From positions 55,423,375 through 55,487,374 of the forward strand of contig CM026426.1 in assembly GCA_014871385.1 (NCBI GenBank): 64,000 nt of DNA, read 5' to 3'. Shown piece after piece: positions 1 through 64,000 of this stretch (within the stretch, counting starts at the first letter, position 1; each line of letters begins with the position of its first letter). Origin of the DNA: Ceratodon purpureus. Taxonomy: Eukaryota > Streptophyta > Bryopsida > Pseudoditrichales > Ditrichaceae. A program made the translations under genes and the position numbers. The notes beneath the pieces are model-generated. The model saw nothing but the letters and a program-made list of their open reading frames with translations. It was not told the origin of the DNA and did not search any database.

Positions 1-225
1 TTTAGACCAACGACAGGTAGTTAATGGAAATTACCTACAGAACTTGAGTGACCGACGCTACATAAATATTCTAAAAAAAGATTTATAGCTCTAAGATGAA
101 CTGAAGAAGTCACCTCGACGTTTCCTTGTCCTGGACCACGTGGAACAATGATTGATATAGTAGTCTCCGAATGCGGCCAACTACTTGCTTTCTGTCTTGA
201 GGTACCAGAATGGAACCCCCTCATC
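1..225. other. left flank of the large MULE (host DNA)
   Basis: This stretch was contiguous with position 22050 onward before the MULE inserted, as shown by the shared 9-bp duplication. It lies downstream of the BRCT gene on the - strand. I see no convincing gene in it; the short open frames here are unsupported. Confidence 0.6.
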
Positions 226-234
226 GAGACAAAT
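226..234. repeat. target site duplication, left copy (GAGACAAAT)
   Basis: GAGACAAAT directly abuts the outer end of the left terminal inverted repeat and is repeated exactly at 22041-22049. Nine bases is the usual duplication length for Mutator-like elements. Confidence 0.93.
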
Positions 235-261
235 GCGTCGCGTTAATCACCCCCTACAAAC
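235..261 (+). repeat. left terminal inverted repeat of the large MULE
   Basis: It reads GCGTCGCGTTAATCACCCCC followed by TACAAAC. The reverse complement of 22013-22040 reads GCGTCACGTTAACAACCCCC followed by CTACAAAC. The two differ at about three bases plus one extra C in the C run. Confidence 0.9.
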
Positions 262-920
262 TTCTATTTGAGGGCGCCGCCGCTGCCCGTGCCTTGCTGC
301 CCGATGACGGGCCCCGCTTCTCCAAAAAGGGCCCGGGGTGACAGGCTGGGTCGAGGAGGGTTGACCCGGAGAACCCGCTGGCTGTCAGGCCGGGTCTCTT
401 TTTGAACCCGATATTGAAATGATGGGTCCTGGGTTCAAGGTGGATGATTTTATTTGGCAGGTGCTATGGATGATTTTCTTTTTGCACTACCCAACAATAG
501 AGAATAATCTAAGTGGATCCTTTTAACCCTCTACAGTGCGACTGTACCTGTAGTGTCACTATAGCTGTAGTGTCAAGGGTCTAGTCAGTAGGAATGCTCT
601 GTGCGCCTAGATTTGTGACAACCAGGTCCGTTTTTGGATACTACGTAACACTTTGTACTTCAAATGGTATTGGATATGTAGTGTAAGGAAAAATATATAA
701 TGCCGAGAATTTCGGATCTTGGAATTTTGAATTCTCGCACTACATCTTCCTTAAAAGGGGATATATTGGTGCTGATGGACCACAAGTTCGACCGTCTTCT
801 ATATTTCAGAAATCTTGAGATTTGTTTGAAGTGTAGAGTTTTTTCGTGGGTGACTGTTGTAGTTTGTATAGGAGTGGTTGTTAGTTTTCTTGAGTTATCT
901 AGTTGAAATACAAGGGTGAT
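262..920. other. left subterminal and 5' region of transposase copy 1
   Basis: The first 150 bases are GC-rich with repeated GGGTC and CCCGG words, a composition also seen at the right end (about 21840-22000). The part from about 660 to 900 resembles the stretch upstream of transposase copy 2 (about 3240-3460): both have GAGAATTTTGAA-like sequence near a CACTACA word. It therefore probably holds the conserved promoter and leader of the transposase gene. No separate gene is seen. Confidence 0.5.
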
Positions 921-2629
921 ATGGCAGGTGAGGGGTCTTCAACGATTGAGTTTAGGCGTACTTGTTCTAGCGAGGATGATACACTGTGTGATTACAACTC
1001 TATTCCGGAGAATAGAGTGTGCATGGAATCTGCTCTAGAGCTACACCAATTACAGAGGGTAGAAGGTCTAGCAGGCTTCTCCGATTACAACGAAGTGAAC
1101 GTCCTAGTGAGCGTTTTACCAGATCATATGCTGAACTGTGTTGAGGTCAAGGACGAGATTGAGTGTCCTGTGGTCCTTGCTGTAAGGGAACAGAGTCCTC
1201 ACGAAACCCTCTCATTTGAAGAAGTTACTAGGACAAGAGATTGTCACCTAGTCTCAGTGGTTTTGCCAACCGGAGTTGATCAACACTCCGCATTGATGAT
1301 GGAGAGAGCGTTATCGAATGTTTCAATCAGTAGAGATATGTTTGTCCAAGCGAAGGACCTCTGCAACATAGCAAACAATCGTGCACATGAGTCTTGGATG
1401 AAGCAGAAGGAGACTGCTAGCATTAGGCTCTGGAAGGATAAGAACATTAAAGACGTTTTCTTTTATCAAGAACTTAGTCTGCTGGATATCAATAAGAAAG
1501 AACAAGACGACGCTCCCTTCACACTTGGAGTTCAGACATCCTGGCAGAAGGCTATGCTTGTAAGATTTGGCCATGGAAGTGCTATTTCAGTGGACGCCAC
1601 GTTCGGTACAAGTCACACCCGGGTGAGTGAAGTCTCCCATAACCTGAGCTGTAGTAATTTTGTAGGTGTAGTGCAATAGGTTTAGGGATTTTTATCTTGG
1701 CATGTCCCAACACCTTGATCCAAAACCAACTCATGTGAGTATACTTTGATGCAGTATCCATTGTACACCGTTTTGGTGTTTGACGAATGGCGGAATGTTA
1801 TTCCGGTTGCTTATATCATTGTCTCTAGATCCAGCAAGATTGCTTTGAAATCCGTGCTACAGGCACTAAAGGACAAAGCCATATCTGTCAAGCCTGATTG
1901 GGAGCCATCTTCGATAATTGTGGACAATGCTCGAGCTGGATTGAATGTCATAGGGTAAGCTTATACATTGACTTTATTTTCTTTTGAATTTAGTTTAGGA
2001 TAATTATTAATGATCACGTGTAGTGCACCTTTCTCACAACTACAATACACTACAGGGAGTTGTGGCCGACGTCAAGGATCCTAATCTGTTTCAGGCATGT
2101 GGAGAAGGCATGGGCCAAAAATGCGGCAAATACAATACGTCGGATCGAAGACAGGACCGATATCCTGAAGGGTGTTGAAGACGTTCTGCACGGTGTAGGG
2201 TATGTTGTAGGAACTGATCCAGTGGCATGGGCTAACGAGGAGCTTGACAAGATTAAGAACGCACGGACTTTGGGAGCTAAGTTCATGGAATACATTGATA
2301 AGTACTGGAGAAAGGACATTGGGAAGTGGAGTGCTGCAAATCAGGACTACCCTCATGCTGGCCAAAACATGAATGCTAGTATTCATTCATTCCAAGCTAG
2401 TTTGAAAAGGATTTTGATGTTGAGGAAGCAAAATGTCGCAGGACAGCGGTTGGATTGGTTAGCTGATGATCTCAAGAACAAGGTCACGGGACAGTACTGG
2501 TATGCTAGAGCCCTAAAGGAGTATGGTTTATATCGTAATATCAAGCAAGAGTTTATGAATGCTAATCCTCAAGAAGGGGCTTATTTCGATGGGGATTTAG
2601 TTTCTCTACTGAAAAAATCCGTATTGTAG
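921..2629 (+). pseudogene. MULE transposase, copy 1 (truncated, catalytic Glu replaced)
   Basis: Three exons can be read by alignment with copy 2: 921-1622, 1755-1954 and 2056-2629. All have GT-AG borders at the same codon positions as copy 2, and together they form 492 codons in one frame. The start at 921 (MAGEGSS) matches the start of copy 2 (MATNGSS). First and second catalytic aspartates are present in AISVDATF and IIVDNA. The third acidic position is lost: copy 2 has the Glu of GIESFHANLK, while copy 1 has SIHSFQASLK with a His codon at 2384-2386. The gene ends before the SWIM zinc finger, and about 440 residues of the N-terminal region are missing compared with copy 2. It is unlikely to be a working transposase. 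It could at most act as a competing DNA-binding fragment, which is speculation. Confidence 0.85.
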
Positions 2630-3465
2630 AAAATTTGTGTAGCACATGTAGTACATGGATTTAGTGAACACTACATAACAATGGCAGATGAACACAATGA
2701 TATTGAATTCTGACATGTTGTAATAAAAAAAAGCATTTGAGAACTATATATGGTGTGTACTTCCAGTCCCCTCCTTTCCAAAAAACGGGACAATATGATA
2801 ACAAAGCTCTTGATTTTCTACACATATGACCACCCCTTGCGTTGCTTACAGCAACAGAAGTGAGTGCATGCTGACCCATCTGAACATGTCTTCAATGTCG
2901 GTGAACCCTCCAACACACCAGCTATCAACACCTAGCCTTACTTAAAGACTCATGTACCTTTCGACCTCCACATGAACTCTGTGTTTGCCACAAGTACATC
3001 AAACTCAAAATATACATAGTGTGACAATATAGATGTGATGTTCTACGTACTGTTATAAATGCGAACTAAGGCCATCCTTACCTTTGTGCATTTTAACCCC
3101 ACTTCTTACTACCAAAACCATGTAGTGCAAAGAAATGAACTGCGAACTACAAGATCAAGACCTACGGACTGTTATGATGTACTATACAACAACTTGTCCT
3201 ACACTCCATTGTGGATGAGTAGTGCAATTACACATCCGTCTTGCCTGAAATTATGGATCTGAGAATTTTGAAATTGGCACTACAGCTTCCTTGTAGTGGA
3301 GGATAAATTGTTGGCTTCGGCCACTTATTCTATGGTCCTCCATATTTGTTTAATGTTGAGGTTTGTATGCACGGTAGAGATTTGTTGGTATCGAGTGTTA
3401 TAGTTCCTAGAGAACAGGTTGCTAGTTTCTTTGTTCCTTGATATGGTAGAGAATTTGGAGTGACT
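2630..3465. other. spacer between the two transposase copies
   Basis: No gene is seen. It contains one exact TGTAGTGC (3121-3128) and several variants (GAGTAGTGCA near 3218, GGCACTACAG near 3276). The last 220 bases are related to the leader of copy 1. No internal terminal inverted repeat is recognisable here. Confidence 0.5.
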
Positions 3466-6400
3466 ATGGCAACAAATGGGTCCTCTGTGGTCGAGATTAG
3501 CAGTACCTGCACTGCTGAGGGTGACACACGTTTTGGTTCCCCTTATGAGAGAAACAAGGATTGCTTCATATCTTCTGTGATGCGTCGCCAGGTTCCTGAT
3601 ATCATTGATCTCACAAGTCCTTCCGACTATGAGAGGAAGAGTGCGCTTGGTAGAATTGCATCGAGTACGCATGACGGGAGGTCATTGCTAGCCCACAAGG
3701 TGAACTATGTCGATCTTAAGGATGACAGTTGGTGTGATTTGCTCCTGGGTCGAAGGTCGCCGAGTCCTCAGAAAAGAACGTCTCATGTTGATATAAGCAG
3801 TGAGAGTCATCCACCTCGAGTAGTTCTGCCACCTCGTTTTGGTCATCACTCCCCTGAGGACGTGCCACACGGTTGTAGTATGACAAGCGCCTCCGAGGCA
3901 TCACTACATGGCGCCATGTATCATCTTGAGCAACATCATACAAGTGACTCAGTCCGAACTACAAGCTCTCTTGCTTCCACGGGGTCGGAGGATGGGAGTG
4001 TGGACTTAGCTGCAGATATGTCGTCGTGTTCTACAGAACTGTCCCTAGCAAGTTCAGCTATGTCTACATCTCTGTCCATGAGATCTCAGCGTCCTGCAAA
4101 GCCAAGTCCAAAACCACAATATGTTGATCTTTCCTCTAGCTATTGTACATCTAGTTCATCTGTCTCTGAAAAAGAGAATTTAGAGGATTCCAGAGGTAGT
4201 CAGTACGAAGTTTCCTCGACTTCAAATCCTTCCTTCAATCTGACAGGGCATGTTGTTGACGAGGGTTTAGATTCAAATTGTAAGGACAGCCACAAGCAAT
4301 TTACAAACTTGAGTAGCGATAGGAATGTCAAGTTTGCTGCGGGGAACACTGTCCCTAAGGGAAAGGCTAACAGCGGTAGAGATGATAAACCAACAACCAA
4401 AGTGCCGTTGAAGAAGGAAAATCCGAAGGACAGCAAGCCCATGCGGCATATCTTGTCAGAGGATTGGGAGGAGGATGACCCACCATACCAAGGGCCAGAG
4501 CAAGAGGAAGAGCTAGTTAGAAGGCTTCGAGATATGAAGCAAACTCCTCCACCTGGTCCATTCTGTAGGGAGGATCTCACTTGGGAACCTATTCGAACCC
4601 AAAGCGGAGGCCGTTATTACATACACGAGGTTGCAGTCATCCCTTGGAAGAGACTTTCAGACTTCAGGGAGGGCGAGGGACAGGACAAATTGTATCCTTG
4701 TAGCTTCAACAAGGAGACAGTCTACAAGAATAAGCCTGGGAGCTTGGTACTACCAAGGGCTAACAGTGCTGCCAAAGTTATTAAGTAAGTTCCTTCTCGT
4801 CCTTAATCAGCTCGTTTGTTATTTTCTATTGTAGTGTATCATTGTGTATACTATGTGGCCAATATAGGAATTAGGGTACTAAGTGTAGTGCATTTATTGT
4901 ATAGGTTCAACTCGGGGTAGGCTATGTCCTTTCCATATAGTGCATGTACATTTATCGGGATTGTATTGGATTGAACTTGAGCAGGTTCAGCTGTAATTTT
5001 GGACCTGAAGATAATTCACATATCTACATTAAGGACTTGAAGGGCCTTCTTCAAGCAGAACAGCAAAGGAGGAAGAGAAGGGTCACTATTGCAGTAGAGA
5101 AGAAGCGCAAAGGGAAGAAGGTTATCCCGGATTTCAATGTAATGTGTACTGATAGAAGTACAGGGCAGAAGAAGCCACGCATAGGTTAAAAGGCTGCTGG
5201 CATGTCCAGGAAGCGAGGATGCCAACGGCATTTCCTGGCAAAGCAGAACTACATGGACACTACGTTGTGCCAGTTAGTGTACAAGGTTACTGAGCACGTA
5301 AATGTGCATGGTGAATTGTGCCACGGTGTGACGGTGGCTGGATTCAAGCACTCCATAGGGACTTCATTGTCGGAGAATATGAAGAACAAGCTTGGCAGTA
5401 TGTTAGACATGGGATTGACTTCTACACAGGTTATGATCCAACACAAGGCATGGGTGATGGAGATGGCACTGACAAACGCCCCAGTGAGCAGAGATATGTT
5501 TGTCCAGGCGCACGACGTCGGGAACATAGCAAACAAGCGTGCACAAGAGACTTGGATGAAGCACAAGAAGGAAACCGTTAGTATCAGGCTTTGGAAGGAC
5601 GAGAACATCAAGGAGGTATTCTTCTACCAAGAACACGGTCTATTGGATGTAAACAAGAAGGAACAGGAGGATTCCCCATTCACACTCGGATTTCAGACAG
5701 TTTGGCAGAAGACTATGCTTGTGAAATTTGGCCATCAAAGTGCTATTTCCATTGATGCCACGTTTGATACAAGTCACTCCCGGGTAAGCATTGTTTGACA
5801 TTACTTGAGTACTGAAAAATGTTAGTTGATATGCATGTAGTGCAAGTAGGCTCAGTGAGTACTCAATGTGACTTACACCTAAACCGTGGTCTGATAACAA
5901 GCTTTGTGAGCGTTTTGACTTGATGCAGTATCCATTGTATACCGTTATGGTGTTTGACGAGTGGCGGAATGGAATACCAGTTGCTTATTTCATTATTTCG
6001 AGTTCCACCAAAAACGCATTGAAACCAGTGCTACAGGCGCTGAAGGAAACAGCTTTAGCTGTCAAACCTGATTGGGAGCCCTCGTCAGTGATTGTGGACA
6101 ATGCTCAAGCCGAGTTGAACGTCCTAGAGTAAGTGGAATTAAATTTCTTTTCAATTCAATTAGCATAAGAGGATTTGTACTTATTCAAGCATCAATTGTA
6201 CTTTATGACTCTTACAGCCATGTTGCACTACAGGGAGTTATGGCCGAGGTCCAAGATCCTACTCTGTTTCTGGCATGTTAAGAAGGCATGGGCAGAAAAT
6301 GCGAAGAGCAAGATAAGTCGAATAGAGGATAGGGCGACTATGTTGAAGGATGTTGGTGACGTATTATATGGCAAGGGGTATGTTGTCGGAACAGATCCTG

Positions 6401-7563
6401 TGGCATGGGCTAACAAAGAGCTCGACAAGATAAAGGAGAAACGCCCTTGGGGTGCCAAGTTCATGAAGTACATCGACAAGCACTGGAGAAAGAAGATTGG
6501 GATGTGGTGTGCAGGAAACCGGAATGTCCCTCACGCTGGACAGAACACAAATGCCGGAATTGAGTCTTTTCATGCTAATCTGAAGAGAATTCTCTTGTTG
6601 GAGAAGCAAAGATTTGCTGGGCGCCGGTTGGATTGGTTAGCAGATGATCTGAAGAATAAGGTCACGGGACACTACTGGTATGCGAGAGCCTTGAAAGAGT
6701 TCGGATTTATTCGCAATTTCTCACAGGAGTTTCTCATTGCCAATGCAATCCTCCTTGCATATGGGATCCCCGACTCGTATGTTTACTTGAATCCGGAGGG
6801 GGAGGATATTGCGCTGGTAGTTTGCGTTGCTAATTATCCCAAGGTTTGGACAGTATACGGAACCGACACTGAGTGGGCACAATGTGACTGTTTTATTGGT
6901 CAACAGAACACTATGTGCAAGCATGTTATGAAGGTTTTTCTTATGAAGCATCCTGATATTGATGAAGGACTGATTCTTAGGGAAGCCGGGACAAGGTGTG
7001 AGATAGAGAGGACGATTCCGATGGTGGATGCGTTTGGATCGAAAAGGGACGACTTTGAGGGTGCCGAGGAGGACTTCTCTCGCCTCCCAAAGGATGAAAA
7101 GTACAAGGATGCATGTGTGCCAGATAGAGGCTGCACAGGGAAGCCTGAGAACAACGCAGGACTTGGAACGCAGTCCAATCCGATTGTTCTACGGGATGTA
7201 TCTCATCCACAGGAGTACAACTCTAAAGATATTATGGAGAAATGCTTTGGTACTGAAGAAAATCCCATTGACCTTAACCCCGTTCCCCTGCCACAGAATC
7301 AAAAAACTAAACAAGACAGCCCCGTGGAGTTGATAAAGGATCTCCTTGGCACAGCAGGTAAGCACACTGAGATTGGCCACCACCTGGTTGCTGATTTGAA
7401 GAAGATACGTGGGAAGCACAGGAAGATGATAGCACGTGGAATTGCATGCAACGAGCTGAAGGACACTACCCCGAAATTTCCCTTGCGGGAAGGTGATTGG
7501 TCATTAAAAAGGAAACTAGGTAGACTAGAAGTACCTAGGGCCGGTAAGCGTTGCAAAAGTTAG
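3466..7563 (+). CDS. MULE transposase with SUMO-interacting motifs and SWIM finger, copy 2
   Basis: Four exons, 3466-4784, 4985-5783, 5929-6128 and 6234-7563, keep one reading frame of 1216 codons. There is one in-frame TAA at 5187-5189 with coding sequence on both sides, so this copy needs a repair or readthrough to be functional. The DDE core is complete: Asp in ISIDATF (codon 5754), Asp in VIVDNA (6097) and Glu in GIESFHANLK (6562). A SWIM zinc finger (CDC, seven residues, CKH) follows near 6880-6930. The 440-residue N-terminal exon is Ser-rich and holds several SUMO-interacting-type motifs: VVEISS, DIIDLTSPSD (residues 45-54), YVDLKDD, VDISSES and YVDLSSS. The C-terminal tail has NPIVLRD, NPIDLNP and SPVELIKD. 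A Lys/Arg-rich stretch in exon 2 could bind DNA or act as a nuclear signal. It converges on the Ulp1 genes. Confidence 0.9.
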
Positions 7564-7955
7564 AAGGTAGACCTCAATGACTCTAAGCTAGACTCATGTA
7601 GTGCAATACAATGTAGTGCAAATGATATATTATACTATATAAAACTACATGGACTTCACTATGACCGAGACATTCAGTCGAGTGAAGCACTATTCTGGTC
7701 TTCTATGCTCAGACGGTCACATGTTTAATTTCAATAGATTAGTTATGTAATCCATGTTCTCAAAATAAGGTTGTGACCGTAATGTATTACGTGTAGTGCA
7801 TATATAAGTGTATTTGGCGAAGAAACCATGACATGTAGTGGTGCTTTTTAATTAGGCGATGGGTAACGCTGGCGCACGATCACGATGAATTTGAATTCTG
7901 TCGCAGTCCACATAGGAACTACATATTTAAGCTATATATATATATTTATCCGTAC
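7564..7955. other. convergent intergenic spacer
   Basis: It separates the 3' ends of transposase copy 2 (+) and Ulp1 copy 1 (-). It has three exact TGTAGTGC sites (7597, 7612, 7792) and a variant near 7836, the densest local cluster in the window, plus an AT-rich stretch near 7930. No gene is seen. Confidence 0.6.
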
Positions 7956-10900
7956 TTAGTCATCTATTGGAAAGACGCTTTCTGTAATATGTCCTTTTCT
8001 AGCGGCTCTATGGTTGGACTTTTGACGTACAAGACCTACTTCCTTGACTACGAGATGTTCTCTGCTTGAATCCATTGATGCTCCTCTGTTGACCTCGGCA
8101 GTAATCCGGCACGACATTCCGTCCATAGCACCTGAGACCATCGCCTTCCTAACTGCGTTCTTTAACTTCTGTTTCATGTCCAACACATCCCGAATGTCAA
8201 ATACATCGGACATCTACATCAACATAATGCCATGATGTAAGTATAAGTACACGGTGTGCCACATAAGATACCTTTATGTCACACGGAGATACCCAAGAAT
8301 GCGGTAGCCACATACTCTAACAGTGCTACAATTGAATATAAAATCCAAAGGGGATTGATGCCCAAACCTCTGCTGTCCAGTCGATGTCGTTTTCCTTTCC
8401 CAGAAACGCCATGTATGTGATAACAAAGCACATGACGTAGTATCCACACGACCATCCATCGCTTTGTTTGGGGCAACGAACGTGAGTCCAGGCTTTTGCG
8501 TCGGTACAAGTATTCCATCTGGGCGATCCTTCCGACTCACCTATTGCCATACACCATAACTTGCCTAAACAGTCATGTAGTTTACGACCTCCATGGAAGG
8601 TGTTGGAATCTATGGCACCTGAGTCGAACTTGAAGAATCCAGAGGTCGACAATATTGCTAAGCTCTAGTGAGTACTGTCCACAATGGGAACTATGACTGT
8701 CGTACTCTTCATCCGTCTAAATCCTGATTTCTTACTATAAAACCTTTGTAGTGCGTCAATTGAGTCATCTTCTTTGATGAGCGTACAAAGGCTAGTTGCT
8801 ATTAGAGAATTGCACAATAAAACCTCGTTAGGAAGGTATGATTGAAACCAAATACAAAAGAAATCCATGAGAGGCGTAGTGAGCAGTCCCTCTTGGGAAT
8901 CTAGGGCTTTCATGTCCGGAATAGGGCGTAAAATCGTACTGCCCGAATCAAAAAGGAACTCCAAATGTCCCCTTGTGGTGTCGCCATCCGCCAGTCTTAT
9001 ACGTTCCATCATAAGATGGTAGGCACTGCAATACAGAACGAACAGCGTATCTAAGTGTACCAACAACATGTAGTGTAAAATAATAATATGTAGTGCAGAG
9101 TAATAAATGGATTTTAAAGAAAAAGTGCACAACTACGGGGCTCTACAACCAGAGGAATATTACTTGGATCTTTAAGTGAACATGTATAGAGCAGTGACAT
9201 ATACTACCTACTGTTTACAGTAGGTGAATCCATGGGGGACATGAACAGTGCTACTGCTGTGCTCCGAGGTGGGGTCTCCTCGTGGGAAGTTATTGATGTC
9301 TGCTCCTCACAGGCCTCATCGGATGAAACCAATTTCAATGAACGAATAGGGGAGAGCATTGAACGCACACGACACGGACCTAACCTAAAATCAACATGTG
9401 TTGGAGTCTTCCTAAACCAACTTGATCCCGCCCGCATGATTGGCGGTGATGGGTTCCTTATGTGTAAGGAAAGAAGTTCTCTCTCCCTCAAGGCCCGGTC
9501 CTCATCTAGATGCGTCGTATTAGGTATGGTGGAAAGTGTACTTGCGGCTACCGTTGTAACCATTTCTAAGGACGTAGAATGTTGTTGAACTACAGTCTTT
9601 CCACTTGGGTCCACAACTTCCAGCGGCATGACATTGGCTGTAAGGATGGTTTGAGCGGTAATTGTTTCGTTATGTCCAGGGTAACCCAGCTCTCTGGAAG
9701 TCCGTTGGAGCTCCTTCTCACGAAGCTCCATAAACTTTCGTACAACGCCATTTACGGACTCTCTCAAATCCTCAGGGACTGGTCCTTGATTGTCCAACCC
9801 CAACATTGACCACCCGATGTCCACATCCTCGCGTATACATAACGACCTTGACATCACCTGTATTGCAAGAGCAATCACATTTAGTGGCTATTTACATATA
9901 CGATGGAGAATTACAGCGTTAATGATTGCTATGCAAATGTTGAAATAATGACCTTACTGAATGTTTTTACCTCGTCGCAATGAAGGCGCAAAGTTGTAGG
10001 ATTAGGTGGTCCACGAACCCACCACATGGCCGCAAGCTCGGCAGAATTTCTTCCCGTTCTGTGTAGGTCCACTATTGCTCGGCGTGCAACACGGTTGAGA
10101 AACTGCTCTATCACATGCAGTACGTCGTCCTGGTTCCATCCTTCGAAGCCCATTAGTCCCAGCATGTCACCCCAGCATCGACGAGGTGGAGCGCAAATTC
10201 CTCCAAAAATGCATGGGAAATATGCCCAGCCAATGTCAACAACATCTTGGGCACATGCGAAAAGGCATTTTGATTCTACCTCGTCCTTTGCTATAGCAAG
10301 TATGTTTTTTCTTGTCATGCCTGTAACTGGATGTGAAATCGGCGAGCGTCGTCCAAGTGAGATGCGACCATATAACTTGAGGGCACGAACAATATGGGGA
10401 CACTCTAGTTCCAGCGTCATTGGCTCGAGCTTCACATCCGACTGTAGTGCACTGAGTATACAGTCTAACTCTTCCTGTGTATGAGACCAAGGACGTGGAG
10501 GCATTATTGGAGATCCTTCCTTGCATAAAATTTGGAACATGGGGGATCATCCCCAATCCCTGTCTTCCAAACGAATTTCTTGCTCGCAGTCGTATAATCG
10601 GAGTTGGCCTAGAATATGAGACTTCCGCAAATCCTGTAGTGCAATATCTGCATTGAGTCGTTTGGAGACGTACAAAGCCTTGTCCTTCAGGTACTTCAGA
10701 TAGTGCTCCAGCTTGGTAAGTTCGTTGGTTCTCCCGTCGTGGTTTACCAACTCAATATAGGGATTCCATGGCTTCACAGACATCATGACGAAATTCACTT
10801 GTTCTTTATGTAGTGCGTCACGATCCCCCAAAACCTGCAATACAGAGAGCGTCACAAATCAGGCATTTCCGCCTGCACTACACGAGCATTTTTTGAATAA

Positions 10901-12728
10901 AGCTAAACAAAACCACAGCAAGTGGGGTCCTACACGCGCGTACCTCTGATTCTTTCCATTGTACCCACGGTCCTATAGAAGCATGTATGCGTTCTCCAAG
11001 TTCATCTCGTGATTCTAAAATTCGAAGCTCCGCCATGCATTCTTCATGGTTGTGTAGGAGTCTGCGATCGATGATAGTGCTAGCCGGTGAATCCTGGATC
11101 AGGTGATACAGTCCGGGACTACTCTGTACCTGAGGAGGACGGCCAATATTAGGGTACGTGTTCTCCACTGTTAGTGAGGCTGCATACCGCTGGGCCTTTT
11201 CCAGTACTTCTTCTCGCGTACAGTCAACAGAAAACGTATAAGACGATATGGGCGCATCTTCATGCACTACATTAGAGTGGACGGCTCCCATCTGCGACCC
11301 AACATGTGGGGAGGTATGAAACCGGGATGTATCCTCATGATCTGCTGAAGGCAGATTAGTTGTGTTGGGATTGTCTTGCATTCGTGAGAGCACCTCCTCC
11401 TCAGCTACTACGTCCTTCTTCCTCTTACGTGTGCCTGCTAGCGAATTACTCTTCTTCTTCACAGGACCTTTTGGATGTCCTCTAGAATGTGCAGGAGCAA
11501 CTAGCGACCCTTCGCGATCTCGTTTGGAGTACTTCACCCGGAAAACCGTATCCACTGTATCAAAATATTCTCCGAGGGTCTGCACTACAGTATGGCTATC
11601 CTTCGTGAACCTGTCATGCATTACCGTGGTCCTCTCCCTCTCAACCATCTCCTTTTGTGCGCATTCTTTCTTCTGGTAAAGCTTTGTCACATGTGGCTGT
11701 TGCGTAGTGCAAAGTCCCTCTTTCGGTACCTTCTCGTTGGGCAAGACTACATCCTTACTTGTCCCTCGACTGGTTTCCTTAAGAGACTCCCTAGTCTTTT
11801 TGGACTTTGGCTGCACTACACGAGGTACCTGTACCCTCGGGTTCCAGGGGCAGTGTCCCTCTTCCTCTGGGAACTTCAATCCTCTTTCCTGTAGGATACC
11901 TTTGAGCACGTGCTGTTCACTCTGAGTAAATGTTGGATACATTTTCAACACTCCAGACCCAACTTCTCTCCACTTATCACACTGGTCCTTATAACGATGA
12001 TACGAAAGTGCATTCTTGTCGCTAAAGTCTTCATGACAGTAGTTGCACCAATAGAAATAGCGCTTCTCCTGCCCAGGGTTCTCGTAGTAGTGATAACGGC
12101 AGGTGTAGTGCGCCTCAACTACAAGATCCTTGTATTCCTGCTCAGTATATAGACATGCGCACGGCACTCTACCTTGCTTTAACTCTGCTCTATAGACCCT
12201 CTCACCTCCAACCTTATACCCCTGCAACGTAAAGCAAAGGCCTTCAGAGATTGTAACAACAACTTCTGGTACAATCACAAGTGCAGAATACAACGAAGTG
12301 CCTCATGATATTCTATTGACTATGACGTACCTCTTGCAAACCTTGCACTCCATTTAGCAATAGCGTCTTCCACGTTGCAACTCCAAGCCCGTCTATAATC
12401 CGCTTATCCTCGTTCACAATCAACTTATCATCCTCAGGGAATTGAATTCTAGGACCTGTCACACCCACACCTAGAAAAGATATGGAGCTTGTACTCATGG
12501 CTGGGGGCAAATGTGATCTACTGTCAGCTGTAGCTCCGCTACAGCTCACACCCTGTTTGGGACGTCCCGGCACATGTTTTTTGAAGACAAGGTCTGTATC
12601 TGTAGATGCATCGTCGTCTTCTTCTACACTGTTTCGCAGCCCCAACAACGTTTCAATAGCTTCATCAATACTAGTTTCTCCTACAACGACCTGTTGAGAC
12701 CTTGCCCTCGTAACTCTGCGGCTGTTAT
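7956..12728 (-). pseudogene. zinc-finger and Ulp1 SUMO-peptidase gene, copy 1
   Basis: Readable exons in transcription order are 12331-12728, 10944-12221, 9971-10834, 9229-9857, 8368-9025 and 7956-8213. All borders are GT-AG and the frame is kept. An upstream first exon is probably missing from my reading. Exon 2 carries a cysteine/histidine finger (CRYH, then WCNYCHEDFSDKNALSYHR) and a basic, Lys-rich stretch. Exon 5 is a C48 (Ulp1/SENP) peptidase domain: His, Asp in FFKFDSG, Gln in CPKQSDG and Cys in WSCGYY. Two Trp codons have become stops: TGA at 10547-10549 and TAG at 8665-8667, the latter directly after the catalytic His codon 8668-8670. Both align with Trp in copy 2 and fit G-to-A change. 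The family removes SUMO from proteins in the nucleus. Several TGTAGTGC sites lie inside its exons. Confidence 0.85.
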
Positions 12729-13540
12729 CTATAAAACCCGAAAAAAAGAAAACAACAAACAAAAAACCCCGGAATCAGTAGAGTGTTGTTCTATAGAAAA
12801 ACGAAATTGAAAAAACCTGATAGAGTATGAGGACATCACTACGACTCATAGAATTCTATCACGTGTTTCTGCAACTGTATTCCGGTCTCCACCTCACTAT
12901 CTGTATGAGAATCCTCAGCATTCACCCCTGACCCTAATCCAATAGCAGAAGGACTTCATATGGAAGTTATGGCTACAAATCTCAATACCCAACACTTATA
13001 TCTACACTTATACTCTGTTTCTTCCCAAAACGGACACTGAAAATGCCTCACTAGAACAACCCACCTGCAAAAAAACAAGCTATACTCAAAACGAGATACA
13101 AATGCACACTCATCCCTAACCCCTGCTCTCTGAACTTGTAGGACTCACCTGATTCCATCTCGTCGTCTTACTCTCTACCAAGAACTCTGCCACAACCATC
13201 GCCGTGCCTCTCACCCTTCCCAATCGATGAAACGCCAGAAATTACACCCACGATTGTAGGATCACACCAAGATTCCGCTGGTTCCAACACCTCCCCCAAC
13301 CTGCCATCGTCCCTACAAAATGAAGTCGACCCACATCCTCCTTGCAAAAGTTTCGACTCATGTCTACAATGAGGAGACCACCTCCTTTGTAGCTAAGAAG
13401 GCCTTGCTACAGAACACGTGAGGAGCAGCACACGTGTGCCTGCGGACCATATGAAGTGGACTCCAGCCGAGACAAGCGGTGGCCGCGGCTCTAAAACTGA
13501 ACGATCATCCTAAGCATTACCATGCTAGAAATTATTTATC
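12729..13540. other. 5' region of Ulp1 copy 1, no gene seen
   Basis: The region is of mixed composition. A likely splice acceptor (TTTTATAG) at 12729 feeds the first readable exon, so an untranslated or short first exon may lie here. I found no exact TGTAGTGC in it, in contrast to the neighbouring 8-12 kb. Confidence 0.4.
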
Positions 13541-15420
13541 CAGCATGGTGTAACTTTGAAGTGGATGGCTCTTTAAAAAATTAGAGAACTCAAAAATTAA
13601 ATATTGTATAAACGTATTAAGATACTTACTAATTGAAAGATTATTTAAGTAATTCATGTTTTTAACCATGTTATAATTTTTTTTTCTTAGTACAAATAAG
13701 ACCCGTTGTAAGCAATACATTTCCTAATCCTTCTACCCATTTCTTCGCGTCATTTAAAGTTTCCTCCTTCTTTAGGAAAATAGCGCCTTACCCTAATACT
13801 TTATCTTTACTTATTGTATATTTATACAGCATATGCTAAACCCTCAATCTTGCTGTAGCGTTTGACCATGTAATTTTAATCATATTTCTTTGTCTTCTCC
13901 GATATTAAATTGCATGTCTTACGTTTTTTCATACTTAACTTATTTATGTAATTTCTTTCTTCTTACTCTAATTCGGTTGTCCATATTGTTCTATCTGATT
14001 TTTCTATCATTCCTCCGTTAACTTTTAGAAAGTTCACATATTAAGTATGTTAAATTTATTTTAAGTTTATCCACTTCGATGGTCCAACCTGTTATATTTT
14101 TCTGACGTCCTTTTTATCTTATATTTCATAATATTCCATGGAATTCATATATTATATATTTTAATTATTTAATTTTCTATGTACTTCTTTGTATTTTCCA
14201 TGATATGCATCTCGGAAATAAGTATTCTTATTGCAATTAATTTTATGTCTCAATCTTATACTTTTATATTTTACATTTAGATGTTTTTTGCGATTCTCTA
14301 TTTTTCAAATGTTTTATTTTTTCTTTCATTTTTCCTTTATTCTTTATGTTCTAATATTTTAATTTTACATTCTTGTTATTTGTTTTATCTTTGCAAAGCC
14401 CATTTTGTTCATTTACCCTTTTCCTTTTTTCTTTAATTCAATCATTTAATTTCATATTTCCAATTTTAACCCATGTTTTCTATTTCTCACAACATCCCTA
14501 TTTTTATTTTATTTTTAATTTATGTTTTTTATTTTTACAATTTACCTTTTCTCCTTATTCCTTATGTTCCAATCTTTTAATTTTTTTTTTTTCTTTTTTC
14601 TTTAATCTTTGCGATTCTCACTTTGTACATTTACCCTTTTTCCTTTTTCTTTGAATTTCAATCGTTTAATTTCATATTCAAAATTTGTTTTAAATTTTTT
14701 TCCAATTCTCACTATATCCCTAGTCTTATTGATTTACTTTTTTTTTAAAAATAATTTAAAATTTACTTTATTTCCTTTTTCCTTTCCTTCCAATCTTTTA
14801 ATTTTACCTCTTTATCTATTTTTTTAATGTTTGCAATTCTCACTTTGTGCATTTACCTTTTTCCCTTATTCTGTTCATTTCAATCGATTAATTTATTTTT
14901 TCAATTTTATTTTATTTTTTATTTTTTTCCAATTCTCAATACATCCCTAGTTTTATTTATTTACCTAATCTTTTAATTTTATTTTACAATTTATCTTTTT
15001 TCCTTATTCTTTATGTTCCAATCTTTTAATTTTACTTTTTTCCTTTTTTCTTTAATCTTTGCAATTCTCACTTTGTGCATTTACCATTTTCCCTTAGTTT
15101 ATTTTCATATTTAAAATTTTATTTTTCAATTTCTCTTTGGACGTTATTTTTTTTTTGCCTTTTTCTCTACGGACAAATATTTTAATTTCTCATTTCCCAT
15201 TTTTATTTTTTATTTTATACTAGCTTTAATGCAAGACATTTTAATTAATAGTTTTTTAATGAATCTTTATCCATTTAAATTCTGCTTATACTGTATACCT
15301 TATAATATTTTTCCCACTTCTTTGGACTTATTCATAAATTTCCTTGACACCTTCTTCCCATATATCATCTGTCTTCCAATGTGGTTAGTGTTTAGCTCCG
15401 AAGTCTTTATATAGTTGTTT
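13541..15420. repeat. long T-rich spacer
   Basis: The + strand is very rich in T with C and A, and very poor in G. The open frames here are low-complexity Phe/Leu/Tyr strings and are not credible genes. It lies between the two Ulp1 gene copies and contains a tandem array (14390-15120). Confidence 0.7.
14390..15120 (+). repeat. tandem repeat of about 220 bp in the T-rich spacer
   Basis: A marker close to TTTGCAATTCTCACTTTG followed by TGCATTTACC recurs at 14390, 14608, 14830 and 15058, giving spacings of 218, 222 and 228 bases. The sequence between markers is also similar, for example CATCCCTA and the CAATCTTTTAATTTT words. At least three diverged units are present. Confidence 0.75.
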
Positions 15421-15728
15421 CAAGTTCTCTTAAAATCTTTAATTTATCAAATTATAATGTTCTCTTTATGGCATGATTCCAAAAATGAGTACAATAATCT
15501 TGAAAGATACTATCAACATGAACAATTGAAAAAGAATACAAAAAAGTACTTGTACAAATATAGAGCAAAGCCTTAAAAATGCCGCCAAAACATTATGAAC
15601 CGCAGCGATGGCTAATACACCACATCCGATTCCGAATCTATGCACTACATTTGATCTCGTATGTAGGCACTACATGTCATTTTCCATCTAAGCAGTACAT
15701 CATTTACAGTGTCTGAATCCTACCACAA

Positions 15729-18700
15729 CTACTGATTTGCGTCCGCATCCTCGTAAATGTGCACGGAAACACTACAACAGCGGCGACCTGCCTTTCCACT
15801 CCGCACTGCCGACAATATAGCTTCCTTCAATCCCTTCCGCAGTACAAAAATTTGGCTATGCTCAAAACAGTCCGACATCTGCGAACATTATCAAATTATT
15901 CCTTCACTTGTTATATATCAAATATAAGAAATCAAAATCAGAGTTCCAATACCCTCGAACGAACATAAAACACTTGCAATAAAGTCAGCACAACAGACTA
16001 AATTATATACACCAACGCACTACAGCACTACAATCATACAAGAGGCCCATACAGATGATTACTTACAGCATCCTCCCATTCCCTCTCGTCTGGGGTGCTT
16101 TCCTTCATATACGAACTGAGCATCACGATGTAACATCCCACATAGAACCCACATGTCCAGTCGTCTGGTTGCTGCGGACAATTGGCATGGACCCATGATT
16201 CAATAGAGGACGCCCTCTTCCACTCAGGAGTACCCTGCCCAAATCCGTTGGCCATGCACCACAACTTTGCCATTGCCACGTGTAGACATTGTGGGCCATG
16301 GAAGTTTGGGTTAGTGTGATAACCGGAATCGAACTTGAAGAAGCCCTCATCTGATATCACAGCCAAACTCCAATGTCTGCAATCAAATACTGGAATAAAC
16401 AACATCTTGCCTCGGAAATTAGCAATATAAGAGTTGTCCTCAAAAAATCCTCGTAGTGCATGCATTGAAACAGACCGATTAGTAAGAGCTCTTAGTGACA
16501 CAGCAAACTCTGTTTTGCAGATAAGTGAATTGCTCGGTATATCACCCTCGAACCACTTAGCAAACCAATCCATTAATGGAGGACTCAATCCCATCCTAGC
16601 TACAGTCATAATCTCCATGTCTCCTTCCAGAGTCAGCCTGATCTTCTCCTCGCCAAAAGAGAAGTCCAAGTATCCTCCTCTTACACGGCCTTCTTCTAGA
16701 GAGATTTCATCCATTGAAATATTGAGCGAACTGCAATAATAGACGGTCTTTATTTATATCATGCGCATGTTCAAGTTCAGGAAAATCCTACATTGAGCAT
16801 ATAGCTACGTGACATATTCCGCACTACAGACTTCTCTAGCACTACTTCTGAAAAGGAAACAAAACCGGAAGCAGTACATACTATGCTACTCTTTATAAAG
16901 TAACAAATATAGGATTCGTGAGGCTACACTACCTACTAGGTGTGTGGATCTCCTCAGTAGCTGGTGCATGCACTACATGACCACCACCAGCGGCCTCGCC
17001 GTTGGCAGGTTCTTCATCGCCAATGTGAACTTCATCGCTTGCCAGTGTTGCCCCATGAATCTCTCCGGCAATCAATGCTGCCGCAGCCTCCTCAAAAGAA
17101 CCCTCCCCTCCATCTCCATATTCCAGCAGCCGCATGGAAGTAAATCGTGATCCTGATCCTTGGCCATCCCTCAAGTCAAAGTGACATGGAGTCTTCCGGT
17201 GCCACTGTGTACGACCATTGTCCATTATCACCGGCGCAGGCATCTTGATGTGCTCGCAGAGGACACGTCTCTCCCTCTCTCCTGTTCCTACATCTGGAGA
17301 GATGTCAATTTGACTCCAATCCAACTGATGTTGAAACTGTGATCCAACAATTTGGGACATCTGAGGAATCTCCAGTTCGTCCAAATTTACAGGACTTAGA
17401 GTCGACCTTGCCTCTGAAGCATCTCCTTGAGGATATCCAAGCTTCTTAAATGCTAGGTCCTGTTCCTTCACGTGCAACTCTGTAAGTGCGTCCACGACCT
17501 TCTCAACACTTGTTAATAAACTCTGTGGTGGTGCCTCTTGATTCTCCAATCCAAGCATAGACCAGCCAAGGTCGACGTTTTCACGCAGGATAAACACCCT
17601 TGAGAATACCTGACACATCCAACCGAACATTCACCGTGCATGTGAGCCACACATTCACCCATAACTCACCCGCACTACAGTCGCACTACAGTATCACAAA
17701 TAGCACATTGCAAGCATGATAAGCACATCTGATACTAAATAGAATTACCAAGGGAAGGAGTTCTAACAAAATTTACAAGGCAATTATCGACTGTAGCACA
17801 CCTCGTCGCATTGCAGACGTAGTGCAGCTGAATCCTCGGGTGGCGGATTAAACCACATGGTAGCGACTTCGGTTTTGTGCTCCTCGATTCGGTACAGGTC
17901 CAGAAGGGCACGATGAGCTACTTTTTGTAGAAAGAGTTCCACCTTCTCCAGCACAAGATCTTGACACCACCCTTGGAATCCCATCAAGGCAACCATATCC
18001 GAGCACGATGTACTCCTCGGTTCCCTGGTTTTTCCATACGTACATGGAAAATATGCATACCCGATGTCAACCAGGTCTTGGGCGCATATGGACAACCGCC
18101 GTGACTCCACTCCATCTTCAGCAATTTCCAGGAGCTTCCGCCTGGTCATACCTTTCACTGGGTGTGCCAGTGGCACACTGCGTCCTTCTGTCATTCTGTT
18201 ATAAAGTTTTAAAGCACGCACTACATGTGGACACTCGGATTCAAGACTAGACTTGTTTGTCCCTACCTCCCCCCCTAAACTGAGCATGATCTCCTCTAGT
18301 TCTTCCTGGGTGTGCTTCCAGGGGCGCAGCAGTCTTGTTCCCAGGGGGTCCCTGATTAGTGCCTGATAAAGGGGTGACCACGACCACAACCTCTCCTCGG
18401 TTGCATAAGCTTGCTCCTCCGACTCCAATCTGTCCAAGGCTTTCCGTATATGCATTTCCCGTGTCTCCTGTAGTGCACCATCTACATACTTCTTGTAATC
18501 CCGAAGCTGCTGAGTGAACTGTAAGTACAACTCAAGCTTCTGCAGTTCACTTTCTCTCCCTACTCTGTCTTCCGCCGCCCTGTATGGGTTCCAGCAAGAT
18601 GTAGCACGGTGTACGATGGACTGGATATTCTCCTCATCCGGTAATGTAGTCGTTGGATCCTACACATCATAAAGGAACGGAGTACAAGACAACCAAATTA

Positions 18701-20418
18701 TTCAAGTACTACCATATATTGTGCTGCACTACACCTACTCTAGCACATTGCAACTTCTTTAGATACAAAATAATGTTTCGCTTACCATTTTAGCTAGGCG
18801 CCATTGTATCCAATGACCAAGCGCTGGGATCACTTTCTGCGAAAGCTGCCCATCAGATTCCATTTTCCGTAGGCGCTCCATACATTCCTCATGATTGGTC
18901 AAGATCTCTTTCTCCACGATTGGGACAGGTCCTTCACTTAGTAGGTAGTATAGGCCCGGTGCATGCACTACCTCTGGAGCGTCACGAAGGTCCTTGATAT
19001 CCTGGATACCAAGCAGGGCTGCTTCACGCCAAGCCTCTTGTAACACTTCTTCACGTCTTGTCCCTGAGATTTGCGGCACTGGATGGCAGTCCACGCTTGC
19101 CAGATTGAATCCGCTACGTCGTTCTTCCTCTCGTTCCTCAACCAATTGCTGTGGCGGTAGTGCTCCTTCCTCTCTGTCGTCCACGTCTTCATTATAGAGT
19201 AGATGCCTTGGTTTTACATGGAAGTTGGCATCTTCGTCCTCTTCTCCTTCTCGGTGGGCGACGTTGAACGCACACCCGCCAACTGTCACCCCAGGTCCGA
19301 GTGCTTCCTGCTCCGAGTGCTCGAAATCACAACTGTAGCCCGCTGTTCCTCCTGTATACGACTCGGTCCGGGCATCACCATGTACTGTATCTTGTGCCCT
19401 CTGTAGACGTCGTAGAGCTTTGCTTCTCTGGTCGGCCGCCTCCTGAACACCTCCATCCTTGGTAGTGGAAACATTACCTGGAAGTCTGAGCCTTTTACTC
19501 CTCCGCACTTCATTGGTGGCGGACACAATGGTCATTGTAGTGTCATCCTCCGATTCTGAATCATCGGGACTCCTCATCCTCCTCCTCATCCGGGTCAATG
19601 CTGGTTGAGACACAGGTTCTTGGATTGTCCTCACCACGTGTACCCTCTAGCTCTTCCGAGGGGTCATGTTCCTCTGTCCACCTTCATCTCCTTCACTCCC
19701 TCCAACCTGTACGCTCCTTGAAGAAGACGCCCGTGGCCCCTGTCCTTCGACATCACCCGAATTCTCTGCTGCTCTTCGCTGTGGGGCCTAAGGTCGTGTC
19801 CCCTCGTCATCGGGGAATGTGTATCCATACTTTCCAAGTATCTGCACCACCGTTTGTGTATCACTGACCTTGAACGTGGGGTACATCTTTAGCACCCCCC
19901 CCCTTCCCATCGTTCAATGCCCTCCAAGCTTGACAGAAGTTCCTGTGTCGATGGTAAGAAAGAGCATTCTTATCGGAAAAATCTTCGTGGCAGTATCTAC
20001 ACCAGTACCACCTTCTCTTTTCCTTCCCATGGGCATGGTATTCATGATATCGACACCTGTAGTGCGCTTCTATCACTAGATCTTCATACTCATCCTCCGT
20101 ATACAAGCAAACACAAGGCACATGACCCTGTTTTAGAGTAAACCTGTAGAGGTTTTGTCCCTTTACCTTCGTGCTTGCTACTAGCTCGACTGGCCCATTA
20201 ACAACGATGTCCCACCATTTGCTGAACCCAAGCGCCGCAATGAGTCTGTGATCTTCGTTTACCTTTACATTAAAACCTGTACCGTCATTGCAAATTTCTC
20301 CACCTGTAATTCCAATCCCATATCCCTCAGGTCTTAGAGGTTTGAGTGGCCCAGATGTTTCTCCACCTGTGCTTCCCTGATCGTATACTGCCCCTTCGCT
20401 AACCTTTTCTCTCCTCAT
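15729..20418 (-). pseudogene. zinc-finger and Ulp1 SUMO-peptidase gene, copy 2
   Basis: Exons in transcription order are about 20418-18786, 18659-17802, 17609-16933, 16730-16067 and 15878-15729. Frame and border phases match copy 1. The finger (CRYH, then WCRYCHEDFSDKNALSYHR) is conserved. The C48 peptidase domain is intact: catalytic His (codon 16373-16375, HWSLAV), Asp in FFKFDSG, Gln in CPQQPDD and Cys (codon 16151-16153, WTCGFY). The first exon is broken. A frameshift maps to a run of nine C at 19895-19903, and two TAG stops follow in the restored frame (about 19789 and 19656). The short last exon (150 nt, MSDCFEHS) aligns with the start of the longer last exon of copy 1. A downstream protein starting after the frameshift could still carry a complete peptidase; whether it is expressed is unknown. 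Confidence 0.85.
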
Positions 20419-22012
20419 ATCTGTGCCTCCAAGTCCTTAGCAGTCCTATCCGGCTTCTTAGCGCCCGATTCCCTCCAGCTGTGCAGAATGTACGTAGTGT
20501 ACATGCTCAGTAGTGCCTGTAATAATTTCCAATGAACCTGAAACCCGTAACTGAAATTCAACTTAGAAAAGTTATGAGTGTACCTTGTTGATGTTTGTTG
20601 GCGCACCGATGTCTTTACCCTGCCTTCTAATATGTCCCTTCAACCTAAAACCATAATTTTTCCATTGGCCGTATAAGAGTAACAGAAATTAAACAAGTTC
20701 TGAAAATTAACAAATCAACTTAACTGTAAAGACAGATCGAAGCACATGGTACACGACATACATGACGAAATGGATAATGCGCTTCAAGATAAACATACAA
20801 AACTTCTCCAACAGACAGATGCAAGAAAGACAAAAACCTAAACCATTTGTAAAACCCTAAACTACCATTCCAAACCTAGGTTTACTCAACTGAATACAGC
20901 CGTATCTAGAAACATTACCTTATCAGGGTGACGATCGACCCAGAATGTGATGTTTGTCCAAGTTGTGATGTTCTGGATGGAGATGTCACTCCACTTGTAA
21001 CACTCCAGGTGAGGTTTTAGTTTCCGTTGAGGCGCTCCAACAGTAGCAGTCTGCTTTCTCTCAACCCTTCTCTATTTCATTTCTTCAGTAACTGATGTTC
21101 ACACCGACAAACCCTAAACCGATTTTTAGCCATTCTTCTTGCACAGAACAGGCAACCCTAAACCAAGAAATCCGTGGATACCAAAAGCAATAAAAAAAAA
21201 TAGCGTGTCAGGGCTCCTTTGTGCTCATAACCCTAAACCCCGATCCATTTCGAGCTACCTAGAAAACCAAAAACTGAAATCAAGCTGTCACTTAGCAATT
21301 TCTAGCTTACCTCTCGCATGTCTCCACCTTAGATTCGCAAACCACTCCAGTACTCATGCCCTACCCATTCTTCATTCAGCTGCCATACACCTAAACCAAA
21401 GTCCCTTACAGAATGCTTGCTAATCCTAGAAATATGAAACCCTAAACCTACATGAACAAGGTGAAGGCCATGCGAAAAATGGTAAGAAAATGGCAAGAAG
21501 GGCAGCAAAATGAAATTAGGAATTGGCGAGGAAACGAACTCATGCTGATATGGCGATTGATCACCCCCCATCCATGCTGCTACGTCTCCCTCATTCCATG
21601 GTGCTACGGCGCTTGATCACCCCCCACTCCTAAACTATAACTCTAACCCGACGCCCCACTACCTGAGTGTAGACAAGATCTTCGTTGCCGTCGGTGCACA
21701 ATAGTCGCACCACAGTCGACAACGCAGTACGGAGAGAGATGCCTTCCCCAAACGCAAGACAACTCCAAATGCAAGACATAGGTTTGATGAATGTAGGATG
21801 TAACCCTAAATTGAGATCCGCCGTCATCCCTAAACCTAAACCGGGTTTCAATGGACGGGGACGGGTCTGCCACCCAGGACCCGGTCTGGGCGGTGGGACC
21901 GGGACGGGTGAGCCACCGGCGCGGGCCCGGGCTGACCCCATGACCCGGCTGGGATGGCCCCGCCGCCTTTTCACGGGCTGCCCCTAATTCCCTGATAGGT
22001 CCAATTTTTGGG
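20419..22012. other. right subterminal region and 5' flank of Ulp1 copy 2
   Basis: It contains the probable promoter of the Ulp1 gene. There is a cluster of teloboxes (20851-21448) and a GC-rich outer part (about 21840-22000) with repeated ACCCGG and GGGACC words, like the left end. I see no separate gene; short open frames near 21140-21423 and 21630-22092 look accidental. Confidence 0.5.
20851..21448. promoter_or_regulatory. cluster of teloboxes (AAACCCTA-type)
   Basis: AACCCTAAAC words occur at 20851-20864, 21109-21120, 21154-21164, 21229-21240 and 21437-21448, with weaker ones to about 21835. In plants the telobox is a promoter element bound by telomere-repeat-binding proteins and can take part in Polycomb recruitment. 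It lies upstream of the Ulp1 gene (- strand). The function here is inferred. Confidence 0.6.
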
Positions 22013-22040
22013 GTTTGTAGGGGGGTTGTTAACGTGACGC
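22013..22040 (-). repeat. right terminal inverted repeat of the large MULE
   Basis: It is the reverse-complement partner of 235-261 and ends exactly where the second copy of GAGACAAAT begins. Confidence 0.9.
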
Positions 22041-22049
22041 GAGACAAAT
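22041..22049. repeat. target site duplication, right copy (GAGACAAAT)
   Basis: Exact repeat of 226-234, adjoining the right terminal inverted repeat. Confidence 0.93.
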
Positions 22050-22366
22050 GTTCAGAGAGTATGTCCTCGACTTTTAACTCATCCAGACCCATCTTTCATA
22101 GTAACTTTAGTTAAATCCTGAAGAGTAATTTCATAGTCACATATTACAGCTTAAATTGCGACAATGAAGTGATTTGAGATGTTTTAAGGAGATTCTCACC
22201 AGCCAGTCCATTACAACGGTTTTCCAAGCATCTAATTGGGGAAATAGTAGGTACATATTGATATCGTTACCTAAGTCCCTGAGCGTGTACTCTCTGTGTA
22301 ACCGTATGCAAGTAAGGTCTAATCCACGTCTAAAACAAAGATCCATCTAACGCTCACAACGACAGT
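22050..22366. other. 3' flank of the BRCT gene
   Basis: This is the interval between the MULE insertion point and the stop codon of the BRCT gene, probably 3' untranslated or downstream sequence. No other gene is seen. Confidence 0.5.
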
Positions 22367-23395
22367 CTACGGAAGAGCGAGGTAAGCCTCCTCAGCCAAC
22401 ACTCTATTTGCCTGTAGTGAGTCTGATAACCATTCTATGTACACCACCTTCACTTTAGCATTCCCCGGGAGGATGAATTGGCCATAAACAGCCATGTCAT
22501 GCTCGCTTTGTCCACCCAAACTGCGCATTGTCACATATTTCCTGCTTAGGGTTGTTCAGGAAATATAAAGAAATCGTAAAGCAAAAATGAACGTGTCAGG
22601 TCGACTGCTTTACGAGAAGATGTAGAGTCACAGTGGGAGTTACCTTTGAAGGATATCTTTCCTTGGAATGATTTGATCCGTCATTCGATAAACAATAACA
22701 TGTGTGGCCGAATCAAAGATGTTCACAGCCTCATTCGCTCCAACACAGCAAGCTTCCAAGAGGAGCCTCCCCATCGTTAGTGTTGCAATCGTTCTAGAAT
22801 TCGGGCTTCTGCAAATTGTTACATGCAATGAACCCTAATTAGCCATGGACGCCGCTTCAGAATAAATCCAACATTGCATTGTCCAATCTGTGTCCCTGTA
22901 AACAACTGTATTGTAATTGTTCAAAAACATAAGATTCTTTTAACTTACACAGAATGTCTTGGCTGTGCCAGCAGAATTCGCACAGGGGAGAACCAATTCC
23001 TCCGTGCCTATTCGGCCTAAACCTACCTCTGTAGTTCTTCTAATTTCCGGCCGAGCATAACAGATCCCGATAGAAGCTTCTCCCACCTGGTCAGGGTCGA
23101 ATTACTAACAGCATGCCTCTTCCTCTTTTTGTGGTCGCCTACGTCCTCTGAAATTTTGTGCGATTCCGATGGACCAAGAAGAGGTGATTTCGTTTCATGA
23201 CAAGAAAGTAATGCTTCTTCTTCAGTAATATTTGTACATCGAATACGCGATAATGATTCACAGACTGGTTAGAAATTAATAATCGACAGAGGAAGGTGAA
23301 GAAAAGAAACAAGTCCGCAGGGGATAAGCTAAGGAAAAAAAGGCTACTGTTGAAGACGATGTCTTCCAGATTAACTCACCGCCGTCGCGCTCCAT
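22367..23395 (-). CDS. BRCT-domain protein, four exons (likely host gene)
   Basis: Exons 23380-23395, 23027-23264, 22644-22808 and 22367-22541 have GT-AG borders and join to exactly 198 codons, from ATG (MERDGVCESL) to TAG. This exact fit, with no internal stop, argues that the gene is real and intact. A basic stretch (DHKKRKRHA) may be a nuclear signal. The C-terminal 100 residues fit a BRCT domain: a GRLLLEACC helix, FDSATHVIVY (strand with the TH motif), then VKVVYIEWLSDSL with the conserved Trp and a terminal EEAYL. BRCT domains bind phosphoproteins in DNA-damage and replication complexes. Ending right after the Trp motif recalls the last BRCT of DNA ligase IV, but no ligase domain is present and that identity is only a suggestion. 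The large MULE inserted about 320 bp beyond the stop codon. Confidence 0.6.
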
Positions 23396-24995
23396 GTTAA
23401 CGAACTCTCTATTGTGCTATTATAACAAAACGGTTGTGGAGGTGGGTGCTCAGAATGTGATGCGCGGCATTACTGCATCGAGGAACTCCCCTACAACATA
23501 AAGTCGCAGTATGTTGTGGCTTTGTGAGCTTCCTCTGGGTCGACGAGTCCGTTGGCTGCATTAACAGCCTCTCACAGGCCCACTGGTTGATGGACGGAAG
23601 AATTCTGCTAATTAAAACTGGAGGTCTTTGGATCTCCACCAAATAGCGTGGCCTGTACTCTAGCGGGTCGACGGATTTATTGACATGGTACTTTCCTTCG
23701 GCGGAGTCATTAAAACTGAATGAGCACTCGAGTTAACTCCTACTCTATTGCCTAGAACCCGCATGACTGAGCTAAAGATCAGGGTTTTCTATCCTTGTCT
23801 TGGGCAGAGGCGGCAAAGAGGCAATGTAGGGTTTCCTTCACTCCAAACAGTTAGGGGAAACCCTCGTGCAACTTCCAAAAATGCTTCTACTCTCCTCTGC
23901 AGCTGCGTTTATGAAATGCAAGTACGCGGTTACAAACTTGTCTCTTCACCGCCCTGATTTCTGTTTTGTTGGTTTGAGTCGTAGTGCACTATCACCTTAG
24001 TTTTCTCCGCGTGTCCAGATGTGTGTCCACTCTATTAATGTTATTAGAGTGCAGTGCATGCCGAGGTAATCTGAATTTTCGTTGGTGCAGAAATTGGGCG
24101 ACAAAGATCGGACGCTTACACCGTGGAGCTACTGTGGTGGTTCAATTGTCGTACTAGAAACTCGTGTCAGGTACCTCCGAATTGGTCGACGCGACCTTCT
24201 ATTTCTATTCTGTACAGCCATGTAATGTTTATATCCACGCTTCTACTTAATCTATAGTAAACGGAATCGGAAGTCCACGGCTGTGTGAACAATATGTACT
24301 ATATGTATGGTACTGTTCACAGCATTTTCAGTCTTGGGGTGGACTTACGTACTGCCGTAGTTGGTGACTCTGGGATCGTGAAGATTAATAATTATCTTTT
24401 TCCTTGATTTTTAGTGAACTCTTGATACTGAAGACTATTCAAATGTAATTCACCTTGAGTACCTTGTCCGTTAACATGTCGAGAAACATAGAAACCCCTG
24501 TGAAGGTATGTTATTGTAAACCTAATTGTCCAGCTTATGTTTTGAGTATCATCTTGGGATGATTGGGTTCAGACATTGTACTTGTTGAGTAACACAATTT
24601 GTTCCACTTTTGGCTGTATGTTTGTATTGGCGTTTTATTTACCTAATAGAATCATGAACTCGGTGTGTGCTATGCGCAGATACCTGCTAACACAGAGTTG
24701 CCACGCACTCCTCATTGTAGCACATTAAAAAGTACATTTACTGAGGATTATGGCTCCAAGGGGTGGTGGACGCGGAAGACGTGGTCCAGAGGACTGGAAT
24801 AGTGGTAGATGCAAAACTTCGGTGAAAGTAACAGCACTCCAAGAGCTTGTCCATAGATGTTAGAGAAGGAGTCCAGGCCCCGCCAAAAGTATCCTCCTGG
24901 ACCCGACGCCTCAACATCACTCACGGAGGAAGTTTTGAATTCTATTCGGCTAAACCCTACTACATCTTCTTAGCTCTCATCGCGGGCTATGGATG
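23396..24995. other. intergenic region upstream of the BRCT gene, possible small exons on +
   Basis: The first part is probably the BRCT promoter. On + a possible first exon lies at 24476-24505 (MSRNIETPVK, followed by GTATGT). A possible second exon begins at 24680 after GCGCAG and stays open to a TAG near 24800. Support is weak: there is no recognisable domain, and the stop comes soon. Family X copy 1 begins at 24996, so a + gene here may have been interrupted. Nothing else is recognisable. Confidence 0.25.
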
Positions 24996-25027
24996 CATTA
25001 GGGGAAGATTGGGGTCTCCAGAAGGCC
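24996..25027 (+). repeat. left TIR of family X copy 1
   Basis: Starts CATTAGGGG and includes GGGGTCTCC. It pairs with 35860-35891 on the opposite strand and is related to the TIRs of copy 2. Confidence 0.82.
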
Positions 25028-25775
25028 TTTGGTCGGAATCTCTGCCTGAAAATTTTGCCATGCCCGTGCACTTTACTTGTTGGCACCAATGGTGCCAGCA
25101 AGTCGCCAAAAGCGAGCCAAATCGCGAATGGGGGGGTCCAGCCAATAGACGCGCAGGAAGGCTTCCCTCCCCCGCGCGTTTAGTCCCGCAGGTCGAGAAT
25201 GGAGCCTCTTCGCGCACGGAATCCGAGCATTGCAGAAGGGTGTCAGCGGTGGTGGGCTTTATGAACTCCTGCAAAACTGACTCCATAGGCCACCTACCGA
25301 AATCCAGTTGCCGCTCCCCCTTTGAGATGCAACGTGCACAAGGTGTTGATGTCGAAATGCTGCCAACGGTCATTCAGAACCTCATGCGTTCCCGTGAGAG
25401 AGTTGTCGTCGTTGCGTTGTCAACCAGGATGGAGCGGTGGAGGCCTCCAAAGGCTGGGCAAAGTTGTTCGATTTGGGTTGTGGGTGGTCACGCATTGTAC
25501 AATAGAGATTTAGGGTTTAGCTGTAGTGGTCTCCCAAACGCTGCCAGAGGTCTGCCATCCACATAGGTTGGAGAGAGTACCTGAGTTGGGAATCGGGGTT
25601 TCGGGATGAGGTTTAGGGTAGGTCGTACCTTGGTTGCGAGGTCGTGACGCACGTTTTAGCCGTTCGTGATGGCGGAGGGTGTGTTGACAGCGTGTAGTTC
25701 TGGCGGTTGATGACACGATGACAGCATTTGTAAGTTTTTGAGTTCACAGTCGAAAATTTCATGCATTCTAGTGGT
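25028..25775. other. 5' region of gene A, family X copy 1
   Basis: Contains a palindromic TTGGCACCAATGGTGCCAGC-like stretch (about 25080-25102) and telobox-like TTTAGGGT words near 25510 and 25610. The 239-residue open frame across the TIR is not supported by anything in copy 2. It is probably promoter or leader of gene A. Confidence 0.4.
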
Positions 25776-26926
25776 ATGGCTACACGGCCAAACTCCCTCG
25801 TATAGAGTGTCATTCTGCATAATACTCAAGACTTGGAGGGCAACTGGAACCCCATGAGGGTGGATCGTGATTCATGGGTTATGCTACAACCAGCATCGGA
25901 TGCGCCTTGGGGTAGAGAGGCAAGGCGGCATGGTGGAGAAAATTTTCGGGGGGCCTTCAAAGCGCAAATTAGAGATCTCTCCTCGATCTCCACGGAGCAT
26001 TGAGCATGCGACCTCGATAAGGTGGTGGTGCAACATGCATATCAGCCAAGGCATCTGCGCTTGGATCCCGCGGAGGCAGCAACCAATTTGGGTATGGCAA
26101 ACTACCTGTACGCGTCGCTTTCAGAGGATTGGGTACATCCTGCATCTATCCTTGGTCCCATTCTTGTGCTCCATGTTGAGATTGGGGAGGCAACACGGAA
26201 TCGACAGAGCCACGCGGAGTTGCTGGACATAGGTACATTCTTCCTTGGTGGTCTGTATTTGCCTTCAACAGGTGACACGCTGTACGGAAGGTTGAAGCAC
26301 TCCTACTTCCACGATTCAACGATGTGGAGTGGCCTTTGCCAGACATGCACACATCTGAGGCGTTTAGAACAAAGCTCACCCTCGATTTTGCAAATGCTAT
26401 GAAAGCAACAACTGGTAGCAGTTTCGTCCACCACCAATGGTTTATGCCAATCCATGTTATGGTTGCTTTGTTTGCGGTAGTTGTTGACAGCATCAGGCAG
26501 ACACCTACACTATTTGTTTTGAGTAGTCCATCCGAGGCTCTGCTGAGCAGTCTGATGAACTCAGGGTGGAACGAGAAGTTCCACATTGGCGAAGATGTCA
26601 TCAAGTGCGTTGCCAACTAGACCACCATTGTTTTCCGCTATCACGTGGGAAGACAAACATTATACACCAGGTTCATGTATACAAGGTATAGAGGGGCTGC
26701 CAACAGTCAGTGGGTAGCGATGGATCACCTACCAGAGGAGGTGATGGTGGAAGTGTCTTGTATGTTTAGTGGGAACCTACTGCCAACATTCGAAGTTGGC
26801 AAGGTTTGGCCAGCATCCCACCTGCGGCACCAAATTGCAATGGCACTTGGAGATGACGTACATGGGCAGTACAACCTGGTTGTGATAGAGGCCAATGGTG
26901 TTCGTGGGAAAAAGGTACGAGTCTAG
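25776..26926 (+). pseudogene. family X gene A, copy 1 (function unknown)
   Basis: Aligned with the better copy at 48112-49350, it starts MATRPNSLV and follows the same protein for nearly its full length. It is broken by stops at about 25803 and 26002, a frameshift near 26310 and a TAG near 26618. Conserved blocks include GREARRHGG, HAYQPR, GPILVLHVEIGEATRN, DIGTFFLGGLY and SPSEALLSSLMN. The last 70 residues (FEVGKVWPASHLRHQIAMAL, then a YNLVV strand) have a ubiquitin- or PB1-like look, which is an impression only. I do not recognise the family. Confidence 0.7.
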
Positions 26927-28191
26927 GCGAATTCATCGTGTCGTTTAGATGTGTTGGGAATTGGATGTTCAGAGCTCCTTGCTGCCAGCAAACAAAAATG
27001 ACAGGATTTGTTGGGTGCAGATCAACCAGCGCCATGAGAGACACCTTACAGTTGCAGATGTTGCGGTTCTCAAAAGGATCAAGATCGTGGAGCTATAGGA
27101 AAAGTGATTTCGGGGATATGTAGTTACAGTATGTGGGATGTCATTAGGTTCTTCGCCAAGTCGTTAGTGAGTTCAGGTAGTGGTTTTTGTTTACCATTCA
27201 GGACTTCTTGTGGGACTTCCTCTATTAACGTGTTATATACGGCAAATTTGAAGTACCCTCGATCTACGTGCTGCGAGCGGAAATAGAAAAGAAAAGCAAT
27301 TGCAATTAAGAAATGAATCCTAGGGTGCAAATGAAAAATAAAATAAAATACAAGAAGTCTAAAGAATGCCCGGGGTTTCAAAGAGCTTGGGTCTGAATCG
27401 GAAAATTGCCTAGAACTTGAAGTGGAGCCTGCTGCCAGCGCAAAATAAGAAAAGAAAAACAATTCCAAACAACAGACCACATGACCTTTAGAGGCACAAA
27501 ATGGAGTTTGGCACTTGACAAATATAAAGTAATTAAGAAGGAATGTAAAGTTTGTCACTTCGGTCGTAGAGGTTGGCTCCTTCGTGAACCTAGTGCTCGG
27601 AATTGGCAGTGGCGGGTACAATGCAGCCCTTGGTGCCAACAACAAGGAAAGAAAGGAAGGTTGCAAATAAAAAAAGAACCACGGTTGATTCTAATAGAAT
27701 AAGATAGAAATAAAAAACAGTTGTAAATAAGAGATGAAGTAGGTCGCACATGGAAAATAATAACATTTGTAAATATAAAAAGGAACCATGGTTGCGATTA
27801 ATGAAATAAGAAAAGAAAAAAAACAAAAAAGCTTGGAAATAAAAAATGCTAGAATGGTGCACTCTAAGAAGGGAAATACAAAGGGAAGAACTTCGATGAC
27901 GGCCATGGCTCTCGGACAGCGCGGGCTTGAAGAGAAATACAGGTCGAAAGATAAAATGGCGGCTAAAGTGAAGCCCTTGCTGTTGGCAGTCCACAATAAA
28001 GAAGAAATACAGTTGCAAATAAAAAAGAAGGGTTACAAGAATGCCACTTCTTTCAAAGAGACATGGCAGTCCAGAGGCAAATTGTTTTCAAGTTCGGAAA
28101 AGTTTGAGAAAGGTGGCCTATAAAAGTTCGGACCTATAGTCGCTGCCAGCAAAGCCCTAACCCGGCCTACAAAACTATCCAAGGTGGGAAT
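26927..28191. other. spacer with GCTGCCAGC motifs, A-rich
   Basis: It lies between the 3' ends of A (+) and B (-). It carries exact GCTGCCAGC at 26981, 27431 and 28142 and variants near 27630 and 27970. The A-rich part (27280-28030) holds purine-rich low-complexity sequence. The open frames on either strand are low-complexity and not credible. Confidence 0.5.
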
Positions 28192-30333
28192 CTACTCCAC
28201 GGCTGCATTTGTGGCAATTGCCTCAACAAGGCTCGACAGTTCCTCCATGTTGGTGTCGTCCTCGTTCTTCTGAGCTTCACCTGGTCCTTGCGTGGTGGCG
28301 GATGAGTCCTTGTTCCCTTCTCCGGATAGAGCTGCCTGGGTCTCATGAGGAGAGCGTTGCGTGGGATCGAATGCCAGGGAGTCTGAGTCGGGGAGAGCAT
28401 CCTCTGTAGTTGCTGCCAACAAACAAGAATTACAAAAGAAGAAACATTCGGATGTAACAAGGAGGCAGGCAACAAGCAGTGGGCAAATAGGTTTAGGGGC
28501 AACAAACCTTGGTCGCCCTTGGCCTTCTTCCACGGAAGCGCGGCCACAGAGGGGGCATCGGGCCTCTTGCTGCCAGCACGTGGTGAAGCGGGCTCGGCCA
28601 GAAAGATCTCCTCGGTGAGACGTAACTCCTCCGCGGCCTAGGAGTCGAGGTCGAAGCCCCACTGCCCACGCCATCCTCCAGTCATCCCCCGCTCGCATTG
28701 ACGGCATCGGGCGTCTTGGGAGAAGACTGCCTCAAACATACAGTGGGGATGTGCCAAGCAGCCGCAGAACAAAGGTACGCAGCAGATGTCAACGAAGTAA
28801 CGCTCGCAGAAGGGGCATGGGTCGTTCAGGGCTATTGGCAACACCTGGAACTCCAGGAGGTAACGAGCCAACACCTTCTTTGGCCGCAAGAAAGCTGATG
28901 CCTACTCCAAGGCCGAGATCTCCCCTTGTCAACCCGGAGACCTTAGCATGCCGTCTCTGCTCATCGGCTTATATCTCCTCCAACTTCTTGTAGACCCTGT
29001 CAATGCGGGCCTAGCCCTCAAGGAGTGCCTTGCTTGCAAGCCCCAGCTTGTCTTGGCCTAAGCGGGCCGCCTGATCAAAGCGCCTCTTCTCTTGATCGTT
29101 GCCATCAGCCGCGGCCTTCTTGGAGGCTTCGCGGGCGGAGAAGATGTCGTCATAGAGCTTGGACTCCTCGGCCTCCTTGGCCTTGATGTAGTCCCGCTAA
29201 GTTGCAAAGTCGACCTTCACGCGGTCCCGGCTGGCCTCCACCTTCACAAGTGCCGCCTCCAAGGACTTCTTCTTGAGGCGCTCTTGCTCCAGGACCTACT
29301 TCGGATCCGTTGCCACCAAGGGCTGCACCTTGATGGCAGCGGCAGCAGGGGTCTTCACGGCCTTCTTCTCAGCTATGGCCTTAGCAGGACTGGGCAGGAA
29401 TCTAGGACCCCTGACCTTCTTTGCCTCCGAGGCAGTGAAGGCCTTGGATGTCGCTCCAACTGCCTAGGCTCCTCCGCTCGCCTCCGCCCCTCCGCCCTTG
29501 CCCTTGCTGCTAGCACCGGGGATGTGGCCAGCGAGGAAGTCAAAAATAGCTTCAATTTGCTCCCTCAAGGCCGGGGGTGTCAACTTCTGCGGATTACGCC
29601 CTGGCAGCTTCTCACGCCCCTTCACAATTGCCTCTGCCTTCTGGGCGAAGTTCACATCCACGCCCTCCTCAAAGTAGAGGTGGCAAGCCCGAAGGAAGGA
29701 GGTCCCGAATGCCCAATTGTCGGGGTCACCTCCATAAGTCCACCAATACATCTCCAAGTATTTCCTCTGGGCCTCTGGATCCTCACAGTCAACAACGTAG
29801 TGCCGCCCAGAAGAACGCTCTGGCGATTAGTCGATGAAGTCGGCCTTCCTACAATGCTTGTCGCTGCTAAGGTCACTGAACTTGAACCCCTTGTTGGAGA
29901 GCTGCAAGGTGCGGTGGAAGAAGTCGTCATCGTAATCCGCAGCCTGCCTACCCAGCAAAAATGGGGCGAGGTGGTGGAGCTGTCCATGAAGTGCAGGAAT
30001 TAAGCCCTCCAAGTCAAACGCATCATCCCATGGCGTCTCAACGTCGTTGCCATCCTCCTTACTGTCAGCAAGCTCGACGACCTCCTTCTTCACGATGGCC
30101 TCCTTCTTCTCAGTGCGATCCTCCTCCCGAAAGGCCGCGGCCTTTCCCTTCCTACGGCTCGACATCCCTGGCGCTGGTAGTGCAAAAACAACACGTTTTA
30201 CGATAGGGGGATCGCGCATGGCAGCTAAAAGGAGAGAAACGGACAGGGTATTATTCTTGCGGATTAAACTAGTTGCATTTCCTCTCCAAAAATCTTGTAG
30301 TACTAAGGACAGCGGCGGCCACGGCTGAACCAC
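28192..30333 (-). pseudogene. family X gene B, RING-like coiled-coil protein, copy 1
   Basis: Read on - from about 30333, the protein parallels copy 2 at 45561-47470. It has an acidic N-terminal part with VKKEVVELADSKEDG, a conserved block (HLAPFLLGRQAADYD, FGTSFLRACHLYF, LTPPALREQIEA), a Lys/Glu-rich coiled coil, then a Cys/His finger (DPCPFCERYF, CGCLAHPHC, CRQCERG) and an acidic end. One frame carries the N-terminal and coiled-coil parts with at least four stops, for example TAA at 29827-29829 and stops near 29464, 29296 and 29200. The finger is on the same strand at 28638-28889. It is a decayed copy. RING-type fingers usually act in ubiquitin ligases; here the spacing is unusual and activity is unproven. 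Confidence 0.7.
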
Positions 30334-30447
30334 TGTCTACTGCGAATACACCATGGCCGATTCACTCCGACAGCTAATTGAAGAAAACAATGCGAAGAGG
30401 AGAGAGCAGAAAACTAGCAGCTTACCTCGCCGAAGTCCGAAGCAAAA

Positions 30448-31000
30448 TTGTTGTTGCTCCTCCCCAGCACGCCTCTCGCGCCTCGCAGCTCGTCCCTTGC
30501 GCCTCCCAAAATGTTCGCCTCCGCAACTCGCCCCTGCGCGCCTCCTCCACTCCTCCCTTCTTCGGCCTCCGCGACTCCCCCTTGCCCGTCTGCAGCTCGG
30601 CTCCTTGCCCCTCGCGGCACCCCTGCTACGACTTTGCTCCTCTGCAACTCGCCCCTGCGCCCCTCCTTCGCTCCTCCCTTGCGCCTCCGCAGCTCCCCTC
30701 CGCAGCCCCTTGCACCCCCGCAGTCCCTTGCGCCTCCGCAACTCGCCTCCGAAGCTCGCCTCCGCAGCCCCTTGCGCCTCCTCGCAACCCTTTGCGCCTC
30801 CGCAGCTCCTCCCAGCTCTTCGCTACCCCTTGCGCCTCCGCAGCTCCTTGCACCTGAGCAAGCGTGCAATGCAGCTCCTTCTTTAGCGCCTTGCAGCTCA
30901 GTCGCAGCTCCCTTGCGTCCGACTTCCGCTGCCCCCTCCTCTACGGCCCGCGCCTCACGTTGCAGCTCCTTCGAGCTGCACTCCGCAATCTCCAACAGTT
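30448..31000. repeat. C-rich minisatellite upstream of gene B copy 1
   Basis: Short units close to GCGCCTCCGCAGCTC repeat irregularly for over 500 bases, opening long frames on both strands that are artefacts of the repeat. A similar purine-rich tract precedes gene B in copy 2 (44880-45230), so the tract is a feature of the family, perhaps promoter-proximal. Confidence 0.65.
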
Positions 31001-31976
31001 TCTTGCGCCTCTTCGGCTACTGCCCTTGGCGTCACCTGCCACTTATCAGCAAGGGCACGACGACGCCCTCCTTCGTGTCCACGGTCTCTCCTAGGCACCC
31101 ACAACTCCAATTGAAAAACGAAGAAAAGCTCGCGCGCTTGCTGGAAGCAAGGGGAGTAGCCTTGACAGCAAGAAGGCGCGGACTTGTGCCGGAGTCAACT
31201 ACGTGCGGCGTGTGGGAAGAAGAGAAGAAATGAGAGGGGAACCCGTGCTGGAGTCAACCACCTGTGCGTCTTTGGTTAAGGGGGGTTGAGGGTCTCAAAT
31301 AGAGTTTAATAAAGGGAGGTTACGGAGTTGGTGGGAAGGTCTCATATCCCCCTTAATTGCCACTCCATGCAAATCATTGCCATGGTCCTAAACCACACAT
31401 CCCCATTTGTTGTGGGTACTTAGAAAATCATCTCAGAAATTAAAATCTTAATTTTAGCGGGACCGGTACATATGATTACTAAGACCCATTAATTAAGGAG
31501 ATTACTAATTGCATGCAGTAGGCACTATCGTGAGTTTTCCATCAAACTAGTATAAGGGAGAACCATGGTCTAACCCAATTAAAAAAAAAAACACTGTTGG
31601 CCGCCACATTCTACATAGCTACAAATTAATTACTAATACACAGAGCTCTCACATCACACTCGGCCAATGCTCGCATCGTCACTGTCTTCATTGCTGCCAG
31701 CGATCTCTCCGTTAGTGGAGTTACTACCTTCTCAATGGGTGCCTCTTTAATAACTATCGAGATTAACATAGGAAGGCATAAGCCATTTTAGGCAATTTGT
31801 GGAAAAAAATCAAAATTTTTGATTAATCTATCCGTAAATGGCTATTCTAGAATGAAACCAGAAAACATGTCCGTAGAAGAACCACTGTCTACTCGAATTA
31901 AAAAAATAAAAATTAAAAAAAATCTTGCCACATTCTAGATGTCCATCCAATGGATTTAGAACGCATTGTACTCAAT
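31001..31976. other. spacer between genes C and B, family X copy 1
   Basis: AT-rich in its second half. It has one exact GCTGCCAGC (31693). No gene is seen. The equivalent stretch in copy 2 (42442-44814) is much longer. Confidence 0.5.
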
Positions 31977-34900
31977 TCATACAGGGTCGTTGCCAGCGTC
32001 ATCGCGGTCCACGTTGTTGCCAGCGTCGTCACCGTCAATGGAGTTGCGACCTTCCTCAGGATCCACATTGTTGCCATCCTCCCCGAGGTCATCTTCGTTG
32101 GCAGATCCTCTTGCTTGAGCATTGTTAACTCCACCACCTCCAACGGAGTTATCACACACCCAAGCTTTGCCAACACGCCGTCGCCTTGACCGCCAATTCT
32201 CCAGTGCCCTGGCAGCATCTGATTGATGCCACTGTTCTCGCCTTCTACGCGTAGCCTCCAATCTTGCCTCATCATCCGGGGTATTGAGAACCCTGGTGCT
32301 CTCTAATTTCTTCTTATACCGATGCTGTATATTTCGGTACCAATGCTGGAATTGTTGCAAAATAACACTGATGCGCTCTTTGCCACCACCATGAGCTGTA
32401 TGCGCTTGATTCGCTGCCTTCGCTTGATGATGAGATTTCTCCATACCCTGGCAACTCCATACGGCCAGACTACCGTATTCCTCCACAAACCAACTGCCAT
32501 GCCTGACAAGTACATGCTGTCAACAACCACTCCAAGATTAGTCCTGGATTGAGAATTGAAGAAAGTAAGGTCAGCCATCAACCCCTAATTCATCCCAAAC
32601 TTTGTGTATATAACTCACCATGTAGTGCGACACATGCTCCTCTCCAAAGGCCTCCAAAAATGTTCTCCCCCAGGTTTCTATCTTCCCTTTGAACTGGAGT
32701 CGTTGTTCTGCTGTCAGCACCAAGCCGCTGAAATATGGTAGAACCTCTTCAAAGGCGTGCTACATAGCAGCGCTCGCCCTACAATGTGCACCGCCGCCAC
32801 TATTATTGCTCTCTGCTTGACATATGTCTTTTCAGGCCTTGTCGTTTCCAGACCATACGCTTGGTTTAAATAGTCTACTGGCAACAACCCCACTGAAAGA
32901 TGGTTTTTGTGGCACATTCCTTGTGCTTCCACTCAGTTTCAGATCCTTTCTAATCTCCACGTTACCACCGTGAGCCCCGATAGCTGACAAGGACTTCTCC
33001 ATTTGCTCTATTGCTGTAGCCCTTAGTCTTTGATCTTGTCTGTTCCAGACATAAATGATGTGTTGATGCACAATCTTCTCCGCTAGGCGAACTAGGGCAT
33101 GGAGTGTACAAATGTGCACTCTATGCAACGGAATTGGCAAGATAGGCCTCCACCTTGTATGTGCACGCATGTCACAAGGTTCTGGCTCCACAGAGTTGGC
33201 AAACTGTCCCCCCACCCAGTTCGGTTTCCCACGTTTTCTGATGGCAGCACTCGCCTGGCTTGCTGTCCCTACGGTAGGCTTAGCCCTCTTCTGCTCGCAG
33301 TATATGCGGTTCATTGCACACGACGGCCTCGACTGAAACCCGTACGTACACTTGATAGTCTTCATGTCCGCAGCGAGATGCCACTCCACACAGAATTCTC
33401 CAACTCGGGGACCGTGAGTTTCTCGCCACTGGACTGTGCTGCAATCACAAATTGAAATTTGGATTTCCCAAATATCCACGAGAGAACTTCGTAGGACTCT
33501 TTTTCCACTTGAAAGGTTGCCACTGGCCAAATTTCCTCCTCCGACTGGACTGAGAAAAACAAGGCATGGTTCCTCTGAATGTCTGGGTCGAGCGCCCTAT
33601 TCATCAACGTGATGCTCACCCGTTCAAATTTCTTGCCATTGACAATCTCGGCCTCGTCCAATTTCATGACAAATACTAGCAGTGCCCCTCTTAACTCTGT
33701 GGAAACATGGCGAGTGGATGTGGAAGTCACAGTTAATTGATAAATAACCCTGCTGACAGCAAACTCTGAAAACAACAGTATGAGGTGATTCCGTTACCTT
33801 CTTCCGTGATGCCGTAGAAGATCACCATGCTTCTTTGGACCACCTCAAGGTCTGTGAATAGGGAATTCTTCTCAGTCAAAACGACTTCCTTTACCATGTA
33901 TTCGCCAATATACAGTGGCAGGTTTGCATTAACTCCTGCCGAAGCAGTTTCACATGATAGGGGCTCGGTAAAATACTCCCGGAGACTCCTTTGTTCAGAC
34001 AAGCAATGGGAGCCTTCACAGATTTGTAGAGAGCACCATATCTCCGATGGGAAACCCCTGCCTGGTCGCAAGCAGCAAGAATTTTGTCCGGTCCAATACT
34101 ATTACTAATCGATTTAAACACATTGTTTGCAATCTGTGAGTGAACATGTGCCATTGCAGGCTAAGAAGGGAGCGCTACACCTTCATGCCGTGACAAAATT
34201 CGAGCTAGTGCTACTGCAGTCCTATTTTGGGACTCTTTACCCCCTCCAAGTCGATAATGGGTCCGGTTCTCTTGGTTCCTTTGGACAACAAACTGCACCA
34301 CATCTCGTTGCAGCACTGTCCGCACAAGCTTCACTCTTGCTTTTGATCCACCTGATCGAGGTTTTAACTTGTGAATCGCTCTAAGAGCCCTCCTCCTACT
34401 TTGCTTCCCCATGGGGATCTCCTTCTCGAAGCTGGCCCTCCGCTGGCAGCGGTCAACGTCTTCTTCGAGACCCCGCATATGGCGCTCCGATTGCTCTACC
34501 CTTTGGGCATGGCAATCACGGCAGCCTGCAATTCAGCTTGCAAATCCGTGCATGTCTTCTCTAACTCAAGGCAATGCATTCTCTCCAATTGGACATCTTC
34601 GGCTGCCCTTGAATTGCTGGCCAGAGCTTCGCCTCTAAGCTGAAGCACTTCTTCGCTCAACTTTGCCAACTGGATCCACGTCTCCTCCTGTGTAGGACCA
34701 TGTACACAATGATCCAGCAGCCTGTATGTATATCCGCGAAGACCCTGCTCTCCATGACATATGAATTCAATGAACTCTTTTAGCGACTTGATTGGAGGTG
34801 GCTTCCCTGTCATTGGATCAACAGGGTAAATGTCTCCATTGATCCACAAGTCAATGTTCGTGTCTCCACGCAACCTTCGTGTTGGAAACGAGCTCCTCAT

Positions 34901-35005
34901 GCACAGCTCCACTTCCGTAGAACCTCGTCTCATGACCGGGGCATAGCGTGTGTCCAGTGAAACTTGGAGAATGTACTGATTGCTTTGTGCAGCCCTTGCT
35001 GCCAT
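31977..35005 (-). pseudogene. family X gene C, candidate DDE transposase, copy 1
   Basis: Read on - from MAARAAQS at 35005, it aligns with copy 2 (39283-42441) throughout. It shows TNIDLWINGDIYPVD, a coiled-coil segment, AVALARILSRHEG, IGPDKILAACDQAGVS, KLDEAEIVNGKKFERVSITL, VHICTLHALVRLAEKIVH and VWSCQGMEKSHHQAKAA. It is broken by several frameshifts (near 34500, 33950 and 33400) and multiple stops. Some stops are C-to-T type, such as the TGG-to-stop change in SGNDKA. It keeps the Q codon at the position where copy 2 has a stop (VVQRSMVIFYG). The identification as transposase rests on the pattern described for copy 2. Confidence 0.65.
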
Positions 35006-35859
35006 TGTGGACCCAATAGTCGGTAGTCTTGATTGAATCTCCCTTGGTCATGCTTGGTAATTTGCTGGTAATCGAGAAAACTTGTTATGATTTCGGGACA
35101 CCTCCTACATCCAATGAAAAACTAAATTCGCAACGACAAATACTCCGAACCTTATTCGATAGACCTGCGTGGCATCTACAAGTGGCAAATCGACCACGAA
35201 ACCTACATTGCCTTATGCCGTTGTGGCAGCAAGGCCTAATGAAATCGAAATTCAAATTCCTCTAAAACCCACTAGCCCCTAAACACCCCACAAAGGTTTA
35301 TCGAATTAAGTTAACTCACCTTCCCTTCAAGTACATCAGTTTTCATCTCATCGTTGAAGCCAATGTCGCCAATTGAGAACGACCCGTCGCCGCCATCACT
35401 GCCAGCGGACGCTGCCAAGAAATTAATCGGAATCTGAATTTTGCTCCACCGATCTGGGGCGCCATCGCCACTCAGAATCTTTGGAGCAATCCACATACAA
35501 TTCTGCATCCCACAGTGCCAACAACGATTTGCTTGAAGCAGAACATGGCGCTTCGTTTTCTTGGTGCTGAACGGCGTAGAGCCGGTGGCGCCATCACGCC
35601 CAAACCGTTGTGGCAACAACTCGAACAATCCGTGGATCGAGGCAACGGATCGAGGCATGTCATTAATCGCAGAGCAATAAATTCCACTCCTTGGCGCTCA
35701 AGAACCACCGTCCACGCCCTTTCGCTAACGAGGCAAAACCCAGCCACGCAGCTCCCGTCCATCTCCAAAAGGCCGCTCCGGGCAGCGTTTCAGACCCCTG
35801 CTGACAGCGACAGAGGTGTTTTTGGGCAGAAAGCTCACCTAATCCGGGCTGTCTAACAA
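35006..35859. other. subterminal region, family X copy 1 right end
   Basis: This is the probable leader and promoter of gene C. It holds many variants of the GCTGSCAGC motif (CACTGCCAGC near 35400, CTGCTGACAGCG near 35800). No gene is seen; the overlapping open frames on both strands have no match in copy 2. Confidence 0.4.
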
Positions 35860-35891
35860 GGCCCTTAGGAGACCCCATTTTTCCCCTAATG
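35860..35891 (-). repeat. right TIR of family X copy 1
   Basis: Reverse complement reads CATTAGGGGAAAAATGGGGT then CTCC, matching 24996-25027. The base following the end is 35892 (CTCCTCGG), with no match to the left flank. Confidence 0.82.
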
Positions 35892-35940
35892 CTCCTCGGA
35901 CCCGAGGTGGCTTTGGTGTTGTCATAGCATTGGGTTGCTG

Positions 35941-38483
35941 CTAAAGCGGCACCCTTATGGTACGATTGTCTTTATCAGGTCTATGTGTGCGCGCAGCAAC
36001 CTTCTTCCCTAGCCTAGACCCAACCTGAACATTCTGGGTTTGATCCAACTCTCCTTCCAAGCCTAAACCCTTGGAATGGAATGGTGTGCCTTCAAAGGCT
36101 GATTTAATGGCTTGCGCAACGCGTTTTGGTCGATGTGATCTGACAGCGGACCTAAGTATGAGGTCTTCTTTTGAAGCGCCAGAACCTCGAAGCAGGCCTT
36201 TTGATGCTGATAAGCAGAACTGCTGTTGGAGCAATGAGCGGGTCATATCTTCAGCACAAACAGTGTACAGATCCATCTTGACTTTATGGCCACTTGTAGA
36301 TGTTGCCCACATTGAACTGTGCACTGGTTCACACAAGTTAGTGGTGGGCACCAGAGCCTCGCTCTCGATATCAAGATCAAGTTCATTGAGCGGATGATAT
36401 GCGAATAGTGTGCGTCGAGCGATCCACCACGTCTTCCAAGCTAGCATATGCCGAAGGTTTATCTGTAGCACAGCCCCTGAACTTGTCCACCAGTCCTCCA
36501 ATTCCACTGCTAATTTGTCAAATTCCTCATTCATGGGTGCTGCAGCCCAACGCTTGCACATTTCTATGTGATGGATGCGAAATTTATCCAGTATCCACTT
36601 GTTTGTATGGTCACGAATGCTCTGGACAAAACGGAAATAGCATGTCCTTAGTATCAAGTCCTTAGGAGCATTGCCATTGCCTTCGTTACACCCTTGTTGT
36701 TGTCCATTGGGTTCTGCATCTTCTCCTTCGCAGAGATTTCCATCCAACCCTTCAGAATTCCCATATACGGCTCGGACTGCGTTATAATAGGCCGGGGCCG
36801 CGTCTGCCATAAAGCCTTTGGAAGTTGGCTTAGGAAGGCCGTAACGCTGGACAGTCTCATTCAATAATTCCCAGAACTTGACCTAATTCGCACTGTTTTC
36901 TAGTTTCATCTCACAAACTGCAATAGTGAGTAGCCTCTGCAAGGTGTGATCGTAAACATGGGCCGCCATGGTTGTCCACTATTGGACTCTTTTTATATGG
37001 TCGAACATAATAAACGAGTCCTTCAAATCCCCACTCGTCATTCGCGAGACCAGGTCCACACCACTCCCTATCCCCACAGTTGACATCTTAAACACAAACT
37101 TTATTCCGTCGTGGGATTGGCCAGGGAAATGACTGTCCTGTATGTAGGAATACCGGGAGTATCGTTTAAGTGCAAAGATGCATCTCTCTTGGTCAGATCT
37201 GTACTTCGTTACAACAGTCTTGACTCGGTTCTTGTCTTGGTAAGGAGGTGCATTTTCCAATATCTCCATCAAGTCAACTGCGCTGAGCATCACACGATCG
37301 TCTACACTGGTACTTTGTATTATTAGGTCCATAAAGTAATTATGAGCGCACCAAAACCCAACCCACCCGGGAGCACCCATGAGCCATGGCTGGTCGTCCA
37401 AGAAGCGATGAATAGCATCTGTCATATGTACGTAGGCTCCACGGCTTCTACCGGGAGCGGATTGATGCATTCCCGTATGAACGATGACTCGTGTGTAGAA
37501 GTCGGTCTCGTGTGTTACAGTCCACATAACGAAACTGCAGCAATGTACACACACTGGTGTCACTTGGCAAAATGCGCATCTCTAGTCACCAGTAATTGGT
37601 CTGTCCCCTGGAGAGGGCCGTGTGTGACATCAGCCTTTCCAAAACAAAGTGTTTCGACTTTGGTGATGTGTCAAATGGCTACAATCTTTGTTAGGGCTCT
37701 CAAATGCCCCTCCACAGAATGCTTTTCAAACTTTTAGGCCCGCCTCTTCTAATCGCTTGGAGTTGTAACTAATCGATTTGATCCAAGGATGACCATCAAA
37801 CGCAACACTGGTCAATATGGTGTCATCATCCAATACAGGAGGGACTTCAAATATCTGGTCTCCGTCATACACAGTTGGTAGGTATCGGCACTTGGTATGC
37901 GGAAATTCACGCAGTGCCAAGCTTGCAAATTCCCCAGTGCATCCCCAAGTTGGGAGATCCATCAACAACTCCATTATTGACATAACTCTAGGAAAAGGAG
38001 AGTCCTTGCCTTCGGCAACAACAGCCCTGGGTCTTGGTGGTGTACATGGGAATGGGATGTCATATCTTTGATCTTGATCTGCTCCGGGCGATTGAACGGT
38101 GTCCGTCCTAGGAACTGCGGATACGTGAGCAGAATCTAAATCAGTCACTGGTGAACCGCATGATCTCTCTTGTGATTGGCATTCAGACACATGAGGACTC
38201 ACGGCCTTCTCTCTAGAATCAATATTGTGCATTGGCACATCGCCTATTGGCTCCACTGGATAATCCTCTAGAGTAAGATTCCTCCTCATTGGAACAGTTG
38301 AGTTTCAAAAGGACATAGTGGCATTGAACTCTTGACTCCCTATTGAATACAGGCTGTCGCTATAGGCACTCTCTGAGGTAGTGTCGTCTATCTCAATCAC
38401 ATGGGATGTTTGATTTTGATGAGAAACACTGAACCTCAAACCCTCTGCAACTTCCGACTGAAGAGGTTCTCCAAAAACCAAGA
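35941..38483 (-). pseudogene. second MULE-type transposase (MULE-D), 3' part
   Basis: On - the frame runs from 38483 to the stop at 35941 with about six in-frame stops. Recognisable blocks are a first acidic motif (IMFDHIKRV), the strand LLTIAVCEMKLEN, the second aspartate in GFMADAAPAYYNAVRAVYG, and the third acidic motif in TTNLCEPVHSSMWATS. These fit a MULE-type DDE transposase lineage seen in plants. The N-terminal part carries SHVIEIDDTTSES, a SUMO-interacting-type motif. The first exon is displaced to 50300-50551 because family X copy 2 (38484-50292) is inserted in the gene. Codon frames on both sides of the insertion fit one protein. The stop codons show it is long dead. Confidence 0.75.
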
Positions 38484-38524
38484 CATTAGGTGCAAAACGG
38501 GGTCTGGAAAAGGCCGTGTAAGCC
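38484..38524 (+). repeat. left TIR of family X copy 2
   Basis: Pairs with 50252-50292 on the opposite strand, about 36 of 41 bases identical. It shares CATTAGG and GGGGTCT with the copy 1 TIRs. Confidence 0.87.
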
Positions 38525-39282
38525 AACCCAAAGTAGGTGAACCCCCTGCCCAAATGCCGCACTGTCGCTAGCAGCGGGTGCCAGGATCGCTGCCCGCAAA
38601 GTTAATAGGGCGACTTAATGGTCTCGGGATGGGGTTGCGGGGCGGGGTCGGTGTGCCTAGTGGCGCCGAGGTGGCTGCGTTGTTTAATGAACCACGGCTT
38701 CTCGCATTGACTGCCCATAAAGCCCGATTCGAAGGACAGATGACGGGAGATTGGTGTCAACCGTTTCAAGATTCAAAGTTTGCTGCTACTGCGGGAAGAA
38801 GCCATGGAGCTCGGTCGAGACTAGGTTGGTCTCCCCACCTGGGAATGGGGTGAATCGAAGTTGGGTGCGTACAATTTTGGTGTTGCAGGACCAACGACCC
38901 AATTCGCAAGTGGAATTCGAGAGAGTCAAGGGAAATTGTGACAACTAAACTAGTGAGCATGATTGTACAGATACGCGCTGGCAACAATTACAAATTCGAG
39001 CAGCAAGCATTCGAAGGGTGTTCTTGCAACACGTCCTGCCGTCGACTGAAGAGGTTGTGTAAGTGTCGATTTCTCTATGACAAGTTTGGGTCGTGCATTT
39101 GTACATTGCATGCTATTCATTTGATCCTGCAATTTTCTTGAGTGGCTATGCTATAGGGTTTGGTTGTTGTGAACTCTGCGGATTTGGGTATATGGCAATC
39201 TTAAAAACGATTTTCTGCATACTTCCAGGTCGATCCGGGGCCTTGAGAGCTTGAATCACTACTTCGGAATTCTGAACTCTCA
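38525..39282. other. subterminal region and leader of gene C, copy 2
   Basis: Contains CGCTAGCAGCGG and CGCTGGCAACAA variants of the family motif. It probably holds the promoter of gene C. No separate gene is seen. Confidence 0.45.
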
Positions 39283-42200
39283 ATGGCAGCACCAAGGGTG
39301 GAGCCTTTAAGCTACCGTGTTGGAATTTTGCTTGATGCACGCTATGCACTACTTGTTAGGAGAGGTTTATTGAGATCCAAGCAACCCTGCCCATCAACAT
39401 TTCCAGGACGGAGGGCATCCGGGGATACAAACATTGACTTGTGGGTCAATGGCAGCATTTACCCGGTTGATCTAGGAACAGGGAGGCCACCTCCATTCAG
39501 AACTCTTCGAGATTGCCTAGAATTCATATGTCATGGAGAGCAAGGTCTGTATGGATATCCACGCAGATTGGGTCTCAATGATGGAGGAGGACCTACACGG
39601 CGTGAGATGGAAATGCAATGCCGACATTTAGAAGAAGAACTCCACAAGGTGAGAGACGACATTGCTGGGAGCAGAAAAAGGCTTGACCATAACAGGGACA
39701 TTGAGGATACATGCATGCAATTGCGTGTTGAATTGGAGACTATTCGAACCGAGATGAGCAGCATGGAGAGAAATCATAGGGTGACGGTGCAGGGCTTGGA
39801 GACCGAGGTGCGTCGCTGGCAGCAAGCAAGTGAGCGCCTACAGGAGGGGCCTAGCCCTTTGAAGGACACGCCTATGGGGATGCGACGTAGGGCTCGACCG
39901 CTCAGGGGGATTCATGAGTTGAATCATGGTTCAGGGTGGGCAAAACGCAGAGTGAAGCTCGTTAGGACGCATTTGCAACCTCATCTCGTGGATGCTGTCA
40001 ACGACAACAACCGGGTCAACCATGAGAAGCAGCGACTTCATGGGGATAAAGCCTCCCAAACAGTAACTGCTGTAGCGTTAGCAAAGATATTGTCTAGGCA
40101 TGAAGGTTTCACCCTCGCAACTTCGCCTGTTATGGAGCATGTTAAGAGAAAGATTGCTAGTAACGTCCTCAAGGCAATTGGAAAAAGGATAGGGCCCAGT
40201 AATATTCTTGCTGCCTGCGACCAAGCAGGGGTGTCTTATTGCGGCTATGGTGCAATTTACCAAGCCGTGAAGGATCCACTTCGGGATTTGACCAAGGATG
40301 GCAAATCCAACATACTACCTAGTCCTTACCACGTTAGAAGGCTTCGGCAGGAGCTAAATGCAAACTTGCCACAATTCATTGGCCAGTACTACCACGGTGA
40401 GGAAAGGATAGAGCTGCCAGCAGTGTCGAAGAAAACCAAGAAATCCGAGGAGCAGCGAAAGGAGGTGGTCTTAGATGAAAAAAACTCGCTGTTCACGGAC
40501 CTTGAGGTGGTCTAGCAGAGCATGGTGATCTTTTATGGCATCACGGAATCAGGTATGCATCCTCTTCTTATTTTGTTGGCAGCAACGGTGAATGTCCGTT
40601 TGGTGCCAGCAACTGCATTGTGTGTCTTTAACAAAGGAAGCTAATTCGATTGCATTACCGAAACATTCTCACGTGAGGATATTCTTGCAGAGTTGGAAGG
40701 GGCTCCGTTGATATTTGTCCTCAAGCTGGATGAGGCAGAGATTATTAACGGGAAGAAATTTGAACGTGTTAGCATCACGTTGATGAATCGGGCTCTAGAC
40801 ACTAACATCCAGGTGGACCACGAGAGGTACTTCTCAGTACAATCAGAGCAGGAGATTTGGCCAGTTGCCACGTTTCAGGTCGAGAAGGAGTCCTGCAAAA
40901 TTCTCTCATGGATATTTGGAAAGTCGAACATCCCGGCTGTGATTGCAGCACAGTCAAGTGGCAAGAAACTCACGGTCCCTAAAGTTGGAGAATTCCAGGT
41001 GGAGTGACATCTTGCTGCGGACATAAAGACGATCAAGTGTATGTACGGGTTTCAGTCGGGGCCGTCGTGTGCAATGAACTGCATATGTAGCGACCAGAAG
41101 AGGATAAAGCCCACCGTGGGGACAGCAAGTCAGACAAACGCTGCCATCAAGAGCCGTGGTAAAGCAAACTGGGTGGGGGGGCTATTTTCCAACAGCGTAT
41201 CTAAGGAACCTTGTGACATGACAACATCTACTAGGTGGAGGCCTATCCTGCCGATTCCTTTGTCCAGAGTGCACATTTGTACATTGCATGCCTTGGTTCG
41301 ATTGACGGAGAAGATTGTGCACATGTATATCATGTATGTTTGGAACATACAGAATCAGAGACTGAGGGCTACTGCAATTGAACAGAATGAGAAGTTGTGG
41401 TCTGCGATTGGGGCTCACGGTGGAAACGTGGAGATTAAGAGGGACCTCAAGCTCAGTGGCAACACCGGAAACGTGCCGCAAAAATCCTCTTTGAGTGGTA
41501 CCGTTGCGAGCAGGCTTTTTAGGCCAAGCGTTTGGTCTGGCAATGATAAGGCCTGGAAGGATATATGTCAAGCTGAGAATAATAATGCCGGAAGCGGAGC
41601 TGACCGCATTGCAAAGTATCAGATGTGGCAAGCCTTTGAAGCGGTCGTACCATATTTGACAGGATTGGTGTTGACAGTAGAGCAACGGATGCAGTTCAAG
41701 CAGAAGATACACAAGTGGGGAAAGGCATACTTAAAGGCCTTCGGAGAGGAGCATGTTACCCATTATATGGTATGCTCACGACTCTGTCTGTTGTTGCTTT
41801 TGGTCTTTCTTCAGTGAACCGTCTACTTGAACTAAGTATCTGGCTTTTAACGTCCTTCTTCTTGTTGACAACACGTAATTAAACGGCACTCCACTTGGTT
41901 TATGGAACACTATGGGAGCCTTGGAGTCTGGAGCTACCAAGGCATGGAGAAATCACACCACCATGCGAAGGCAGCACATCAAGCACATACAGCCCATGGT
42001 GGTGAGAAAGCCCGTACTAGTGCGATTCTTCAGCAGTTCCAGCATTGGTACCGAAACATACAACATCGATATAGGAAAAAAATGGAGATCCAAGGAGCTG
42101 TACCTGACCCGGATGACGGAGCACGGGCCCTAGCGGCGTCCGGGAGACGCGAGCGGTGGCAAAAATCAAACGCTGCCATCGCTTGCGAGGAGTGGAGGTC

Positions 42201-42441
42201 AAGGAGGAGGCGGGTTGGAGGAGCATATGTTCTTGAAGAAGTCGTGGAGAACGAAGGAGATGGCATGATGGAAGAAGAGCCGGAATGGAATGCCAACGGG
42301 GACATGGTTGGCAGTGGGGGCGAGGAAGATGAACAGAGGGACGCTGCTGGCAACTATGAGGACATCGCGGATGCTGGCAACAGGTGTGCCGGAGAGGATA
42401 TTGCCTCCGATGTCGACATTGCACATGCTGACAGCGACTAG
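39283..42441 (+). CDS. family X gene C, candidate DDE transposase, copy 2
   Basis: Exons 39283-40552 and 40691-41769 join in frame (codon split G/AG), and a third starts near 41880 and ends at 42441. Stops: TAG at about 40513 (Gln in copy 1) and TGA at 41005-41007 (Trp in copy 1). The third exon seems to have lost its acceptor (GACAA where copy 1 has GACAG). Visible parts: N-terminal TNIDLWVNGSIYPVD, a coiled coil (residues about 105-190), an Arg-rich stretch, AKILSRHEGF, ILAACDQAGVS, LKLDEAEIINGKKFERVSIT, HICTLHALVRLTEKIVH, then WSYQGMEKSHHHAKAA and an acidic tail. The first-acid strand, the Leu-His-Ala-Leu helix and a late Glu in a QGxE context resemble distant DDE transposases of animal and plant TIR elements. 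This is inference; no family name can be given. Confidence 0.65.
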
Positions 42442-44717
42442 GGGGCTCAGAGTTTATATTTTTTTTATGATATACAATGTTTTGTAGAAGGGTATTGTTA
42501 TAGAGAAGTAATACCTTTCAAAGATACTGTATTCTATAGATAGGATAGTGAAGAGAGTAGTTACATGAGCGCTTAAATTGTCTTCAAATGTACACTTTCA
42601 TTAAAAAAAAATTAAAAAATTAATAAATTCAGGCAATTCACTTTCAAAATTTAGGAGATGTGCGAATACATAGTCAAGGAAACATCGTCCATACTCAGGC
42701 AAATTAGACTTGAATTTTTTTAACTACATAATCTCACATTCGCAAAATATAATATTTAAATTTTAGAAAATATGGATGTTGTTTATAGAAATAAATATTA
42801 CAAATAGCCAAATTTTTCCCCTTTGAATCATGTTCTCTTGTAAAGTAATCTTGCTTTCAAATTTAGTTCTCTTAATTTTTGATCATATATCTTAGTTAAT
42901 AAGTTTTTACATTTAATATTTCTTAGAGATTTTTACAAGACCCTCGGTGCCATTAAGTTGCATCACTTCTTAATTGAATTTTCTTATTTTTAATTTTTAA
43001 ATTTTATGCTTCACAATGTGTTCCATAAAAAAGTTTGGAGGAGAATAGAACAAATGAAAATTTTCTAATTTGATTTGGTTTGATTTAATTTAGATTAATG
43101 AATATTGTCTACAAGACCACGTCAATGAGACAAGTTTAACAGTTATTATTTTTTATCATATATATTTTAGAGGCCTCTAATGGGTTTATGTTTTTTAATT
43201 CTATGTTTATCTCTTTTTCTAAATATGAAAAATTGAAGATCACTTAATTTTTATTTCAAAGACACACGAAAAATGAAAGAGAAAGTCTGTTATTTCTTGG
43301 ACTCTTCCCAATTTTCTAGATTTTTTTTTTTTAATTTTTTATATTTTTAAATTTACCCAAATTATAAAAATATAAGTAAAAATATTTTAAAATAAAATAA
43401 ATTACTTACTAGAAAAAGTAAGAAATATCCAAAATAAATTTAAAAATGAAATAGTAGAATCAAATACACTTTCTGGGGGAGTTATAGTAGAATAGATTAT
43501 AAGAATTTCATAAACTTATACAAGTCATATTCTTCAATTTATCGAATATGAATAATAATTTATACACCTTTTAATTTTTCAATTTTCATTTTTTTTTCAT
43601 TTGATATTATCAAAAGTCCCCTTCAGAACTACTAATCAATAATTTTTGTTATGTTTCCTAACAATTGTTATTTTTAGGTTTGCTTTGTTTTGGTCCTAAT
43701 CATTTTCTTTTCCTTTTTTGTCCCTTTTTCTTACCCCATTCTTTCCTAGATACAGAAACTGTACAATGAACTCTACTTGTACATTAGATAAGACATAATT
43801 AATAGTTGTTGGTTTTTTAAGATAATTAAAAGTTAATAATTGTTAAGATTATATTATTTCCTTTCTCCCAATTTTATTTAATTTTCCCACCAATCATTAT
43901 TTTAGACCTTTTCTTGTTTTGGTTCTTTTCTTGATTTTTTATGTTCATTTTTTTCCCTTTTCATTTTTAAATTTAATTAGTTTCCCAACTTCTCTTATTT
44001 TTTTCCCGTAGTCAAGTATTTTTAAAATCGCCAAGTAAGGTTTTATCTTCATTTCGGTTTTTATTTTCAGCATTGGTTTATATTTTCATTTGGTTTTCCT
44101 TCCAACTTCAGATAATTCTCTAATCTCTCATCATTTGTTTTTTGGGTTTTAATCTTTTTTAATTTTTATTTTTATTTTTTTTATTTTTTTTCCTCCTTTT
44201 TTTTATTTTTTTTCTCTATCCATTTTTTGTCACTTCCCCGTTCTTGTCCTCCCATACTTTTTCTTTTTTTTTTTTTTTCCTGGCTTTCATTTTTTTATTC
44301 AAGTAATTTTATTTTCATTTGGTTTTTATTATCTCTTCATTTAATTCTTTTTCCATATAGATTTTAGACAGCTCTCTTATCTTTCATTATTTAAGGTTTT
44401 GTTTTGTTTAGATTTTTATCGTGTTGTGTGTTTTTTTATTTTCCTTTAATTTTTTATTTTATTATTATTATTTTTTTAATTTGTTTAATTTCAAAGTACA
44501 GATAAGGTTTTATTTTCAATTGGTTTTTATTATGTCTTCATTTGTTCTTTTTTCCTTCCAATTTCAGATAATTCTCTTATCCTATTTTTTTTTTATTTTG
44601 TTTTTGTTTGTTTTTTTATTTTTTTTTCCTAAGGAATTTTCATCTTGTTTTTATCTTTATGTTATTCTCCCAATATTTTTTCTCCTTGTTTTTAAAAAAA
44701 AAACTTTCATTAGACTA

Positions 44718-44768
<51 letters not shown>

Positions 44769-44814
44769 CCAAATAATTTTAATGTGATGGGACTGTAGAA
44801 GAGGCTGCCTTACA
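42442..44814. other. T-rich, low-complexity insert in family X copy 2
   Basis: Strongly AT-rich and biased to T on + in its second half. It includes a run of 49 T at 44720-44768. Open frames are Phe-rich strings, not genes. Copy 1 lacks an equivalent of this length, so this is either an insertion in copy 2 or a deletion in copy 1. The style resembles the T-rich spacer in the large MULE. Confidence 0.6.
44720..44768 (+). repeat. homopolymer of 49 T
   Basis: Uninterrupted T run. It could be a reverse-oriented poly(A) tail scar or simple slippage; no retroelement body is recognisable beside it. Confidence 0.85.
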
Positions 44815-45560
44815 ATGGGCGCCAATCAAGCCCCTGTGACCGTGGCGCCCATTCCCGCGCGGGGTAGAGGGGGAGGAGCGCCCCCCTTCTCCCCTCTCTT
44901 ACCGTCGTTGCTGCCAACAGCTCGAGGCAACGCCGTGCTGGAAGTTATGCTGAAGCAAGGTGACCTCTGGGGCAGCAGCGAAGAGGGGGCAGTAGCGAAG
45001 AGGGGGAAGGCGAGGAGCGAAGGGGATATAGCGGGCCCAAGAGGAGCAAAGGATCGAAGGGGGAAAGGTGCGGGGAAGGAGGTGCAGACAGCGAAGGAGC
45101 GGAAGGAAGGTGCAGCGCGACATCGCCGGGAGGAAAGGGAGGGAGGCGCAGAGGGTGCTGCAGAGGAGGGGTGCTCAGGAGGAGGTCGGGAGCTCAGCTG
45201 CGGAGGAGGTGCGAGGAGCTGCACCGCGACAGTGCCGGGAGTCATAGTCAGATAAGGGACACTCTTCTCTATTTGGGTTTTTTTTTATTCTTGCATTGAG
45301 TGAAGCTGCCCAACTGAGTTGAGCTCAATATGCAAGGGGTAGTCAAGGAGTATTGTTTTGTAAATGGGTGTGACAGATTTTTTATGAGGATTTGGAGTGA
45401 GGATCCAGAGTGAACTGTATGCAAGAAGTTATGACTATGTGAACTATATGCAAGAAGTTACCACAATCTCTTTCCTACTCTATTTACTTAGGAGTACGAA
45501 TGCGTTTGGTCTGGCAACTACGTGCTGTATGCACTAACAACTCCATGTTGTGTTGCAGAC
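44815..45560. other. purine-rich tract and leader of gene B, copy 2
   Basis: From 44880 to about 45230 the + strand is G/A-rich with GGAGGAGG and GAGGAGC units, the counterpart of the C-rich minisatellite at 30448-31000. It includes one GTTGCTGCCAACAG motif variant near 44911. The rest leads to a splice-acceptor-like TTGTGTTGCAG just before the gene B start. Confidence 0.5.
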
Positions 45561-47470
45561 ATGGTTGCTGGCAGTAAGGACGACGGTGTTCTATCGCAGT
45601 GGGACCTCCCTTTCGACCTGAAGGCTCTACCGCAGGATGTGGCGGACAAGGTCGTGGTGGTTGCGCCTTTTCTTCTTGGTAGGAAGAGCGCACACTACGA
45701 CGTCGATTTCTTCCACCGTGCACTTGGCCTCTGCAAGAAAGGGATATCCTTCACCGAGCTCAGCAGTGACAAAGTATGCAAGAAATCCTTGTTCATTAAG
45801 AGTTGGCCGGAACGACATGGAGGGCGCCACCACATTGCTGACTGCACTGACAACCAGGCTATCGAGGCTTACACACTCCAGCATGCGAAGGTGTATGGAG
45901 GTGAAGGCCCTGACAACGGGACATTTGGTACCTCCTTCCTTCGAGGCTGTCATCTAACCTTCGAGTTGGGCGAAGACGTCAACTGGGCAGAGAAAGCCGC
46001 GACCTTGCAGAAGGCACGTGATAAAAGAGATGCCCGCAACCCTCTCAAGCTAACACCTCCAGCCTTCAGAGAGCAGATCGAGGCCCTCATCGACGTGCTC
46101 GCTGGCCACATCAACGAGAGACCCTCTGCTAGCAACACATCCTTGGCCATTGAGGGAGTCGGCATAGAACCTAGCCACGAAGTCCTTGTTACGGGGAGCA
46201 GCAACAGGGAGCGCTTGCAGCAGAGGGCGCTCAGGGTCGCACTCGAAGCCAGCTCAGAACAAAGGCGGCCTTGACCACAGAGGAGGAGAGCGTGCCCAAG
46301 TCTTCACTTGCTAACAGCAAGGATGAAGGCCGACCCAGCACGGATCCGAAGGCGAAGCTGGACCAGGCCAGGGCCAAGAAGGCGAGAGCTCAAGCCGACC
46401 TTACGAAGAAGGAGGCTCAGAGGGAGTTATTTCTTGGAGATATCAAGAACCAAAAGACCTTTTTGAAGGAGAAGGAGGATGAGGAGGGCCGGTTCTATGA
46501 GGAGATTGCTGCCCACCGTGCTGCCAGCAAGCTAGCCAGGGTCGCTGGCAACACGGCAGAGAAGAAGCAATTGGATGCTCTGGCCCGTCTCGGTGGTGAT
46601 CAGATGGCCAATGCGAGCAAGGCTGTCGAAGAAGCCCAGCTTCGCATTGACAACAAGGAGAAGCACCTGTAGGCATTGATGGGGGACATACAGAGGTGCA
46701 AGGCCGAGATTGGTGTTCTTAGCGTGGAGATCATGACCCTGGAGCTCGCAGCGGCATTCATTCGCCCGAGGAGTGTGCTCCCACACTTGCCATCCGAGTT
46801 TCCAACCCTCTCCATTCAGGTTTCCGATCCTTGCCCCTTCTGTGCACGGTACTTTGTTGACGCCGCTTGTGTACCCTTGAAATGCGGCTGCTTGGCACAC
46901 CCACATTGCATGTTTGAGGTTGTCTTCTCCCTTGACGCCAAGTGTAGCCGTTACTGCCGCTCCTTAAGTGGGGGGTGGCTTGGGCAATGGGGATTTCCAC
47001 TGCATGAGTCGGCTCAAGCGGAGCTCCAGCACCTCCAAGAGGTTCTCAAGTCCAGGGTGGGAGCACCAGACCTCCAGAGCCCCGTTGCTGGCAGCAAGAG
47101 GGCCCCTGAGCGCTCTTCTCCTCCTTTGGAGCAGGAAAACCAAGTCAGGAAGAAGACTCGCTTTCTGGAGGATGAGGAGGCTTCGGGTCCGTATGTCATC
47201 TCCAAGATCTCCGCTCAGCCCGTGGTATCCGCGGCCTTGCTGCCAGCAGATGGAGGGGATGGCAATGTTGTTGTCAGCACCCAGAAGTCAGATGACCTGA
47301 GCTTCTAGCGGGGGACACAAGCCCCTCCACGCCAGGAGTCCGAGGACACAGCCACTCATGGTGGTGGACTCAGCTCCAGTACCACCGAGTCCGCGGGGAC
47401 ATCTCAAGACCCGGCTGGAGCTGCCCTGGAGAAGCTAGTTGATGCCATCGCGAGCTCGGCTTCGGCTTAG
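45561..47470 (+). CDS. family X gene B, RING-like coiled-coil protein, copy 2
   Basis: Start at 45561 (MVAGSKDDGVL), just after a likely acceptor TTGCAG. Conserved block: VVAPFLLGRKSAHYDVDFFH, FGTSFLRGCHLTFE and LTPPAFREQIEALIDVLAGH. A frameshift lies near 46230-46275, then a long Lys/Glu/Gln coiled coil follows. In-frame TAGs occur at 46670 and 47306, with sequence related to copy 1 continuing after each, to a natural end at 47468-47470. A Cys/His finger lies at about 46829-46980: CPFCARYF, CGCLAHPHC and CSRYC. It is RING-like but with odd spacing, followed by GGWLGQWGF. Several GCTGSCAGC motifs are within the coding sequence. A ubiquitin-ligase role is inferred only from the finger. The hAT-linked RING protein at 61987-63975 has a comparable plan. 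Confidence 0.7.
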
Positions 47471-48111
47471 AGTCTATGTTTTTTTTTTGGTTGATAGTGC
47501 CATAGCGGATTAGTATTAGTGGCATTTACTTTGTGCCACGTTGCATTTGCATTTGCTGCCCTGATTTTCGACTCTATGTTTGCAGCTGCGGTGCCAGCAA
47601 GTAGTTGCTGGCAGCAGTGTGTAAGTAGTTCCGATTGGAAGGGGGGGGTTGGGGTCAAACTTTCAAAAAACCGAACCTCATTTTTTTTGGACACTTATGA
47701 TGAATGTTATCCTCTTTTATTTCTTTCTTGTACTTGTGTTTGCCACATTGGTTGTGATGGTATGGAAGTCGCCTTCGTCGTGAACCCTAATGTGTGCTGA
47801 CACCAACATGTTCTAGACGAAGACTTTCATTCATCAAGGGGGAAGGTTACATGATTGACCATATATGTACCATACATGATGTGTCAAGCACAAAGCATAG
47901 TCCTTTACAAGTGTAAAGAATCATTCTGGCATTGGTCTAGTGAAACATGGAGTCATCTCAAATACTGTAGGCAGACTTGTGAAGACACTAATAGACCACC
48001 TTAATGCCGTGGTGAAAACGTTGTTGTCCTACACCTCCACTATCTTGATGGTTTTGGGAACCGCCACTTCACCAAGAAGTACACGCCTCTCATTACGTAT
48101 GTTGATCTACA
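47471..48111. other. convergent spacer between genes B and A, copy 2
   Basis: Holds exact GCTGGCAGC at 47607 and a GGTGCCAGCAAG variant beside it. No gene is seen. Confidence 0.5.
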
Positions 48112-49350
48112 TCAATGCCTCCAACAAAATGCGTTAGTACAATTATGCTGATACCAAGCAGCAGCACCTTCCATATCTAAAACCAATGGGGTGATGCTGC
48201 TTACATGTACCTTTTTTTCACGTGAACCGTCTGCTTCCACCAGAACCATGTTGTACTCTTTGGGATCATCGTCTCCGAGCGTCATTGCAATTTCATGGCG
48301 CAAGTGGGATACAGGCCAGTCCTTGCCCACTTCAAATGCTGGCATTGGTCTCCCTCTAAATGTACAGCAGACTTCTACCATCTCCACCTCTGGTAGATGG
48401 TCAATCGCATCCCATCTGTTGTTGGCAGCACCCCGAAACCTTGTATACTAGAACCTGGTGTATAGTGTTTGCCTCCCCACATGGTACCGGAAGACAACGC
48501 TGGACCTATTCACAACGCACTTGATAACATCATGGCCAATGTGAAACTTCTCAGCCCATCCAGGATTCATCAGACTACTTAGGAGTGCCTCTGACGGAGA
48601 GTGTAGAACGAAGAGTGTAGGAGTCCGCCGAATGCTGTCACATGCGATCGCAAACAAGTCCACCATAACGTGGACAGGCATAAACCATTGCTCATGGGCG
48701 AAACTATTGCCAGTGGACGCTTTCATCGCATTCGAGAAATCTGCTGTCATCTTCGTCCTAAAGGCTTCGGAGGTGTGCATGTCTGGCAAAGGCCACTCCA
48801 CGTCGTTGAAACCAGGGAGCGGGATTGGTTCTATCCTCCCGTACAACGTAGGCTCTACCGGGGGAAAATATACGCCACCAAGGAAGAATGTACCCGTGTC
48901 CAACAAGTCTGTATGGCTTCGACCATTCCGCGTCGCCTCCCCAATCTCTGCATGGAGCACAAGAATGGGACTGATGATAGACGTGGGTTGCACCCAATCA
49001 TCAAAGTGCGAGGAGTATAGGTAATTTGCCGTGCATTGCCTACTTGCTGCCACATCGGGATCCAAGCTTGATTGGCGAGGCTGATACGCATGCCGCACAA
49101 GCACCTTATCCAGGTTGCTTGCTCCACGCATATTAGGTGTCCATGAGAAATCCACGATCTGAGCCTTGAAGGCCCCTCTAAAATTATCTCCACCATGCCG
49201 CGTTGCCTCTCTACCCCAAGGCCCTTCCAACTTTGGTTGCTGCAGAATCCACGTGTCTCGGTCCAGCCTCATTGGGATCCAATTGCCATGGACATCTTGA
49301 TTGTTGTGCAAAATTACGCTCTGAACTATCGATTTTGGCCGTCTAGCCAT
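48112..49350 (-). CDS. family X gene A, unknown protein, copy 2
   Basis: Read on - from MARRPKSIVQ at 49350. The frame runs to a TAG at 48448-48450 and continues in the same frame to 48112, giving about 412 codons in all. At the stop, copy 1 has Met. Conserved between copies: DVHGNWIPMRLDRDTW, GREATRHGG, HAYQPR, PILVLHAEIGEATRN, LDTGTFFLGGVYFP, EWPLPDMHTSEAFRTK, SPSEALLSSLMNPGW and VGRQTLYTRF. The end (VCCTFRGRPMPAFEVGKDW) may form a small ubiquitin- or PB1-like fold. No known catalytic motif is evident. Conservation in two diverged copies implies that the protein was once selected. Its place opposite B and C suggests an accessory or regulatory role, for instance binding the family motif; this is speculation. 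Confidence 0.7.
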
Positions 49351-50251
49351 GCGTCCTTAAACCCCAAGGTATTCGGAGACACAGTAATGAACTATAACAT
49401 CTCCCTTTCGTACCAACCAAGGCGAGGGAACATGCTGCCAGCACAGTGAAAATCACATTTGCATAGATTGAGCACTTGAGAAGAGCAAAATCTTGAGTTC
49501 GCAATCAGAGATGAAGTTTGAGGAATTCAAGCCTGGTTACAATGTTGCCTCCAGGAGGCAAAAAAGCTGGATCATGTCAAGACTGGGAATTGATTGTTTT
49601 GAAAAGAAAGTTACCTAGTTTTGTAGCTCGCTGGCAGCAAACGACACATTGAGTTGACAGCGAAGAAAGCCGCACTTCCACCTTGATTCAGCAAGTAACT
49701 ACTCAAGCACAATTCACTACATAAACAACACATTCAACCCCAAATCACCGTATCAACTCCCAGCAAGTGCCAATTCTTGCTGCCAGCACCGAATTTCCAC
49801 AATCACGTGTTTCTCCCTTCGTACTAACACGCACCCACTCTCCCAAATCAGCTGGAATCCTCTCAGCCCCAACTCCCGCTGGCTGCAACCAATTTCCCAA
49901 GTGCGTCGCTTCTCCCGTAGCGCCGAACACGTGCTGGCTGCACTCACTCTCCCTACGAAGTTCAAAAACTTCGGCACTCACTCATCATCGGTGGGGGAGG
50001 TAGGTGGGCGGATTCATAATTTCCTTGTTCAAAGTGCTCGCAGAAAGTTTGCTGACATGAGCAGGCCGGCTCGGGAACCAGTCCTTGCACCGCCAATCCG
50101 CTGTCAGCTGGCCACTGTAGATGTGCCCTCAACACGCCTCACGAGGAGGTCATTGGTTTGAGCCCCCGTGGCGGTTGCTGGCACCACGGTGGCATAACCA
50201 GTGCCATGTCAAAAAGCACGCGGGCAGCGGCCATTTTTTTCTCTCACGTGT
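49351..50251. other. subterminal region and promoter side of gene A, copy 2
   Basis: Dense in the family motif: exact GCTGCCAGC or GCTGGCAGC at 49434, 49630 and 49779, and variants near 50050, 50100 and 50170. No gene is supported here. Confidence 0.5.
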
Positions 50252-50292
50252 CGCTTACAGAGCCTTTTTCAGACCCCATTTTGCACCTAATG
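50252..50292 (-). repeat. right TIR of family X copy 2
   Basis: Reverse complement begins CATTAGGTGCAAAATGGGGT and matches 38484-38524. Confidence 0.87.
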
Positions 50293-50299
50293 AGGAGCC

Positions 50300-50551
50300 A
50301 AAATGAGGATTCGGTAACGTGAACATGGACTGGCCATTGCAGACTGCAGGCCAGAAATGACCACAAAACGCTCGATTGTCATCCATTCGCTTGATATGAA
50401 TTGTCCCGGCAGCTAGCCCAAACGAGAGACTAAGATGCTCCTCTAGAATGACTAGACTTGATCCCTTAAACCTAATCTTTACGTGCTGGTCACTTCCCGA
50501 ATGATTGAGCTGGACCTCTTGGACTACTGATGGAACTGTTGCTGTTGCCAA
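50300..50551 (-). pseudogene. MULE-D transposase, displaced 5' part
   Basis: On -, from ATG at 50551 (MATATVPSVVQEV), the protein reads VKIRFKGSSLVILEE, HIKRMDDNRAFCGHFWP and ends NPHFG at the border of the family X TIR. The PB1/ubiquitin-like look (KIRFKGSS, then a DD motif) fits the N-terminal domain of MuDR-type transposases. The strand and reading direction match 35941-38483, where the protein resumes VFGEPLQSEVAEG. This makes it the severed first exon of the same gene. Confidence 0.65.
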
Positions 50552-53340
50552 TTCGAAGACTAAGTACTGAATTGCGGTTCACGAGGATATGCTAGAAAAC
50601 GTCAGGATGAGTAGTATTCTTCTTATACACAATACAATCGGTAGATAACCATCTTTTAACGGATTTATGGATGTGTCATGAATTTGTAATAAGAGATATG
50701 TGTAAGGTGGAAATTCGCTAAACAACACCCAAGCCAAATAATATCTAGATTCGTTCTACGGGAGGCTCAAGTTCGTCTAAGTTTGGTGTATGTCTAAGGT
50801 GTAAGTAGGTAAATAAAGGTTTTTAAGGCTAAATGTCTTAAGGATAACTCTTATCTTAGAGTTTGTGTGGCACTTTGCCAAATAAGCTTTAAGGAGGGGG
50901 GTGGAATGAATCTTAAGGATCTCGCAACCTCACTCGTTGCCTTTTATCCTTGCCATGTTTGGCCATGGAGATCCTCCATGTAGTTCTCTCATCATTCCTT
51001 GTTGATTCCTTAATTAAAGTGAATTACTTAAAACACAATTTACCTCGAGTAATTAACGCTCTCCAATCTCCATTCTCCAAGTACTCCTTCCTTCACTTAA
51101 AGGATTACTCAAGTTAGTAAATTGTATTCTTAAGATAAATCCACTTAAGTTTACTAACACAATGCACTATATGCATGCATTATGCTCTCAAGGACTTCAT
51201 TCACAACTTCTAATCTAATTCCACTTCATAATGCATTAACTCCTTTATTTCTTCCCTTGAGTCTTAACTCACTTTAAGCTATATTCACTTTGGTACTCAC
51301 TTCTAAATCCAAGTATTCACAATTACTTATTCAACTCATAATCTTTATCATCACTCAATGATTACAATGATTCGCTCTTTAAGCAATTAAGGTATTTCCT
51401 TAACTTTCCATGAAGTACTATTTAATTTTTAAGTAATATAATGTTGAAATAATACTCCTCTCAAGTCAATATTCCAAACATTCAACTCACAACACACACA
51501 TTCAACACTTTCTTACACAATTCCTTATACAACTCAAAGAATTCACTCATTCTTTTATTGCAAAGACTAGCTCCAAGCTAGGACACACATATTACACAAT
51601 GTGGTGCTTAACACCTTGGGGGAGAAGGGGATATAGTCCAAATCTTAAGGGCTACACCCTTTCTCAAGGGGTGCGCCTTTAAGTTGGTACCTCCTCTTAA
51701 GGTCGCGACTCTTTATAAGGTCATACCCTTTAACAAGGGGTACATCCCTTTATAAAGGTGCACCTCTTGCCATGTTCACATATAACCTATATTCTTAAGT
51801 GTTTATTCTTAAGCTATCTACTTCTTCTAGTGTGAACTAAGTTTCTTAAGTCCCTTTTCATATTCTAAGGATTTCTCCCTACTTAAAGCACTTAGTTTCT
51901 AATTTTTTAAAGTTTTTATTGCTACAGTTTCTTATTCTTAAGAATTTAGGCTTAAAACTAAAAAGTAGCTCTACGTAGCCCCCTTCTTTATCATGAAGAC
52001 GCCCTCGTCGAATAAATGTCTTCAATGTTATTTGTATATCTTTTACTCCTTTCTTGAAAGATCTTTGACTTGACACTTCCATTTTTTAAAGCACATTCCA
52101 TTTTGATGTTTGTTTTTGCTTAAGTATTTCCCTTAAAGGATTATTCTTGAGTTAGTTCCTTAAGTACTTCTTTAATTGTCTCACAAATTCTCCAACTTGG
52201 TTTGAAACTTTTCTTTTGATCTCTTATTTCTTGATTGTGGTTTTGTACTTGTCTTTATTATCTTGAACATTGAATTTTGATTCATTAAAGTACAATTTTA
52301 TCAACTATCAACTTAAAGACTCATCTTAACAACCTCTCATCAATAGTACTTATGACCTAAAATTTTATAATTTCTCTCATGGTTATTCTTTCAAACTGTT
52401 TCTCAAGATTCTCTTATTCTCTCGGATATTTTTTAATGAACTCTCATATATATTAACTTAATTTTCTCTCTTAATTTTTATCATGTTTTTTGACTCTATT
52501 CTTTCTTTAAGATCACTATTTCTGAAATCTCTCATTTTCTCTTGAAATCCTCTCTCTTTTCATTCATTTCACTCATGTTCTTCCATTTCTACTCATTTTC
52601 TCTCAAGACCATCTAAAACAATATTTCTTGTTTATTATTATTTTATTAATAAGTGACAGGATACTATTTTTTCTTCTCTTAGATAATTTTCTTACAGATT
52701 CCACTCACTCCATTATCATGTTCTCTCTTATTTTTCCCTTTCGGCATGCTACTAATTTTGTACTGATTACTTAACTTTCCTTTATTTTGTTCACTCGGCG
52801 ATTGGCTTCCTTAAACTTTACTTCTTTTCTCCTTCTTTTATTTTATTTTATTATGTCCAATTTAAGTTTAGAAAGTCTAACTTAATTTTTTAATCATACT
52901 TTGGCGATTTTTTGTATATTTTTAGTTTTCTCTCACAAAGGAACTAATTACTATATGAATTTTAATCTCGTAATCTTTACACGGTTTATATAAACTGCCT
53001 ATTATACTTTTCCGATTTTAATAATTTTGTATTAGGTTCACTCTAGGCAGGATTTTTTCAAACTCCTATCAAAGCAGTGGTAGAGAAATATAATTTTGCA
53101 GTGACACAATGCGCAGAGTGCTTCACCAGTTGACATTACTTCTTTTATTGAATTCTGATTTAAGTCTACTGATGTCTGAGAGAACATTGTAATTCATGTG
53201 TTCTGATAACCGCTGTGTCCGTGAGTTGTTGACATTTGGTATCACTACTGTGACCGTGAGTTTGCTCCCAGGTCCTGTCGGAAATCATCCCATATGGTTC
53301 GTCATGGCCTCCTAGGTTTGATACAAATAGAATCATATTA
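50552..53340. other. AT-rich intergenic region
   Basis: Rich in CTTAAG and TTAAG words at 50800-51900 and in TCTC/CTTT words at 52300-52900. The part at 51620-51780 has a series of short self-complementary stretches such as AAGGGGTACATCCCTTTATA. I see no gene, and the open frames are short and low in complexity. Confidence 0.5.
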
Positions 53341-53359
53341 GTCATTATCCTCAGTCAAA

Positions 53360-53520
53360 GCCTTGGTGGCTTGGTGATCCGAGGCTACAGATTCGAACTG
53401 CCGTGGCAGCCCCAGGGTGCTAGTGCCAGGTTCGAATCCACCCTCCGACACCCACCCCACCACGCTTTCAATGCGCAGTTGATAGTGCCCAATTTTTTTA
53501 TTTTTATTTTTTTTCGTAAT
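53360..53520 (+). repeat. tRNA-related SINE candidate
   Basis: A B-box match, GGTTCGAATCC, at 53429-53439 is preceded 60 bases upstream by an A-box-like TGGCTTGGTGA. It is followed by C-rich sequence and a T-rich tail (53491-53515). This is the layout of a tRNA-derived SINE with a T-type tail. No cloverleaf can be folded convincingly, so it is not a tRNA gene. No target duplication was identified. Confidence 0.4.
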
Positions 53521-54120
53521 CTTTCTCTTGCAATCTGAAATCTTGTCTGTATACACAGAGTTTAATTTTAACAATCGCACCTGTATACATTACACTCTAT
53601 TTTTGTCTCCACATTCCAATTATCTCTTTTGAAATTCCTTACAGTTCTTCATTATCTCATATTTCCACAAAGTTCACAGACTTTACAGAGTTCTTAATCC
53701 TCAGGATTCACAAAGACATTTCTCGAAACATGCATTCTGCAATTCCTTCAGACATCATCTTCCTCTTAATGTTTTGAGCAACCTCGAAGCATTCACCTGT
53801 ATCATGTACATAGACTACATTCCAGTTTCAAATCACAACGCAGCAATTATTTTTAACTTGTCTTTGATTCACGTGATCAGTCAAAATATTCAAGCTTCGG
53901 AATCAAGGTCTGAAAGTATAAGATTCAGAATCAGTAGTTTGTAAACTAATTTATATGAATCAACAGATCTTCAAATCTTCAGCCTGTGCATGCTACAGTG
54001 GCATGCAGTCTCGGTACTTCCAATTCCTTCATCTCTCTCAACCATCTTGGTCTCGGTCCTCCTGGATTTCTTCATACTTCGGTGACTTCATCCTGCAGAT
54101 TTTCTGAACTATTCCCTTCT
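53521..54120. other. intergenic, no gene seen
   Basis: T/C-rich on + and continuous in style with the pyrimidine-rich flank of the coiled-coil gene. It probably contains that gene's 3' untranslated region on -. Confidence 0.4.
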
Positions 54121-57100
54121 TTACCGTCTCTTCGATTCTCCTCTGAACTTCTTGTGTTTCAGTTCATCCTCCAGCTCCATTTCTTGCAACACAACTTGCA
54201 TTTCACTCTGCTCCAGATTTCTTCTTACATCTTCATCATGAGCTAGGAGGTAGGTATCATGGTTTTTCTGATAGTTGAGCCAGACATCTATCTGCTCTTG
54301 CTGACTATTGGAAAACTCTAGACTGAGGATAGAACTAGGACTATTCAGAAAAGAGGTAATTGCCATACACTCAAGTAAGCGTATCCATCTAGTAGGCTTC
54401 TGTTGGAGCTTGATCCAAATGTAAAGCTCGGGTTTAGACTCATCGTACCTGTTGACGTTTAGAACCATTCTGTACCTTTGACAGATACAAGCAAGAAAAT
54501 GGCAGAAGAGGGCAGCTCTGAAACAGAGCGGATCAGTATGGTGACGATGGGCTTCAAAGAAGGCTCTGTAAGCTTCTGAACATTCTTGATAACTCGAGAA
54601 AGAGCCTGGAATTTGAGGCCAGTTGTAAGGAATAGTATCCAACTTGGCCCAGGGTGCCCACTTATACCTTCTCGCACATTTCAGGGGACATAGATGGGGA
54701 TTCGTAGCAACTGCTATAGGCATCGTCATCGGCCATTGAGCTGACAGTCGAGGATAAATTTTATCCCACTGTCTCCATCCTTTCCTTGAAACTCCGTAAT
54801 CTTCAAGTATCCATTCTAAGGCTTTCCACGTTGGAAAGGGAACTTCTTCCTTGTGATCAAATAGAGCATCGTACTGTCCAAGAAACCTCTGGTTGAGATA
54901 GGAGCCGGTTACTGGGGTAGGTTGTTTCAACCAGAAAGGGGCTCGGAAATCAGGGGGGGGTAAGAGCAACTGTCCCATTACAGAGTAGTCATCCATATCT
55001 AACACCTGGTTAGTAATATTCTCCAAACTCCTCTGAATTCGCTGTTGAGAGAGCACCCTCCCATACACGTATTGTCCAATTGTCATCTCTCCTCTGTGAG
55101 CCACTTCTTCTCTTCTTCTCACATGAGATAGAAGTTCTTCAAAATTTGGTTCTTGCTGTAGTTCTTGGTACAACTGCTCCAAACTCTGTTTCCAGCGAGG
55201 GATCTCCTCTGGATCAATAGTCCCATTGACTGTAGACAGTCGGTTTTCAGGTAATCTCACATACCTATGAGCCTCGGCAGCGTGATCCAGCTGCCTCTTG
55301 GCTTCGAGCTGAGATTCCGGCATCATATAATAAAGAAGAACTCGTGTCCCTATGTCTCCAATAGGATCCAACAGTTTTGCATCTGAAGTCAAATATAAAT
55401 CTGCTCTCACCAACATCTCACATAAGAGGTTTCGCATGTTGTCATACCTCTCGGCACTGTTCCACACCCTGTCGGATTCTTCGTCGGTGAGAGTAGATCC
55501 TCTTGTGAGATTGTTGAACTTGAGAAATGTATCTCTCTGTAACTCGTAACTCCCAAAGAGAGAAAAAGAGGGTGGGGCATTTAGCTCTTGCCACCACACA
55601 ATTTCTTGTAAGTGTAGCTTTTGCCCTTGCTCAAGAGCAACCTGTCATTGCAGCTTGAGGTTGGCCTCGGCCAGGGTCCTCACGTGGTGTTCCAAATTTG
55701 ACACCGTAACAACATCCTGCTGTGTCATCAAGGTTGCTATCGGATTGTCAAATTTAACCTCTTGCACTTGTTTCGCATGCTGCTGAATTAACAGGGTCAT
55801 TTCTCTCGTTAATTTCTCATTCTTCTCCTTTTCGCACGTATAGAGAGCCTCAGTTTCTGACAGCTTCTCCGTTGCTTCTTCAAATCTCTTGGTTACCTTG
55901 GTAACCTCTCCTTGCAACCTCTCACTGTCTTGAATTTTCATCACCAATTCCTGGTGCTTTCTCTTCCACTGTTCCCTGTGCTCCACGGTTCTCTTCAACT
56001 CTGTTATCAGCTCTGAATTCTCCTGTTGCAGTTTTTTCTCTATCTCATCCTTAGCTTTGAGAATTTGCTCACCATTGTTCTCATATTGAATAACAAGGTC
56101 CTCCTTCTGAGTTATTAGTAACTCAAGGCCCTCTTTCTCCTTCTGCCACGAAAGTTTCTCCTGATCTCTGTGTTGCTTGGTACCCGTTGACTGTGAATTA
56201 GAATTTTTGTTGCCCGTCTCGGTGCGACTTTTCACTGATTCGTTCTGATCCTCTGTAGCCTTCGTAGCTAGCTTGTCAGAATTCTTCTCAAGATTTCGTT
56301 GCCCATTCCTTGGTGTCGTCCCCTTAGCTCTTGTTGTTATGGACATGGGGGAGGTTGGTAGAGCAGCTTCGGTAGCCGCAATCCGAAGCTGTAATCCAGC
56401 TACAGGTGTCGGTGGTGGATTCATCACCTTCTCCTGGTTGTACAGCGGATCAGGAGACAGCTGGCGAGGAGTTTCTCGGAGAAGAGGGGCATCATCGACT
56501 CCACATTCTTCTTGTGAGGAACTGATATACCTTCGTCTCTTCCTTTGTGATGTCTCGCACTTGTCAGATGCCTTGTTGCTCATACTTGACTCTGCTTCTA
56601 AGTCGGGACAGAATGGAGAGATATAAGTGGTGCTGTAGAAGAAAAGGCTGTTTCTTATGGCCTTCCCTGCAATCTCCATTCGAATTTGATTAAAGAGTAT
56701 CTTGCTCCAATTCAGCTTTTCTCCCATCCAGCCTCTGTACGCAGCTGCCAGACCTTCGGGGGTAATTACTTCCGATCCTTCTGGTGCCATCAGCAGCCTC
56801 TGGTTGATGTATCGGAGCCATTCTTGCCAACAGAATTTAGCCTTCGAAATGCTGTATCCTGTCTCTGTCGACGCAGCAGCAGGTTTGTCGAATACATAGG
56901 ATAGCTCAGTCTTGCTTAGCAGCTCCACATTCACCAACGTTGGTCCTGAGTACGGTAGGGTGAAGTTTTGCAGAATCGTTTGCACATCGAAGTGAACAAT
57001 CTTCCCTTGAATCCGAAACTCATCTTGTGCACCCCTTCGTGAGTTCAATAGAAATGCTAACACCTTATCTGGTTTAGCTTCCGGCCACTTTTGGTGTATA

Positions 57101-57306
57101 AACTCCCACAATTGTGCTTTCTCCAAGTTGGCACGGTTCGGGTTGGTCATCTCTGGAGCAATCTCCATCAAAGGTGACCGCTCAATAATAAAATCTGTCT
57201 TCCGTTTCTTCACCCCCATGGTTTCGTCACTGTTTGACACAAGTAGCTTCGCGGTGGAGGCTTTTTTCACACAAAACGCATCAATATCAGCACTTGTCTT
57301 GACCAT
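54121..57306 (-). pseudogene. large coiled-coil protein of unknown family, one in-frame stop
   Basis: A single - frame runs from ATG at 57306 (MVKTSADIDAF) to 54121. It is interrupted only by a TGA at 55645-55647, with coding sequence continuing (QVALEQGQKLHLQE). Without the stop it would be about 1,060 residues. Order: a basic N-terminus, a globular block (LWEFIHQKWPEAKPDKVLAF, FDVQTILQNFTLPYSGP and CWQEWLRYINQRLLMA), a low-complexity Lys/Ser/Thr region, a long coiled coil (residues about 375-550), then a Trp- and Tyr-rich globular C-terminal part and an acidic/basic tail. No catalytic motif, zinc knuckle, protease or polymerase was recognised. It could be the structural (gag-like) protein of an unclassified element or a host repeat-family protein. 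A CGA-to-TGA change would explain the stop. Confidence 0.6.
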
Positions 57307-57931
57307 AATTTCGAACTTCCTTGTTCATTCAAATTGATAGCTTTTTCTTCTTTGTTATCCATGTTATTTAATTCCTTTCTTCTCTCGGCAGGTTGGTTAC
57401 TCTCAATATACTTAACATCTCAACTGTCTACATTGACTCATTCGAAAGGACTCTCACTGTTCTCTGCATTTCTTTCCAGAGTTAATTCGTTTTCTTGCCA
57501 ATGAACAAATCTGAAATCGAATGAAATGAGCTTACCTTGTTTCAACCACTCTGTGACTTGTATGTATGCAAGATGCGTAGACAACCTATACCATTTGACA
57601 CTCAGGGTCAGTACTTGTATCTGTGCCTACCATATTTCCACAATTCAAACTGTATGCACCAGACTCGATTTTTCAGTTATGGTAATGTCTCGCTCATTCC
57701 CTCAGCATTTACAATTTCCAGAAAAAGCTTACAAATCTTCACCATGTCACCCTTACCTGATGTGTATGTACTCTATATGCTCCTGTAGGTTCGGAACTTG
57801 GTTGATATCTCGATTGTTACTTCTCACATCTGTTTCAATCTCCAACACTGTTACTCTTGGACTTAATGTATTTACAATAATTTCTCTCTCCTATCGCTTA
57901 ATACAGAGTCCCAGAATTGATTAACTATTAC
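57307..57931. other. intergenic between the coiled-coil gene and the hAT element
   Basis: Pyrimidine-rich on +. It contains the upstream region of the - gene. No gene is seen. The last eight bases, ACTATTAC, should be the hAT target duplication, but the partner is outside the window. Confidence 0.4.
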
Positions 57932-57951
57932 CAGGGTTGTCACGGTCGTCC
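57932..57951 (+). repeat. left terminal inverted repeat of the hAT element
   Basis: CAGGGTTGTCACGGTCGTCC. Its partner is not in the window. The start fits the hAT consensus and is followed by tandem GGACGT words. Confidence 0.6.
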
Positions 57952-58426
57952 GGGACGCTCGGGACGTGGGGACGTCCGCGGACGTCCGCCAGCGCCAGAG
58001 GACGTCCTGTGACTTAGAAAAAAAAAAATCACCCGCATAGGTTTCACCCCGGGGTGAAACCACACCTTCTATGCGGGGGAGGGGTTGCGGTGGAGGGTGC
58101 GGCCGTCGCCGCGGAGCGGAAGGGGGCCGTCGGCCGCGTCGGGAAGGGGCCGTCCCCGGCGACGGCCCCTTGCCGTCGCCGCGGTGGAGGGGCCGTCCCT
58201 TCGACGTGTGTGACAATCCATGATCGGACGGCCCCTCGCTTGACTTACGGCCTTGACGGCCGTCCTCCCTTGATTTTTAGGGCTTACCCCTTGGCATTTC
58301 ATGGGATGAGTATAAAAGACCCCTCCTGAAAGTTGGCATTACACTTCTGAATTGTACTCCATGTGCTACTAGTTGCACTAATATACGTGTGTATCTGTTG
58401 CATGGTGAACGGCGGCGTTCAGAAGT
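57952..58426. repeat. GC-rich subterminal repeats of the hAT element
   Basis: GGACGTCC-type words cluster at 57952-58005, and GGCCGTC/GACGGCC words recur at 58098-58265, in both orientations and partly palindromic. Subterminal repeats of this kind are the transposase-binding sites in known hAT elements such as Ac. Confidence 0.65.
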
Positions 58427-58522
58427 GTGTTGAATTGGAGCTTCTTCGGAGGCTCTAGTTCTCTTGAGGACGTGGTACCCCGATTTTTTGAAGTTTTTCC
58501 GGGCGATCTATCAAGTGCACCA

Positions 58523-61506
58523 ATGGCGTCTAAAAGTTACTCCCCATGGTATACTGAAGTCCATATGATCGATGCGGAGAAGAAGAAGACTGAGATGGTT
58601 CAATGTATGCTATGCAAGAACACTTTCGCAAAGAGGATTGAGCGGATGCTCAGTCATTTGGGCTATGACAAAGTTCTAGGGGTACGGACTAGTGGAGTAG
58701 ATCGTTGCACTAATTTGTCACCCGCTATACTGTCCTTGTTCAAGAATTGCGGTGGCAAATTCCCCAACGACTCCAGAATATTCATGTCGGAGCAGAGTAC
58801 TTCCCCCGTGACTCGTGGCAATATATCCCCGAGAGTGAACACTCCCATGGATGTGGACTCATGCGCTGGATCCCGGGTTTCAACTCCGAAGAATGAACCC
58901 GTTTTATTTGGTGAGGGTGTACCTTTCATTTCCACTCTTCCGGGGGAAGGTAGTGGACCGTTTCCTCCTTTGAAGGCAAAGAGGCAATCTACCCTTCAAG
59001 AGGGCTTCGAAGAGACTCAGAGGCGGGAATGCGACAAAGCATGGGCCACATGTTTTTATGAGAACAGTATCTCGTTTAACGTGGCTCGGAGTGCCTCTTT
59101 CAAGGACGCGGTGTTGAAGACGTCCAACATGAAGAGATCATACACACTTCCATCTTTCCACCATCTCCGAACAAATTTACTAGCCCAAGCAAGGACTGAT
59201 TTGGAGACTTCCTTGAATAATAGGATTTTTTCAAGTGTTAGGAAGTACGGGGGAACGTTGGCCCTGGATGGATGGACTTCTGTAAGCAGTCGCCCTCTAA
59301 TAAACGCAATGCTGGTATCTCCTGCTGGTGAGTTATTCTTGGGAGCCGTTGACACGAGTGGGAAAGAGAAGGATGCCGTTTTCGTAGCGACCGTCATTGA
59401 GAAGTTTATCCAACAAGTTGGAGAACAGAACATCATTCAAGTATGCTACGATAATGCTCCGGTGATGCTTAATGCCGGAAAGTTGGTCCAAGCACTCTAT
59501 CCATCCATATTTGTCCAAGGATGTGCTGCCCATGCGATGGACCTTTTGTTGGAGGATTGGAGTAAGATGAAGTGGGTGAAGGAGCTCCTAGATCGGGCTA
59601 AGAACTTGGTTAAGTTCATAAAGATGAGGCAAATGCCACTCTCGGTATTTCGAAAGCACGAGGCAAAACTTAGCTTGCTGATGCCTGGTCAGACTAGGTT
59701 TGCATCGCACTACATTATGATTTCGCGTCTATTGAAGGTTCGAGGAACATTGGAGCAGAGCGTTGTGGATCCTGACTGGAGAAACTACGAAACGAAGAAG
59801 ACCTTATCTGCCCGTGACAAAGCGAAGATCTCACGCGATGTTAAGAGGGTTGTCTTGGATGACGTTTTCTGGGAGCAATGTGCAAACTTCAAGTGGATGA
59901 CGAGTCCCATTGTATATGCCCTACGAGAGTTTGATGCAAAGGAATCGGCATTGGGTAAAGCCTACGTTGTTCTCCGCAACCTTGAGAAGCATGTCCTCTC
60001 TTTACGCCCTGAGCCCTTCAAACTAGACTCAGACAATGCTGATTTCTGCGAGGACTCATTTTATGAGCGTAAAGCCATGATTAAATCACCCTTACAGTGT
60101 GCTGCTGCGCTTCTTAACCCTTATCTTATTGACGATGAGGACCTTCACAATGATACTGATGCGATGGCATCGGCAAAGGAGGTCTTGTTGTCGATGGCTC
60201 CTCCGACACTGAGGAAGTGATCATAGAAGAGTTCTTTGCATTTCGTGAAGCTTATCCTCCGTTTTGTGACGTACGTGACTCCTCTAAGTCACAATTGCCG
60301 CCTTCTGGTTGGTGGGATATATACAGATCCGCTGGTAAATTCATTTCCCCAATTGCAAAAAGGATTTTAGCTCAGCCCCTGTCTTCTTCTTCATGCGAGC
60401 GGAATTGGAGTAGCTACTCCTTTGTCCACGACAGGAAGCGAAACCGTTTACTTCCGGAGAGGGCTAATGACCTCGTGTTTGTGTATACAAATTCCAAAAT
60501 AATTTCCCAGTCCAAGTTGAGTGCCTTAGGCAGGTTCTATGGGGAGTTGGAGGGGAAGGAGGATCCGAAGGCCGTGGAAACCGAGGACGTTGACTACTCT
60601 AGTGAGTCTGATGTTGATCTACCCTTCGTCGATCTATCAATTGACCCCCCCATTGAGGCCCCATTCGACGACCTCGAGGTGTCTCCGAAAGGAAAATCCC
60701 GTTGTTCTCCTGCGCCGATGGAGCGTGCTTTCGAGTATGATGATGTCGAAGAAGAAGGTACCAACGAGGAGGATACGATTCCTCTTGCCTCTTTTCAGAA
60801 TGGTGACGGTTTATTAAACAGTGATAAGATTCTCCGGGGAGGATCCTCTCATACTACCGTGGATTTGGTCGTACCAAAGAAAGAGGGAGACCCCACCATT
60901 GATACTTCTAAGGTTGTTTCTCCAAACTTCAACCGCCTGAAGGACGATATGGTTCCACCCACTACAAAGGAGGATGTGCCCGTACCCGTATCGGGTGCAT
61001 CTCGGACATTGTTTGGAACTGCAAAGACTAGGGTCCAAGTTGGTGGGTTCGAATCGTCCACGAGGTTGGTTGAGTTGTCTAAAAAAATGAAGGCAGATGC
61101 TAAGGCTGCTGAAGTAGCGGAGAAATGTAGGAAGAGATTGGTCCGAACCCGAGAAGCGGACGCGGGCCTCCTTTCTACTGATGACGGACTTCCAATTGGG
61201 CATCTCTTTGGGCCGAAGTTGGCTTTGGGAAAACCGGACATATTTCCTGAGAAACCCCCTGCTAGAGCCACGTCCAAGCGAAAGGCTGTAGACAAGACTC
61301 AGAAGGTGTTAGCTTTCAATCCTGGGAGGCCAAAAACTCCTTTGGATGACCCGAATGGCCCAAAGAAATTCCTGAACCCATTCGAGTCAAAGAAGAAGAC
61401 TAAGGCGAGGGTGAAGAAGGTACGCGAGAGCCATGGCGATGACGAATACGATTCTTCCGGTCCTAGTGGGGCCGAAGTGAAGGACGACAGCGATTATGTG
61501 GCGTGA
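58523..61506 (+). CDS. hAT transposase with long C-terminal extension (one frameshift)
   Basis: The preferred start is 58523 (CACCAATGGCG context, MASKSYSPWY). A BED-type finger lies at residues about 5-70 (CMLCKNTF, HLGYDK). The DUF659-like core has LALDGWTS, VCYDNAPVML and QGCAAHAMDLLLEDW. The first frame ends TGA at 60218-60220. The next frame continues from about 60217 with the hAT dimerisation domain (PIAKRILAQPLSSSSCERNWS), so a single-base frameshift, or an unseen intron, separates them. After the dimerisation domain there are about 300 more residues, acidic and then Lys/Arg-rich. These contain DVDLPFVDLSIDPP, a SUMO-interacting-type motif, and a basic end (KKKTKARVKKVR). Such an extension is unusual for hAT transposases. 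A convergent RING gene follows. Confidence 0.85.
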
Positions 61507-61986
61507 TTTGCACGATAGTTAGAAGGCAGCATTTCCGGTGCAGCACCCTAGAATGCCACTCTTTTATGAATGTCGATTTCTAGAAAACCATTATCATATC
61601 ATATACATTTAACTAAGCGGTGGTGCTTGCATCCTCAATATTGTCCTCCTCGTTGTGTACTTATGTTTACTTTGATTGTACTTCGCGCAATTTCTTTCTC
61701 GTAATGAATGTACAAAATCTACATATGATTCATGAAGTTCGATGCATCTAAGTACTAACAATTCTTTCAACACAAATGCAACTCCGAGAAAACATAAATG
61801 AAATTGTATTAAAACCAGAGGTAATTTTTGCAATTACATATAGAAGTAGTGTAAAGTCCATACACCCGGCTCCGCAACCAATATATATATATATATATAT
61901 ATACTGCTCTAAATACGACTATCACCCAGTGTATTGTCACATTAACCGTAGTAATGCGGGTACCATGTCCAACGAAAATACTGTAC
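61507..61986. other. convergent spacer between hAT transposase and RING gene
   Basis: AT-rich, with a short TA dinucleotide run near 61880-61900. It should contain both polyadenylation sites. No gene is seen. Confidence 0.6.
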
Positions 61987-63975
61987 TCAACGTCCATTGT
62001 TTGCATTTGACCTCCGAGTTTGGCGTCGCTGGCTTGGATGTGTAATCGTACCCCCCGATCGATATTCTTCTTCCACGCGATCCAAAGAACGACGATTATC
62101 TTCCCCCCATTTGGGGTCATCTTCATAAGGGTTGTCTCGATTGCGCTTCTTGGAATTCTTCCCGTTCCACAACTCCTTTGCCTTCTCAATCTTGGCTACT
62201 GTTTCTTGCACAATCTTCTCAATCCTATTGCGTGACCAACAAGAGGAATTATCCTCCGCACGAAGTGCCCTTCTCCAGTCGCAAACTATTTTCTGAAGAG
62301 CATCGTCAGACTTCTTAATGATCACCCAGTAGTCTAGGTCCAAATATTTGAAGGATTCCTCTGTAAAAGTGCGACGATGCTGAATGGCTTCTTCTAGTTT
62401 GGCCAATACAAGTGCCCTCCCAACCGGGGTTCTGTCATACATCTTGTACTCATCAAGTTGGCCATAGTCCCGTTCTACTTCTCTTCTCTTACCGTTGGCA
62501 TCTACCACAACTTCCGGTTTTGGAAACCGGAAGAAGCGATGGCCATGTATACTCCAATGTCCACCGAAGTTCTTACAAAGAAATTCTCGGTCCTTGGCAT
62601 CCGGAATTTCACGTGCCCTCATCTCCACCTCATAGTCGTGTGTCATCCATGAAAGATCGTCCATTTCGGCATTGTTAGCCGTAGATAGTTGGTGAGTCAT
62701 TGTCTCCGGGTTCCAAGCCAGTGATTTGCCCCAATCATAATAATTCAGCTCTTTCTTTGGTAGTTGGTCTAGGGGGAAATTCCACCGATCAAACTCATGC
62801 CCAGGCGGCATCACGTGTTGTAGTCCCAGCATCTCGTAAAAACGTGAACTAATTGGGGAGCGACACATAACACACTGTTTGTTGTTTAAAGCAGCCTTTG
62901 TGATGCAGGTTATGTGGAACTTGTGATTACAATTTCCCATCTCAAAGGCCCCTTCCGGCCCAAAATATTGTTGACAGATGGGACACGTCTCCTTCAAATA
63001 TTCCTCCGACGGTTTGCGGGTATGGATAACCACACGTTTCAATTCATCCAAATGAGATGATAGTACATCGTACGGCATCCACCCCTCCTCGACCTCTAAC
63101 GCCCAGTCAATGACCCCTTCTTTATTTTTGGAACTTTGTAATGTGCCCTCCATCATTTCTCCTACATCGCGCCATATCGTGATTTTTGTAGCATCCTCGC
63201 CGCCCTTGGCTGCTGCCTCGTTATACTTCTGTAAAGATGATTGGATAGCTTCCTCGACATCCATGGAAGTAATTGCACATTTCTTCATATCCTGTTGTGC
63301 TCTAGAGACTATTGTCTCCTTATCTCGTAGTTTGTGGACCCAACCAAGCCATGATAATGCCCTTATGGAAGATGGTGTATCATCTACCATCTGTATGGTG
63401 GTCTTCAGCCTTTCCAGTTCCGTACGGGCCTCGTCTCTTTCCCTTCTAGCCACCTCCAAATCCCGTAAAAGAATGTCTAATTCCTTTGAATCATCCATTG
63501 GCCCTTTTCCTCTATCCTCATGTCTTGGTGTTGCTTGGCTAGAGCCAATGTCCAATGGAACTGGACCAGATGTCATTTTAGACTTCTGAGACGCCATCCC
63601 TTGTGTGGCCCTATCTCCACTTTTATTTGAAAATTTAGAAAGGCCAAGGTCATCGGAATCCTCACCATCGCTCAGTACTTCAATAATACGATCCTTTCCT
63701 TCCACCTTCACCACTTCCTTCTTCACCGTAGGCTTCACTTCTTTTGTTTTGTTTTTCTCCTTATCTACCGGGTGGTAGATTTTGCACTCTTCCAATTGTG
63801 CATAAAAATCCATCTTCACATGGTCCAACCTTCTTGTCAAACTCTTGATTTGTTCCGTTGCATCCATTAAATCCTTACTCAGGGCCACGTTCTCTTCGCC
63901 TAATTTCACACGGTCTTCCAGAAGAGGCTTAATGGAAGATGCCAAAGTCTCAAAGCCGAGGGCACCCTGTATCAT
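61987..63975 (-). CDS. RING-H2 protein with SUMO-interacting motif (STUbL-like), hAT-associated
   Basis: An open frame of 662 codons, uninterrupted; the frame is still open upstream of the ATG at 63975, so the 5' end may lie beyond the window. Order: a coiled coil (residues about 20-65), a Lys-rich stretch, then RIIEVLSDGEDSDD (residues 96-109), a textbook SUMO-interacting motif with acidic flank. A second coiled coil follows (about 165-195), then a RING-H2 finger at 331-371 (CPIC, CNHKFH, C, CVMC) and a basic C-terminus. RING plus a SUMO-interacting motif is the signature of SUMO-targeted ubiquitin ligases, which tag SUMO-modified nuclear proteins for degradation. Position and convergence suggest it is the second gene of the hAT element. 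It is the only transposon-associated gene here without any break. Confidence 0.8.
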   Translation of the reverse strand: MIQGALGFETLASSIKPLLEDRVKLGEENVALSKDLMDATEQIKSLTRRLDHVKMDFYAQLEECKIYHPVDKEKNKTKEVKPTVKKEVVKVEGKDRIIEVLSDGEDSDDLGLSKFSNKSGDRATQGMASQKSKMTSGPVPLDIGSSQATPRHEDRGKGPMDDSKELDILLRDLEVARRERDEARTELERLKTTIQMVDDTPSSIRALSWLGWVHKLRDKETIVSRAQQDMKKCAITSMDVEEAIQSSLQKYNEAAAKGGEDATKITIWRDVGEMMEGTLQSSKNKEGVIDWALEVEEGWMPYDVLSSHLDELKRVVIHTRKPSEEYLKETCPICQQYFGPEGAFEMGNCNHKFHITCITKAALNNKQCVMCRSPISSRFYEMLGLQHVMPPGHEFDRWNFPLDQLPKKELNYYDWGKSLAWNPETMTHQLSTANNAEMDDLSWMTHDYEVEMRAREIPDAKDREFLCKNFGGHWSIHGHRFFRFPKPEVVVDANGKRREVERDYGQLDEYKMYDRTPVGRALVLAKLEEAIQHRRTFTEESFKYLDLDYWVIIKKSDDALQKIVCDWRRALRAEDNSSCWSRNRIEKIVQETVAKIEKAKELWNGKNSKKRNRDNPYEDDPKWGEDNRRSLDRVEEEYRSGGTITHPSQRRQTRRSNANNGR

Positions 63976-64000
63976 GCCCGGAGTGATAGTTCCAAGTGCA

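What the first reader, a model, noticed from the sequence alone, without database searches (positions are those of the whole stretch)
1667..20065. TGTAGTGC: at least 31 copies inside one MULE, almost none outside
The 8-mer is enriched more than 40-fold over chance and follows the element borders. It occurs in exons, introns and spacers on both strands. In Arabidopsis VANDAL MULEs, short motifs scattered through the element are the targets of the element-encoded anti-silencing protein VANC. This looks like an independent case with a different word, and the long zinc-finger/Ulp1 protein is a candidate reader. If so, it is an undescribed self-recognition system.
Basis: partly seen in the sequence, partly recalled or inferred. 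Interest (0 to 1): 0.88.

Follow-up and report, generated by a model that had tools for sequence, protein, structure and literature searches.

The report
Moss jumping gene's self-recognition word
A giant jumping gene in a moss, and its relatives, carry one short DNA word scattered from end to end, in genes and gaps alike; the word is kept and slowly re-spelled as the family diverges, as if a protein of the element recognises its own DNA by it.

Summary
The element is a 21.8-kb MULE (235-22040) with inverted ends and a perfect 9-bp duplication. It holds 33 TGTAGTGC, 48 times the genome density; flanks beyond the next base are random. All 30 loci fetched with the transposase search (window included) carry it (2-9 per 4 kb; reversed word 0-1). 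Words are conserved beyond their surroundings between subfamilies (coding 9 of 13 against 16%; noncoding 6 of 15 against 3%), and in a derivative without long ORFs. It is one spelling of a bipartite word: TGT-AG-TGCR in close subfamilies, TGT-nn-TGCA further out, YGT-CC-TGGA in a subfamily at ~45% transposase identity, which has no TGTAGTGC in 28 kb. There the zinc-finger helix of the element's zinc-finger/Ulp1 protein has changed too. Best reading: sites for an element-encoded reader, probably that protein, in a VANC-like anti-silencing system. Binding, demethylation and SUMO-protease action are inferred, not shown. Not filed as VANC: no DUF1985 found, and words are not noncoding tandem arrays. 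Species inferred: Ceratodon purpureus.

The parts
226..234 (.). left target-site duplication GAGACAAAT
   Evidence: identical to 22041-22049; only two copies in the window; the only 9-bp TSD plus TIR pair in a window-wide scan
235..264 (+). left terminal inverted repeat, GCGTCGCGTTAATCACCCCCTACAAAC... (inner limit approximate)
903..2629 (+). T1: truncated transposase-like module (ORFs 903-1679, 2060-2629); the relatives' C-terminal part does not align here
   Evidence: 73.9% nucleotide identity of 1277-2566 to 5434-6744; tblastn
2772..2970 (-). remnant of a third Ulp1 C-terminal region
   Evidence: 67.7% identity to 8393-8593
3460..7563 (+). T2: MULE-type transposase gene (ORFs 3460-4788, 5202-5798, 6175-7563; small exon about 5926-6131; exon limits approximate)
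   Evidence: protein relatives P0001-P0008 of the last exon, which is an open 462-aa ORF
8388..12762 (-). U1: zinc-finger/Ulp1 protein gene, decayed in this copy (in-frame stops at 10547-10549 and 8665-8667); limits approximate
   Evidence: relatives P0009-P0018, sequence read by eye, alignment with U2
14329..15096 (.). AT-rich tandem array, period 228, 3.5 copies; contains no word
   Evidence: word positions
16034..20418 (-). U2: second zinc-finger/Ulp1 gene with Peptidase_C48 domain (16034-16714); decayed (frame change in a G run near 19900, stop at 19788-19790)
   Evidence: Pfam PF02902 23.2 bits, cut-off 20.7; sequence read by eye
737..20065 (.). the 33 TGTAGTGC words; + at 1667, 2019, 3121, 4884, 5836, 7597, 7612, 7792, 8747, 9089, 10443, 10635, 10809, 12104, 18469, 20058; - at 737, 3277, 6225, 10875, 11264, 11582, 11813, 15642, 15667, 16017, 16025, 16821, 16970, 17672, 17683, 18218, 18726
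22011..22040 (-). right terminal inverted repeat (inner limit approximate)
22041..22049 (.). right target-site duplication GAGACAAAT

Best explanation
The word is the recognition site of a DNA-binding protein encoded by the MULE family itself. The family spreads many copies over its whole length, in exons, introns and spacers, so that the protein marks every family copy, including derivatives without genes. Shown by sequence: enrichment, family specificity, conservation above surroundings, turnover of positions, and a graded difference of a bipartite word (TGT-nn-TGCA to YGT-CC-TGGA) along the family. Rough odds: functional element-read sites 0.8; U as reader 0.6; anti-silencing 0.5; through deSUMOylation 0.3.
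For: Enrichment 47.6-fold over the genome; 30 of 30 loci from the transposase search carry it, the window's own included; close word pairs 120 genome-wide against 32 for the reversed pattern, and 54 of the 100 listed lie within 20 kb of 93 typed transposase hits, a territory of 0.85% of the genome. Conservation: A/B pairwise, coding 9 of 13 words identical against 15.9% of other 8-mers (P 2.6e-5), noncoding 6 of 15 against 3.2% (P 4.5e-6); A/B consensus over 4 kb, noncoding 5 of 7 against 0.4%. Derivative L042 without ORFs of 150 aa: 18 words against 0.41 expected; 10 of 13 aligned words intact against 12.8%. Subfamily D: TGTAGTGC 0 in 28 kb, YGTCCTGG 46 against a null mean of 7.5, largest 15. 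Backbone TGTnnTGCA: A 31, B 28, C1 24, C2 31 against nulls of 4-6, largest 9-12. Finger helix FSDKNALSYH (with S/T and L/I variants) in A, B, C1, C2 but MVDKSELAWH in D locus L032. C48 domain passes Pfam's cut-off in two subfamilies.
Confidence: 0.55

Rival explanations
1. The transposase is the reader: internal sites recruit transposase or let it activate family copies, as MURA and TnpA do at their own sites.
For: The transposase diverges in step with the word. Passages of PMC10398659 name TnpA of Spm and MURA of MuDR as element proteins linked with loss of methylation.
Against: The words do not mark the ends: none in the first 502 bp or the last 1.97 kb of the element, although three TGTAGTGT lie at 549-677; the TIRs lack the word. 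Recalled transposase sites are terminal or subterminal.
Confidence: 0.15
2. A host protein reads the word, either a host activator exploited by the element or a host silencer that recognises the family.
For: No reader has been identified experimentally; telobox-like sites near the right end show that host-type sites are present too.
Against: The spelling differs between related subfamilies in one genome, which fits a reader that changes with the element. Sites serving a host silencer should be lost, but they are conserved.
Confidence: 0.12
3. An RNA-level signal (splicing, stability, export) in the element's transcripts.
For: Excess of the sense orientation in T (8 of 11) and U2 (10 of 12), counted from the positions.
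Against: Both orientations occur relative to the genes: within ORFs 6 sense and 9 antisense words, and U1 has more antisense than sense words (positions); words also lie in spacers and in a derivative without long ORFs.
Confidence: 0.05
4. A mutational or duplication artefact: a micro-repeat spread by slippage, or composition.
For: A few adjacent pairs exist (16017/16025, 17672/17683, 7597/7612). Some one-mismatch neighbours are raised in A, TGTAGTGT most (9 against 1.1; others 3-5).
Against: Flanks are random; the word is conserved above background; subfamily D has a different word.
Confidence: 0.03

Closest known systems
VANDAL21/VANC21 and VANDAL6/VANC6 of Arabidopsis thaliana (PMC5735166, Results section read in full)
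   Same: MULE superfamily; short word (YAGTATTAY; AGTTGTCC/AC) highly enriched in the family and rare elsewhere; word differs between related families; element-encoded extra protein besides the transposase.
   Different: There the words lie mainly in noncoding DNA, often in tandem repeats and in one orientation. Here they lie in exons as well as introns and spacers, on both strands, mostly as single sites with unrelated flanks; in the tandem-repeat scan only one 2-copy array (9068-9106) includes the word. No DUF1985 was found here; a long TIR-bearing element in what I infer to be a moss.
KIU (Kaonashi): Ulp1-bearing VANC-type genes of non-TIR MULEs (passages of the review PMC13317346; original papers not seen)
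   Same: Ulp1 protease domain in a protein of elements that the review says recognise specific motifs in related elements; the review calls the domain's function unknown.
   Different: The review places that Ulp1 capture at the monocot/eudicot separation. The element here is, by inference, in a moss, has TIRs, and its protein has a C2HC finger; no sequence comparison with KIU was made.
Spm TnpA and MuDR MURA of maize (passages of PMC10398659; details of sites recalled)
   Same: Element-encoded proteins linked with loss of DNA methylation on their own family.
   Different: Sites terminal or subterminal (recalled, apart from the TIRs named in the passage), not along the whole element including exons.

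Membership tests
Mutator-like element (MULE) | about 9-bp target-site duplication | tested here: met
   GAGACAAAT at 226-234 and 22041-22049
Mutator-like element (MULE) | terminal inverted repeats | tested here: met
   17 of the first 20 bases match
Mutator-like element (MULE) | MULE transposase domain / SWIM finger by Pfam | tested here: inconclusive
   no Pfam hit for four T ORFs at 1e-3; relatives P0007 and P0002 show SWIM below cut-off, 18.5 and 15.3 bits against 19.6
VANC anti-silencing family | DUF1985 domain | tested here: not met
   ORF-by-ORF hmmscan of eight U1/U2 ORFs and two of a C1 relative up to E 10: none. ORFs were tested apart, so a split weak domain could be missed
VANC anti-silencing family | family-specific short word, different in related families | tested here: met
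VANC anti-silencing family | words in noncoding tandem repeats, same orientation | tested here: not met
   13 coding and 15 noncoding words in 4675-22040, both strands; tandem repeat scan
VANC anti-silencing family | binding to the word and loss of DNA methylation | not testable with these tools
   needs DAP-seq/EMSA and bisulfite sequencing
KIU-type Ulp1 MULE protein | Ulp1 (Peptidase_C48) domain in an extra MULE-encoded protein | tested here: met
   23.2 and 25.7 bits, cut-off 20.7
KIU-type Ulp1 MULE protein | descent from the KIU genes of flowering plants | not tested
   no KIU sequence was compared

The most novel reading that the evidence does not exclude
Mosses harbour an independent, whole-body self-recognition code. 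A MULE lineage encodes a zinc-finger SUMO protease that reads a bipartite word (TGT-nn-TGCA in most subfamilies, YGT-CC-TGGA in another) seeded through its entire DNA, coding sequence included. The protein strips SUMO-dependent silencing from all family copies, and word and finger co-evolve by small steps within one genome. Unrelated giant elements in the same genome (the CATTAGG-ended pair beside it, with GCTGCCAGC) may use codes of their own.
Probability: 0.3. Interest if true: 0.92.

Novelty: new variant of a known kind. Interest (0 to 1): 0.8.

Why it matters
In the papers seen here, word-based sequence-specific anti-silencing by transposons is described for Arabidopsis VANDALs. A comparable word system in a moss MULE with TIRs, an Ulp1 domain and a zinc finger would show that such systems are old or arose repeatedly, and would offer a function for the Ulp1 domain that MULEs carry. 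The family is a natural series of spellings in one genome with near-identical, intermediate and re-spelled subfamilies, so the co-evolution of a reader and its word can be tested directly. It would also be a possible tool for locus-specific epigenome editing.

Tried and rejected
Words as transposase end sites: disfavoured by distribution. Words as duplicated repeats: rejected on flanks. RNA signal: disfavoured by orientation. Protein-driven coincidence (for example the conserved AHY codons at 12104 and 20058): it can explain single sites, not the introns, spacers or the derivative without long ORFs. Words within ORFs fall in three strand/phase classes (6, 5 and 4 of 15), not all six possible, so some codon preference remains; at least two of those 15 (1667, 9089) probably lie in introns that the ORFs read through.

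Not done because the genome server stayed busy: own-genome search with the U protein and with P0007 (64, 70, 75), genome baselines of CCAGGACG (89, 92), YGTCCTGG (129, 132, 135, 138) and GCTGCCAGC (130). The D word is therefore judged against composition-matched simulations only. The Ulp1 part of D elements was not looked for. The transposase search scored 92 of 791 candidates, so family size is a lower bound. In one search, loci L013, L018, L019 and L021-L030 were left out. C1 and C2 figures rest on 12.9 kb each, C2 partly (L039 plus L027).
Full report
What is there. The window lies at 55.42-55.49 Mb of a 110.5-Mb contig (length) in a 362.5-Mb genome of 151 contigs. A review passage gives Ceratodon purpureus sex chromosomes as over 100 Mb each and about 30% of a 360-Mb genome (PMC8000587, passages); contig C6 is 30.5% of this assembly. 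I infer that species and a sex chromosome; it is not proven. The element spans 235-22040: inverted ends GCGTCRCGTTAA...CCCCCTACAAAC at both borders and the 9-bp duplication GAGACAAAT directly outside them. A scan of the whole window for TSD plus TIR returns this pair as the only 9-bp case.

Anatomy. Transposase-like module T1 (903-2629) is a truncated, 74%-identical relative of T2 (3460-7563), and behind it lies a remnant of an Ulp1 C-terminus (2772-2970). Two genes on the minus strand, U1 (8388-12762) and U2 (16034-20418), encode a protein with a finger C-x2-C-x3-F-x5-L-x2-H-x5-C and a C-terminal Ulp1 domain (Peptidase_C48, 23.2 bits in U2, cut-off 20.7; 25.7 bits in a C1 relative). In this copy both U genes are broken: in-frame stops in U1 at 10547-10549 and 8665-8667, a frame change in a G run near 19900 and a stop at 19788-19790 in U2, read by eye from the sequences. 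The three stops stand where the aligned copy or relatives have Trp. T1-like pieces sit about 4-6 kb from T2 in several other A copies, so the T1-T2 order is a feature of the subfamily.

The word. Simulations give at most 5 (60 Markov-3 runs). The genome holds 11,527, a 47.6-fold lower density; the reversed word holds 8,887. The next base is A or G in 29 of 32; no other flanking position is conserved. Words sit within ORFs in sense (6) and antisense (9) orientation, in introns and in spacers.

Other copies. The T2 exon protein found 119 matches in the genome (92 of 791 candidates scored), with subfamilies I call A (90-98% identity), B (71-80%), C (64-73%) and D (43-47%). All 30 loci fetched with it, L001 being the window's own, contain the word: 11 A loci 6-8 each, 8 B loci 5-9, 9 C loci 2-5, two A-like fragments 3 and 4; the reversed word occurs 0-1 times. 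A second A copy has 24 words in 17.8 kb, a B element 32 in 19.4 kb. Some of the other 46 carry pair strings also seen in B copies or in the derivative L042, but I did not count them formally, and a few look like local tandem repeats (for example C6:59069520).

Conservation. Aligning the window element with a B element from 4675 on, 9 of 13 coding words and 6 of 15 noncoding words are identical, against 15.9% and 3.2% of other 8-mers (binomial P 2.6e-5 and 4.5e-6). With A and B consensus rows over 4 kb the noncoding figure is 5 of 7 against 0.4%. The exon map is approximate and the P values treat words as independent. L042 (C6:55731000-55740999) aligns to both ends of the family, at 75-79% identity there, has no ORF of 150 aa or more, and carries 18 words against 0.41 expected; 10 of 13 aligned A words are intact against 12.8%. 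Duplicated modules make some of those 13 non-independent (12104 and 20058, for example, match the same stretch). Results on the other side: within A the words are only slightly better kept than other noncoding 8-mers (0.87 against 0.79), and C1 and C2 keep 1 of 2 and 0 of 3 aligned word places, so there is turnover of positions.

Re-spelling. Four D loci (28 kb) have no TGTAGTGC. Among 7-mers that are not A/T runs, CCAGGAC leads in three of them, and CAGGACG in the fourth, L033; 80 CAGGAC lie in the 28 kb, 71 of them followed by A or G. YGTCCTGG: 46 against a simulated mean of 7.5, largest 15. In C1, TGTACTGC (8) and TGTGCTGC (7) are as common as TGTAGTGC (7). Looking for TGTnnTGCA: A 31 (AG 20), B 28 (AG 17), C1 24 (AC 6, AG 4, GC 4, CC 3), C2 31 (CT 8, AG 6, CC 5), against nulls of 4-6, largest 9-12; D 4, but GTnnTGGA 50 against 20.2 expected, 26 of them CC; a control of 16.6 kb from the window gives 2 and 13 against 2.4 and 10.5. 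So the outer bases (YGT...TG) are shared and the middle and 3' end shift. The bipartite form was found after looking at the data and needs an independent test; the D word has no genome baseline because the server was busy.

Comparison. VANC21 and VANC6 recognise YAGTATTAY and AGTTGTCC/AC in noncoding, often tandemly repeated DNA of their own families (PMC5735166, Results read; introduction of PMC10398659 read). A 2026 review describes Ulp1-bearing VANC genes (KIU) and says that the role of the Ulp1 domain is unknown (PMC13317346, passages). The system here works like these in its logic but does not pass as a VANC family member: no DUF1985 was found and the words are not confined to noncoding tandem arrays. 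I rate it a new variant of a known kind.

A second, unrelated case nearby. Two CATTAGG-ended elements (24996-35891 and 38484-50292, opposite orientation) carry GCTGCCAGC 6 and 9 times against about 0.4 expected each, and none occurs elsewhere in the window; only 1 of the 9 sits unchanged at the aligned place of the other element. No target-site duplication was found for them. If real, family-specific scattered words may be a habit of large DNA transposons in this genome.

Noticed in passing
24996-35891 and 38484-50292: Two diverged (about 73%) elements with CATTAGG...GGGGTCT ends in opposite orientation; each is enriched in the word GCTGCCAGC (6 and 9 copies against 0.4 expected; 0 elsewhere in the window). 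Possibly a second, independent scattered-word system.
   Followed up: partly
20837-21842: Right end of the MULE is rich in telobox-like AACCCTAAACC; CCTAAACC occurs 8 times between 20837 and 21835, all on the + strand.
   Followed up: no
10547-10549, 8665-8667, 19788-19790: The stops in the U genes stand where the aligned copy or relatives have Trp codons, the pattern expected from G-to-A (deamination-type) decay; observed only, nothing repaired.
   Followed up: no
58427-61506: hAT-type transposase pair of ORFs (DUF659, 125 bits; Dimer_Tnp_hAT, 40 bits); no comparable scattered word in 58000-64000.
   Followed up: no
L042 (C6:55731000-55740999): About 9.3-kb derivative of the MULE family without ORFs of 150 aa or more, 18 words in the 10-kb locus; the same close-pair strings recur at several other loci on C4, C5 and C6, suggesting amplification.
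   Followed up: partly
58123-58236: Local cluster of ACGGCCCC, 5 copies within about 110 bp; a local repeat, not dispersed.
   Followed up: no
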